From contig OZ034968.1 in the NCBI GenBank assembly GCA_964030785.1, positions 65,387,399-65,451,398 of the forward strand: a DNA stretch of 64,000 bases. The letters run 5' to 3'. A model generated the notes under the pieces. It made no database searches. It saw nothing but the letters and a program-made list of their open reading frames with translations, and was not told the origin of the DNA. How positions within the stretch are numbered: the stretch's first letter is position 1; each line of letters starts with the position of its first letter. The stretch comes from Siderastrea siderea. Its lineage: Eukaryota; Cnidaria; Anthozoa; Scleractinia; Rhizangiidae. The position numbers were made by a program, and so were the translations under genes. Below, in pieces: positions 1 to 64,000 of the stretch.

Positions 1-3000
1 CATTCTGCTTCCAGTATCTGCTACCCAAGGAAGACAGAATAAGCTAAAGAGCGATGTAAGACATTCCGCTTCCAGTATCTTCTACCCAAGGAAGACAGAA
101 TAAGCTAAAGAGCGATGTAAGACATTCTGCTTCCAGGTATCTGGTACCCAAGGAAGACAGAATAAGCTAAAGAGCGACGTAAGACATTCCGCTTCCAGGT
201 ATCTGCTACCCAAGGAAGACAGAATAAGCTAAAGAGCGATGTAAGACATTCCGCTTCCAGTATCTGCTACCCAAGGAAGACAGAATAAGGTAAAGAGCGA
301 TGTAAGACATTCTGCTTCCAGTATCTGCTACCCAAGGAAGACAGAATAAGCTAAAAAGCGATGTAAGACATGCTGCTTCCAGTATCTGCTACCCAAGAAA
401 GACAGAATAAGCTAAAGAGCGATGTAAGACATTCCGCTTCTAGGTATCTGCTACCCAAGGAAGACAGAATAAGCTAAAGAGCGATGTAAGACATTCTGCT
501 TCCAGGTATCTGCTACCCAAGGAAGACAGAATAAGCTAAAGAGCGATGTAAGACATTCTGCTTCCAGGTATCTGCTACCCAAGGAAGACAGAATAAGCTA
601 AAGAGCGATGTAAGACATTCTGCTGCCATTATCTGCTACCCAAGGAAGACAGAATAAGCTAAAAAGCGATGTGAGACATTCCGCTTCCAGGTATCTGCTA
701 CCCAAGGAAGACAGAATAAGCTAAAGAGCGATGTAAGACATTCTGCTTCCAGTATCTGCTACCCAAGGAAGACAGAATAAGCTAAAAAGCGATGTAACAC
801 ATGCCGCTTCCAGTATCTGCTACCCAAGAAAGACAGAATAAGCTAAAGAGCGATGTAAGACATTCCGCTTCTAGGTATCTGCTACCCAAGGAAGACAGAA
901 TAAGCTAAAGAGCGATGTAAGACATTCTGCTTCCAGGTATCTGCTACCCAAGGAAGACAGAATAAGCTAAAGAGCGATGTAAGACATTCTGCTTCCAGGT
1001 ATCTGCTACCCAAGGAATACAGAATAAGCTAAAGAGCGATGTAAGACATTCTGCTGCCATTATCTGCTACCCAAGGAAGACAGAATAAGCTAAAAAGCGA
1101 TGTTAGACATTCCGCTTCCAGGTATCTGCTACCCAAGGAAGACAAAATAAGCTAAAGAGCGATGTAAAACATTCTGCTTCCAGGTATCTGCTACCCAAGG
1201 AATACAGAATAAGCTAAAGTGCGATGTTAGACATTCCGCTTCCAGTATTTGCTACCCAAGGAATACAGAATAAGCTAAAGAGCGATGTAAGACATTCTGC
1301 TTCCAGTATCTGCTACCCAAGGAAGACAGAATAAGCTAAAGAGCGATGTAAGACATTCTGCTTCCAGTATCTGCTACCCAAGGAATACAGAATAAGCTAA
1401 AGAGCGATGTAAGACATTCTGCTTCCAGTATCTGCTACCCAAGGAAGACAGAATAAGCTAAAAAGCGATGTAAGACATGCCGCTTCCAGTATCTGCTACC
1501 CAAGAAAGACAGAATAAGCTAAAGAGCGATGTAAGACATTCCGCTTCCAGGTATCTGCTACCCAAGGAAGACAGAATAAGCTAAAGAGCGATGTAAGACA
1601 TTCTGCTTCCAGGTATCTGCTACCCAAGGAAGACAGAATAAGCTAAGAGCGATGTAAGACATTCTGCTTCCAGGTATCTGCTACCCAAGGAAGACAGAAT
1701 AAGCTAAAGAGCGATGTAAGACATTCTGCTTCCAGTATCTGCTACCCAAGGAAGACAGAATAAGCTAAAAAGCGATGTTAGACATTCCGCTTCCAGGTAT
1801 CTGCTACCGAAGGAAGACAGAATAAGCTAAAGAGCGATGTAAGACATTCTGCTTCCAGGTATCTGCTACCCAAGGAAGACAGGTTAAGCTAAAAAGCGAT
1901 GTTAGACATTCCGCTTCCAGGTATCTGCTACCCAAGGAAGACAGAATAAGCTAAAGACCGATGTAAGACATTCCGCTTCCAGGTATCTGCTTCCCAAGGA
2001 AGACAGAATAAGCTAAAGAGCGATGTAAGACATTCTGCTGCCATTATCTGCTACCCAAGGAAGACAGAATAAGCTAAAAAGCGATGTTAGACATTCCGCT
2101 TCCAGGTATCTGCTACCCAAGGAAGACAGAATAAGCTAAAGAGCGATGTAAAACATTCTGCTTCCAGTATGTGCTACCCAAGGAAGACAGAATAAGCTAA
2201 AGAGCGATGTAAGACATTCCGCTTCCAGTATCTTCTACCCAAGGAAGACAGAATAAGCTAAAGAGCGATGTAAGACATTCTGCTTCCAGGAATCTGGTAC
2301 CCAAGGAAGACAGAATAAGCTAAAGAGCGACGTAAGACATTCCGCTTCCAGGTATCTGCTACCCAAGGAAGACAGAATAAGCTAAAGAGCGATGTAAGAC
2401 ATTCCGCTTCCAGTATCTGCTACCCAAGGAAGACAGAATAAGGTAAAGAGCGATGTAAGACATTCTGCTTCCAGTATCTGCTACCCAAGGAAGACAGAAT
2501 AAGCTAAAAAGCGATGTAAGACGTGCTGCTTCCAGTATCTGCTACCCAAGAAAGACAGAATAAGCTAAAGAGCGATGTAAGACATTCCGCTTCTAGGTTT
2601 CTGCTACCCAAGGAAGACAGAATAAGCTAAAGAGCGATGTAAGACATTCTGCTTCCAGGTATCTGCTACCCAAGGAAGACAGAATAAGCTAAAGAGCGAT
2701 GTAAGACATTCTGCTTCCAGGTATCTGCTACCCAAGGAAGACAGAATAAGCTAAAGAGCGATGTAAGACATTCTGCTGCCATTATCTGCTACCCAAGGAA
2801 GACAGAATAAGCTAAAAAGCGATGTTAGACATTCCGCTTCCAGGTATCTGCTACCCAAGGAAGACAGAATAAGCTAAAGAGCGATGTAAGACATTCTGCT
2901 TCCAGGTATCTGCTACCCAAGGAAGACAGAATAAGCTAAAAAGCGATGTTAGACATTCCGCTTCCAGGTATCTGCTACCCAAGGAAGACAGAATAAGCTA

Positions 3001-6000
3001 AAGTGCGATGTTAGACATTCCGCTTCCAGTATTTGCTACCCAAGGAATACAGAATAAGCTAAAGAGCGATGTAAGACATTCTGCTTCCAGTATCTGCTAC
3101 CCAAGGAAGACAGAATAAGCTAAAGAGCGATGTAAGACATTCTGCTTCCAGTATCTGCTACCCAAGGAAGACAGAATAAGCTAAAGAGCGATGTAAGACA
3201 TTCTGCTTCCAGTATCTGCTACCCAAGGAAGACAGAATAAGCTAAAAAGCGATGTAAGACATGCCGCTTCCAGTATCTGCTACCCAAGAAAGACAGAATA
3301 AGCTAAAGAGCGATGTAAGACATTCCGCTTCCAGGTATCTGCTACCCAAGGAAGACAGAATAAGCTAAAGAGCGATGTAAGACATTCTGCTTCCAGGTAT
3401 CTGCTACCCAAGGAAGACAGAATAAGCTAAAGAGCGATGTAAGACATTCTGCTTCCAGGTATCTGCTACCCAAGGAAGACAGAATAAGCTAAAGAGCGAT
3501 GTAAGACTTTCTGCTTCCAGTATCTGCTACCCAAGGAAGACAGAATAAGCTAAAAAGCGATGTTAGACATTCCGCTTCCAGGTATCTGCTACCCAAGGAA
3601 GACAGAATAAGCTAAAGAGCGATGTAAGACATTCTGCTTCCAGGTATCTGCTACCCAAGGAAGACAGATTAAGCTAAAAAGCGATGTTAGACATTCCGCT
3701 TCCAGGTATCTGCTACCCAAGGAAGACAGAATAAGCTAAAGACCGATGTAAGACATTCCGCTTCCAGGTATCTGCTTCCCAAGGAAGACAGAATAAGCTA
3801 AAGAGCGATGTAAGACATTCTGCTGCCATTATCTGCTACCCAAGGAAGACAGAATAAGCTAAAAAGCGATGTTAGACATTCCGCTTCCAGGTATCTGCTA
3901 CCCAAGGAAGACAGAATAAGCTAAAGAGCGATGTAAGACATGCCGCTTCCAGTATCTGCTACCCAAGAAAGACAGAATAAGCTAAAGAGCGATGTAAGAC
4001 ATTCTGCTTCCAGGTATCTGCTACCCAAGGAAGACAGAATAAGCTAAAAAGCGATGTAAGACATTCCGCTTCCAGTATCTGCTACCCAAGGAAGACAGAA
4101 TAAGCTAAAGAGCGATGTAAGACATTCTGCTTCCAGGTATCTGCTACCCAAGGAAGAGAGAATAAGCTAAAAAGCGATGTAAGACATTCCGCCTCCAGGT
4201 ATCTGGTACCCAAGGAAGACAGATTAAGCTAAAGAGCGATGTAAGACATTCCGCTTCCAGTATCTGCTACCCAAGGAAGACAGAATAAGCCAAAGAGCGA
4301 TGTAAGACATTCCGCTTCCAGTATGTGCTACCCAAGGAAGACAGAATAAGCTAAAGAGCGATGTTAGACATTCTGCTTCCAGTACCTGCTACCCAAGGAA
4401 GACAGAATAAGCTAAAGAGCGATGTAAGACATTCTGCTTCCAGTATCTGCTACCCAAGGAAGACAGAATAAGCTAAAGAGCGATGTAAGACATTCTGCTT
4501 CCAGTATCTGCTACCCAAGGAAGACAGAATCAGCTAAAGAGCGATGTAGGACATTCTGCTTCCAGGTATCTGCTACCCAAGGAAGACAGAATAAGCTAAA
4601 AAGCGATGTAAGACATTCCGCTTCCAGTATCTGCTACCCAAGGAAGACAGAATAAGCTAAAGAGCGATGTAAGACATTCTGCTTCCAGGTATCTCCTACC
4701 CAAGGAAGACAGAATAAGCTAAAAAGCGATGTAAGACATTCCGCTTCAAGGTATCTGGTACCCAAGGCAGACAGAATAAGCTAAAGAGCGATGTAAGACA
4801 TTCCGCTTCCAGTATCTGCTACCCAAGGAAGACAGAATAAGCTAAAGAGCGATGTAAGACATTCCGCTTCCAGTATCTGCTACCCAAGGAAGACAGAATA
4901 AGCTAAAGAGCGATGTAAGAGTTTCCGCTTCCAGGTATCTGCTACCCAAGGAAGACAGAATAAGCTAAAGAGCGATGTAAGACATTCTGCTTCCAGGTAT
5001 CTGCTACCCAAGGAAGACAGAATAAGCTAAAAAGCGATATAAGACATTCCGCTTCCAGGTATCTGCTACCCAAGGAAGACAGAATAAGCTAAAGAGCGAT
5101 GTAAGACATTCCGCTTCCAGTATCTGCTACCCAAGGAAGACAGAATAAGCTAAAGAGCGATGTAAGACATTCCGCTTCCAGGTATCTGCTACCCAAGGAA
5201 GACAGAATAAGCTAAAGAGCGATGAACGACATTCTGCTTCCAGTATCTGCTACCCAAGGAAGACAGAATAAGCTAAAGAGCGATGTAAGACATTCTGCTT
5301 AGAGGTATCTGCTACCCAAGGAAGATAGAATAAGCTAAAGAGCGATGTAAGACATTCTGCTTCCAGTATGTGCTACCCAAAGAAGATAGAATAAGCTAAT
5401 GAGCGATGTAAGACATTCCACTTCCAGGTATCTGCTACCCAAGGAAGACAGAATAAGCTAAAGAGCGATGTAAGACATTTTGCTTCCAGTATCTGCTACC
5501 CAAGGAAGACAGAATAAGCTAAAGAGCGATGTAAGACATTCCACTTCCAGTATCTGCTACCCAAGGAAGACAGAATAAGCTAAAGAGCGATGTAAGAAAT
5601 TTTGCTTCCAGTATCTGCTACCCAAGGAAGACAGAATAGGCTAAAGAGCGATGTAAGACATTCTGCTTCCAGTATCTGCTACCCAAGGAAGACAGAATAA
5701 GCTAAAGAGCGATGTAACACATTCCGCTTCCAGGTATCTGCTACCCAAGGAAGACAGAATAAGCTAAAGAGCGATGTAAGGCATTCCGCTTCCAGGTATC
5801 TGCTACCCAAGGAATACAGAATAAGCTAAAGTGCGATGTTAGACATTCCGCTTCCAGTGTTTGCTACCCAAGGAATACAGAATAAGCTAAAGAGCGATGT
5901 AAGACATTCTGCTTCCAGTATCTGCTACCCAAGGAAGACAGAAAAAGCTAAAGAGCGATGTAACACATTCCGCTTCCAGGTATCTGCTACCCAAGGAAGA

Positions 6001-9000
6001 CAGAATAAGCTAAAGAGCGATGTAAGGCATTCCGCTTCCAGGTATCTGCTACCCAAGGAATACAGAATAAGCTAAAGTGCGATGTTAGACATTCCACTTC
6101 CAGTATTTGCTACCCAAGGAATACAGAATAAGCTAAAGAGCGATGTAAGACATTCTGCTTCCAGTATCTGCTACCCAAGGAAGACAGGATAAGCTAAAGA
6201 GCGATGTTAGACATTCTGCTTCCAGTATCTGCTACCCAAGGAAGACAGAATAAGATAAAGAGCGATGTAAGACATTCCGCTTCCAGGTATCTGCTACCCA
6301 AGGAAGACAGAATAAGCTAAAGAGCGATGTAAGACATTCTGCTTCCAGTATCTGCTACCCAAGGAAGACAGAATAAGCTAAAGAGTGATGTAAGACATTC
6401 TGCTTCCAGTATCTGCTACCCAAGGAAGACAGAATAAGCTAAAGAGCGATGTAAGACATTCTGCTTCCAGGTATCTGCTACCCAAGGAAGACAGAATAAG
6501 CTAAAGAGCGATGTAAGACAATCTGCTTCCAGTATCTGCTACCGAAGGAAGACAGAATAAGCTAAAGAGCGATGTAAGACATTCTGCTTCCAGTATCTGC
6601 TACCGAAGGAAGACAGAATAAGCAAAAGAGCGATGTAAGAAATTCCGCTTCCAGGTATCTGCTACCCAAGGAAGACAGAATAAGCTAAAGAGCGATGAAC
6701 GACATTCTGCTTCCAGTATCTGCTACCCAAGGAAGACAGAATAAGCTAAAGAGCGATGTAAGACATTCTGCTTCCAGGTATCTGCTACCCAAGGAAGACA
6801 GAATAAGCTAAAGAGCGATGTAAGACCTTCTGCTTCCAGTATGTGCTACAGAAGGAAGACAGAATAAGCTAAAGAGCGATGTAAGACATTCCACTTCCAG
6901 GTATCTGCTACCCAAGGAAGACAGAATAAGCTAAAGAGCGATGTAAGACATTTTGCTTCCAGTATCTGCTACCCAGGTAAGACAGAATAAGCTAAAGAGC
7001 GATGTAAGACATTCCGCTTCCAGGTATCTGCTACCCAAGGAAGACAGAATAAGCTAAAGAGCGATGTAAGACATTCCGCTTCCAGTATCTGCTACCCAAG
7101 GAAGACAGAATAAGCTAAAGAGCGATGTAAGAAATTTTGCTTCCAGTATCTGCTACCCAAGGAAGACAGAATAGGCTAAAGAGCGATGTAAGACATTCTG
7201 CTTGCAGTATCTGCTACCCAAGGAAAACAGAATAAGCTAAAGAGCGATGTAAGACATTCCGCTTCCAGTATCTGCTACCCAAGGAAGACAGAATAAGCTA
7301 AAGAGCGATGTAAGACATTCCGCTTCCAGGTATCTGCTACCCAAGGAGGATAGAATAAGCTAAAGAGCGATGTAAGACATTCCGCTTCCAGTATCTTCTA
7401 CCCAAGGAAGACAGAATAAGCTAAAGAGCGATGTAAGACATTCTGCTTCCAGGTATCTGCTACCCAAGGAAGACAGAATAAGCTAAAGAGCGACGTAAGA
7501 CATTCCGCTTCCAGGTATCTGCTACCCAAGGAAGACAGAATAAGCTAAAGAGCGATGTAAGACACTCTGCTTCCAGTTCTGCTACCCAAGGAAGACAGAA
7601 TAAGCTAAAAAGCGATGTAAGACATTCCGCTTCCAGTATCTGCTACCCAAGGAAGACAGAATAAGCTAAAGAGCGATGTAAGACAATCTGCTTCCAGTAT
7701 CTGCTACCCAAGGAAGACAGGATAAGCTAAAGAGCGATGTTAGACATTCTGCTTCCAGTATCTGCTACCCAAGGAAGACAGAATAAGATAAAGAGCGATG
7801 TAAGACATTCCGCTTCCAGGTATCTGCTACCCAAGGAAGACAGAATAAGCTAAAGAGCAATGTAAGACATTCCGCTTCCAGTATCTGCTACCCAAGGAAG
7901 ACAGAATAAGCTAAAGAGCGATGTAAGACATTCCGCTTCCAGGTATCTGCTACCCAAGGAAGACAGAATAAGCTAAAAAGCGATGTAAGACATTCTGCTT
8001 CCAGGTATCTGCTACCCAAGGAAGACAGAATAAGCTAAAGAGCGATGTAAGACATTCTGCTTCCAGGTATCTGCTACCCAAGGAAGACAGAATAAGCTAA
8101 AGAGCGATGTAAGACATTCTCCTTCCAGTATGTGCTACCCAAGGAAGACAGAATAAGCTAAAGAGCGATGTAAGACATTCTGCTTCCAGGTATCTGCTAC
8201 CCAAGGAAGACAGAATAAGCTAAAGAGCGATGTAAGACATTCTGCTTCCAGGTATCTGCTACCCAAGGAAGACAGAATAAGCTAAAGAGCGATGTAAGAG
8301 TTTCCGCTTCCAGGTATCTGCTACCCAAGGAAGACAGAATAAGCTAAAAAGCGATGTAAGACATTCCGCTTCCAGTATCTGCTACCCAAGGAAGACAGAA
8401 TAAGCTAAAGAGCGATGTAAGACATTCTGCTTCCAGGTATCTGCTACCCAAGGAAGACAGAATAAGCTAAAAAGCGATATAAGACATTCCGCTTCCAGGT
8501 ATCTGCTACCCAAGGAAGACAGAATAAGCTAAAGAGCGATGTAAGACATTCCGCTTCCAGTATCTGCTACCCAAGGAAGACAGAATAAGCTAAAGAGCGA
8601 TGTAAGACATTCCCCTTCCAGGTATCTGCTACCCAAGGAAGACAGAATAAGCTAAAGAGCGATGAACGACATTCTGCTTCCAGTATCTGCTACCCAAGGA
8701 AGACAGAATAAGCTAAAGAGCGATGTAAGACATTCTGCTTAGAGGTATCTGCTACCCAAGGAAGACAGAATAAGCTAAAGAGCGATGTAAGACATTCTGC
8801 TTCCAGTATGTGCTACCCAAAGAAGACAGAATAAGCTAAAGAGCGATGTAAGACATTCCACTTCCAGGTATCTGCTACCCAAGGAAGACAGAATAAGCTA
8901 AAGAGCGATGTAAGACATTTTGCTTCCAGTATCTGCTACCCAAGGAAGACAGAATAAGCTAAAGAGCGATGTAAGACATTCCGCTTCCAGTATCTGCTAC

Positions 9001-12000
9001 CCAAGGAAGACAGAATAAGCTAAAGAGCGATGTAAGAAATTTTGCTTCCAGTATCTGCTACCCAAGGAAGACAGAATAGGCTAAAGAGCGATGTAAGACA
9101 TTCTGCTTCCAGTATCTGCTACCCAAGGAAGACAGAATAAGCTAAAGAGCGATGTAACACATTCCGCTTCCAGGTATCTGCTACCCAAGGAAGACAGAAT
9201 AAGCTAAAGAGCGATGTAAGGCATTCCGCTTCCAGGTATCTGCTACCCAAGGAATACAGAATAAGCTAAAGTGCGATGTTAGACATTCCGCTTCCAGTGT
9301 TTGCTACCCAAGGAATACAGAATAAGCTAAAGAGCGATGTAAGACATTCTGCTTCCAGTATCTGCTACCCAAGGAAGACAGAATAAGCTAAAGAGCGATG
9401 TAACACATTCCGCTTCCAGGTATCTGCTACCCAAGGAAGACAGAATAAGCTAAAGAGCGATGTAAGGCATTCCGCTTCCAGGTATCTGCTACCCAAGGAA
9501 TACAGAATAAGCTAAAGTGCGAGGTTAGACATTCCGCTTCCAGTATTTGCTACCCAAGGAATACAGAATAAGCTAAAGAGCGATGTAAGACATTCTGCTT
9601 CCAGTATCTGCTACCCAAGGAAGACAGGATAAGCTAAAGAGCGATGTTAGACATTCTGCTTCCAGTATCTGCTACCCAAGGAAGACAGAATAAGATAAAG
9701 AGCGATGTAAGACATTCCGCTTCCAGGTATCTGCTACCCAAGGAAGACAGAATAAGCTAAAGAGCAATGTAAGACATTCCGCTTCCAGTATCTGCTACCC
9801 AAGGAAGACAGAATAAGCTAAAGAGCGATGTAAGACATTCCGCTTCCAGGTATCTGCTACCCAAGGAAGACAGAATAAGCTAAAAAGCGATGTAAGACAT
9901 TCTGCTTCCAGGTATCTGCTACCCAAGGAAGACAGAATAAGCTAAAGAGCGATGTAAGACATTCTGCTTCCAGTATCTGCTACCCAAGGAAGACAGAATA
10001 AGCTAAAGAGTGATGTAAGACATTCTGCTTCCAGTATCTGCTACCCAAGGAAGACAGAATAAGCTAAAGAGCGATGTAAGACATTCTGCTTCCAGGTATC
10101 TGCTACCCAAGGAAGACAGAATAAGCTAAAGAGCGATGTAAGACAATCTGCTTCCAGTATCTGCTACCCAAGGAAGACAGAATAACCTAAAGAGCGATGT
10201 AAGACATTCTGCTTCCAGTATCTGCTACCCAAGGAAGACAGAATAAGCTAAAGAGCGATGTAAGAAATTCCGCTTCCAGGTATCTGCTACCCAAGGAAGA
10301 CAGAATAAGCTAAAGAGCGATGAACGACATTCTGCTTCCAGTATCTGGTACCCAAGGAAGACAGAATAAGCTAAAGAGCGATGTAAGACATTCTGCTTCC
10401 AGGTATCTGCTACCCAAGGAAGACAGAATAAGCTAAAGAGCGATGTAAGGCATTCTGCTTCCAGTATGTGCTACCCAAGGAAGACAGAATAAGCTAAAGA
10501 GCGATGTAAGACATTCCACTTCCAGGTATCTGCTACCCAAGGAAGACAGAATAAGCTAAAGAGCGATGTAAGACATTTTGCTTCCAGTATCTGCTACCCA
10601 GGTAAGACAGAATAAGCTAAAGAGCGATGTAAGACATTCCGCTTCCAGGTATCTGCTACCCAAGGAAGACAGAATAAGCTAAAGAGCGATGTAAGACATT
10701 CCGCTTCCAGTATCTGCTACCCAAGGAAGACAGAATAAGCTAGAGAGCGATGTAAGAAATTTTGCTTCGAGTATCTGCTACCCAAGGAAGACAGAATAGG
10801 CTAAAGAGCGATGTAAGACATTCTGCTTCCAGTATCTGCTACCCAAGGAAAACAGAATAAGCTAAAGAGCGATGTAAGACATTCCGCTTCCAGTATCTGC
10901 TACCCAAGGAAGACAGAATAAGCTAAAGACCGATGTAAGACATTCTGCTTCCAGTATCTGCTACCCAAGGAAGACAGAATAAGCTAGAGAGCGATGAACG
11001 ACATTCTGCTTCCAGTATCTGGTACCCAAGGAAGACAGAATAAGCTAAAGAGCGATGTAAGACATTCTGCTTCCAGGTATCTGCTACCCAAGGAAGACAG
11101 AATAAGCTAAAGAGCGATGTAAGACATTCTGCTTCCAGTATGTGCTACCCAAGGAAGACAGAATAAGCTAAAGAGCGATGTAAGACATTCCACTTCCAGG
11201 TATCTGCTACCCAAGGAAGACAGAATAAGCTAAAGAGCGATGTAAGACATTTTGCTTCCAGTATCTGCTACCCAGGTAAGACAGAATAAGCTAAAGAGCG
11301 ATGTAAGACATTCCGCTTCCAGGTATCTGCTACCCAAGGAAGACAGAATAAGCTAAAGAGCGATGTAAGACATTCCGCTTCCAGTATATGCTACCCAAGG
11401 AAGACAGAATAAGCTAGAGAGCGATGTAAGAAATTTTGCTTCGAGTATCTGCTACCCAAGGAAGACAGAATAGGCTAAAGAGCGATGTAAGACATTCTGC
11501 TTCCAGTATCTGCTACCCAAGGAAAACAGAATAAGCTAAAGAGCGATGTAAGACATTCCGCTTCCAGTATCTGCTACCCAAGGAAGACAGAATAAGCTAA
11601 AGACCGATGTAAGACATTCCGCTTCCAGGTATCTGCTACCCAAGGAGGATAGAATAAGCTAAAGAGAGATGTAAGACATTCCGCTTCCAGTATCTTCTAC
11701 CCAAGGAAGACAGAATAAGCTAAAGAGCGATGTAAGACATTCTGCTTCCAGGTATCTGCTACCCAAGGAAGACAGAATAAGCTAAAGAGCGACGTAAGAC
11801 ATTCCGCTTCCAGGTATCTGCTACCCAAGGAAGACAGAATAAGCTAAAGAGCGATGTAAGACACTCTGCTTCCAGTATCTGCTACCCAAGGAAGACAGAA
11901 TAAGCTAAAAAGCGATGTAAGACATTCCGCTTCCAGTATCTGCTACCCAAGGAAGACAGAATAAGCTAAAGAGCGATGTAAGACATTCTGCTTCCAGTAT

Positions 12001-15000
12001 CTGCTACCCAAGGAAGACAGGATAAGCTAAAGAGCGATGTTAGACATTCTGCTTCCAGTATCTGCTACCCAAGGAAGACAGAATAAGATAAAGAGCGATG
12101 TAAGACATTCCGCTTCCAGGTATCTGCTACCCAAGGAAGACAGAATAAGCTAAAGAGCAATGTAAGACATTCCGCTTCCAGTATCTGCTACCCAAGGAAG
12201 ACAGAATAAGCTAAAGAGCGATGTAAGACATTCCGCTTCCAGGTATCTGCTACCCAAGGAAGACAGAATAAGCTAAAAAGCGATGTAAGACATTCTGCTT
12301 CCAGGTATCTGCTACCCAAGGAAGACAGAATAAGCTAAAGAGCGATGTAAGACATTCTGCTTCCAGTATCTGCTACCCAAGGAAGACAGAATAAGCTAAA
12401 GAGCGATGTAAGACATTCAGCTTCCAGGTATCTGCTACCGAAGGAAGACAGAATAAGCTAAAGAGCGATGTAAGACAATCTGCTACCAGTATCTGCTACC
12501 CAAGGAAGACAGAATAAGCTAAAGAGCGATGTAAGACATTCTGCTTCCAGTATCTGCTACCCAAGGAAGACAGAATAAGCTAAAGAGCGATGTAAGACAT
12601 TCCGCTTCCAGGTATCTGCTACCCAAGGAAGACAGAATAAGCTAAAGAGCGATGAACGACATTCTGCTTCCAGTATCTGCTACCCAAGGAAGACAGAATA
12701 AGCTAAAGAGCGATGTAAGACATTCTGCTTCCAGGTATCTGCTACCCAAAAAAGACAGAATAAGCTAAAGAGCGATGTAAGACATTCTGCTTCCAGTATG
12801 TGCTACCCAAGGAAGACAGAATAAGCTAAAGAGCGATGTAAGACATTCCACTTCCAGGTATCTGCTACCCAAGGAAGACAGAATAAGCTATAGAGCGATG
12901 TAAGACATTTTGCTTCCAGTATCTGCTACCCAGGTAAGACAGAATAAGCTAAAGAGCGATGTAAGACATTCCGCTTCCAGGTATCTGCTACCCAAGGAAG
13001 ACAGAATAAGCTAAAGAGCGATGTAAGACATTCCGCTTCCAGTATCTGCTACCCAAGGAAGACAGAATAAGCTAAAGAGCGATGTAAGAAATTTTGCTTC
13101 CAGTATCTGCTACCCAAGGAAGACAGAATAGGCTAAAGAGCGATGTAAGACATTCTGCTTGCAGTATCTGCTACCCAAGGAAAACAGAATAAGCTAAAGA
13201 GCGATGTAAGACATTCCGCTTCCAGGTATCTGCTACCCAAGGAGGATAGAATAAGCTAAAGAGCGATGTAAGACATTCTGCTTCCAGTATCTGCTACCCA
13301 AGGAAGACAGAATAAGCTAAAGAGCGATGTAAGACATTCTGCTTCCAGTATCTTCTACCCAAGGAAGACAGAATAAGCTAAAGAGCGACGTAAGACATTC
13401 CGCTTCCAGGTATCTGCTACCCAAGGAAGACAGAATAAGCTAAAGAGCGATGTAAGACATTCTGCTTCCAGGTATCTGCTACCCAAGGAAGACAGAATAA
13501 GCTAAAGCGCGATGTTAGGCATTCTGTTTCCAGGTATCTGCTACCCAAGGAAGACAGAATAAGCTAAAGAGCGATGTAAGACATTCTGCTTCCAGGTATC
13601 TGCTACCCAAGGAAGACAGAATAAGCTAAAGAGCGATGTAAGACATTCCGCTTCCAGGTATCTGCTACCCAAGGAAGACAGAATAAGCTAAACAGCGATG
13701 TAAGACATTCTGCTTCCAGGTATCTGCTACCCAAGGATGACAGAATAAGCTAAAGAGCGATGTAAGACATTCTGCTTCCAGTATCTGCTACCCAAGGAAG
13801 ACAGAATAAGCTAAAGAGCGATGTAAGACATTCTGCTTCCAGTATCTGCTACCCAAGGAAGACAGAATAAGCTAAAGAGCGATGTAAGACATTCTGCTTC
13901 CAGGTATCTGCTACCCAAGGAAGACAGAATAAGCTAAAGAGCGATGTAAGACAATCTGCTTCCAGTATCTGCTACCCAAGGAAGACAGAATAAGCTAAAG
14001 AGCGATGTTAGACATTCTGCTTCCAGTATCTGCTACCCAAGGAAGACAGAATAAGCTAAAGAGCGATGTAAGACATTCCGCTTCCAGGTATCTGCTACCC
14101 AAGGAAGACAGAATAAGCTAAAGAGCGATGTAAGACATTCTGCTTCCAGTATCTGCTACCCAAGGAAAACAGAATAAGCTAAAGAGCGATGTAAGACATT
14201 CCGCTTCCAGGTATCTGCTACCCAAGGAAGACAGAATAAGCTAAAGAGCGATGTAAGACATTCTGCTTCTAGGTATCTGCTACCCAAGGAATACAGAATA
14301 AGCTAAAGAGCGATGTAAGACATTCCGCTTCCAGGTATCTGCTACCCAAGGAAGACAGAATAAGCTAAAGAGCGATGTAAGACATTCCGCTTCCAGTATC
14401 TGCTACCCAAGGAAGACAGAATAAGCTAAAGAGCGATGTAAGACATTCCGCTTCCAGGTATCTGCCACCCAAGGAAGACAGAATAAGCTAAAAAGCGATG
14501 TAAGACATTCCGCTTCCAGGTATCTGCTACCCAAGGAAGACAGAATAAGCTAAAAAGCAATGTAAGACATTCTGCTTCCAGGTATCTGCTACCCAAGGAA
14601 GACAGAATAAGCTAAAGAGCGATGTAAGACATTCCACTTCCAGGTATCTGCTACCCAAGGAAGACAGAATAAGCTAAAAAGCGCTGTAAGACATTCTGCT
14701 TCCAGTATCTGCTACCCAAGGAAGACAGAATAAGCTAAAGAGCGATGTAAGACATTCCGCTTCCAGGTATCTGCTACCCAAGGAAGACAGAATAAGCTAA
14801 AAAGCGATGTAAGACATTCCGCTTCCAGTATCTGCTACCCAAGGAAGACAGAATAAGCTAAAGAGCGATGTAAGACATTCTGCTTCCAGTATCTGCTACC
14901 CAAGGAAGACTGAATAAGCTAAAGAGCGATGTTAGACATTCCGCTTCCATGTATCTGCTACCCAAGGAAGACAGAATAAGCTAAAGAGCGATGTAAGACA

Positions 15001-17107
15001 TTCTGCTTCCAGGTATCTGCTACCCAAGGAAGACAGAATAAGCTAAAGAGCGATGTAAGACATTCTTCTTCCAGTATCTGCTACCCAAGGAAGACAGAAT
15101 ACGCTAAAGAGCGATGTAAGACATTCTGCTTCCAGTATCTGCTACCCAAGGAAGACAGAATAAGCTAAAGAGCGATGTAAGACATTCTGCTTCCAGTATC
15201 TGCTACCCAAGGAACACAGAATAAGCTAAAGAGCGATGTAAGACATTCTGCTTCCAGTATCTGCTACCCAAGGAAGACAGAATAAGCTAAAGAGCGATGT
15301 AAGACATTCCGCTTCCAGTATCTGCTACCCAAGGAAGACAGAATAAGCTAAAGAGCGATGTAAGACATTCCGCTTCCAGGTATCTGCTACCCAAGGAAGA
15401 CAGAATAAGCTAAAGAGCGATGTAAGACATTCTGCTTCCAGTATCTGCTACCCAAGGAAGACAGAATAAGCTAAAAAGCGATGTAAGACATTCCGCTTCC
15501 AGGTATCTGCTATCCAAGGAAGACAGAATAAGCTAAAAAGCGATGTAAGACATTCTGCTTCCGGTATCTGCTACCCAAGGAAGACAGAATAAGCTAAAGA
15601 GCGATGGTAGACTTTCTGCTTCCAGTATCTGCTACCCAATTAAGACAGAATAAGCTAAAGAGCGATGTAAGACATTCTGCTTCCAGGTATCTGCTACCCA
15701 AGGAAGACAGAATAAGCTAAAGAGCGATGTAAGACATTCTGCTTCCAGGTATCTGCTAGCCAAGGAAGACAGAATAAGCTAAAGAGCGATGTAAGACATT
15801 CTGCTTCCAGTATCTGCTACCCAAGGAAGACAGAATAAGCTAAAGAGCGATGTTAGACATTCTGCTTCCAGTATCTGCTACCCAAGGAAGACAGAATAAG
15901 CTAAGGAGCGATGTAAGACATTCCGCTTCCAGGTATCTGCTACCCAAGGAAGACAGAATAAGCTAAAGAGCGATGTAAGACATTCTGCTTCCAGGTATCT
16001 GTTACCCAAGGAAGACAGAATAAGCTAAAGAGCGATGTAAGACATTCTGCTTCCAGTATCTGCTACCCAAGGAAGACAGGATAAGCTAAAGAGCGATGTT
16101 AGATATTCTGCTTCCAGTATCTGCTACCCAAGGAAGACAGAATAAGATAAAGAGCGATGTAAGGCATTCCGCTTCCAGGTATCTGCTACCCAAGGAAGAC
16201 AGAATAAGCTAAAGAGCAATGTAAGACATTCCGCTTCCAGTATCTGCTACCCAAGGAAGATAGAATAAGCTAAAGTGCGATGGAAGACATTCCGCTTCCA
16301 GGTATCTGCTACCCAAGGAAGACAGAATAAGCTTAAGAGCGATGTTAGAAATTCCGCTTCCAGTATCTGGTACCCAAGGAAGACAGAATAAGCTTAAAAG
16401 CGATGTAAGACATGCTGCTTCCAGGTATCTGCTACCCAAGGAAGACAGAATAAGCTAAAGAGCGATGTAAGACATTCTGCATCTAGTATCTGCTATCCAA
16501 GGAAGACAGAATAAGCTAAAGAGCGATGTAAGACATTCCGCTTCCAGGTATCTGCTACCCAAGGAAGACAGAATAAGCTAAAAAGCGATGTAAGACATTC
16601 TGCTTCCAGGTATCTGCTACCCAAGGAAGACAGAATAAGCTAAAGAGCGATGTAAGACATTCTGCTTCCAGTATCTGCTACCCAAGGAAGACAGAATAAG
16701 CTAAAGAGCGATGTAAGACATTCTGCTTCCAGTATCTGCTACCCAAGGAAGACAGAATAAGCTAAAGAGCGATGTAAGACATTCTGCTTCCAGGTATCTG
16801 CTACCCAAGGAAGACAGAATAAGCTAAAGAGCGATGTAAGACAATCTGCTTCCAGTATCTGCTACCCAAGGAAGACAGAATAAGCTAAAGAGCGATGTAA
16901 GACATTCTGCTTCCAGATATCTGCTACCCAAGGACGACAGAATAAGCTAAAGAGCGATGTAAGACATTCCGCTTCCAGTATCTTCTACCCAAGGAAGACA
17001 GAATAAGCTAAAGAGCGATGGAAGACATTCTGCTTCCAGGTATCTGCTACCCAAGGAAGACAGAATATTAGCTAAAGTGCGATGTTAGGGATTTTGCTTC
17101 CAGGTAT
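1..17107. repeat. 61/62-bp satellite array (about 278 monomers)
   Basis: A head-to-tail array fills the first 17.1 kb and begins before the window. Each monomer reads roughly from CATTCTGCTTCC through CTACCCAAGG, AGACAGAATAAGC and AGCGATGTAAGA. Monomers are 61 bp, or 62 bp when CCAGTATC is CCAGGTATC. The main variable sites are TTCTGC/TTCCGC, AAAGAGCG/AAAAAGCG and GATGTAAG/GATGTTAG. Rare variants such as GATGAACGAC recur at fixed distances, so blocks of monomers were copied together. The array is broken only by the transposon at 17108-20201. No gene is supported inside it; the short open frames there are translations of the repeat. Confidence 0.98.
17102..17107. repeat. Target-site duplication AGGTAT, left copy
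   Basis: AGGTAT at 17102-17107 is repeated at 20202-20207, on the other side of the inserted element. AGGTAT belongs to the satellite monomer, and the monomer resumes in register after the right copy, so the duplication is genuine. Confidence 0.8.
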
Positions 17108-17690
17108 CAGGGTTGGCCAGGGGGGGTAGTGGTATACCAGTATACCCGAAAAGAATTCGCTAAAATACCCAAAAATACCCCAAATTCCTCCCAATATACC
17201 CAAAATTGATCGAAACGTTGTATACTGTATACCCGAAATTAGTAGTAGCAAAGCAAGCACTTATTTTGTTTAAGTCTTACCTTTAGATAACTCCACCAAC
17301 AAGGAACAAACGTGCATCATTCGTTCTCCATTTAATTGAGAACTGGCAATCAGTCAATCCACACTGGGGCCGGACTGTCATTACTTTCTCACGATGACAG
17401 ATCACACGGTCGCAAGGAATGGTCACATATCAGATTGAAGATGGTTGGCTATGGTTCATGAATTTTAATCCTCATAGTAAGGGTACACTGGTATTTCTTG
17501 AGAGGACCATTGAACCATTGGAAAATGTCAAAAAAGAGGTTGTTGTTGTTGTTCACAGTGAGAGTCTCGATCAATAGACTTTAGCTCCTCTCGAAGCGGA
17601 TAATGGCCGGTCTCGTACCGTGGGCGTGCTCAACAACGGCAGCGGTCTGGGTACGGGCGCGTGGTATCTTTGATTCTTTCAAGCATAGAG

Positions 17691-19834
17691 CTAATAAAAC
17701 AGAAAGTCACCTGCCGTTGCTGCCATTCTCCTGCTTCTTTTGGGTCTGCTATGTTGCATGTCGGTTATGACCTCTCTTTCAATCAAATCATCATCAACGG
17801 TAATTTCCGGTTCTTCAAAAGAGAGAACTTTGTCTTCTCATGCGTGTAACAACGCCAAGTAAATGTAATAATCATTTTCTTCAATCTCGATAGTGTCATC
17901 TGCAATCCACTTAGCATTTACAGTTCCTTTTATGCCATCTTTGGAAACTATGTATTCTTTCTCGGTGGTTGTAAACAGAAGGGGGTCCACAAGGTCCTGG
18001 CTGTACCACTCTGTTCGAGCATCGGCAATATGGTCATCATCTGGCAGGTCTTCAAGAAGTTTCACGATGTAAAAGGAGTTTGTTTGCAAGGATCTTGGTC
18101 TACAGTTCTGCGGATACAACACGTGTTCCTTGGGGATAAAGAACGTTTCTCTCTTTGCTAGAATTTTCCCTCTCCTTGTTTTGATTGGTGCTGGCATCTT
18201 GGAGTAGCGCATTGAAGTCTTCCGTCTTTTCCTTGGGAGGCGAGGCTTCGTAAACGTTTAAGGGTAGTGTTCCAGGCTTGCCTTTGGTTGAAATATTTCT
18301 TGTCGTGTTTTGACATACACTTTTTCCATGTACTGATGCCCACTGTCGAAGCTCAGCTATCTGCTTCGGTGCTGAGCAACCCTTGCCGGGCTTTGGCAGT
18401 TTCGCTAATTCTGAAAACTGGATGAGAACATCTTTCATCGTGGGCTGCAGATAGTAGAAAGCCTTGGGACTAGTGAAGTAGTTGAATGGATTCTTCGTTA
18501 CTCGTTTAAGCAGTTCATTTGCGCATCTTGGAAAACGCTGGCAGAAATCTAGCACTGTGGGCGTGACCGTATTTCCACCCCTCATACTTGAAAAGAAGTT
18601 CACTACAAAAAGGGTCAATAAACTTCGAACTTTGATGTCCTTCCAAGTACTCTGGATTTAGGTGGATTACATCTTCTTTGAGGCGGTTGAGACCTGAAAG
18701 GATCATTTCAACCGAGTTTAAAGTTGCCGTGGACAGAGTTCCATCTGGTCCGGCTTGCGTTTTAGCAGTGGACCCCTTTATCTGCTGTACCTTCAAAGAT
18801 GCTTTCTCGAGAAAAGAGTAATAACTTTGAGTTAGGTTGATAGCTTCTTCCAAACAGCTAACGCCATCTGAAGTTACCTGGAATGCCGTTAGGAACTTCC
18901 AAAGATTATCAAGAAACGTCGTCAAAGCGAGTGTACTAGTGATCATTTTCAGTCTTCCGATGCTAAACTGTATCGGCACCTTCTTCACAAGTTTCGCTGC
19001 CGTCTCTTTCTAACCCTAACCCTAACCATTCGTTTTTCCCATACGCTAGTTGGACCAATCTCAAGCAGCCGCTAAACCTTTGCTTCAGTCGCTTTAAAAA
19101 TATTAGTGTTAAGTTAAAAAAAATCGCTGACAGCGTTTTCAAAACGACCCGGTTTCAACAGTGGTCTTGATCGGCGACGTGCAAACGAAAGACGTTACTG
19201 CATCAAAAGCAATGCGGTAACAAATGAAACCGTGTCCATGTAAACAGTGCCGTAAGTGAACAGTATTTCTAAAGTAGGTTATGCTTTGTACAAAACTTGA
19301 AAATTAAAAGCTTCTCCTTTTATTTGCTTTTCTGTAAAATTACAACGCGTGTTTTTCTCAGCCTGGATTCTCTGCTAAAACATTCAGTTAAAACTTTGGG
19401 TTTAAAATTAACCTAAGTTTCTGGTTATAAGGATATTACACTACTAGCTAATACAAAAACTTGGAAAACTCACCGACAAGCTCGTATTCCTTAGCGTTAT
19501 CTTCCAACATAAAATCCTGGTATATTCTCCACTCGTCTTCTGAGCTGACAGTAAAAAGTCTGCCACTAGGGAAATCTGGCGGATCAGGCTTTTTATGCTT
19601 CACACCAATCGAAAAATCATGTTTATCGATGCCATACCTGCGCGCTTTGTCTTGAAACCCTCCGTAGCCGTCCAGAACAAAACGCTTCTTAAAATCTGAA
19701 AAGTTTCCTTCACTTATTTTCATATAAGTTGACCACTTTTCGGTTGGTTTTGGTTCACCGAGCCGGTACAAAAAACAGGAAACCGGTAGAAAAATCGCTC
19801 GAGCGGTCATTGTCACGATCGGTCCGCATGCCAT
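17691..19834 (-). pseudogene. Broken spliced gene inside the TIR element, unknown function
   Basis: Exon 1 is about 19474-19834 and encodes a region with a KKPDPPDFPSGRLFTV stretch. It ends at a good donor, TCG|GTGAGT. Exon 2 starts near 19003 after an AG acceptor; using AAAG|AG joins exon 1 in frame as ELV-ETAAKLVKKVP. The frame then shifts near 18580 (after LLFKYEG, continuing NTVTPTVLDFC) and again near 18190 (continuing KTRRGKILAKRETFF). An in-frame TGA follows LALLHA at about 17838. Past it the same frame stays open through an acidic stretch and a basic RPKRSRR tail to a TAG at 17691. I do not recognise the family. It may be the element's own gene or a captured host gene; it is not functional here. 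Confidence 0.65.
19010..19027 (+). repeat. Three telomere-type repeats (TAACCC)
   Basis: TAACCCTAACCCTAACC lies just upstream of the exon-2 acceptor of the element's gene. It is the complement of the TTAGGG telomere unit. Only about three units are present, so it is an interstitial or chance tract and not a chromosome end. Confidence 0.7.
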
Positions 19835-20201
19835 GTGCTTTTACCGGATGTCACTGAGGTCACGCCAGGTCCAGAATCACCTTGTCCACGAAACCTGAGT
19901 TCAGCGGTCATCATAGCCATGGGGTCAACAACGTCATGTACATGTCTCCATTGTCTCCTTTCATTGTCTTTTTGACTCGGATTAAGACTTTCAGCTGAAC
20001 TTTATTTTCAAATAACATGAACCGGTCTAAATTCATGCGTTTTGGGATGTGTAATCACAAGCTCAGGAAAGGTAGATATACTTTATACCTGAAATTCAAA
20101 AACATGATATACCAAATACCCATATTTCAGCTGAAATATACCGTATACCCGATTTAAAAAGCCCCTGTATACCGTATACCCAAAAACCCTGGCCGACCCT
20201 G

Positions 20202-20340
20202 AGGTATATTCTACCCAAGGAAAACAGAATAAGCTAAAGCGCTATGATAGCGATCAAGTTTCCAGGTACAGCATATTATCTAAGGAAATCAGAATAAAGC
20301 TAGAGCGCGATGCTAATATTTCGCCTCAAGGTAGGTACAA
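20202..20340 (+). repeat. Residual decayed satellite copies
   Basis: After the transposon the satellite resumes with CTACCCAAGG and AACAGAATAAGCTAAAG, then a second, more diverged copy with ATCAGAATAAAGC. Similarity fades near 20340. These two copies are much more diverged than any in the main array, as expected for an array edge that escapes homogenisation. Confidence 0.8.
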
Positions 20341-21464
20341 AATTTTTCATTTTCTCTTGTTGCTACTTACCAAAGGTCTCTTGTCTCTTTTTTGTCTCGA
20401 TTCCAAATCTTCGTGGATCGGTCGTTGTAATTGAAGACGCGCGCGATTTTCAAAACCTCGTATTTCCCGCCAGCATTGCGTTACACGCAAAACACAAATG
20501 CAATATATGTTTTGAAGAAAACCTGGCATTACCCAAGATGTCGCTACAGCATTTAGGTTGGAAACCTTCTATACTTGAAATACAGTAAGTGTAATATCAA
20601 AAAGAAAACGCAATGAAGCTGGGTAATGTTAATACGTGATACCAGTGTTGCTCGAATAAACTATAATCGGAGTCGTGAAAGCGCCACATCCCATGCGTCC
20701 TCTAACATACATTTCTTCACATAAAAATCTATAGCCTTAGCCTAAAAATTGATCTATGTCGGGTTCTTGCTCGACCTACATACACATCAATACAACTTAG
20801 TAAAGATAATTATGGGCAGTTCTAAGAGGCATCGAGGAGAATTTGCGGGTTTACGTAATGTTGAAATAAACTCCCGCCGGATAATTCTCACACAAAATTA
20901 TGATTCTGTTTTGACAGCCTGCCCAGGAAAATCTACTAAAATCGCAATTGCATGCATCAACCGCTTTTGATTGTCATAAAGGACTATGGTATCGGTCTAG
21001 CAAAGAAAATATATCATAAAACTGAAACGACGAGCGTCATTACAAACGGCGTGACAAGACCGAATAATTCTTTGGTCCTGTTTTAAGTTTCGTTTCCTGG
21101 TGTATGGTGACAAAACGTGCGACTAACATTGTTAACATTCGACAGAGCCAAAAGGAGGTTACCCAAAAATCAGACATACCTGCCTTAAAATTCCCGGACT
21201 TTCGCTGACTGCACTCGTTCTTTCCTGCAATAATTTTTGCTTCACGACGTGATCGCTTTTCTTATAATTGTAATGTATGTCCTGCTGTTTTAAAAATAAC
21301 CGCAGGGACACATGCCGACCGCACGTGTTGATATAATTCTCTTCATTGCTGACAGAAATGATTGGCGTAAAATAATGCTTTTAATGAGTACATGCTGCGA
21401 TTTTTTTTCATGGCCTAAGTTCCTCATGGGTATTAAAAGCTTGCCATTGATGCGCTATTGTTTC
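20341..21464. other. Intergenic stretch, no gene seen
   Basis: AT-rich sequence with only short open frames that lack splice signals or recognisable motifs. I see no RNA gene or repeat beyond the flanking elements. Confidence 0.6.
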
Positions 21465-21697
21465 TTAAAGTGCACCTAACCCACCAATTTTTTCCCCGTC
21501 AAATAAATACTGTTATCATTTGGAGCATTTTATCACAAAAAGTTTTTGATTTGGTTTAATCCCTAATTTTCTGTGCGCGGTTGAAGTACGGAAAATCGGG
21601 CGAAAATAGACACCATTTTGGTTCAGGGACGAGCAGTGAGGGCATGGGACTAGTCACCTTGTGACGTCAAATCAAGAACTCGCACTCTCGCGCTCAG

Positions 21698-21711
21698 GGG
21701 GGGGGGGGGGG
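21698..21711 (+). repeat. Poly-G run
   Basis: An uninterrupted run of about 14 G follows CGCGCTCA inside the left arm of the TTAA-flanked element. A matching C run lies at about 22921-22933. Both are simple low-complexity tracts prone to slippage and sequencing error. Confidence 0.85.
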
Positions 21712-23659
21712 TAGAAGCGAGGCCTGGGACCGAGAAAGGATGTTCTCACAACTTGCAAAACGGTCCAGTCAAAACGTGGACAGTGGTGTTCGGAACAATA
21801 CATATTTCCGATCGTCTTTCCGATCAACATAACAGATGAACGTCTGTGGAATAGTTCTCAAAATTTGTGTATTTTGTCGAGGGAAAGTAAGCGGTGAGCG
21901 GCTAATCTCTTACGGAATTTACTGTCAGTTTCGTACGAGAGATTATTCGATGCAGCGACGTCGATGAAGACACTTCTGTTTTGGCCCTGTCTTGTTGCAG
22001 TGGCGAGTGGATCAGCTGCGAGCTGTATACGGCAGTCACGTTTCACCCTGACGTTTGGGTTGTTTATACTTGGAGAACAGGTTTCCGACAAACGTTTCAA
22101 AGTTGAATGCTAGAGTTAGATAATTCAACGTAAATAAAATTCTCACCGAGAGAAAGCGCTTGAACTATTCAGGATTTTATTTTTTGTACTCTGCGACGTA
22201 ATTTTGGTCTTTGTGTACCGCTGAACTGATGTATGTGATATTAAAAATACTGTCAGTGTTTCTTTTTGCATCTCATTCTGTAACGAATTGATAGCATGAG
22301 ATGAGACAGTTATGGCTGTACTGGGTTTGCATGTTTTCCAGCCATAGCATTATCCAGTGTTGTCTACATAAATTGCAACGGGAAATGTGCCAAAAAACAT
22401 GTACATCGATGGAAATAAATTCAATCAAACCTGCTATGACCTAGTGGAAACAATACCTACGCACAAAATACGACTTTAATTTTCAAAAAACCAGATATGT
22501 GTTGACAAGATCATTTCACTGTTCAATACTTTGAACCCGATCCCAATTTTTAACCCAACTTAAAAATTCTACAGAGTCGATCAGCGAGGACGCGATTGAT
22601 CAAAGCGCTACTGTTCTTCTTTGCGACTGAAAAAGTCTGCGAGTAAACTTATGTCTTCATAAGAAGCAAAAAGCACGAAAACATGATAAAAGTGTAAACT
22701 ACGATCAACTCGTGAATTACCTAAATGAAAGGACAAAACCGAATCCACCGCCTTTGGCCGCCATATAAATTTTTCCCTCCAACGTCCGAGTTCCGTTGGA
22801 ATATGCTACATCTGCGCACGCGCTGAAGGCATATCCGCTGACTAGAACCTTACAGATTGCTTTGCAAGTTGTGAGAACATCGTTTGGATGTTCATTTAAG
22901 ACAATGTATGGGAAGTTGCTTCCCCCCCCCCCCTGCTCGCGCTATCTCTATCGGAGGTACAATGTATATTTCCCTTGAACTCTCGAAGATGTACAGAAAA
23001 CTGTCGACCGTTCGTATTGCTCTGAGAAGTAGTACCCAAAGAAACGAATCACAAGACATATCACTACATAATACAGCATTTTTTGACGACGAGCGACCAG
23101 AGGCGAAGAGACGAAATGAGTGGATTTTGTAAAGCAATAGCGAGCAAGGAAGCAGCCTTCCAAGCACTCGATACTACGCTCAATGCATTTCAAGCAAAGA
23201 TTTGTTGTCGCAGAAGAAGGTATCCGATCAAAGGATAGCTTTTTGTGTATTTCCAATGATTCAACGGCCGATTAACCACAGAATACCCTGCCACATGAAC
23301 TATTTTTTGTGGAGCCCTCTACGCGATACGCGGTGCGCAGAAAATTATTACCTTTGCGAATTAGTCAAGTTGGCTACACGGTAAGCGCTAAATAATTACA
23401 TGTAAGCGGTGCCCAAAACAGCCTAGGGTTTAAAATTAAAGACCGTATTTAAAGAAAGTCCTCCTTTAGCAGAACCGAACGCGCTTTCTCCACAATAACA
23501 AGCCATTGCCATTATTCCTTATTCTAGTCTATGAACGTGCCTCGCTATAAGAATTTTATTTTGAGTCATTTTAAATCACTCGTGCGAGCAATTAACACAA
23601 CATTACTTTAATCTTTAATCCTTAATAGGTATACTCCTAAAACAGAGAAACTATACTAG

Positions 23660-25290
23660 GAGTTTAAAAGCAAAAATTAAATAAATAAGTAAATAAATAA
23701 TTAAACATATATAAATATAAATATGAACACAATAAAATCTAATAAAATGAATATGAATAAAATATTAAAATACAATACAATATAGTATCCTACATGCTAG
23801 AGATAATGGCCTTAAATTCATCTAATGAATCAGGAATTAGAGATAAGTGTACACTTTTCCAAGTTCTTATAGCTCTAGGGTAAAAAGAGTATTTATAAGT
23901 ATCATTCAGTGTGGCAAGTTGGTGAAATGGTGCACAATTAGGACATCTTGAAGCTCTTGTATTGCGAGATATTTCAGGTGGTAGGGAAATACCAACAGGC
24001 CCTTCATAGATCTTGTAAAACATGAACACTTGGTTGTTCAATCTACGGTATTCCAAGGAGTCCCATCCCAGTGCTTTAATCATTGGAGAGACGTGGCTGT
24101 AACGGGAATAATCGTTATAGACAAATCTGGCCGCACGGCGCTGAACCATCTCTATCTTATCAATGTTACGCTGCGTGTGAGGGTTCCATGCACTACTGGC
24201 ATACTCCAGTTTGGGGCGTACAAGTGTAAGATAAGCTGTGTTCTTAACCTCCGGAGTACAACCAGATAAGATTCGTCTAAGAAGATCAAGAGTTGAATTC
24301 GCCTTCTTACAAATAGTGTCACAATGTTCATTCCAGGACAAATTGGTGGCAATAGATATCCCCAGGTAAGTTGCAGAGGAGACACTTGAGATAACCTTAC
24401 CGTCCAAAGCATAGTTAAAGTCGACGGGAATTGTCTTGCGAGTTGTCCGCAGATGATAGCACTTGGCTACATTAAAGGTAAGTTGCCAAGTCTTCGACCA
24501 AAAGGAGAGTTGATGAAGATCTTGCTGGAGAACACGACAGTCCTGCTGGGTAACAATTTCTCTGTATAGTACACAGTCATCCTCAAATAGACGGAGATTT
24601 GATTGAACTGAGCACGAGATGTCATTAATAAATAAAATAAACAAGACCGGTCCCAAAACAGAGCCCTGAGGAACACCAGATACCACAGGTCTCGATGAGG
24701 AAAGAACTCCATTAACTGAGACATTCTGTGTGCGATTGGACAGAAAAGCTTTAATCCAACTGAGTGTTTTACCTCTAATTCCATAAAAATCAAGTTTGGC
24801 AAGTAATCGCTCATGGGGCACAGAGTCAAATGCCTTGGAAAAGTCCAGCAAAATGACATCAGTTTGAGAGATTGTCGATGACTTATGGACACTATTGTTA
24901 ACAGTGGTTCGACAGTGCTTCCAACTTGACTGAGGTTGGGGTGATATCCAAAAATCAATGATTGAGAGATTAATACTCTTCGCCCAATCGTGTATTGCAG
25001 AAATAGGCTGTCTCGCATGCAAGAATATTTCTCTCTGAAACCATGCTGTTGACCAATAAGGATATTATTTGATGAAAGATGTTTAGACATGACTAAGAAT
25101 GATGTGTTCCATTATCTTACAGCAGATGCAGGTTAATGAAATTGGGCGGTAATTTCCTGGATCAGATTTGTTTCCTCTCTTAAAGATTGCTGTAACTTAA
25201 AGGCATTAGACCAGTCTGATGGAACAGTGTTACATTCATATGACTGTTGAAAGATGAAAGAGATCCCTTGTTCATATCCTCCGTTGAAGT
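23660..25290 (-). mobile_element. 5'-truncated non-LTR retrotransposon (LINE, CR1/L2/Jockey-like)
   Basis: A minus-strand LINE fragment without an endonuclease domain. Its recognisable 5' limit is near 25290 (SFIFQQSY...TVPSDW). In an adjacent frame GNKSDPGNYRPISLT follows, the classic start of the LINE reverse transcriptase, then CKIMEHII and QQHGFRE. Its 3' end is an A/T-rich tail at about 23660-23780 after the stop codon. Frameshifts near 25170 and 25015 and a stop after LSHV (about 25090) show it is dead. It lies inside the TTAA-flanked element, so it inserted later. Confidence 0.88.
23790..25022 (-). pseudogene. LINE reverse transcriptase core, degraded
   Basis: This 410-residue open frame holds the catalytic part of a LINE reverse transcriptase. 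Motif A is DVILLDFSKAFD (residues 55-66), the GVPQGSVLGP motif is at 116-125, and the catalytic box reads FEDD (146-149) where FADD or YADD is normal. The C-terminal region (RRAARFV, AIRTWKSV) is typical of CR1/L2-type elements. Just before motif A the protein has about 33 foreign residues, encoded by an insertion bounded by 10-bp direct repeats (24864-24873, 24962-24971). With the missing 5' part, the altered catalytic box and upstream frameshifts, it should be inactive. Confidence 0.9.
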
Positions 25291-26403
25291 AGTTTGTAAG
25301 CAGTCTTTTTCTTCTTTTATTACCAGTTTCTGTGCGAAAAAAGGCCGCAAGAAGATCGAATGGCAAGCGATGAGCGGCAAAGCCTCTAGTCGCGAGTTAG
25401 TAGCAAGGGCCGGTTGATTTACATAATTTGCACATTTCCGCTCTCGCGTAGGAACTAAGGAAACGGTTCGCAGGTTGAAGCGAGCAAACGATTGGTAAGA
25501 TAATCTCAGTTGAACCGATACTAACAAACTCTCGTGCTTATAATTCTCGTCAATGTCCTTTAGAAAATAGTTGCCTTCCTGATTCACTAGTCAGAAATGG
25601 ACAAGACGTAAGTAATATCGCAGTTTCCACATTTACTTCTATGTAAAATAAATAAATGAAGAAAGGAATTGCTTTATTAAAATCTCCATTTCTATAAGAA
25701 AATCCCTCAGCTTGAATATAAATCTCAAATGCGAGAAGCGGAGCGCAGGAAAACCAAGACCAAACGTGAAGACCGAACGTGTGAAATAAAATATGTAAAC
25801 ACTCACGGGCGAAGCTCACCATTCCGGGTTCTTCGCGGCCCTCCAAGGCCAATCAATCGTTGCTTTATTTGCTGTTCGAGTTCTTAGTTTGCCTTTATTT
25901 CCTTTTTGCATTGAGCGATTCATTCTTCGCTGGTTAGCGGTTTATTAGCAGATATGGCCAGGACGGCACTTTCTTCATAATTTGCCGGTGTACTGTCGAC
26001 TTCATGTTCCGCATCTATTCAGGAACTAAAATTCATCTACAAAACAGCAGAATCCGGGCAGCTCGTCTCAGTATCTGCTTTGGATTACAACATTGGAATT
26101 TAGGTCATACTATGACTTTGTTCGAATTAGCTAGAAGGTCAGAAGGCTTCGATCAACAGATAAAGTCAGAGAAATACAGCTAAAAACTAAGCGGCGTGGA
26201 ATTCTTGGTTCTTGATCTGACGTCACAACTACAGCTCGCCCCAGGTTCCTCTTACTCGGACTTGAACCAAATTTTTGTTGAGTTTAATAGGGCACAGAAA
26301 ATCGAGAATCTAACCAAATCAAAAAATTTTTGCGAAGAAATGTTCCAGATGATAACAGAATTTATTTAGCCGAAAAACATTTTAGGGGTTAGGTGAACTT
26401 TAA

Positions 26404-27111
26404 CCGTACGTGCATGTAAACGGTGCCAGTTAAGTCAGCAGTGAGGTAACGTTTATGGATTTTAACCAGAATTTGTAACAGCCAATTTGGTTAAACCGCA
26501 ACGCATTATTATTAATTGACAAAAGAAAAGATCGTGAAGGAATTTTCATTTTAGTTATTGGTTGCCTCATCAGGGGAAAGCGTGAGAAGTGTTGTTCACA
26601 AGCGTTTTGAGAATTTCATTTTCATGTTGTAGATATAGTCTATAATGTCTTTCGAAAATCAAGAACACGTTTTGTATCATCGTTTACAATTCAGTAGAGA
26701 ATATCACTTTTGATTTCGTTCTATAGTGTATTTTGAACAGAAGCAAAACTCCAAACAGGAATATGTTATCGTACACTGCAGATACACAAATGATAGCGTT
26801 CTGTATCTTTCATCTGAAGGTTCTCTAATTGTAGACACCCCACCGAGAGGAATTGAGTGCCAAGTGAAGCCCGGGAAAGGACGGCGCACGAAGTAAAAGG
26901 TGACACATTGTTAGCCGTCACGTGGCCGATTCAAAGTTATTTATTTGCTGTAAATCTCGAATTTTGGCACCTCTCCCCAAAATTCTTCAAGACACCAATA
27001 GCTTTATATCGTAACAACAAATACATACCAAAAAAGTGCAACATTCCCGTCCTTCCCTTATCAGAATCACAATTTTCGATCTCTGCACCACGTGCATTTA
27101 TCGAACCATCC
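26404..27111. other. Intergenic stretch, no gene seen
   Basis: AT-rich DNA between two transposons. Short open frames on both strands overlap and show no family motif or splice structure. Nothing further is supported. Confidence 0.6.
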
Positions 27112-27118
27112 GTGTGAC

Positions 27119-28454
27119 CACAGGCAGCCCAAGCTAACGTTGAGAGCTACGCATAAATTAGACTGTTTTTTCCACACTATGCATAATAATGACATCGGCA
27201 CGCTATGCATAATAATGACAATGGCAACATTTAAGAGTTTGTATGGAAATGATACAAATCGTCTCAAATTGCCACAAATCAAAAAGAAGTCGGGATAAAA
27301 AGGATTTGCCTTATTTCATTGTTGTATTGGTCATTATTTGAGGGCTTCCTGGGCTGGTTTGAAGCTTTTTGGGTGAGAAATTGAGGTTTATATTTTTCAT
27401 GTTTACTGAACGTTTATAATTAATTAAAGGCAGGCAACAGTATCACACTGCAGCTTACTTGAGTTTCGATAAATTTCATCACAATAAACGAATCGCCCTA
27501 AAACTTCAAAGGTGTGTATTCTTGGGTCTTGCGCATACCGCTGTTTTTTGTCATGGGTTCCAGATCCTATTTTAAGCCATGGAAAATCCCTCTTAAATAC
27601 GAAACTCGCCTTTCCTGGCATGCGTTTTCATTTGAAGTGCACACATGAATCATTGCGAGCCGCGATTCGACGACAAAATTGTCCTCAGCCGGGGAGAGGC
27701 TGAGTGAGATTGTCGACAAACAAACACGACACTGGGGAGTCCAGAGAGGTTGGTTTGACGGAAATAGAGAAATATTAGAACGGCCGTGAAATTCACTCGC
27801 CCCACTTGACTTGGAAAACCATAATTTTGTTTTAGGGACGAACGAAGATCCATCTTTTGCTGCACTTTAATCAATCCATTCGATGATTTTACGCCGAGTA
27901 TTTGGCCCAAGTGATCCTACTCACTGCCCGCAAATCAACCTCATTATTTAATTCCGATATATAGGGTTGTCTTGCCCTAAAAAAATATTCCTGTGACCGT
28001 GGAAAATACCCACCACAATTTCCATTCCTTTGAAAACCGGTGCAATTTTTTTCTAAGTGGAAAGTGCTCCTCGTCTCTGCTTTGCGGTAAACAGGTAAAT
28101 GTGACAAAGCAAATCACTATGCTAATATATTGTCGCACAAAGACATTAAAGCGTGCTCGTGGCGTCAAGTGAGGGGACTAAATTTCACGGGCGTGCTAAT
28201 AGTTTTCTATTTCGGTCAAACCGAGCTCTCTGGACTCTGCAGTGTCGTGTTTGTTTGTCGACAATCTCACTCAGCCTCTCCCCGGCTGAGGACAATTTTG
28301 TCGTCGAATCGCGGCTCGCAATGATTCATGTGTGCACTTCAAATGAAAACGCATGCCAGGAAAGGCGAGTTTCGTATTTAAGAGGGATTTTCCATGGCTT
28401 AAAATAGGATCTGGAACCCATGACAAAAAACAGCGGTAGCTTGGGCTGCCTGTG
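27119..28454. mobile_element. Fold-back TIR element with ~290-bp arms and 7-bp target duplication
   Basis: The ends CACAGGCAGCCCAAGCTA (27119-27136) and its complement (to 28454) are flanked by GTGTGAC at 27112-27118 and 28455-28461. The right arm runs about 28165-28454. The left arm is 27119-27136 continued at 27538-27805, over 90% similar by eye, and is split by a 399-bp insert. Without the insert the element is about 0.94 kb. Open frames in the arms mirror each other and are not genes. Element type is uncertain; 7-bp duplications are unusual. Confidence 0.78.
27137..27535. mobile_element. TA-flanked insert within the left arm of the fold-back element
   Basis: Comparing the two arms of the surrounding element shows this 399-bp segment only in the left arm, bounded by TA at 27135-27136 and 27536-27537. 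A TA duplication is the Tc1/mariner signature, but no clear inverted ends are visible. It contains a short tandem repeat of CTATGCATAATAATGACA near 27178-27220. Confidence 0.6.
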
Positions 28455-28733
28455 GTGTGACGAACTGTTTGCGAATGCAAATTTGTGATCTCTTTTCATT
28501 GGAGGACTTCCACAAAAGGCGCTCAGGACAAAAATCTCCCGTGTATGGGAGGTGTATTTGACAAATTACCTGTGAAATTTGCAAAGTCGCACGAGAAGTG
28601 TGCAAACTCACTTGACAGCGAACAGTGTGGTACCTTTCGCTTCGCTTATTGCGTGTTAGGTGCAAATAATCAAGGACACTTATTCTCGCTCAAAACGCTT
28701 CAAATCATCCCAAAAGGCCATTAAATGGCAATA

Positions 28734-28892
28734 GCCCTTTTCACGGTTACCTTTTCTCATTTGCATTACAATGACTTTGAACGTGGATGTGAGGCAATTT
28801 CGGGCAATTTTGCACTATTTGCCCGAAATTGCCTCACATTCACGTTCAATTATATTGTAATGTAAATGAGAAAAGTGAACTGTGAAAAGGGC
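28734..28892. mobile_element. 159-bp palindromic MITE with TA duplication
   Basis: The ends GCCCTTTTCAC and GTGAAAAGGGC are flanked by TA at 28732-28733 and 28893-28894. The two halves are near-complementary across almost the full length and meet at GGGCAATTTTGC. This fits a Tc1/mariner-type MITE. Confidence 0.8.
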
Positions 28893-29017
28893 TATTAATA
28901 CAACACAGAAACAAGGTGAACCATTTGTTATTGTGAATTATTTCGCATTTATGGCAATTAAAGCGCCGTATTTGTTGCATTTTTCCTACAAACTCTTATA
29001 TTTTGCCGAGGTCATAA

Positions 29018-29023
29018 TATACG
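29018..29023. repeat. Target-site duplication TATACG, left copy
   Basis: TATACG at 29018-29023 recurs at 30576-30581 immediately outside the right end of the CUT-homeobox element. Confidence 0.75.
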
Positions 29024-29250
29024 CCAGGCATAACTAATCGATGACATCAATGAAATCGATGACTAATCAATAGGTAATCGATTGGTAATCAGTTGATTAG
29101 TCATTGATTATTGCCGATGATCAATGAGTAATCGATGACTAATCGATAGGCCACAAAAATTTTGGTCATCGATTAGTCATCGATTGCATCGATTAGTCAT
29201 TGATTACATTGATTAGTCATTGATTTCATTCATTACTCATCGATATCATT
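29024..29250. promoter_or_regulatory. Left ATCGAT/ATCAAT array (candidate CUT-homeodomain sites)
   Basis: By hand count about 9 ATCGAT and 7 ATCAAT/ATTGAT hexamers occur in roughly 220 bp. ATCGAT-type sites are the known preference of Cux proteins and ATCAAT-type of Onecut/HNF6 proteins. Binding here is inferred, not shown. Confidence 0.55.
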
Positions 29251-29375
29251 TCGTGGCTGAAAACCGTATTTGGCGAATAAGAACAAAATAAAAACAACTT
29301 ATTAAATGTAAACAGATGTTTCCAGCTTTATTTTATCCAGCTTACAATTAAGCTTACAATTAAGCTTACAATGTG

Positions 29376-29614
29376 TTAAGCGTCAGAAGGCCTATTTTCA
29401 TTTGTATTTTGTTCCCCCGTATCTCGTTGTCTTTTATTATTGAACCAAACCTTGACGGTTGCCCCGTCAAGGTTGTTCAACTTAGCAAATTCTTCTATTA
29501 CTCCTTAAGACAGGTATCTGCTTTCTTTAAACAGGGCCTCAAGGGCCATTTTTTGCAGATGGGAAAATTTGGTTCTTGTATTTGTAGTTGATGAAGCCAC
29601 TCGTTTCCTTTTCC
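29376..29614 (-). pseudogene. Homeodomain exon, disrupted by one stop codon
   Basis: After a good acceptor (TTTGCTTACAG, ending at 29615) this exon reads KRKRVASSTTNTRTKFSHLQ and continues to WFNNKRQRD and a TAA at 29376-29378. Aligned to homeodomain numbering it has R5, F8, L16, F20, Y25, A35, L40, V45, W48, F49, N51 and R53, all at the right spacing. Residue 50 is Asn. Position 28 is a TAA stop (29505-29507), so the recognition helix could not be made. The CUT exon lies about 210 bp upstream in the same orientation, the order found in CUT-class homeobox genes (Onecut, Cux, SATB). Whether it came from a host gene or belongs to the element family is open. Confidence 0.85.
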
Positions 29615-29822
29615 CTGTAAGCAAAAACAAAATAAAACTAGATAAGTTTAGTTGAACATGTATTTATTTATTTATATGCGAAGCGAAGAGGACTGATGAA
29701 TAAACATCTCATAAAAAACATTTCCAGGAACGACGTAATTGAATAATGACGGTCGGGCATATGGATTGTGCAACGGAAGTAGTTCTTGCGAATTGATTAA
29801 ATTACACGTATTCATAAGTGAT

Positions 29823-30115
29823 TCATGTATCTTTGATCCTTCCTCTCAGATCTGCTATGGGATCTTCTTGCTTTAGCCAGTTCTTTATCCTTCGGTAGGG
29901 CTCTCTTCCCTCCTCCGGCAATTGTTCAAACGTCTTAGGTTTGTTGAGAATTTCCGATCCTCTACCCTGGGATCTTTCCAACACGTGGACAGTAAACTGC
30001 GCGATAGGAATTTTGTTTACTCGCAAAAGGCGCAGTGCTTCTTGGCTAAGTTCTGCTGTGTCTAAAACAGAGCCAGGCGATGCGCTTAAATTGCTCTGCC
30101 CGCCGTTTGGGGAAT
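29823..30115 (-). pseudogene. CUT-domain exon of a CUT-homeobox gene
   Basis: The exon starts after an acceptor (TTTCTTACAG, ending 30116) and encodes a single complete CUT domain, a DNA-binding domain. Key matches to the family are LDTAELSQEAL, NKIPIAQF, VLERSQG, LNKPKTFEQL and GREPYRRIKNWL, i.e. the conserved L-[DN]-T, the VL-x-RSQG core, the PK and the GRE-x-[FY]-RR block. The frame stays open until a TGA after GRIKDT. No GT donor is seen before that stop, so splicing to the homeodomain exon (29376-29614) looks lost. A possible first exon lies upstream. In an intact protein CUT plus homeodomain would give bipartite recognition of ATCGAT/ATCAAT. Confidence 0.87.
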
Positions 30116-30174
30116 CTGTAAGAAAGTAGAAGAATGAATACATAGTGTTTGCACTGAAATATGCATGCATAAAT

Positions 30175-30318
30175 TCATTTTCCTGGATTCACTGAGATTC
30201 GCAATAGTTCAACATTGAGTATTGAGGGTTTCTTAACAGTGTTTTGTGCTTGAACTGAACTGATGTCAGAAGTGAGAGTTCCTCCATGCTTCACAAGGAA
30301 TTCTTCGAGCTTCGGCAT
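30175..30318 (-). pseudogene. Possible first exon of the CUT-homeobox gene
   Basis: A 47-codon open frame starts MPKLEEFLVKHGGTLTSD, upstream of the CUT exon and inside the element, and ends at a TGA. Its start is just inside the right ATCGAT array, so the array could serve as promoter-proximal sequence. No donor in the phase needed by the CUT exon was found, so its inclusion is tentative. Confidence 0.35.
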
Positions 30319-30334
30319 CTTATTCCTTGGAATA

Positions 30335-30575
30335 GTCGATGAGTAATCGATGAGTCATCGATGAGTAATCAATAACATCAATAGGTAATCAATTATATCA
30401 ATGAGTAATCGATGTCATCGATGAGTAATCGATAGGCCACAAAATTTTTGGGCTTCGATTAGTCATCGATTACTCATTGATCATCGCCAATAATCAATGA
30501 CTAATCAACTGATTACCCATCGATTACTCATTGATTACCAATTGATGTCATTGATCATCGATTAGTTATGCCTGG
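30335..30575. promoter_or_regulatory. Right ATCGAT/ATCAAT array, inverted copy of the left
   Basis: By hand count about 8 ATCGAT and 9 ATCAAT/ATTGAT hexamers. It is the inverted counterpart of the left array. Both arms carry a central AGGCCACAAAA/TTTTGG block that is itself nearly palindromic. Confidence 0.55.
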
Positions 30576-30581
30576 TATACG

Positions 30582-31860
30582 CAAAAAGGAACAGGCTTCT
30601 CTCAAAGTGAGCTTGGGAGACCTGTGACTGTACTACAGAACATTTCGTGGGTTAATCATGTTAGGTGCAAACAAGAATTCTGTCTGCCAGGAACTAGCAC
30701 CGGTTGCAAATTACACGTCATGTGAAGATGAACACGATGTGAAAAAACACGGCGAAAATTGATCTGGAATATTGCAATCATTACAAGTGGACACCGTAAA
30801 TGCAAACGATATTAAACGTGTTATTGATTTTCTGATGACTATTCACATAATTATGACAACATGAAAATGAACATCTCAAAAACGCTATTGAAAGCCAGCC
30901 ACTTCACAAGCTTTCCTCGCTCAGGAAGGAAAGAATAACTAAAATGAAAATTTCTTCTCGAGAAGAAAATTTCATAATTGTCATTGCATTTTCATAAAGA
31001 AAATGAAACTGGCAAAAGGTGTAACACTTAATCACCACACCAAGTTACAACTCATGATCAACTCAACTTGACCTCTCACTTACGTTCTTCATCCTCAACT
31101 AGTAGCTTCACAGCTCTCGGATCCCAGTCTTAAGTAGGTGTGCAAATTTTTCTTTCTAAAACGCTCTTACAGCCGTCACTCGAAGGGAATTTCAGGGGAA
31201 CATGGTTCGGGTGAAAACGTCAGCTCCATTTCACATGTATATTTAAATGCGTGTTAACGTACTCGTTTTTCGTTGTATTATATAAAGACAACTCATTCTT
31301 ACCTTAAGACAGCAACCTTTTTTTCCAGTAATACAAGGCCAAAAAAGTCTTGAGCTATGACTTCTACTATCTTCGTAAAGAGATAAAGGAAAACCATGCG
31401 TTTATGCAAATTACTCGTAATTGCAAAGAGATAAAGGCAAACTATGCGCTTATGCAAATTACTCGTACTATTTGAAAAACGAGGGCGATCGAGTGTTTCA
31501 TTGGGTTTCCAAACACGAGTAAACAGATGAAAGCACGAGGCTACAGGCTTTCGATGGTTTGGAGACCCAATGAAACACGACGCTGAGTTTTTAAAATTAC
31601 TTGTCCAACAACTACAATTACAAAATTGTCTGTGTAATTAGCGGTGCCTATTCAGACAGTTCTTTGTTTGTTATATTTGTTACATTGGAATTCGATCGTG
31701 TAACCTATTGGCTACTGAGGTTATCCAATTGTTGGCTTTTTCACGGCTATCTGGCATCCACTTGTTAGCTTTTTGGTTTTTGCAACTGTCTGTAATCATT
31801 ATTGATTGTGTATCTCCCGCTTCGTGGTCGTTTGATTGAGGCGAAGTACTTTGCTTCGCC
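30582..31860. other. Intergenic stretch with small repeats, no gene
   Basis: No coding region is supported. It holds a two-copy tandem repeat of period 48 bp starting AAAGAGATAAAGG (31377 and 31425). It also holds a small fold-back with arms GTGTTTCATTGGG at 31493-31514 and its near-complement at 31557-31578. An open frame opposite the start of the next gene (31680-31862, minus) shows no motif. Confidence 0.6.
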
Positions 31861-32419
31861 ATGGCTCATAGGTTCAGACCAGCAAAGACAAAGCAAGAAG
31901 AAGAACTTTGCATAGAAAGGGCCGTATCAAAGTCGACCCTTTACAAATACACATGGGCAGCTTCAATTTTTTTGGAATGGCAACGAGTGCGGCCGTTAAA
32001 AGTGCCAACGTTGGAACAACGTGCATGGCTTGTTTAAAGATTTAATCTTAAGTACGATCTTCACAAAGTCCAGTCCTTGGATGTGTCTTTGGCTTTACCT
32101 CGGTGTAAGAACCTGTGAAACTTACGGATGACGTAAAATAAAGGAAACAAAATATTTTAAACAATAGCGTACAGCATAACAATAGGTAAAAAACAAAGAA
32201 AATCTTGTCAGGTTCTTACACCGAGGTAAACTCGTGCCTTTGGTTGAGATGGATGCTTTAAGCCTAAACTACTGGATGACGAAATTTGTTCAAGAAGTGA
32301 CAAAGCCGTCCAAGGAGAAATATCCTCCGAAGACACTGTATCAGATTGTGTGCGATATACGTCGTTACCTGTGCGGAAAAAAGCCTCGGCGCCCAAGAAT
32401 TGAATCCTTTGGCAATTAA
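31861..32419 (+). pseudogene. ZMYM/QRICH1-like (Crypton-derived family) gene fragment, broken
   Basis: Translation from ATG at 31861 gives MAHRFRPAKTKQEEELC, then STLYKYTWAASIFLEWQ, up to an in-frame TAA at 32035-32037. The frame continues to SLDVSLA, is interrupted by a 136-bp MITE (32095-32230), and resumes directly in frame as LVPLVEMDALSLNYWMTKFV, then YPPKTLYQIVCDIRRYL. The LNYWxxKFVxEV ... YPPxTLYxIxxxxRRxL pattern is typical of the ZMYM2/QRICH1-like family common in corals, whose core derives from Crypton tyrosine recombinases. Only the N-terminal part is present; the reading ends in an unrelated tail (KKPRRPRIESFGN) and stop at 32419. With a stop, an insertion and a missing C-terminus it is a pseudogene. 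Confidence 0.7.
32095..32230. mobile_element. MITE with near-perfect 22-bp TIRs inside the ZMYM-like pseudogene
   Basis: The ends TTACCTCGGTGTAAGAACC and the complement GGTTCTTACACCGAGGTAA bracket an AT-rich core. Removing 136 bp rejoins the gene in frame (SLA-LVPLVEMD), so the boundaries are supported by the host frame. No clear target duplication is visible. Confidence 0.75.
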
Positions 32420-32815
32420 TTGATTGAGATATTGATTGAAATAGTAGTTTGGATAGGTATTTATGGTTGTTTCCTTCCTTCCCAGATTTTGTATCTTTCG
32501 CCGCGCCCTTGACGCTGAGATGAAGAATTGTTATTAGTAAAAGCTATTTTGTTAACGTTGATGTTGTGTTGCTTTTCGAATATGTAAATAAAGAAACATT
32601 TTCCACATGTATTTCAAATCTGTTGAAACACATGTAGTTTTCCGGATTGGGTCTCTAAACTCATCCACCTGACCAGAAAAGAGTGTTCTGGTTGGCTAAT
32701 AACAACGTGAATAATTAATGAGTTTGAGAAGGTCAGATACACCCTCAAAATGGCCAATAGGAAGCCGATAAACTCTCATGCGAGTCACCAGATGCTTCTA
32801 ATTTATACCATGGAT

Positions 32816-32933
32816 CAGCCTAGCACCCAGGTATTCTCCTCCCGCTCATTGGACTCGAGTTGCCATTCGGTGACGTCACGAAATTTCGCGCCAAGCCGTG
32901 TGAGCTAGAAGAGAACGCCTGGGTACTAGGCTG
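32816..32933. mobile_element. 118-bp MITE with 9-bp target duplication
   Basis: The termini CAGCCTAGCACCCAGG and CCTGGGTACTAGGCTG are inverted. ACCATGGAT flanks both sides (32807-32815, 32934-32942). A 9-bp duplication fits a MULE-type or Merlin-type element. Confidence 0.82.
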
Positions 32934-32982
32934 ACCATGGATGACTGGTCTGGAAGAAGCAATAGTGTGGGTCACAGCAATA

Positions 32983-33146
32983 CACCTTATTCCAAAATGG
33001 CGGAAAATACATTATTCTTTTGTCTCCATGTTAATTGGCCCTTGTTGCCTCGTTTTAAGCCAAATATTCCTTTGAATTCTACAGATGGGATCGAGGCAAC
33101 AAGGGCCAATTAACAATGAGACAATTGTGGAATTGGTCTATAGGTG
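32983..33146. mobile_element. 164-bp MITE with TA duplication
   Basis: The arms contain TTAATTGGCCCTTGTTGCCT and its complement; outer ends are CACCT and AGGTG, with TA at 32981-32982 and 33147-33148. The next MITE starts only 4 bp further on, separated by TATA. Confidence 0.72.
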
Positions 33147-33150
33147 TATA

Positions 33151-33325
33151 GACCTTTTTACCGCAGCCGTATTGATTTTGCCCCCTGGCATCCCATAGTA
33201 CTCATTGAAATTTATTTATTCCTTTGTAGTGATAATGCAGCATTATCACAATAATAGAATCAATCCAGTATTATGGGATGCCCAGGGGGCAAAATCAATA
33301 TGGCTGCTGTATCGGTAAAAAGGTC
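33151..33325. mobile_element. 175-bp palindromic MITE with TA duplication
   Basis: The ends GACCTTTTTACCG and CGGTAAAAAGGTC, and inner blocks ATTGATTTTGCCCCC and its complement, form a long hairpin. TA flanks it at 33149-33150 and 33326-33327. A different family from its left neighbour. Confidence 0.82.
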
Positions 33326-33653
33326 TATTGGAGACTTCATTTGGTTTTCAGAAATGAAAAGTGCTCGGACTGTTTATTTAGTTTTCATTCAACAGATTAG
33401 TTCCAAACTTGGCAGATTTTCCTTTGTTGTTTGCTTTATCTGGTGTTGGTCGTAATTAGAATCAATCAGTTAAGTTGATTACTCGTTTACAGTGCGTTTT
33501 TATAATGACCCACATCGTACCTTATCAGTTTACCACAGTCAGTTACTGCCCAAGCGACTAGAAGTGGTTACCAACGACGGCATCTACACTACTCCGTTTC
33601 GTGTGACCAACATTTTATGACTCATCGGTAGTCATTTCATTAATGGATCTTAA

Positions 33654-35662
33654 AGGAGAACTGAAGTCCAAAAATCAACCTTGTTTTTATTGTTTCCTTT
33701 GGAAGTCTTGGACATATAAAATCAAGTTTTGGTAATTATTTTAACTCGCGAGTTGCTATTCACGAAAAAATTGGGTTTGAAATTGGGATTTTCCCGCTTT
33801 TCGGGCTTTGTCATTGTGGGCTCGCAACTGATGTCAGCGGCGTGTTGTGACGTAGGTTATGGGGAGGATTGCAGCATTTGTCCGAAGAGTACTACCAGCC
33901 GCTACAAAGCTAAGGCTGTGTTATTTCGCATATTGTTTTCCAGTATGAATTGTGTACAGCCATTTCAGTTTACAATAATTTGTTGTTCTTTTGAAAAAAC
34001 AAATGGCTCGTAAGAAGATGTCTGTGACCCAAATGTTGAGAGAATCTGGAGCCCTGAATAAGCAAGGATTTCAGTACTTCAAGCTATGTTCGTCATGTTC
34101 ACGGCCGAGAATTAATTTATCAAGAAGTGAAGGAGCTAAATTAAAAGTGCGATCAATCAGGTTTGTCTCCATTCGTTTGGTATTTCTATTATTTTGTTAG
34201 TGAATGAGTTGGATTTGGAGTCGATGAAATATCGCTCCGGGGCCGGTCAGTACAAAATGCAGACTTCAGACGTCTGGGTGATATGCCCCGCTATGTTGTG
34301 TGTAACACTAACAGCCCGGACGACATGTTCATGTTCGCATTCGAACTTTTCGCCTCCAAGCAGCAGTATAAATATAGCCGAGCGTGCTAAGTTAAGAATT
34401 CCAGCTTCTGTACCGTTCCTGTGTGGCAAAAAATAATCTCTAGCCCAGCAGATCCATTGTTTTGACACCAAGGTCATACAACAGCGCTTATTGCGTATTG
34501 AATTTCGTGGTCTGGTATTTCTTACTGTTATTGCAATATTTTCGCCTGGCTTCCAGCTTTTCGAGAAAATGGCATTTGGAACTTGGTGCTGGGCAGAATA
34601 AACTGGCGAATCACTCCAGTGTTGATTGTCAGTGAAGATATTTCAAAACAAACTTAACGGAGGAAAGTAGTGTGGCAAAGCAATAAATAAACCGATACAT
34701 ATTAATAGGACCCTAATAGTCCGTGAGTGTGCCGAAGGCAAGATACATATTGTAGTTTTATTTATAAACGAATCAGTTATTTCAGCCTACCAGTTCAAGT
34801 AATTCACAGCGTAATGAAAACATGACATGTCAAAACAAAGAGAAATAATTTGAAGCTTTATTGCAGTTATTTGATGACCCATGAGCGGAGCGCTAAATGT
34901 TATAAATGTTTGAGCCGCAATCCACTATTACAAAAGTAAAAATAAATTTGCAAAGTTTAGGATAAATGGCTACATGACATACAGTAGAGTGGGCTACAAA
35001 AAAATTGTAAGACAAAAATATAGACGCTGGAAAGCATCAGACATATCTGTGATTGTTTATTTACTAGATCTGAACTGACTACAGCCGTCGAGTTTCCCGT
35101 AAACTTCAACTTGCCTATCGATAAATTTAGACAAATCATTTATTAAATTAGATATAACTAACTTAAAACCTAGTATTTTTTCGGAAAGAGAAGCAAACTC
35201 TAAAGAAACAGAGATGATATTTTCCGAGAATTTGCGCGGGTGTTTAGTATCGAAAGCACATCACTGATCCGCGGTGAAAATGTAACATACGTCTTCAAGG
35301 ACAACTGGAAAGAATCCAGTAGAGATAGTAGAAGAGAATAACATTCCGAATGGGTATTTATCCGGCGTTTCCGTCGCAATTGTACTACTGTACACTCAAA
35401 GTACAAGTTCTACATGGGTAAAATCAGTACTTCTCTTTGTATTAAACTCTTGCATACGTTCCCCATAACCTACGTCATAGGCTACCAAAATGACCGCTGA
35501 CACACCCATTCTGCGCCGCAATGCTGACGGCCCAAACTCGCAGTAAAACTATTTTTTTGAGACCGAAAGTAAGCTAGTACACAGAAAAAAAGTTTCAAAC
35601 ATTAATATTTATGGCTTAAGCTTTAAGGAAAAAAATGCTTGATTTTTGACTTCAGTTCTCCT
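33654..35662. mobile_element. 2.0-kb TTAA-flanked TIR element, non-autonomous
   Basis: TTAA (33650-33653) is followed by AGGAGAACTGAAGTC, and the inverted right end is followed by TTAA (35663-35666). Homology between the ends extends inward to a GACGTAGGTTATGGGGA block (about 33849 and 35465, complement), giving arms of about 200 bp. TTAA sites and AGG ends fit piggyBac/Kolobok-type elements. The interior has only short open frames with no transposase motifs. Confidence 0.75.
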
Positions 35663-35666
35663 TTAA

Positions 35667-37193
35667 GAACACCAGAAACGTTCCTCATTCCTCATTCCCC
35701 ATCCCTCGATCCCTCAGTTCTCCGGCCCCTTTCCCAGTTCCCCATTCCCTGCCCTGACCCTTCCCCGTTCCCGGGTTCCACGACTGTATAAATCAAATTT
35801 TGCCAGCCCGGATAGAAACCGTTGATTGAGAATCTCTTTAATGGGGGTGAATCGTTCGTTATTGGGATGAGGGACACTGAAAAGGGAAGCCTTTGTAAGT
35901 AGGGGAACCTTTTTAGAAAAACATAGTTTATCAGGAGCGCTTATCAGAGAAGGTACAGTTTTTAGAACGAGGGTGCTCTCAGTACTGTATTGGAAAAAAA
36001 TATACTTCCCGTTTGCCTCGATAACAGATCTGAAATTCTGGAATTTTGTCTTCCCACTGAAGTCGGGATAAAAGGTTTTTTCTCAAATTGTTGTCTTTGG
36101 TTTGGGTACTTTGATGAGCAAGGACGATTTTTAAACTGGTAACATTGACGTGATAAAATTAATCAAAAAAAGGTTCGGAACGTCTTTAACTCTGACAGTC
36201 AACGTTGTCACAAAATTGATCTTTGTCAATACACAAAATTGATCTTTGTCAATAGCAGAATTTTCTCCTGTAGTTATTTATATGATTTTTCAAGGACACT
36301 TTAGTAGCCGAGCCTCTCCGGAGTCATTGTCTAAAAAACAAAATAATAAAAAAAAAATGAAAACAGTGAATCATTTGAATGTCGGGTGGTAGCTCGAGAC
36401 TGGTATTTAGAGGGGTACTGCGCAAGCATCAAGAAAGTAACTCACACAGTACAATATATTTAAAACTATTCGAAATGACGTGAAAGAAAACAAACAAGCA
36501 AAACAGTGAATCGTGTGAGTTTCCAAAAAGGCTGATATATAGAGGGGTACTGCATCAGTAATGTAACTATAATATACAGTAGAATATGTTTAAAAATACT
36601 CTAAGAATAAAACCTGAATCAGGTTACCCTATTCAGCCGGGGGGGAGGGGGGAACGGGCAAATTGACCGCGCTGACATTGAATGCTTATAACTTTTTTAA
36701 TATGCGAGCAAAAAAATTAATCTGCGAACCATTTCATTGGGTTGCGGTCATTGTTCAATCATATTTTGGTAGGTAATATTCTTTCTGGATTTGAAATTTT
36801 CGTGCTTTAAATGAAAACGTTTAACTTTATTGTGCTAGTTTGTAGATTTTTAGATCGTTTAAGTGTTCTTGAATTGGATTTAATAACGTTTTTGCCAAGG
36901 TTGGTGGTTTGGGAGATTTTGGGAAGATCAAGATATCCAAGATGATGGATACAAGATGGCCGCCGTTTGGAAATTAGTCATGTGACACCATCATGTCATG
37001 TTATCAGTCCTTTAAAAAAATTGTGGACGCAGTATGTACTCTGATAGCCTGCGTAAGAGTCGTTTCCGGTTCCTTTTAGCCAAGTGGGAGAAGCGTAAAC
37101 GACTGCTACGCAGGCAAACTCTATGAAGTTTCGTTGCTTTCATACTTTTGGAGTTAAGGAGGGCTCCCCTCTCCCACCACCCGCTCAGTTCTT
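35667..37193. other. Intergenic stretch with simple and short tandem repeats
   Basis: 35685-35785 is a pyrimidine-rich tract built on CATTCCC/TTCCC. 36210-36253 holds two copies of a 23-bp unit (ACAAAATTGATCTTTGTCAA). 36364-36600 holds two diverged copies of a 140-bp unit with AGAGGGGTACTGC. A G-rich stretch is at 36638-36652. No gene is seen. Confidence 0.7.
37045..37117. mobile_element. Short MITE of the TAGCCTGCGT family
   Basis: The ends TAGCCTGCGTA and TACGCAGGCAA are inverted around about 50 bp. The same terminal sequence forms the perfect hairpin at 38268-38320. Flanks ACTCTGA and ACTCTATGA suggest an imperfect target duplication. Confidence 0.6.
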
Positions 37194-37251
37194 CTAGGAA
37201 AGCCGACGCTGAATAGGGTTAAGCATACGGTTAAAAAGTGCAACACAATTT

Positions 37252-38633
37252 TCAGTGATTTTCACGACCGACATACATTTTTCTTTCAACATTCCACGTG
37301 GGATTATCTTTGCATGGTCTGGGGTCGAACCGCCATTCAGGATTAAACACATGGGGATCGAACCGTGTAAACGGACAGAAACTTGAAAATTTAGGTATGG
37401 GGTGTACATATTTTATGCTATCATTAGCATTCAGCCCCAAATACCGCATCTTATCAACATACGCACCGTGTACCCCTAAATACGAGTCACAGACATTTTT
37501 GATGTTATCAAACGAACGAGTAAAAGAAGCTGGAGGACTATCGTGCAACCTAGTATCGTGGAAAAAGACTTTTTTAGAAATGGTATCTAACCACAAGCCT
37601 ATCTGTTGGTCAGCATGCGGATGACAAAGCATCGTGCTTTCGTTTTGTGCCAAAAATTTATGGATGATATCTTTAGAGAATATCATGAAAGCTTCATCAA
37701 TCCAAGTTATTCCAGCTTCGCAGTGAAAGTGTCCCCAGATAAGGTTTTTCTTCGGTCGCCTTGGAAGCTCAAATAGAAGCCTCTTTAAGCACAGGAAATA
37801 ATCATCGTCTATTCTGAGAAGATACCGAAAGTCAAATTTAGCCATGGCCCATTTAATATGGTACAGGAAGCGAAATCCGAACTCTCGGCCTCCACGAAGT
37901 GGTTGGAGCTCTATATCCTTGTATCTGTTTCTTTCTTGCCTTGTAAGATTACGCTGAACGTGGTCTTGAATCAATCCATCGGTGATGAAAACACATTTGA
38001 CCTGTTTAATGAGGACAAAAATGACGTTACCCTTTTGCGTTTATGTGCAGTGTTAAGCAGTAATAAGCCAATCAGAATTCGCGGGAAACGTTGCAACATA
38101 TGTCCATATTAGTCGCAGATTGTTTCTGGACAGTTCAGACTTCAGAAAACAAAATAAAAAGCTTACCCAAATGTTTGACTAACAGTAATCACAAATTAAA
38201 AGCTTTCGTTTGCATATCTGATGCTTTTCAACAGTTAAAAACAAGATGTAAACAGCAGTACGGTGCGTAGCCTGCGTGCAGACGTCTCCTATTTAATAGG
38301 AGACGTCTGCACGCAGGCTATACGGTGTGAGGAAGCCAACGTTTTGCGGCTACGCTTTTGGCCGCATGAAAACATAGACTTTTGACAGCGCATTAGGGCA
38401 GTGTAAGGGGTTTGAGTTCTCTCTAGTGGATGTTTTGCGCCTACTAGCTTACCTGGCCCCCAGTACAGTGTTTCCACCATGTGTCCCTTATTGCCTGCCG
38501 TCTGTCAGATCTTTGTGGTGCAGTGCTAACAATAATTAACAGCAGAACTTTTTTCTTTTTATTTCCCATGTCTTTGAAACCAATAAGTGGAAGGAAAGTT
38601 TCGTTAGCTATATTTTCCTGTTCAGAATGGATG

Positions 38634-38664
<31 letters not shown>

Positions 38665-38896
38665 TTGTTGCTGCCGTTGTTATTGTTGTTGGGACTGGTG
38701 CTACTGCTTCTATTAATGTTGTTGCTATGAAACTGTTTTGGCTTGCATTTAAGAGGCTTGTTTCTTGCAGTGCGCTTCTCCAAGGTAGAAAATGGATGTA
38801 AGCCACCAATACTGTTATGCAAGGAAACGCGAAAATAAACATCCAATAAGTCAGAATCTTTGGTGACCATCTGCTCTTCATGGCAAGTCTATACAA
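37252..38896 (-). CDS. GT31 beta-1,3-galactosyltransferase-like type II membrane enzyme, two exons
   Basis: Exon 1 is 38453-38896 (148 codons) ending CAG|GTAAGC; exon 2 is 37252-38001 after ATTAAACAG. The junction is phase 0 (HCTGGQ|VKCVFITDG) and the protein is 397 residues, normal for the family. Residues about 13-36 form a membrane anchor (ILTYWMFIFAFPCITVLVAY), followed by a Thr-rich stalk with about ten consecutive Thr. The catalytic domain shows family blocks LLLIIVSTAPQRSDRRQAIR, VKCVFITDG and the metal-binding D-D-D of LLRIDDDYF (about residues 213-215), then WIDEAFMIFSKDI and HADQQIGLWL. GT31 enzymes add galactose or GlcNAc in beta-1,3 linkage to glycans in the Golgi; acceptor and donor are not predictable here. 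All exon frames are open, so it is probably functional. The upstream Met at 38896 is chosen; Met-6 is an alternative. Confidence 0.85.
38268..38320. mobile_element. 53-bp perfect-hairpin MITE in the GT31 intron
   Basis: Two perfectly complementary 26-base arms starting TAGCCTGCGTGCAGACGTCT are separated by a single T. Flanks TACGGTGCG (38259-38267) and TACGGTGTG (38321-38329) match at 8 of 9 positions, a likely target duplication. It sits in the intron of the GT31 gene. Confidence 0.75.
38633..38680 (+). repeat. (GTT)n trinucleotide tract encoding the poly-Thr stalk
   Basis: A GTT/TTG-rich microsatellite on the plus strand encodes the Thr run in the GT31 stalk on the minus strand. Its length can vary in threes without breaking the frame. 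Confidence 0.8.
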
Positions 38897-39316
38897 AGCC
38901 TATAAACTGAAAAATGAACGCTTTCTACAGATGCTGTTCCGATCAGCTTTATGGAGAAGATTTTATTCACTTTCCCGCAGGCCTCTCACAGCATGATCCT
39001 AGCTAGCAAGAAAGAAAAACAAATTCTTAATCACTTGAAGCAATCATTCTTCTCCTATTCGGCCCAGATGTGTTTAGTGTATTATACATATTGCTTTATA
39101 TACCAGTCCAGTATTCGCAAAAGATCGTTAACTTGAAACGTTATTATAGTCAAATTTGGTGTGACTTCAAAGAAGTGAAGTTATAATGGAGGAAAGGGAA
39201 CAACCTTAAATCTCACCACTCAGGAAACAACTTCTCACCGGAACAACGAGGACTGAAAACCACCAATCAGAGCCGACCATCATGATACAAATGGTGGCGC
39301 GTAACCACTCGACCTC

Positions 39317-39362
39317 ATCGCCTGATGAAGACTAGCAGTTAGAGCAGTCGAAACGTCGCGAT
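39317..39362 (+). ncRNA. Hammerhead ribozyme, type I minimal form (Penelope-like element end)
   Basis: All core parts are present in order: stem I 5' strand ATCGC (39317-39321), CTGATGA (39322-39328), stem II GACT/AGTC (39330-39333 with 39346-39349) closing a 12-nt loop, GAAA (39350-39353), a two-pair loopless stem III (AC with GT), the cleavage site GTC ending at 39357, and stem I 3' strand GCGAT (39358-39362). Such short-stem-III hammerheads are known from the ends of Penelope-like retroelements and usually act as dimers. One extra A before stem II is a small departure. An (ATT)n tract follows. Confidence 0.72.
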
Positions 39363-39384
39363 CTACAACTCACGTGAGACAAAC

Positions 39385-39385
39385 G

Positions 39386-39427
<42 letters not shown>
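39385..39427 (+). repeat. (ATT)n microsatellite
   Basis: About 14 uninterrupted ATT units directly follow the hammerhead region after ACAAACG. This resembles the simple-repeat tails where Penelope-like elements end. Confidence 0.9.
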
Positions 39428-39429
39428 TG

Positions 39430-40776
39430 GTTTTTACGTAATCTGAGCTTTTTAAAAGATTTTCTCCGAAAATAATTAAGAAAATAATTAGATACGTAAA
39501 TACTTACATAAGGTACGTGGACCTAAATCGTGTAGTGGTATACTATAAAAATGTGTCGTTGTGAAAACTAGATTTCATAGATTCGTATCTATTTTATTTC
39601 TTTCTATAACAAATTGATTTTGAACTCATAACTCAAAGTGGTTCAGTTTGAATAGATGGCTACCTACCCTTCTTTTACACGTACAACTCTCGCCAAATTC
39701 AAGATGAATAGGGTTCTGCTGGGTTACTGAAAGCTTTTGATCAAAATGAAAATAATTTGCCCCCAAAAGTAATGTCAAAATGCTCTAATGTCTCTTATTG
39801 TGGCGTCCATCTTAATCCACTTATTTTTCCCAATCATTAAAAGTTCGCGAAAATTGAATCGATGGGAAATGTCTACCCATGAAAAACGTAAAGGTATTGC
39901 TTGCATGCTAGATACAAATTAATGCTATAGGGTCGTTGTTATTTCACAGGTTATTTCACATGCATTATAATCAAGACTTAAGTCGCGCAATTTAATTGGC
40001 TAAAAAATCCTTGCTTAATTTAGGGCGTACAAAACTGTGTTTAATTATTTTACAGAGTTAAAAGAAAGTGTTTTCGACTATCAAGAAATTTTTGGTACTA
40101 AGCAGACTAAGTGTAACAATGAAGACAAACGATTTTGTAAATAAAAAGAAAAGAAAACACTAAGTGAAGAAATTTTAAACTTTTAAAAATTCAACTTTCG
40201 CTAAAGAAGCCAAAACTTTGCAGGATTGTGTTGTCATAAAATATTAGCTTTGCACATTGAGACCTAGTGTTTCTACGTTTATCTCGTGTTCGCATGATCA
40301 ATATTATAGCACCCTTTGCATTGTCGGTAATGCTTCCTACCCAAATTTTGCCGGAAGAGTGCTTCCTGAGAACCTCAAGTGCGCTTAAGATACGCTGAGA
40401 AATTTTTCTAAGTGGCAAAATAACTGAAGTTACTTTCTTTGGAGGATCGACGTATTTACTGTGGTAGTAGAGCTAAGTTAACTCCATAAAAAGTAAGAAT
40501 AATTCCATTTAAGGTAATTAAAAAAGAAATAATAACTTTGAATTCGGAGGCTAAATTAACCCACAAAATAGATTATTTTATATCTAAAATTTAACTCTAG
40601 TTTTGGAGTTTAAATATATAGCTCTTTGGAAACTGCTACGCACTTAACTAGCAACGTTCATTCTAATCAGTTCTGCTTTCTTTATTTTATGACCAAGAGC
40701 CAGCATTCCAGTTGACAAATAACAAGCTATTACTATTCCGTCCAACCTCCAACCCCGGCGGCATTCGACCGTACGA
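39430..40776. other. AT-rich intergenic stretch, no gene seen
   Basis: Only short open frames without motifs. I see no RNA gene or TIR element. Confidence 0.6.
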
Positions 40777-41345
40777 CTGCTGGAACAGATCACCCATAAT
40801 GACTGCTTATAACCAATTTTAAAAGCCACAAATCCGGAGCAGTCGTATGTAATTTAAGACATGTTCGTGTTTCAAGCCTTCCAATTGTTTTTAAATGTTT
40901 CCATTTTTCCTGGGTAAATTAGAATAATTACATCACTGAAATACCTAAAACACTTTAAAAATACTGTGTGTGTAATCAAGCGAGATTGGTCATAGTTCAA
41001 ACACAAAGAACAAATTTATATTTAAAATAAAGCTTATAATGATATGTATACTGTCAGCTTCGAAATTCAAAATTAATACCATTGAATTACACGATTGTAA
41101 ATTGATTCATCAAGAGAAATACAAAATTGCTTGAGTTATCGGGAGCTAAATTGCTGTAAATTTGGTATGGCCAATGGAAAACTGCTATTGGTTCGAGTTA
41201 GCCTGTATTTGAGTTATCGATATTTTTCTGTACATTTCCAGGTGTATTTAAATGAAGCAAAGAAGTATATATTTCAAACGAGAAAAAAATCGGTTAAACG
41301 GTTGACGCAATCTTCTTAATTTTCCATACTTGGAACAGTTATTTG

Positions 41346-41560
41346 AACCCTTTCACTCCCAGAATCAGTAGTGGAGACAGTAAGGTGATTCTACCTTTTG
41401 AGACTGTGGATGAAATCCTGTGGTGTGACCATTCAAATGAAACCTCTTCAGTTGTACTTTCACCTGGTACTATTTATATTTATTATAAGTATTTTACTGA
41501 AATGACATTTGGGATTCGTCTTGTATTTTGATTGTAGGCACTCTTGGGAGTGAAAGGGTT
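41346..41560. mobile_element. MITE with AACCCTTTCACTCCCA ends (copy A)
   Basis: The ends AACCCTTTCACTCCCA and TGGGAGTGAAAGGGTT are inverted with one offset base. The copy in unit B (45116-45294) is 36 bp shorter because of an internal deletion. Confidence 0.75.
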
Positions 41561-43073
41561 AAAAAGGCTCAGTTATTCAATAGTCACCAACCAATGGATG
41601 TTTTTCATGATCGCCTTAGTACTGCGACCCTGACGAGGGTTTTATCAGTCTGTTTCGCTACTTTGGGCGACATTCATGGCTCTGATAGGGCATGTCTAGC
41701 CACTGAAATTTGTCGATAACGGCATCATACTCATAGTGAAAACAGAATAATAACCGTGCACGCTAAAAAGACTAACCCGAACTGGCGCTGAAACATTGCA
41801 ATGATTATTGTCAAATGGCAAAAATATACTATATCCTCTTTCCTGCAAGTTTTCGTTTTTTGTGAGAACCGGAATTCAGGTGCCAGATGATATAACTTCT
41901 TCAAGAACCATGAATAAATATTAATTCCTTTACTTTGCCTTATATTTTACGCCACTGTCAAAAGTCGAACTTAAAATAAAGGGCTACGAAATCTTACCTT
42001 ACTTCACACTACGAAATGAAATCGGGGTTGGGGGGAGACAAAATTGGCAGACTGACTAGTTACAATTACATGTACTGTATTCTAGCTTATAGCTCGGTGA
42101 CAGCAACTATGTAATGCGCAATTTATTTGAGCACATTTTCGCTATTCATCACAAAAGAAATACGTATATATAAATATTATTATATTAGCTTTGGACGGAA
42201 ACTCCACTCGCGTTGGACGCCCCTTTCTGGAGTTCTCTCTCCTTCAAAAACATTTTTCTGTAGATTGTTGTTTTCTAAATGCTTGACAACAAGAAAAATA
42301 TTTTAGCTAAGTGGCCTTGACACTGAACTTGTACAATATTGTCGCAATTCTCGATACTTGCTGAATGCAAGTTCGTCGATTCTGTGCGGAACGAAAGCAA
42401 AGATCTCAAGCTTTCAGGATCAAGCTGCATTCATTAAAAAACGTAAAATGGAAAATATCCCTTAAAAATCCAAAGATGGATCAAAGGAAGCAGAACCTGC
42501 AAAGGTCTGCCTCTAATGCAAAAGGAAATTAAGCAATTACTACTCAAAAATTTTCATTTGAAAAATTTGGCTGCACCATGATGGTCAGAAAATGGCACAT
42601 TTGGCTTGAAATTGGCTTTTTTAGTGGAAATGTTGTAGAAAAAGGGTTGGAAGTATTAATAGCATCATATCGTGAGTTCCGCGTGCAAGGGCTTAACATA
42701 ATTATTCCCAATACCTTTTAACTAACGGAAAACTACTCGCAGTGCTTGTTAATTTGTTCAGAAGAAATTTGCCACTCTTGTCATATGCCCAACAACAGCG
42801 CCATAACAGAGAGCAATATATGAGATGACAATAAATATATAGAGGACATCCTCACTAGTGAGGATAAGGAAAATACGCCACTCGAGTCCTGGATGTAGTT
42901 TCGTATGAACATTACGAATATACGCCACTCTAGTCCCGGGTGTAGTTTCGTATATGGACGTTACGAGTGGTCTATATTCCACTAAGTCACTCTTGTCTAT
43001 ATAATAAATGAATATACATACACGACTTTGCGGAGTATTTGAACTCACAAAATGACCGCTCGCAACACATGAG

Positions 43074-43148
43074 GCCTTGGTAGCTCAGTTGGTTTAAAGC
43101 ATCTCACTAGCAGCGTGAAGGCCACAAGTTCAAATCCCGTCCAAAACA
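43074..43148 (+). tRNA. tRNA-Ala(AGC)-like pseudogene, copy A
   Basis: A 75-nt cloverleaf fit with standard loop sizes: acceptor GCCTTGG/CCAAAAC (5 of 7 pairs), A box TAGCTCAGTTGG, anticodon loop CTAGCAG giving AGC with T33, variable AGGCC, T loop TTCAAAT. The D, anticodon and T stems each carry mismatches, several of the C-to-T or G-to-A kind, so it is a decayed gene or SINE head. Confidence 0.6.
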
Positions 43149-45115
43149 TAGAACTTTTTTTAGGCTTAATCGCAATTTCTATAATTGCGTGCATCAGTGC
43201 GAGGGTCATTTTCTTAATTTGAGAGAGCAACATCTTAAAAGCATGAGGTTCAAAGTCCTATATACTTTACTGCGAAATTGACACTATTTTTTTTTAGTAT
43301 ACCAAACCGATGGACAACGAGTCTCTCGCGCTCTGATTGGCTACTCAAACTCGGGATAGTATCTGCTAGTCTCCTCCCGGCATTTTTCTGGATTTCGCGC
43401 GTTCAATACCTGAGTATTAATGTTTGTTCTTTTGCATTTGGGGCAAATAAAAAAAATTGATAAATCAGAAGAGCACGAATCCACATGAATTAATTACGGT
43501 CACGTAAAACAAAACAAAAAAAAATCAAGGGAAAAAAACACATTTTGGAATTTTTTTTCCGCAGCCAAAATACAGATTATTAGGCTACTGAACTCCAGCT
43601 AATGTTTTCACCCGTTTAAATTCGTCTTATGTCTCCTTGAGGTACTGATCACACTATTTTTTAACGAAACACTCACCTGAATAGAAAATGGACGTGAAGA
43701 AAAGTCACCTTCCCTCGGAGTTGCGATCGTTCTAAAAACACCATAAAAATTAACTCGATTTTCTGATTTTGACTTGTTTTTCAGAAGTTAGAACGGCACT
43801 GATCTAAAGCAGCAAATAAATACCGTGCATTCTTCATTAACAGCAACTAACAGAATTACGAAATAAAAACTCACCTGACACGAAAGATGTCCAGTATTCC
43901 TTTACCAAATGAATATTCCCTTAAATAAACAGAAGGACTGACTTAAGCGAAAGTTTTGTACGTCAACTAACTCTCTTAGAGTTAACCTCAAGAAAGAAAA
44001 GGCAACATTAACTTGAAGAATCTCAATTTCAACGTCATCTTTCGTAATGGACCCACCCCTTAGCAGATTAATCATTTAGAATCTTTCAAGACTCCTTCAA
44101 GCAGGCAATATAAATACATGTATGAGCAGCTTTCCATTCGGATAATGGCATGGAACCTGTGAGTAAATTTGGCGGCGTAGAGCCTTTCCAGTTTGAAGAT
44201 TCAGACTACAAAAAGCTAAGAGCGGGGCCTGTGAACAAGCTTCTTAGCCGTGAGGAAAAGGGTGCAAGAAAAATCGGCAAGCAGAGCAAGCGGACGAGGC
44301 GCACTATGTGCCCTATTGCTCACTAAAAAAACCCGAGTGTTCACAGAGAAACACGAGCATGATTCTGTGGACGAATTACCTTGGAGCTCAGAAAAATAGT
44401 GTGCAAACTGGTACTAATACCAGCAAAATAACGTCATCATGAAAATGGCTATTCAGCGCCCTAATACAAGGTCTCTACCTTGTCTATGCATGAAGATGCC
44501 AGAAAGTGTCTCGAAAAACTTGCTGACAATTCCTTCCTGTTCTGTTCTGCTGGAACAGATCACCCATAATGACTGCTTATAACCAATTTTAAAAGCCACA
44601 AATCCGGAGCAGTCGTATGTAATTTAAGACATGTTCGTGTTTCAAGCCTTCCAATTGTTTTTAAATATTTCCATTTTTCCTGGGTAAATTAGAATAATTA
44701 CATCACTGAAATACATAAAACACTTTAAAAATACTGTGTGTGTAATCAAGCGAGATTGGTCATAGTTCAAACACAAAGAACAAATTTTTATTTAAAATAA
44801 AGCTTATAATGATATATATACTGTCAGCTTCGAAATTCAAAATTAATACCATTGAATTACACGATTGTAAATTGATTCATCAAGAGAAATACAAAATTGC
44901 TTGAGTTATCGGGAGCTAAATTGCTGTAAATTTGGTATGGCCAATGGAAAACTGCTATTGGTTCGAGTTAGCCTGTATTTGAGTTATCGATATTTTTCTG
45001 TATATTTCCAGGTGTATTTAAATGAAGCAAAGAAGTATATATTTCAAACGAGAAAAAAATCGGTTAAACGATTGACGCAATCTTCTTAATTTTCCATACT
45101 TGGAACAGTTATTTG

Positions 45116-45294
45116 AACCCTTTCACTCCCAGAATCAGTAGTGGAGACAGTAAGGTGATTCTATCTTTTGAGACTGTGGATGAAATCCTGTGGTGTGACC
45201 ATTCAAATGAAACCTCTTCAGTTGTACTTTCACCTGGTACTATTTAGATTCGTCTTGTGTTTTGATTGTAGGCTCTCTTGGGAGTGAAAGGGTT
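45116..45294. mobile_element. MITE with AACCCTTTCACTCCCA ends (copy B, deleted form)
   Basis: Same element as in copy A; the internal segment after CTATTTA is missing, so the deletion postdates the duplication or copy A regained an older allele. Confidence 0.72.
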
Positions 45295-46839
45295 GAAAAG
45301 GCTCAGTTATTCAATAGTCACCAACCAACGGATGTTTTTCATGATCGCCTTAGTGCTGCGACCCTGACGAGGGTTTTTTCAGTCTGTTTTGCTACTTTGG
45401 GCGACATCGTGGCTCTGATAGGGCATGTCTAGCCACTGAAATTTGTCGATAACGGCATCATACTCATAGTGAAAACGGAATAATAACCGTGCACGCTAAA
45501 AAGACTAACCCGAACTGGCGCTGAAACATCGCAATGATTATTGTCAAATGGCAAAAAAATACTATATCCTCTTTCCTGCAAGTTTTCGTTTTTTGTGAGA
45601 ACCAGAATTCAGGTGCCAGATGATATAGCTTCGTCAAGAACCATGAATAAATATTAATTCCTTTACTTTGCCTTATATTTTACGCCACTGTCATAAGTCG
45701 AACTTAAAATAAACGGCTACGAAATCTTACCTTACTTCACACTACGAAATGAAATCGGGGTTGGGGGGGAGACGAAATTGGCAGACTGACTAGTTACAAT
45801 TACATGTACTGTATTATAGCTTTTAGCTCGGTGACAGCAACTATGTAATGCGCAATTTATTTGAGCACATTTTCGCTACTCATCACAAAAGAAATACGTA
45901 TATATAAATATTATTATATTAGCTTTGAACAGAAACTCCACTCGCGTTGGATGCCCCTTTTTGGAGTTCTCTCTCATTCAAAAACATTTTTCTGTAGATT
46001 GTTGTTTTCTAAATGCTTAACAACAAGAAAAATATTTTAGCTAAGTGGCCTTGACACTGAAAATATTACAAAACTACAGATATGTTTGTACAATATTGTC
46101 GCAATTCTCGATACTTGCTCAATGCAAGTTCGTCGATTCTGTTCGGAACGAAAGCAAAGATCTCAAACTTTCAGTATCAAGCCGCATTCATTAAAAAACG
46201 TAAAATGGAAAATATCCCTTATAAATCCAAATGATGGATCAAAGGAAGCAGAAAATAAAACGTACAAAGGTCTGCCTCTAATGCAAAAGGAAATTAAGCA
46301 ATTACTACTCAAAACTTTACATTGAAAAATTTGGCTGCACCATGATGGTCAGAAAATGGCATATTTGGCTTCAAATTGGCTTTTTTAGTGGAAATGTTGC
46401 CGAAAAAGGGTTGGAAGTATTAGTAGCAGCATCATATCGTGAGTTCCGCCTGCAAGGGCTTAACATAATTATTCCCAATACCTTTAACTAACGGAAAACT
46501 ACTCGCAGTGCTTGTTAATTTGTTCAGAAGAAATTTGCCGCTCTTGCCACATGCCCAACAACAGCGCCATAACAGAGAGCAATCTATGAGATGACAATAA
46601 ATATATAGAGGACATCCTCACTAGTGAGGATAAGGAAAATACACCACTCGAGTCCTGGATGTAGTTTCGTATGAACATTACGAATATACGCCACTCGAGT
46701 CCCGGGTGTAGTTTCGTATATGGACGTTACGAGTGGTCTATATTCCACTAAGCCACTCGTGTCTATATAATAAATGAATATACATACATGACTTTGCGGA
46801 GTATTTGAACTCACAAAATGACCGCTCGCAACACATGAG

Positions 46840-46914
46840 GCCTTGGTAGCTCAGTTGGTTTAAAGCATCTCACTAGCAGCGTGAAGGCCACAAGTTCAAA
46901 TCCCGTCCAAAACA
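46840..46914 (+). tRNA. tRNA-Ala(AGC)-like pseudogene, copy B
   Basis: Identical in sequence to the copy-A tRNA-like segment, with the same stem mismatches, so it decayed before the segmental duplication. Confidence 0.6.
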
Positions 46915-48490
46915 TAGAACTTTTTTTAGGCTTAATCGCAATTTCTATAATTGCGTGCATCAGTGCGAGGGTCATTTTCTTAATTTGAGAGAGCGACATC
47001 CTAAAAACATGAGGTTCAAAGCCCTATATACTTTACTGCGAAATTGACACTATTTTTTTTAGTATACCAAACCGATGGACAACGAGTCTCTCGCGCTCTG
47101 ATTGGCTACTCAAACTCGGGATAGTATCTGCTAGTCTCCTCCCGGCATTTTTCTGGATTTCGCGCGTTCAATACCTGAGTATTAATGTTTGTTCTTTTGC
47201 ATTTGGGGCAAATAAAAAAAATTGATAAATCAGAAGAGCACGAATCCACATGAATTAATTACGGTCACGTAAAACAAAACAAAAAAAACTCAAGGAAAAA
47301 AAAAACATTTTGGAATTTTTTTCCGCAGCCAAAATACAGATTATTAGGCTACTGAACTCCAGCTAATGTTTTCACCCGTTTAAATTCGTCTTATGTCTCC
47401 TTGAGGTACTGATCACACTATTTTTTAACGAAACACTCACCTGAGCAGAAAATGGACGTGAAGAAAAGTCACCTTCCTGCGGAGCTGCGATCGTTCTAAA
47501 AACACCATAAAAATTAACTCGATTTTCTGATTTTGACTTGTTTTTCAGAAGTTAGAATGGCACTGATCTAAAGAAATACTTGGACTTCACTTGGCAGCAA
47601 ATAAATACCGTGCATTCTTCATTAACAGCAACTAACAGAATTACGAAATAAAAACTCACCTGACACGAAAGATGTCCAGTATTGCTTTACTAAATGAATA
47701 TTCCCTTAAATAAACAGAAGGACTGACTTAAGCGAAAGTTTTGTACGTCAACTAACTCTCTTAGAGTTAATCTCAAGAAAGAAAAGGCAACATTAACTCG
47801 AAGAATCTCAATTTCAACGTCATCTTTCGTAATGGACCCACCCCTTAGCAGATTAATCATTTAGAATCTTTCAAGACTCCTTCAAGCAGGCAATATAAAT
47901 ACATGTATGAGACAGCTTTCCATTCGGATACTGGCATGGACCCTGTGAGTAATATAAATTTGGCGGCGTAGAGCCTTTCCAGTTTGAAGATTCAGACTAC
48001 AAAAAGCTAAGAGCGGGGCCTGTGAACAAGCTTCTTAGCCGTCAGGAAAAGGGTGCGAGAAAAATCGGCAAGCAGAGCAAGCGCGCGAGGCGCACTATGT
48101 GCCCTATTGCTCACTAAAAATACCCCAGTGTTCACAGAGAAACACGAGCACGATTCTGTGGACGAATTACCTTGGAGCTCAGAAAAATAGTGTGCAAGCT
48201 GGTACTAATACCAGCAAAATAACGTCATCATGAAAATGGCTATTCAGCGCCCTAATACAAGGTCTCTACCTTGTCTATGCATGAAGATGCCAGAAAGTGT
48301 CTCGAAAAACTTGCTGACAATTCCTTCCTTTCTTTTCGCAACTGCATAAATTGCGTTAATAACTGCGAGGATCTTCTTTACATTTATTTCTTCATTCCGC
48401 AGTTCAAATATATGAATTTCATATATTCATAATTTCATCTTCATCTTTCCCGGGTATATTACGAACCAATTTAATGACCAGCTCCCAGTT

Positions 48491-48562
48491 GGCTTGTTAG
48501 CTCAATTGGTTAGAGCGCTGCACCGGTATCGCAGAGTTCAGGGTTCGAATCCCGGCAAGCCT
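48491..48562 (+). tRNA. tRNA-like gene, unit 1 (anticodon position reads GGT)
   Basis: Acceptor GGCTTGT/GCAAGCC, A box TAGCTCAATTGG, B box GGTTCGAATCC, anticodon loop CCGGTAT. This copy differs from the others by a mismatch in the anticodon stem (CTGCA/CGCAG) and AGTTC in the variable loop. A T6 terminator follows. GGT would be Thr, but base 33 is C instead of T and the T arm is one nucleotide short. Confidence 0.6.
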
Positions 48563-48704
48563 GATTTTTTCAGGCTTCAGTTCTTTTCGCAACTGCATAA
48601 GTTGCGTTATATATTGCGTGAATATATGAATTTCATATATTCATAATTTCATCTTCATCTTTCCCGGGTATATTACGAACCAATTTAATGACCAGCTCCC
48701 AGTT

Positions 48705-48776
48705 GGCTTGTTAGCTCAATTGGTTAGAGCGCTGCACCGGTATTGCAGAGGTCAGGGTTCGAATCCCGGCAAGCCT
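48705..48776 (+). tRNA. tRNA-like gene, unit 2 (anticodon position reads GGT)
   Basis: Perfect 5-bp anticodon stem CTGCA/TGCAG around CCGGTAT, intact A and B boxes, and a T6 terminator. Sequence identical to units 3 and 4 over the 72 nt. Same C33 and short T arm as unit 1. Confidence 0.65.
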
Positions 48777-48951
48777 GATTTTTTCAGGCTTTCTTTTCGC
48801 AACTGCATAAGTTGAGTTAATAACTGCGAGGATCTTCTTTACATTTATTTCTTTATTCCGCAGCTCAAATATATGAATTTCATATATTCATAATTTCATC
48901 TTCATCTTTCCCGGGTATATATCGAACCAATTTAATGACCAGCTCCCAGTT

Positions 48952-49023
48952 GGCTTGTTAGCTCAATTGGTTAGAGCGCTGCACCGGTATTGCAGAGGTC
49001 AGGGTTCGAATCCCGGCAAGCCT
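48952..49023 (+). tRNA. tRNA-like gene, unit 3 (anticodon position reads GGT)
   Basis: Identical to unit 2 over the tRNA body, with the same internal promoter boxes and T6 terminator. Identity among units 2-4 points to recent amplification or conversion. Confidence 0.65.
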
Positions 49024-49201
49024 GATTTTTTCAGGCTTTCTTTTCGCAACAACTGCATAAGTTGCGTTAATAACTGCGAGGATCTTCTTTACATTTATTT
49101 CTTCATTCCGCAGTTCAAATATATGAATTTCATATATTCATAATTTCATCTTCATCTTTCCCGGGTATATTACGAACCAATTTAATGACCAGCTCCCAGT
49201 T

Positions 49202-49273
49202 GGCTTGTTAGCTCAATTGGTTAGAGCGCTGCACCGGTATTGCAGAGGTCAGGGTTCGAATCCCGGCAAGCCT
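49202..49273 (+). tRNA. tRNA-like gene, unit 4 (anticodon position reads GGT)
   Basis: Identical to units 2 and 3 over the tRNA body, followed by GATTTTTTCAGGC and the final partial unit. Confidence 0.65.
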
Positions 49274-49370
49274 GATTTTTTCAGGCTTTCTTTTCGCAAC
49301 TGCATAAGTTGCGTTGATAACTGCGAGGATCTTCTTTACATTTATTAATCCCTTCCGCAGTTCACTATAG

Positions 49371-50242
49371 TATGAAGGAGTAAATATTTTTCACGAAACA
49401 AAAAACGTCTTTTAGAATAGGATGCCCTAATCCTGTCATAATTGTTTCCATTTAGTTTTAAATCGAAAGGTCACAGAACAATCTCTGTCACATGTGCTTA
49501 TTTTTGAAAGAAAATTTGATAATGCAAAATTTTGAAGGGATTTGAAACATTCCCTGCTTTCTCGTCTCGCGACCAATTACTTTATTACTACAAGTTCGGC
49601 GTCATGCTTACAGGCAATCGCTTAACTAAATTCAAATTTTTGTTGCCTTGGGATTGATATCATCAATTTAGGTCTCAGTCTCCTCTCATTTTTCCTACGG
49701 GCACCCTAAATATTTTCAAAATGCTAGATGTAAACTGGTCATTTTTAAAACACCCCCATGTCAGTACTCTTTTGATCTCGTTGAACACTTTCCATTTGAT
49801 AAGGAACTATTCTCAGAGTGAGCCATGATGGGCATTTTACTGCAGGTGATAATAGCAAGCGGTGTGGCATACTTCTCGACAAGACATTGAAGATTTGTTT
49901 TTCAGTAAAAAGTATTCAGTTGCAAGGGATTCTTGGACGGTCTCTATAAGATAATTAAATACAATTAATAAGGCTACTCTTGACCGTTTTCCGATGCGAT
50001 AATCATACTGATTTTGCCCCTGGGGGTTCCTTAGTTCATTATAATTTATTTTCAGTATTGTGATTAAAAAAGGAATCAACTTTAATGTGCATTATGAGTT
50101 GCCTTGGGAAAAAATATCAATACGCCTGTTGTATCGAGAGAAAGTCATTTGTTTTGCTGATGATTGCTAAAAATAATTATGACTTATGCTGAAAAGTATC
50201 CCAGATGTATTAGTCCACGGCAGTAGCTGGATTACTTAAATT
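49371..50242. other. Spacer downstream of the glycosyltransferase
   Basis: No gene seen. On the minus strand an AATAAA at 50045-50050 lies about 195 bp past the stop of the next gene and could be its polyadenylation signal. Confidence 0.45.
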
Positions 50243-51607
50243 TTACTTCAAAGACTTACAAACAATGTCAACTTCATTTGCTAATTTTTCTACTGTTTCT
50301 AAGTCGCGCCAGTCCAATCTGTGTTCATTTCTCTTAATTTCAAGACCAATTTGGTTATAATGACGTTTTAGAACTTGCAAACATGCATCCGTATTGTCCC
50401 CAGTGCATGGTGTTTGTACAAGGTTTTCTACTCTTTGAAGATCATGGTTAAAAAGAACCAAGTTGTTTCTCAAGGAAACTAGAGAGTGATTGGTACATAT
50501 CGCAGGCGCACTGCCTACGACCGCGTGCGACAAGCAATAACTAATAAAGATATTTGAAGACAGAAACTCTGCATAAGGAACATGGAAAGCAGTTTGTGGC
50601 TCGGAAAGTATATTTTCTATATGTTGCGGACCAATGGTATGTCCACTAGGAAAGCGTTTATTATATGAGCTCAAGTCATTGCAGATTTTAAGATTCCAGT
50701 CATATCGTTCTCTTTCGAAAAACCAGGCATAGCTGATAATTACACAGACAGGTGACATTGTCCTGGTTCCCTGGTGGTAAAACTTCTTGAAGGCTTCCTC
50801 AAAGCTGCTTGTGTTAAATCGTTTAAGAATGTATTCTCTGCAGTGCGTGAAGGTGTTGCGGTAAAGGTACACAGGGAAATATGTCATGAAATCTGCAACC
50901 ATTGGCATACCAAGCGCCGTCTCCGTATTTCTCGCCCAATCTTGTACCCAGTGCAAATTCATTGTACACTCGGAGCCTAAAATTCGCGGCTTTTTGCCAG
51001 TAAATATTGATGCCTCAGTGACGGGTGTGATGAAGGCAGCGTCCGAGTCCACCCATGCAATTATGTTGTCATTCGTGTACAAATCAATAAAGAAACTGCT
51101 CCATAACTGACGGTTGTAACCGAAGGACTTTTCACCAGGAAAATTTAGAATACTTTGGTCCTTCGGCAGAGGTTCGTAGAGCACTTCCAGCTTGTGATCT
51201 GGAAAATGCTCTCTAACCTGCTTCGTTAGAATGTTTACAAATGCATGGTCCCGCTCCGACTCTTCGTCAAGGACTACAACGGTCTTTCCAAATGATGGTG
51301 GCCAAAACAGAACAGCAGATCGGTAGAAATCGCAGTAAAAACGAGTCCTGTGCTCTTTAAGTTTACCCGCCATCCTCAAGAATACAGTTATGGGTGTTAT
51401 GAGGTAGTTGCTCTTGTTATTCCTGTTGGCGCTGATGAATCGGTGAACTCCGCTCTGGTGAACTCTACTGTCATTGTTTGCGCTAGTGAGCTTTGCTCTT
51501 ATGGTTTTTCGTACTTTCCAACTCATATGAGTCATATAAATTACCGTTATGGTAATGACAACACAGACAAGGGAGAGAAATTTGTTATTGAACCTCCATC
51601 GCCCCAT
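50243..51607 (-). CDS. Single-exon type II membrane glycosyltransferase-like protein (454 aa)
   Basis: An uninterrupted 454-codon frame. Residues about 11-27 (LSLVCVVITITVIYMTH) form a membrane anchor after a short basic cytoplasmic tail, then a polar stalk, giving a Golgi type II topology. The lumenal part has KTVVVLDEESERDH (about 108-121), GYNRQLWSSFFIDLYT (163-178) and IIAWVDSDAAF with D187-x-D189, the DxD motif that binds metal and nucleotide sugar. Further conserved-looking blocks are ADFMTYFPVYLYR and SYAWFFERERYDWNLKICN. I recognise this as resembling a coral-expanded family of putative glycosyltransferases, but donor and acceptor are unknown. Start chosen at the first Met, which places the anchor correctly. 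Intact, so probably functional. Confidence 0.82.
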   Translation of the reverse strand: MGRWRFNNKFLSLVCVVITITVIYMTHMSWKVRKTIRAKLTSANNDSRVHQSGVHRFISANRNNKSNYLITPITVFLRMAGKLKEHRTRFYCDFYRSAVLFWPPSFGKTVVVLDEESERDHAFVNILTKQVREHFPDHKLEVLYEPLPKDQSILNFPGEKSFGYNRQLWSSFFIDLYTNDNIIAWVDSDAAFITPVTEASIFTGKKPRILGSECTMNLHWVQDWARNTETALGMPMVADFMTYFPVYLYRNTFTHCREYILKRFNTSSFEEAFKKFYHQGTRTMSPVCVIISYAWFFERERYDWNLKICNDLSSYNKRFPSGHTIGPQHIENILSEPQTAFHVPYAEFLSSNIFISYCLSHAVVGSAPAICTNHSLVSLRNNLVLFNHDLQRVENLVQTPCTGDNTDACLQVLKRHYNQIGLEIKRNEHRLDWRDLETVEKLANEVDIVCKSLK

Positions 51608-53524
51608 CGTCTCCTCAGCTCCTAGTTTGTAGCTTTGGTATGAAGCAACTACGGAAAAAGCTGAAAAGAATTAGAATAGAGAACGATCATTTTACGTCCA
51701 TTCGAATTCATGGTCACAGTTCATGCGATGCATACGATTAATGTAAGGAAATATTGGCAGCTGTCAAATCTCAACAACAAACGCATCACGTCTTTCCAAG
51801 CAATTGCTTAAAGTGCATATGACAGATTTTTTTTATTTACCTGATCGAATCTAAATGACATCCTGATATGAATATCAAAAATTATTTTTCGATTTCGATT
51901 TTCCTTCCCCGCGCTTTTGCCGTTTAAAAACGTGAAATTTTACTTCCGGTCATGTCAAAAACCGCGCAAAGGGATGTTTAATCATTTATCATTGCCTCTG
52001 GCTATGATTGTCGTAAGGTTTTAACACATTTCAAAACCCTCCAGCATTTTTTATGCCATGCACGACACACATGAGAAAGTTTTAGCCTTTATTTGCCTGG
52101 AACAACTTGTATTGTAGGCTGTTCATTAGCATGTCGCATACAACATAGTCTAAATTGGCCCTTTATATGTACAGTGTACTTTTGTTACTTTTTCAATTAG
52201 ACCTGAAACTGAACAGAACAGAGGCATTAGTTTAAACATGGAGCAATCCTGTACATGTAGGGTGAGACACTTTTGCTTGGATCACTTGTTACATGTACAC
52301 ATTAAACCACATTAGCAGTTCAGACATCTTTGTAAGATTTTTACATGATGAAACTCAGATCAAAATAATAAGTTTGAAAATGTTTGTTTAGCCCTGGACT
52401 TTTGCCACAAAAAGTTATACAGAATAAAGAGGCAACAAAAAAAAAAACAGGCTCAAAAGAAAACTAGAGCTGTGAAGGAAAGAATGTAATAATTAAAAAT
52501 CAAGTTCAGCTAGCATGATGAAGGTGGCAACCGGCATAACGAGACATCAAAATGAACCAAATTGAAGTCAACATGTACCCCACAATGTACATCATTCTCT
52601 TTCCAGATTTTTTTTTGTGGAAACAGCGTTCTATCTCGCGCGTAATGGTTAATACAGTACTGAATGAGATCAAGTAACTGAAACTACAGCCCACCGAAGT
52701 TATACCTTCACAGATTCCTTTCATGTTTTGCATTGTAGGTGAAGTGACAAAATCGAATAGGTATGAGAAAAATAATTTTTTCAGTCTAAAGCTTCTGTTT
52801 ATTACATGGTGATGTAAGATATCAACCAGTGGCAAATTGACTGTTTTACATAACTTGATAATTTTTCATATCTTTTTGCAAAAAAAAAAACTCTAAACAC
52901 AAAAATACTTTTAAGTTAAGTTACACTGTAATGTACATACAGTGTAAGAGATTTTTGGGGGCATATCTTTTTAATTTGTTTTTGACAAATGCTATCGAAA
53001 TTAGATTGAAATATAATATGTACTTGTAATATCAAAGTGCATACATTGTAATCACTACGCAAGATCTTGCTTTGCAGTTGTGCGTGAGTGGCAATTGTGC
53101 ATGTGTTTTTAAATTCTAAGTGAGCAGCTCCTAAACCAATTTGATGAAATTCAGCCAAAGCTGTAATATAGTTTTCCAGCAATACCATGTCCGCAAATTT
53201 GAATTTTCCTTCCATTTGAAAGGTTTAGCTTTTTTTCTAGAGGTACATGTAGTGCCTTTTATCTCTCAGCCTTACATTGCGAATTTTTAATTTTATTTGA
53301 AAGTTTTACCTTATTTTCTTAAGGTACAAGTAGTACTTTTTAGCTCTTATCCATACTGACACATGTAACTTTAGCAGCTTACAAACAAACAAACGCTGCA
53401 TAAAGAATCAAATCCAGTGGCAATTGATTCCTCTAGCTTTGTTTTAGCGTGTGAGACATAATTTCTGAAAAGATGTACAAAAGAATTCATATTTTTTGAA
53501 AGAAATTAAATTTTTAACCATGCA
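51608..53524. other. AT-rich intergenic stretch
   Basis: No confident gene. A 109-codon minus-strand frame (52506-52835) has hydrophobic stretches and YLFDFVTSPTMQNMKGICEG, faintly like the P-x-x-M-x-G segment of POT/SLC15 peptide transporters. It has no supporting splice sites and is not called. Poly-A tracts occur at 52437-52448 and 52880-52889. Confidence 0.5.
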
Positions 53525-53527
53525 CTA

Positions 53528-56500
53528 TAGTGCATGAGTCAGGACCCGAAATTTGGCCGATTGGTACCACTCAGAGGGACAAAGGCTAATGTCCATGGTG
53601 ATGTAGGCCAACATCCCTAGTTTACATTTTCGGGTGACAGCATTGCCAATTATGTCACCTTCAGGGGGAAAATGACACCTATTCTTACCCCTCCCCCCTT
53701 GAGCCATTTTCCAACGTGAAAATTATACATAGCATTCCCAATATAATTTACTTACTTTATTGTACGGAACTGGGGAAACGACTTAATAAACAGGTCAAAA
53801 ATGAAGCCCAGTTAACTAGAACACCATTTCAATCAATGCTTTTGGACAGGGTGTAATCACATGACTGGTCACGTGAGCTTTAATAGTCGAAAACGCATTC
53901 TTTTCTTTCTAGTGCTTTCTTATTCGATAATATTACACTGTTTTATGTTTTAATCTTTTCCTACTTGCTAGAGATCATTATCACAATACTTTAAAGCCGA
54001 AAAAATGTCTACTGTGACAACAAAATTTCACTTTTTGGCATCCTTGATAACTAGTACCCAGTCCCCTAGATTTCATTCGAACTAAACAAAGTGGCCTATC
54101 GCTGCTAATTGGTCAAATTTCGCTATTTAGTTGGATTGCATAGATCACGTCTGCTCTGCTAATTTGAATTGCTCTGAAAAATGGAAATAGGACTAAGTTT
54201 CATCATGAAATGTGAAGTTTCTTTTTAATACTTTCCTTTGAGTCAGTCAATAAGTTACTGTCACGTGTTAGAGCGGTTTTCTTCTCCAACAACACAATGA
54301 ACCAATCAGAAGGACAAGCAAATACATGTAACCGATGCCAAGCACGAAACGATCGCGAGCATGTCGGAATTGGTTTGGTTTCACTTTTGATTCGTTGAGA
54401 AAGTGTTTTTTTTTACCAACCGCAGAGCAAAGTAAGGCAAAACCAAAACAAAATGCAAATTACTTTCGACAGTCAATTGAAAACTACTCTATTCTGGACT
54501 TGATTTTAGCACAGTAAAACATGCTTTCACACCGTATTTGTGTTCTTGAATACCCATTAATTTTCATGTGCCAGAGTTCTTTAGTCTCACTCTAAGTTCA
54601 GAGGTATTCAAATGGAAAAGGTGCTAGTCAACTGTGTTTCACTTCTTCAATAAAATGGAGTATCAGGTATACAAGCGGATTTCTCAGTAACCACCTTCAT
54701 CCTCCTCTTCGCTATCTCCATCAACAATGACTTCCACATCCTCCTGTGCGGCTTGGGTCCTGCAGTCAACACAAGTCTGTGTACATGTTAGGGCGTTCGC
54801 CACGCAAACGCAGTCTGAAAGTCTGCACGATCTGGGACATCTGCATGCAAGAAGCTCCAGCACTGCCTCGGGAGCAGGCTTTCAATCCATCCAGTCAATT
54901 GGCAGACTTGAGCTTCCCATGCTCCATCTGAATCCAACTGGGTCGAGGATTGATGGGCTACACTGCAGACTGCGCCTCTAAATACACGCTTGAAAGTTTG
55001 CCCGCATGGTGTCCTTTGAAGGCTGACTTTGCAAGGTGGTAACTGGTGCGACTCAATCTCTCCATAATCCCCTTCGCAAAGAAATGAATGTATCTATGAT
55101 CATTCACGTCACTTGCATTTGCCCCAGATGAGTAGAAAGAGCGGGTTACCTTCTCGATGCTGGGGAAAAGGTCGTCCGAAAGGTCCCAGGATTGACTCAG
55201 TTCAGTGAATTCTTGTTTTGCATCATTGTCTGACTTGACAATCTTTAGGGCGATGAGTTTGCCTTTACCAGCGAAAGCACCAACTTTGTCACATCAGGTG
55301 AAGGAATGAAGACTAACGAGAGCCTGACAAACATCTTCCCCGATAGTAGCAACCAATTTACTAATGTCAATCAACCTTGTGCGTGTCTGAGTGCCGCATT
55401 TCTGGAACAAACTGGTATCAATGGAACTGGAAAAGGCAAGATGCAGCACAAACACATCGGTATCTTCTGACCTGACCACCACTGCGTCATAACCACCTTG
55501 CACGTAGCAGTAGACGAGTGGCAGCCTCCTCTTGGCAGCTGCATAACTCCGGCACTTCCACTGTTCTGTCTCCAGAAATCCTTCAGCATTTCTCCTCACA
55601 CGTGACATACAGCTCTTTTCTATTTCGCTGAATTCTCTGGACGTACTGCTCAGTTTGCCATTCCTCGATCAGAAACCTTATCAAGCTTGTTTTCTTCTTC
55701 ACCTGGCCCAGGAACGTCTTCTGTTGCTTAATCAGCTGTGGGGCGGTTATGTTTACTACTTACACTCCAGGCACTTCCCCTCGCATGCTTCTTTCTGTAT
55801 TCTTAATGGCATTTTCCTTATAGGAAACGAAGTTGATCCTGCTGCTATCTAAGCCTTCAAGTAAGACCATGCCCATCAAGGAGGATGCCAGGCTTCCAAA
55901 GGCGATCTGGGTGCTTTCGAAGCTCACTTTCTGTACGAGACCCATCACATCAAAAACCGTAGCTGAGTTATTTGGTGACTCGTCTGCTAGCTGGACATTC
56001 TTTCGCAGGTAAGAAGCCAATGCCGCCTTGTTGGTCTTTCGAGGAAAATCCTCTGCTGTCGACAATGCCCAAGGTATAGGACCAAGGCTATGTTGCAGCT
56101 TTTCCTTAACTTCAATCTTCCGTCTTTGTCCCGTAATTATCATTCTCCCGAAAAGAGATCTGTCGGCCTTGAGAATCACGGTTCTTCGCTGAGTCGAGAC
56201 TGTTTTCTTCTTACTGAATGACGTAAACATCTTCAGTCTTTTTAACTTCACAGGATCGTAAAACTTCTTCTTAAGAGGGGAGCTTTGAAGCCTTTCCTCC
56301 TTGAATTGCTGGAATTTTTCTTCTCAAATCCCACAGTTGTGAAGTAAGTGATATGACATATCTACGGGAACATCTTTCGCTGTCGAGATGCTGTTGAGGT
56401 CATGGTTTCCTACGAATGGAATATTCCAGCTCTCGATGAGGGCTTCAACTGCCAATACTTGCTCTTCATCTTTTGGCATTCTCGGTGATGGCATCTCATG

Positions 56501-58695
56501 GTGATGAAATTGAGGTCACTTTGCTTGTACTAAACTCCTCAGCTGATCGAGAAAAGCACACCTGTACTCTGCCATAAGGTAAAATTTATTTACAGCGCCG
56601 GTCTTCAAGATGAATCTTGTTAAGATCCCTGTCGTCTTTGTGTCTTTGTTGAAAGTTACGTCCATGGTCTGATCCACGAGAATCCTCCTAAACGGACTCC
56701 CACCGGCTAGCTGCACAGAAAAATGACCTTCCATAAAACTCCAATGTACGAACATCAGGATGATCCACTGGAAGGTCCGCCATTTGTGCGCAGTACACCA
56801 GATATCTTGCATAATTAAACTTGTCGTATGCAAAGAACCATGGCATCATATGATGAACTGCATAGAGATGTAGCAACCAGTTACCTTCTTGCAGTAAGGC
56901 CTGGTATATGCACGTGTGAACTCCATCTGCATGATTGTACATCTCCTTTGAGGACATCTGAGACTGAACCTTCTGCAATGATCCCTGATTCAGTGCAGAC
57001 ATAGCGCAAACCAGCGTCTTGGAACCGTTTGCCAATTATGGATAGAAGGTAAAAATTGTATGAAACGTTCCCAGCCTGAGAAGAACTTCAGCGTAGAGAT
57101 CTTTGTGCTTCCAGGTGACCTCACAAGCTTTGGCGTAAAGTGCTTGGTCCATGACAACCACAATCTCAGGTAGATTTAAAATCTTCCTGACACCCTCTGA
57201 CTGACGCAAGATCTAATTGGCTGTGGATACCTGAGTCACAGGAGCATTTATTGTAGGAAGATATCCAACACCATCTTGCATAACCGGTTCATGGCTATGA
57301 AACTTGATGTTAAAGCCTATCCAGCTTGGGATCCGCTGATTGTCTCCTTTAACCAGTCTTGCAATAAGCCAAAGTAGGTCCTTCTTCTAGAAATCTGTTC
57401 CTGACTACTATAATCAATCGTAGCTGTTCTGAGGAGCTGTGGTCCTACCCTGTCTCCTAAGATGGATGCGGCGAGAGGCTGAACTTCCTGCGTGATGGTC
57501 CTCTGCTTTCGTTTGCTGATAACTGGAGGCTGTATACTGGGGGGCTGTGGTCCGTATGCCTTGAGTCACACAGCAGTTCCATTAACACGGTGAGTGGTTC
57601 CCTTTCCTGTGAGTGTCTCCTCTAACCTGTCGATGTTATCCCACGCCAGGTTGGGGAACACGTTAGGTTGAATAGTCCCTGGAAGAACCAGCTTCTGATT
57701 TAAGTTTGCTGCCATCTTCTGTAGGCACAAAGCTGTGTCATTATTTTCGAGCTGAGAATAGGACACACCATGTCCGAGTCTATTCAGCATTTGTATTAAT
57801 TCTACATTTTCAGTCAGAGTTTTTACCCCATACGACAACAGAATGTGTTTAGGAGGTTTGCTTTGGCCACAAATGTTGCATAAATGAGATCTTGGCTGAA
57901 AGAGTTGATCAACATCTTTATTCTTGTAGATGGATTATTTGCGGTGCAGTCGCCAAGGAGGACTCCAGTAAAGAATCTGACCAGGCATTCTAGAACTGGG
58001 AAATTGTCTGGAACAACATGTCCTCGATGAATTGGCCATGAGGTGGTATGCTTTGGTATACTTCATATCCGTAATGGAACGTCGCGTGTGAGCAGAACAC
58101 TTGTCAGTGACATTTGTAATATCTGTGGTTGCAAGCCTGTGGCTTTCAAGTTCCTTTCCCAAAAGAACTTTTCTTTAACCCTCTACCTAACTTAATAATT
58201 GCCTGATATTTCAATTTAAAAAGTCTAACCTGAACCTCTTCATTACACACTTCAATCGTCTGAAGGGTCAGTTATGCATTTTTTACGGTTTCTTCATGAG
58301 AAACCTCAGCTGACGTGAAACAACTCAACTTGTGGCTGTGACACGAGTCAAAGTGGTCAGCGGCTCGGACTGAAGGCTCATTAAAACCTTTTCAGTGCAT
58401 AAAAATTATCATCATAAGATCGCAAAGAAAAAAGAGTTGTTTTTGTTCTTATTTTGTAGAAGATAAATCCCCACACCCTAGATGGGTAGGCCAGTAGAAG
58501 ATCATGATTAACTGGAAGTGCAGGATAGGACCAAAAATTTTACTCACCCCACCCCATTGAAAAATCATGGAAGATGACACTTTGGCAAATGCTATCACAT
58601 ATATTCTTTTACGAAGGGTAAAGAACTTTCCAAAAATGTATGTCACTCTTTGTCCCCCCAAGTGGTACCATTCACCCCCTCTGGCTCATGCACTA
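53528..58695 (-). mobile_element. 5.2-kb TIR element with a large decayed gene
   Basis: The left end TAGTGCATGAGTCAG matches the inverted right end TAGTGCATGAGCCAG. Further matches inside the arms (GGTACCACT, GGGACAAAG, and GCATT[T]GCCAA ... TGTCA[CT]CTTC) extend the inverted repeats to about 130 bp or more at moderate identity. CTA flanks both ends (53525-53527, 58696-58698), a possible 3-bp target duplication as in PIF/Harbinger elements. The gene inside is not a Harbinger transposase. The element boundaries rest on diverged repeats and should be tested with other copies. Confidence 0.6.
54684..58162 (-). pseudogene. Decayed TE-type gene: FEN/XPG- or PIN-like region plus cysteine-rich tail
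   Basis: About 3.5 kb of minus-strand coding sequence broken by many frameshifts and stops. N-terminal pieces include STAHTRRS-like sequence (58090), NLAWDNIDRLEETL (57620), then DGVHTCIYQALLQEGNWLLH and HMMPWFFAYDKFNYARYL (56870-56780), and ILVDQTMDVTFNKDT (56690-56640). From 55520 it reads VVVRSEDTDVFVLHLAF ... IGEDVCQALVSLHSFT, followed by a TGA (55294-55296) where a Gly-Cys-Asp would be expected, then KVGAFAGKGK. SEDTD and GCD resemble the acidic motifs of FEN/XPG or PIN nucleases. The C-terminus is ELLACRCPRSCRLSDCVCVA then CTQTCVDC, a CXC-like cysteine pattern, with an acidic end and stop at 54684. Same family as uncharacterised proteins abundant in cnidarian predictions; function unknown. 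Confidence 0.68.
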
Positions 58696-58698
58696 CTA

Positions 58699-60510
58699 GA
58701 ATTGTTAAGCTTTAATCAATGGTTTGTACGAGTGTTTGTCAAAACAATGGACGTTACAGTAGCCTGTATGCAGGCGGTCCTATGGAGTGGCTGATAACTT
58801 AATAGTCTAGCAATTGGTTCCTCTGTTGAACTTGATTTGCAGTCGTAAAAGCTCTGGCTGATCAGTATTATTTTGCAAATGTATCAAGTTCTGTAAAGTA
58901 TCTTAAAGACCCATTGCCACTTACCGTGATGCACTGCGCATTGTTTATTTTGATTTGACCGGACATGGGCCGCGATCTCTCGAGAGGAAAACTTACAGCC
59001 TCTCATCTCGAGGAAGAAGTGAACACTGAGTTTGAAATGTAAGGCGCAAGTAATTTTTTAGTCTCAAAAAGCAGCCCTGTCAGATATCAAAAGCCCGTCA
59101 AACACTATTGTGCACTTTGTTTTGGGCCGCGTAGCACTCGCCGAGGACATTTTCTTCGCCTCCCAAAATCCCATTTAAATCCCATGTTCCTACTTTCATG
59201 GAAAGTTTGAGATCGATGCAAACGAAACTGAAACCTCCAGCGAGCCATGAAGTTTTCTGTATAAAAAACGTACTTTCAGTCGGCTCTTTTCTGTCCGTTG
59301 CATCTAATTTGCATCGGGCATAATTTCAAATGAGCACCGCTGGCGGACGCTGTTTTTAGCCACTTTCGAAACTCACGTTCGACGGCCAGAGACGCGGAAA
59401 ACCTCCTTCAACTTTCGCCGAAAGTTTTATTTCAATACAGAACAAAACGAAGCCACCAGCGAGCTGAGAAGTTTTGTACTTCATCTATATTTTGACGTGC
59501 AGACAATACTTTGTTCTGGTCGATTGGTCACGTATCAATGTTGAAAACCTCACCTCACAGTAAACGAGTACTCTAAATTAAAAAGAGATAGCAAAACGAT
59601 TAGAGAATAAATTGTAAAATACAGGGGCACTTATAGAGGACCTAACAGACTTATTTCATTTACATGAAAGACCGAACTTGTGAGCCAAACCCGAAGGTTG
59701 CAGTTGCTGGCCGGCCACCCTCGAGCCTTTGGCGGTATCGCTCCACAGAAAAGTTCCAATCGTGACCAAAAATGGCTTCTACAACATCATAAGGCGAAAC
59801 ATCACGTTGAATATATGTTATATATTTCTTTGTACTTCACAGGTGTGCAAAATTGGCCGAACATTGCGCGATGGAACTGGATTACTTTGGATCCTTCTTA
59901 CTGTCGCGATGGCTGAGTATTTTCGTCGTCCACGAAATTCAATTACAACTGCGTTGCATTATGGAAAGTGTCAATGGGTCTTTAATCAACATCTTCAGAC
60001 GACAGTGCAATGCAACACTTTAGTTTTAACTGTATTTTTTTGGTTTGGCTCTTCAGTAAGAGACTAAAATATTTCAGTCAACCAAAGTAAAATTTTGCAA
60101 AGTCCAGTGTGTGAACCTGTAAATGTGCGGAATGTCACAACCATTTTTAATCTCTAGGCCGTCACTTCTCAAGCTGAAAAGTCATAAGCCAACTTAGAGT
60201 TCAGTTAATGTTTATAGGGTTGCTCCATGTTTAAAATCGATTTGGTATTAGAAAGTTTTGTTAAGATATACACTGTATAATCATTATTTACAGTACGTTG
60301 TTGGTTTTGGTGGTATGGAAGTTATAGTGTATGTTTATCTTTTGTACCCTGGCCATTTGAATTTCCATAGAATATGTATTAGAAATTGCACTACAGTTTG
60401 CAATAAAAATTACCATTGAGGCACAGAAGAATTGCTTGGAACGTTTGTCAAACACTGTTAACCAAAAGCCTGGAAAGCCCAGGGAAACCTTGGCTTCTAG
60501 GTTTTTGAAT
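58699..60510. other. Intergenic stretch, no gene supported
   Basis: Short open frames at 59680-60067 overlap in two frames and lack motifs. Two diverged copies of a segment around CCAGCGAG..GAAGTTTT occur at about 59235 and 59450. Nothing else is clear. Confidence 0.5.
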
Positions 60511-60514
60511 TCTT

Positions 60515-60965
60515 AGAACATTGGGCTTGAGGCTTTTCAAGTACTGTGATGTTTTCCAACCACGCTAACCGCGCTTTTCAGGTACATATGATGTGTTCGA
60601 ACCAGACTTTCTGGAAAACCCTGGTAAAACCAGACAAACAAGGTTTTTGAGGTATTGGTTTTGAACCAGACGTACCAAGAAAGCCTGGTTAAACCAAGGT
60701 AACCAAGCTTTTCAGGTAATGTTTTCGAACCAGACTCACCATAAAAGCCTGGTTAAACCAGACCAACCTGACTTTTTGGGTTATAATTTTCGTCCCTAAA
60801 CCGGCCTTACCAGGCTTCTGTGGTATAATAGAACCGGGCTTATCCTAAAAGCCTGGTAAAACCAAGCTTACCAGACTTTTTACCAGACTTGTTTTCTTCA
60901 CTTAAGAGCCTAGTAAGTCTGGTTGAACCAGACTTTACCAGGCTTACCAGACTTTTTACCAGGCT
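60515..60965. repeat. Degenerate minisatellite, period about 66 bp
   Basis: Roughly six or seven units built from GAACCAGACT, ACCA, AAAGCCTGGTTAAACCAG and CTTTTCAGGT, becoming irregular at both ends. AAGCCTGGTT and AACCAGGCTT make each unit partly self-complementary. Confidence 0.8.
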
Positions 60966-61485
60966 CTTGGTGCAAGGGATCCTCTGTTTGTGTTGCGGAC
61001 CTGTGCTAGCTGAATATCAATGCCCGCGTCGGTTGTGTACAAAGGACTTTGTGAATACGATAATTAACGCTTTTTGAACGGAAGAAAGTCAAATAAAAAT
61101 GCTTAGAAACATGAACACTGTGTTAATGTATGTTATTATGTGCTTGGTTTGTCGATTTAACGCTCTGGGAGGCGGTTTTAGAAACTTGATGTTTGACCCA
61201 CTCTATGAATATAGATATACTCACAAGGCATGCAGCTTCAAGAACCTCAAATTTCCGACCGGCTTGGGATTTCGTCGAAATTAATACACTTAACGTTGTG
61301 CCTTTGACAAAAGAATCCCAGTTTCCGAAAGAACGGTCTTTGTAGTTTGATTTGGCCTGATTTTGACTCATTCGAGTCTGCGAACTGACCCTGAAAATCC
61401 AGCACAAACTTTCGAATTTGATGGAAAACTTGTTTCTGCACAAGTTGCCTACTCAAAGGCATCTCAGGAATGCAGTTTTCGATGC

Positions 61486-61668
61486 AAATTTGAACTCACG
61501 AGTCCCAAGCGGCTTGTTTGGCACACGAGAAACATGTGCAAGTTGTAGGAAATAGTAAAATTTATTTCACCATTTTAATTTATTTTTATCACCATATTGT
61601 TGCGCTGCGATGCGTGGCAGCACACGCGTGTGCCAAACAGGCCGCTTGGGACTCGTGAGTTCAAATTT
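61486..61668. mobile_element. Fold-back MITE, about 183 bp
   Basis: The arm GCAAATTTGAACTCACGAGT continues to GCGGCTTGTTTGGCACACG and is matched inverted at about 61625-61668. No clear target duplication. A separate palindrome GTACTAGAG..CTCTAGTAC lies directly to the right (61683-61720). Confidence 0.7.
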
Positions 61669-61807
61669 GCGACGTCATGTTACGTACTAGAGAGAACTAG
61701 TTCCCTCTAGTACGTGACATGACACGATCGATCAACATAGTTTCGTGGCCCGTGCATCAGAGATGGAAAGTTTCAGACGAAGATCAACGAAGAAGGAGAA
61801 ATAATTA

Positions 61808-62222
61808 GGGGCTGTTTACATGGAGGGAGGAAGATCCTAGCACTAGGAAGACCCTAGAAGGCGAAACAACTTTTGGCTTGGTTTACATGCAAAAATTTCG
61901 GTCGGAGTAGTTGCTCGAAATCAAATAAAACTGTCAGTCCTTAGTAGCAGAACGCCCGGCCGTGGCCATATTTGTTTTTCTGTCCCTAGTACTAGGATCT
62001 TCCGAGCGAAGGCAGTTTACATGGTGCTAAGATCTTCCTAGCGATAGGATCTTTCTATCTCTCAGCTAGGAAGATCCTTAAGCGCTAGAAAGATCGTAGT
62101 GCTAGGGCCAAGTACAACATTTTGCATGTAAACTAAATACAGAAAACATATGGCGCAAGGATGTTCCGTCTTCTAGGATCTTCCTAGCACTAGGATCTTC
62201 CTCCCTCCATGTAAACAGCCCC
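61808..62222. mobile_element. 415-bp MITE with TTA duplication (PIF/Harbinger-like)
   Basis: The ends GGGGCTGTTTACATGGAGGG and the complement are flanked by TTA (61805-61807, 62223-62225). The interior is rich in CTAGGAAGATC and its complement, giving a branched hairpin. A 3-bp TTA duplication fits PIF/Harbinger. Confidence 0.82.
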
Positions 62223-62225
62223 TTA

Positions 62226-63491
62226 GTGACACTGGAGAAAGGGGAAGTCGCTAGCTCTAGAAATTTGCGATACCTTCGATAAGTCACCGGTGGAAAATCC
62301 CTGTGAGTGTTTGTTTTCTTGCGGCCAAGTTATAGTTTGCGATTTCCTCGACTTTGTTTATTTATTATTTTATTTTATTTTTTTCTGAAGCTCTCCTCAA
62401 AAATGTTCCCGTTGAACGGGCCACGCTACTACGGCGTTCGATGAGGATAACAACCTCGTGTAAGAAGACATGAGAGTCGCCCGGCTGTTCCTCTTCGCTG
62501 ATTGGCCAGAAAAATATCTTTCTGGCCAATCAGAAGGAGACAGTTCAAACGCTTCTGGAACTGGATCGGTAAGAGTTACTGCCCAGGGGCTCTTCCGCTC
62601 TTGTTGTAAACTTTCGCCCATGAAAATCCCATTGTCCCGATTAGCTGCCCCTGGGTCTCCGAGGATGGCGTTAGCCCTTCGTCAGAGCGAACTGAATATC
62701 ATATTGGATGTGAATAGCATTATAAGTGACGGACTATTTAAAAGCACCCAATTGGTTTAAAAGTAACTTATTAGTTACACCTATTAAAACTGCTATTCTG
62801 TCTTAAAGTTAATAAAACGGCGCGAACATTATGTTTAAAAGTTTGAAAAGTAATAGAACACTAATTAATTGAGGCAAGTCATTAAAGAAACCTTTCCAAC
62901 GTCATTCCTACGCCTCTATCTTTCTTATCGACTGTAAATATATTACCTGACAGAGAATTTCTTTCTGACTCTCCAGGTGCTTCACGAACGCTATTGTGCT
63001 TTGTAAAGTGGCTTTCGATACTTGTGTTGACGGATCTGTTGCTGGGACAGCAAACAAAAGTTCCCCCATGAAATGTTTAATTACGTGAAGACCAGCACAG
63101 GGTCCAGAGGAGCGAAGTTCGAGCAGAACGTTTAGTTTTCCTTGCGAAAGACAACCGACATAATTTGCTGCGAACTTGCGTTACTCGCGTTACCTATATT
63201 TTTACCGCAGGTCAAATTACTGTGGGCTCTTAGGATCACTGAGATCGACTTACACTAAATAAGACGACAAGCTTGTCCTTATTTTTACTTGAAAGCTTCG
63301 CTTTCCGAAGAAAAACCGTTGCCCTTCGGGCAACGTGTTAGGCGACCGAGGAAAAATGGTCTGCGGTTAATAGCAATTCTCAATATGGCGGACGGTATGG
63401 CGTACTAAGCGGAGCGAGATCGAGAAATACAGCGTATGGAAAGAGAAGAAAACCGTTCAAATTGGATTCACAAAGGTTGCACTGGGAAAAT
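62226..63491. other. Intergenic stretch with hairpins, no gene seen
   Basis: A perfect hairpin with 15-bp arms (62498-62533) holds inverted ATTGGCCA/TGGCCAAT boxes. A second hairpin, GTTGCCCTTCGGGCAAC, is at about 63319-63335. No coding region is supported. Confidence 0.6.
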
Positions 63492-63990
63492 CTATTGATC
63501 AAATGACGTGATTATGTATTTTAAAAGATAAGATGTATGAAGGATAATTCTTGCGTACAAATTTAACACCTCTGGACCCTGTGGACCAGTAGCCACTCTC
63601 GGAATTATTTCTGGTATTTTAGACTTCGGTGGCACTTTTCCTTCTGTTATCGCCTCATTAACATCGCTGAAAAACTGGTCCATTGTTTCTGGAAGCAAAG
63701 TCTTAGCGTCATCATGGAACGTAAAGGTGGTATTATTGTCTATGCAGTCGTTAATGGCTTGAAAAAGCGCATTAAAATCAGTGATGACTTCTGTCGTCAA
63801 GGCATGTTTGGCAGTTTCCACTTCGGTCAACGAAGGTCTGAATGCAAGTTGAGTCGCAACTGAATAAAATTCTGTCGACAAGGCCGTGACCTTGGTCATC
63901 CAAGGATGCTAAACGGTGTATCAGACTGAATAATCCAAGTCTCCTCTGTTGAGTAATGATAAGAACAGCGCTCACCGGAAAACAGTACAT
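63492..63990 (-). CDS. Terminal exon(s) of an unrecognised gene
   Basis: The last exon, 63492-63908, starts after an acceptor (ACCGTTTAG) and encodes HPWMTKVTALSTEFYSVATQ onward to LLKYIITSFDQ and a stop. A donor CCG|GTGAGC at 63976 would join a short upstream exon (MYCFP, ATG at 63988-63990) across a 67-bp intron in phase 0, giving a 143-residue protein. That exon could also extend beyond the window. The protein has no recognised motif; it is largely polar with one PPKSKIPEIIPR segment. Without the join, translation could start at the Met of MTKVTALS. Confidence 0.5.
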
Positions 63991-64000
63991 ATTAACTGTA

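What the first reader, a model, noticed from the sequence alone, without database searches (positions are those of the whole stretch)
29024..30575. A transposon that carries a CUT-homeobox gene and whose own ends are arrays of CUT-homeodomain-type sites
Seen: 20-bp identical inverted termini, TATACG duplication, ~230-bp TIRs with about 33 ATCGAT/ATCAAT hexamers in total, and between them a complete CUT domain and a homeodomain with canonical residues R5, F8, W48, F49, N51, R53. Known: Cux proteins prefer ATCGAT-type and Onecut proteins ATCAAT-type sites. Inferred: the encoded protein once bound the element's ends, either as the DNA-binding part of its transposition machinery or as a captured host regulator that lets the element use host CUT-factor sites. 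I know of no described DNA transposon family with a CUT-homeodomain protein. This copy is dead (stop in the homeodomain).
Basis: partly seen in the sequence, partly recalled or inferred. Interest (0 to 1): 0.93.

Follow-up and report, generated by a model that had tools for sequence, protein, structure and literature searches.

The report
Coral transposon carrying CUT-homeobox gene
In a coral-like genome, a family of small mobile DNA elements carries a gene for an animal-type DNA-binding protein (a CUT domain plus a homeodomain), and the elements' own ends are long arrays of the short sequence that this kind of protein is expected to bind.

Summary
Window 29024-30575 is a TIR transposon with a 6-bp duplication, 33 ATCGAT/ATCAAT hexamers in its two ends, and a minus-strand gene for about 201 aa: one CUT domain plus one homeodomain. 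This copy is dead. It is not a one-off: its genome holds 178 exact copies of the 20-bp end and 21 CUT-bearing copies, each beside a family end. All 25 complete elements examined have 6-bp duplications. Database ORFs show a second subfamily with TIR and homeobox joined. Between subfamilies the homeodomain reading frame is conserved and the other two frames are not, so the protein was under selection. Between the two arms of this copy, 2 of 106 site columns differ against 23 of 118 spacer columns. Best reading: the element's own protein binds its TIRs, one of which is also its promoter. Binding is inferred, not shown. Limits: no transposase was found; recent copies evolve nearly neutrally; copies without the gene keep the arrays; some carry a different HeH/SAP-like ORF. 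It is not a recent copy of the host's Onecut-type gene. Eight searches of the held papers listed no such element; Repbase could not be searched.

The parts
29024..30575 (-). Whole element, 1552 bp, non-autonomous TIR DNA transposon; strand given is that of its gene
   Evidence: flanked by TATACG on both sides; sister copies of 1525-1566 bp with their own 6-bp duplications
29018..29023 (.). Left target-site duplication TATACG
   Evidence: exact 6-bp duplications in 25 of 25 complete elements (window; 15; 4; L067; L019, L020, L022, L023)
30576..30581 (.). Right target-site duplication TATACG
29024..29252 (+). Left TIR (3' side of the gene): 16 CUT-type hexamers, mostly at 9- or 11-bp spacing
30336..30575 (-). 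Right TIR (5' side of the gene): 17 CUT-type hexamers, ends about 18 bp before the ATG; probably promoter and 5' leader
30237..30318 (-). Exon 1, MPKLEEFLVKHGG..., phase-1 end; donor here CTG|TTAAGA, GT in phase only in L052 of 7 copies compared
29831..30115 (-). Exon 2, CUT domain; its donor reads AT in the window copy and GT in the 6 other copies aligned
29376..29614 (-). Exon 3, homeodomain, with an in-frame stop at homeodomain position 28 in this copy
29327..29332 (-). AATAAA, probable poly(A) signal

Best explanation
A non-autonomous member of a coral DNA-transposon family (CCAG...CTGG ends, 6-bp duplications, TIRs of about 230-245 bp) that carries its own regulator, a protein of about 201 aa made of one CUT domain and one homeodomain. 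Shown: gene and TIRs recur together; gene structure; past selection on the homeodomain; fewer differences between the arms of this copy at the CUT-type sites than in the spacers. Inferred: the protein binds the TAATC(G/A)ATGA-like arrays in both TIRs, lying along the DNA at about one site per helical turn. Because the right TIR ends about 18 bp before the start codon it would regulate its own gene, and by coating both ends it would mark or pair them for a transposase supplied in trans by a partner not found here. This works like a two-protein transposon (DNA-binding protein plus separate transposase), with an animal CUT-homeodomain as the DNA-binding part. Once free in the cell the protein serves every TIR, so copies without the gene can keep moving.
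For: Recurrence: of 141 protein clusters from two database searches (one of which selected on the TIR), 117 contain the translated 5' TIR, and 54 of these 117 also contain homeodomain sequence in some frame; P0048 runs TIR, homeodomain, other TIR. In the own genome: 178 exact ends, control 0; 25 CUT matches, which are 21 element copies and 2 Onecut-type loci; 21 of the 21 copies and 0 of the 2 Onecut-type loci have a family end within the locus held. Selection: homeodomain, window against the other subfamily, 0.82-0.90 identical in the coding frame (P0017, 18, 20-24, 26, 28), but 0.45-0.63 and 0.54-0.64 in the two other frames (P0038, 39, 61, 69, 96; P0041, 48, 55, 57, 58, 109, 133). Left out as belonging to the window's own subfamily: P0098 (0.96), P0030, 83, 97, 101, 102 (0.74-1.00). 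All coding-frame rows with 30 or more residues: 21, mean 0.829, range 0.68-0.91. 0 of 2000 neutral simulations gave 0.84 or more in the coding frame with 0.63/0.64 or less in another, at each of 9 divergences. Sites: left against right arm, 2 of 106 site columns differ, 23 of 118 spacer columns, Fisher 1.2e-5, 0 of 223 circular shifts as low, similar under 4 alignment scorings. All 33 hexamers are ATCRAT on one strand, none ATTAAT, whereas ATTAAT is 33 of 87 such hexamers elsewhere in the non-satellite window. The recognition helix is nearly invariant in 11 aligned ORFs. Of 7 copies compared, 3 keep the whole 201-codon frame open.
Against: No binding data. Recent copies in this genome look nearly neutral: in 18 copies, private changes in the homeodomain 17 nonsynonymous to 8 synonymous (neutral ratio 3.05), shared 10 to 4; in 15 copies, CUT private 15 to 8, shared 6 to 0 (neutral 2.85). 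Arrays persist in copies lacking the gene. In translated TIRs of 113 database ORFs, site codons are no better conserved than others (0.860, or 0.899 with permitted site variants, against 0.869). Same-side TIRs of different copies show the same direction only weakly: R_WIN/R_L053 p = 0.026, five more pairs not significant; left against right arm of two other copies p = 0.012. The first donor lacks an in-phase GT in 6 of 7 copies, so correct splicing of the present copies is doubtful. Other members carry an HeH/SAP-like ORF instead, so the family also carries other cargo. No transposase found.
Confidence: 0.55

Rival explanations
1. Passenger capture: a TIR transposon family that picks up host gene pieces took a CUT-homeobox gene long ago; the protein has nothing to do with transposition and the ATCGAT arrays serve only the unseen transposase.
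For: Members with other cargo: an HeH/SAP-like ORF of about 190 aa in L063 and shorter frames of it in L065, a 2.2-kb member with neither gene (L045). Recent copies near neutral. Arrays present with and without the gene.
Against: L044 and database ORFs of the other subfamily show the HeH region and CUT/HD in the same order, so both probably belonged to one older parent. The homeodomain frame was selected between subfamilies that share TIR and leader. A capture unrelated to the ends would not predict that the ends consist of CUT-type sites.
Confidence: 0.27
2. Host hijack: the arrays recruit the host's own Onecut/Cux-type proteins to switch on or protect the element; the encoded protein is a relic or a competitor.
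For: Two host Onecut-type CUT loci exist in this genome; the site class is the one recalled for Onecut/Cux.
Against: Past selection on the element's own homeodomain; its own protein is the nearest candidate binder.
Confidence: 0.12
3. Chance or assembly artefact: a CUT-homeobox pseudogene that happens to lie between AT-rich repeats.
For: None found.
Against: 21 of 21 CUT-bearing copies lie beside a family end, and every complete element examined has an exact 6-bp duplication.
Confidence: 0.01
4. The family is the small-derivative tail of a large self-replicating, virus-like transposon (Polinton/Maverick type, 6-bp duplications), whose enzymes mobilise it.
For: 6-bp duplications in 25 of 25 complete elements; 6 bp is the length given for Polinton (passages of PMC10045372). 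One family TIR (L066) lies 4.2 kb from a packaging-ATPase ORF, Pox_A32 E 1.2e-10.
Against: That ATPase is very common here (6006 first-look candidates, best 150 scored and listed), so nearness in one place is no surprise. None of the 83 listed ATPase places on contigs C1-C5 is within 136 kb of the 100 listed family ends there; this saw 83 of 6006 candidates. No partner end with the L066 duplication was found at up to 2 mismatches.
Confidence: 0.05

Closest known systems
CUT-class homeobox proteins with one CUT domain (ONECUT: HNF6/Onecut2)
   Same: One CUT followed by one homeodomain; best whole-length match among solved structures (HNF6 2d5v, E 2e-10); SQG..S..L motif
   Different: About 38% identical in CUT; homeodomain has W48/N50 where HNF6 has F48/M50 (alignment); own clade (99/98 and 100/99), weakly nearer CUX2 (81/78) than host or human Onecut, on a long branch
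CUX proteins (CUX2 CUT repeats)
   Same: CUT alone matches CUX2 slightly better than HNF6 (3.1e-8 against 4.4e-7); TAATCGAT-type sites recalled for CUX
   Different: One CUT instead of three; no CUX homeodomain H50 (both CUX features recalled)
PIF/Harbinger (Nuwa) transposons with a separate Myb/SANT DNA-binding protein (passages of PMC12730594)
   Same: Element-encoded DNA-binding protein separate from the transposase
   Different: Different DNA-binding fold, 3-bp duplications, and there the transposase is present
En/Spm TnpA and its subterminal motif arrays (recalled, no call)
   Same: Small element-encoded protein, arrays of its short site in both ends, promoter inside one end
   Different: TnpA is not a CUT-homeodomain; En/Spm has 3-bp duplications and CACTA ends; binding there is proven
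DNA transposons carrying TET/JBP genes in fungi (abstract start and passages of PMC12730594)
   Same: Transposon families carrying a non-transposase gene that may help them
   Different: Enzyme against methylation, not a binder of the element's ends
Acropora CMITE elements (abstract and outline of PMC2872659)
   Same: Non-autonomous coral TIR elements
   Different: piggyBac-related, MITEs described as small and non-coding; here 6-bp duplications and a homeobox gene

Membership tests
CUT-class homeobox gene | CUT domain | tested here: met
   PF02376 E 9.6e-20, 70.8 bits against a cut-off of 24.4
CUT-class homeobox gene | Homeodomain C-terminal to CUT | tested here: met
   PF00046 E 3.1e-15; order
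ONECUT subclass | Groups with Onecut in a tree and has F48/M50 | tested here: not met
   Own clade; W48/N50 by translation; the F48/M50 definition is recalled, HNF6 letters seen
CUX subclass | Three CUT repeats | tested here: not met
   One CUT in a 201-codon gene; rule recalled
TIR (cut-and-paste type) DNA transposon | Inverted ends with fixed-length duplications at different sites | tested here: met
   25 of 25 complete elements, exact 6 bp; the 21 printed ones all differ
hAT superfamily (6-bp hAT6) | hAT transposase encoded by a family member | tested here: inconclusive
   The only hAT transposase seen lies in a nested 3014-bp insertion with its own ends and a 5-bp duplication; most members of the genome were not read
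hAT superfamily (6-bp hAT6) | 6-bp duplications | tested here: met
   hAT6 named in PMC12730594, passages
IS3EU | TA..TA termini | tested here: not met
   Termini CCAG..CTGG; rule from PMC10045372, passages
piggyBac/CMITE | TTAA duplications | tested here: not met
   21 printed duplications, all different 6-mers; TTAA rule recalled
Dada | No TIRs, insertion in small RNA genes | tested here: not met
   Long TIRs and varied duplications; rule from PMC3706591, passages
Polinton/Maverick | Integrase, PolB, packaging ATPase between the same TIRs | tested here: inconclusive
   One ATPase ORF 4.2 kb from a family TIR, but ATPase is very common and no partner end was found; integrase and PolB not looked for

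The most novel reading that the evidence does not exclude
An animal DNA-transposon lineage adopted (or supplied) a CUT-homeodomain transcription factor as the dedicated binder of its own ends, so that protein and TIR arrays evolved together: a selfish regulatory circuit made of a developmental-type transcription factor and its own site arrays, spread widely through a coral genome, each insertion scattering ready-made CUT-factor site clusters.
Probability: 0.45. Interest if true: 0.9.

Novelty: new variant of a known kind. Interest (0 to 1): 0.8.

Why it matters
Transposases are thought to have become transcription factors (Pax from Tc1-like transposases, passages of PMC4901127). Here the flow appears reversed: an animal-type homeobox protein in the service of a transposon. 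If binding is confirmed, each insertion of the family (178 exact ends; about 350 first-look candidates for each TIR, of which 40 were scored) adds a dense cluster of CUT-homeodomain sites that host CUT factors could also read, a direct and testable route from transposons to new regulatory DNA. It also warns that 'one cut domain family member 3-like' gene models in corals (P0001) can be transposon genes.

Tried and rejected
hAT autonomous partner: the 5159-bp copy L042 has 99%-identical TIRs and a hAT transposase ORF (Dimer_Tnp_hAT E 1.3e-5), but comparison with L045 shows the transposase in a 3014-bp nested insertion with other ends (CAGTGCTCGACACTAAC) and a 5-bp duplication CCATA. Rejected.

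Reverse-transcriptase ORFs in L044: a nested insertion with 137-nt inverted repeats, Penelope-like by eye (recalled; the 269-aa ORF has no Pfam match). Rejected as transposase.

Idea that ATCAAT sites are just decayed ATCGAT (CpG loss): only 1 of 25 arm differences is a CpG transition and CpG observed/expected is 1.5 in the TIRs. Not supported.

Fusion of CUT-homeodomain with a transposase: a search of proteins of about 296-943 aa gave 823 candidates, none with E <= 0.001. Weak, because only proteins sharing exact 5-residue words are candidates.

Viral contigs and genome contigs: no relatives.

Structure of the CUT exon: pLDDT 62.6, no Foldseek match with E <= 0.001; uninformative.

One search stopped with a script error and was replaced. 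One search had a residue mask off by one after residue 19; one search repeats it correctly and finds no extra conservation. In one search the label TIR3 is confounded with TIR5 and is not used. In one search the CUT frame was wrong; one search gives the right one. In one search the row L_L063 is really a right TIR, and the two comparisons with it are not used.

Polinton idea: see rivals.
Full report
What is in the window. Bases 29024-30575 form a 1552-bp element with 21 identical bases at both ends (CCAGGCATAACTAATCGATGA), TATACG on both sides, and long imperfect inverted arms. The arms hold 16 and 17 hexamers of the kinds ATCGAT, ATCAAT and ATTGAT. The 1069 bp between them hold 1, and the 45.2 kb of non-satellite window outside the element hold 54. 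Shuffles give a mean of 2.4 per arm and a maximum of 8 in 2000. The majority letters around the sites, each read in the orientation that suits best, are TAATC(G/A)ATGA; counted strictly, 20 of 33 sites are TAATC(G/A)AT and 10 of 33 TAATC(G/A)ATGA. Successive sites lie 11 bp apart (15 of 31 steps) or 9 bp apart (8 of 31), about one helical turn.

The gene. On the minus strand a three-exon gene fits exactly 606 nt: exon 1 30318-30237, exon 2 30115-29831 (CUT, PF02376, E 9.6e-20), exon 3 29614-29376 (homeodomain, PF00046, E 3.1e-15), with AATAAA at 29332-29327. The right TIR ends about 18 bp before the ATG. In this copy the homeodomain has a stop codon and the second donor has lost its GT; the 6 other copies aligned keep it. 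The first donor is CTG|TTAAGA in 6 of 7 copies and has GT in phase only in L052, so splicing of present-day copies is uncertain. Three of the seven copies keep the whole 201-codon frame open.

It is a family. A protein search found 37 clusters related to the CUT-homeodomain; the one whose name gives an organism is 'one cut domain family member 3-like [Montipora foliosa]', a stony coral of the family Acroporidae. Many homeodomain ORFs begin inside the translated TIR. A second search with residues 1-100 of P0021, which are TIR and leader, gave 116 clusters. Over the 141 clusters of both searches, 117 contain the 5' TIR peptide (the second search selected for it) and 54 of these also contain homeodomain sequence in some frame. 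P0048 shows TIR, homeodomain and the other TIR in one ORF. P0056, P0073, P0074, P0081, P0086 and P0088 run from TIR to TIR with no homeodomain match by a simple letter pattern. Ten ORFs that start in flanking DNA enter the element at the same terminus, two of them with the same flank.

The own genome (830.9 Mb, 402 contigs, unnamed) was reached late, because the tool was busy. The exact 20-bp end occurs 178 times, its reversed control 0 times. The left TIR search had 351 first-look candidates and the right TIR search 356; only the best 40 of each were scored, at 94-100% and 98-100% identity over the main matches. The CUT exon gave 25 matches: 23 belong to 21 element copies (two copies are split in two), and 2 are Onecut-type loci on contig C4 at 42 and 38% identity. 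All 21 copies have a family end within the 3-kb locus held, the 2 Onecut-type loci have none. Of 20 loci fetched, 15 had both ends in the stretch, and all 15 have exact, different 6-bp duplications. The 4, L067, the window, and L019, L020, L022 and L023 make 25 of 25. Homeodomain sequence was found in 18 of the 20 loci and CUT sequence in 14; the loci had been chosen by TIR or CUT matches, so these are not unbiased rates. Among the first 100 listed ends, 39 inward-facing pairs lie 548-7710 bp apart. In the fetched examples, the three of 953-954 bp carry homeodomain only; those of 1461-1566 bp carry CUT plus homeodomain except L065 (1523 bp), which has neither; the two of 1296/1297 bp have neither.

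Other cargo. The two 1296/1297-bp copies (L063, L064) and L062 and L065 carry no CUT or homeodomain match. On the opposite strand L063 has an open frame of 190 aa with an HeH/SAP-like DNA-binding motif (PF12949, E 4.5e-08), and HeH matches occur in L062, L064 and L065 too. The same region lies before CUT/HD in L044 and, in the same order, in database ORFs (P0013 and P0019 before CUT, P0035 before homeodomain). So an older parent probably had, in order, right TIR, leader, HeH gene on one strand, CUT-homeodomain gene on the other, left TIR, and the classes seen now are mostly deletion products. This order is inferred from pieces; no complete parent was seen.

Was the protein selected? The window's homeodomain is compared with the YKDSK subfamily of the database. 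In the coding frame the full-length ORFs P0017, P0018, P0020-P0024, P0026 and P0028 are 82-90% identical. The same stretch read in the two other frames, from other ORFs of that subfamily, is 45-63% (5 ORFs) and 54-64% (7 ORFs) identical. Rows of the window's own subfamily were left out (P0098; P0030, P0083, P0097, P0101, P0102, at 74-100%); over all 21 coding-frame rows with 30 or more residues the mean is 0.829, range 0.68-0.91. Neutral simulation at nine divergences never gave 0.84 or more against 0.63/0.64 or less in 2000 runs each. The three frames come from different copies, which is a weakness. So the subfamilies diverged under selection on the protein. Against this, recent copies in this genome look almost neutral: homeodomain (18 copies) private changes 17 nonsynonymous to 8 synonymous where 3.05 to 1 is neutral, shared 10 to 4; CUT (15 copies) private 15 to 8, shared 6 to 0, neutral 2.85. 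That is what one expects if one or few active copies serve many passive ones in trans, and also what one expects of plain cargo.

Were the sites selected? Between the window's two arms, 2 of 106 columns inside sites differ but 23 of 118 outside (Fisher 1.2e-5; none of 223 circular shifts as low; p from 2.6e-4 to 1.9e-6 under four alignment scorings). The type of site (CG, CA or TG centre) agrees in 14 of the 15 aligned left-arm sites. All 33 centres obey ATCRAT, while ATTAAT, 33 of 87 such hexamers elsewhere in the non-satellite window, is absent. Two cautions. The arms are repeat arrays, so alignment can favour matched sites. And other tests are weak or null: same-side TIRs of different copies go the same way but only one of six pairs is significant (p = 0.026), left against right arm of two other copies gives p = 0.012, and codons over sites in 113 translated database TIRs are no better conserved than others.

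How it most likely works. The element-encoded CUT-homeodomain protein binds the arrays in both ends. That would control its own promoter, which probably lies in the right TIR, and prepare the ends for a transposase made elsewhere. Shown: the anatomy, recurrence, past selection on the protein, and fewer differences at sites than in spacers in one copy. Inferred: binding, autoregulation, help in transposition. That Cux and Onecut proteins prefer ATCGAT and ATCAAT is recalled; my one search for a paper on it found none.

What moves it is unknown. The 6-bp duplications and CCAG..CTGG ends speak against piggyBac (TTAA, recalled), IS3EU (TA..TA) and Dada (no TIRs). A hAT transposase inside L042 belongs to a nested insertion. 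One family TIR lies near a packaging ATPase (L066), but that gene has 6006 first-look candidates in this genome, none of 83 listed places on C1-C5 is near a listed family end, and no partner end was found.

What it is related to. The CUT domain forms its own clade (99/98; 100/99), weakly nearer CUX2 (81/78) than Onecut, with a long branch and a warning from the program that long branches may meet falsely; the host's Onecut-type loci are not a recent parent. The homeodomain is unlike both Onecut and Cux at position 50 (N; Cux H50 recalled). P0025, 67% identical to the window in CUT, is a more distant relative with unknown surroundings.

Novelty. Searches of the held open-access library listed no transposon with a CUT-homeodomain protein: (one search listed 20 of 32 papers; two searches returned none). 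Of their hits I read passages of PMC4901127, PMC7642931, PMC2836005 and PMC3706591 and the abstract of PMC2872659; the rest I saw as listings. Repbase and subscription journals were not searched, so a database entry without a paper may exist. I rate it a new variant of a known kind (transposon with a separate DNA-binding protein), with an unusual protein class.

Noticed in passing
window 1-17108: Satellite array, 61-bp unit, about 278 copies at 94% match, with strong AT skew.
   Followed up: no
L042 (G000:C4:14400281-14405439): Nested 3014-bp hAT element with 5-bp duplication CCATA, 17-bp ends CAGTGCTCGACACTAAC, and a 599-aa ORF (Dimer_Tnp_hAT) plus a 218-aa ORF (zf-C17orf113).
   Followed up: partly
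L063, L064, L065, L044, L066: HeH/SAP-like ORF (318-aa open frame in L066) carried by the same TIR family; weaker relatives (27-42%) in open frames of up to 1286 aa elsewhere in the genome.
   Followed up: partly
L066 4678-5316: Pox_A32-type packaging ATPase ORF; relatives very common in this genome (6006 first-look candidates, 150 scored), suggesting many Polinton-like copies.
   Followed up: partly
window 48407-49364: Tandem repeat of about 250 bp, each unit with a tRNA-Thr gene (four genes).
   Followed up: no
window 40777-44463 and 44547-48254: Tandem duplication of a block of about 3.77 kb, 93-99% identical in most parts, each with a tRNA-Ala-like gene.
   Followed up: no
window 27536-27810 and 28164-28438: Another inverted pair, 275 bp, 95% complementary, 353 bp apart, close to the studied element.
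   Followed up: no
window 28730-28896: Near-perfect hairpin (78-bp arms, 88%, 11-bp loop), perhaps a MITE.
   Followed up: no
window 23790-25064 minus: LINE-type reverse transcriptase ORF, 424 aa open; identified by eye only.
   Followed up: no
P0134 (protein database, contig 14 kb): TIR-like ORF that seems to run into the homeodomain in antisense, perhaps a third, more divergent subfamily; read by eye.
   Followed up: no
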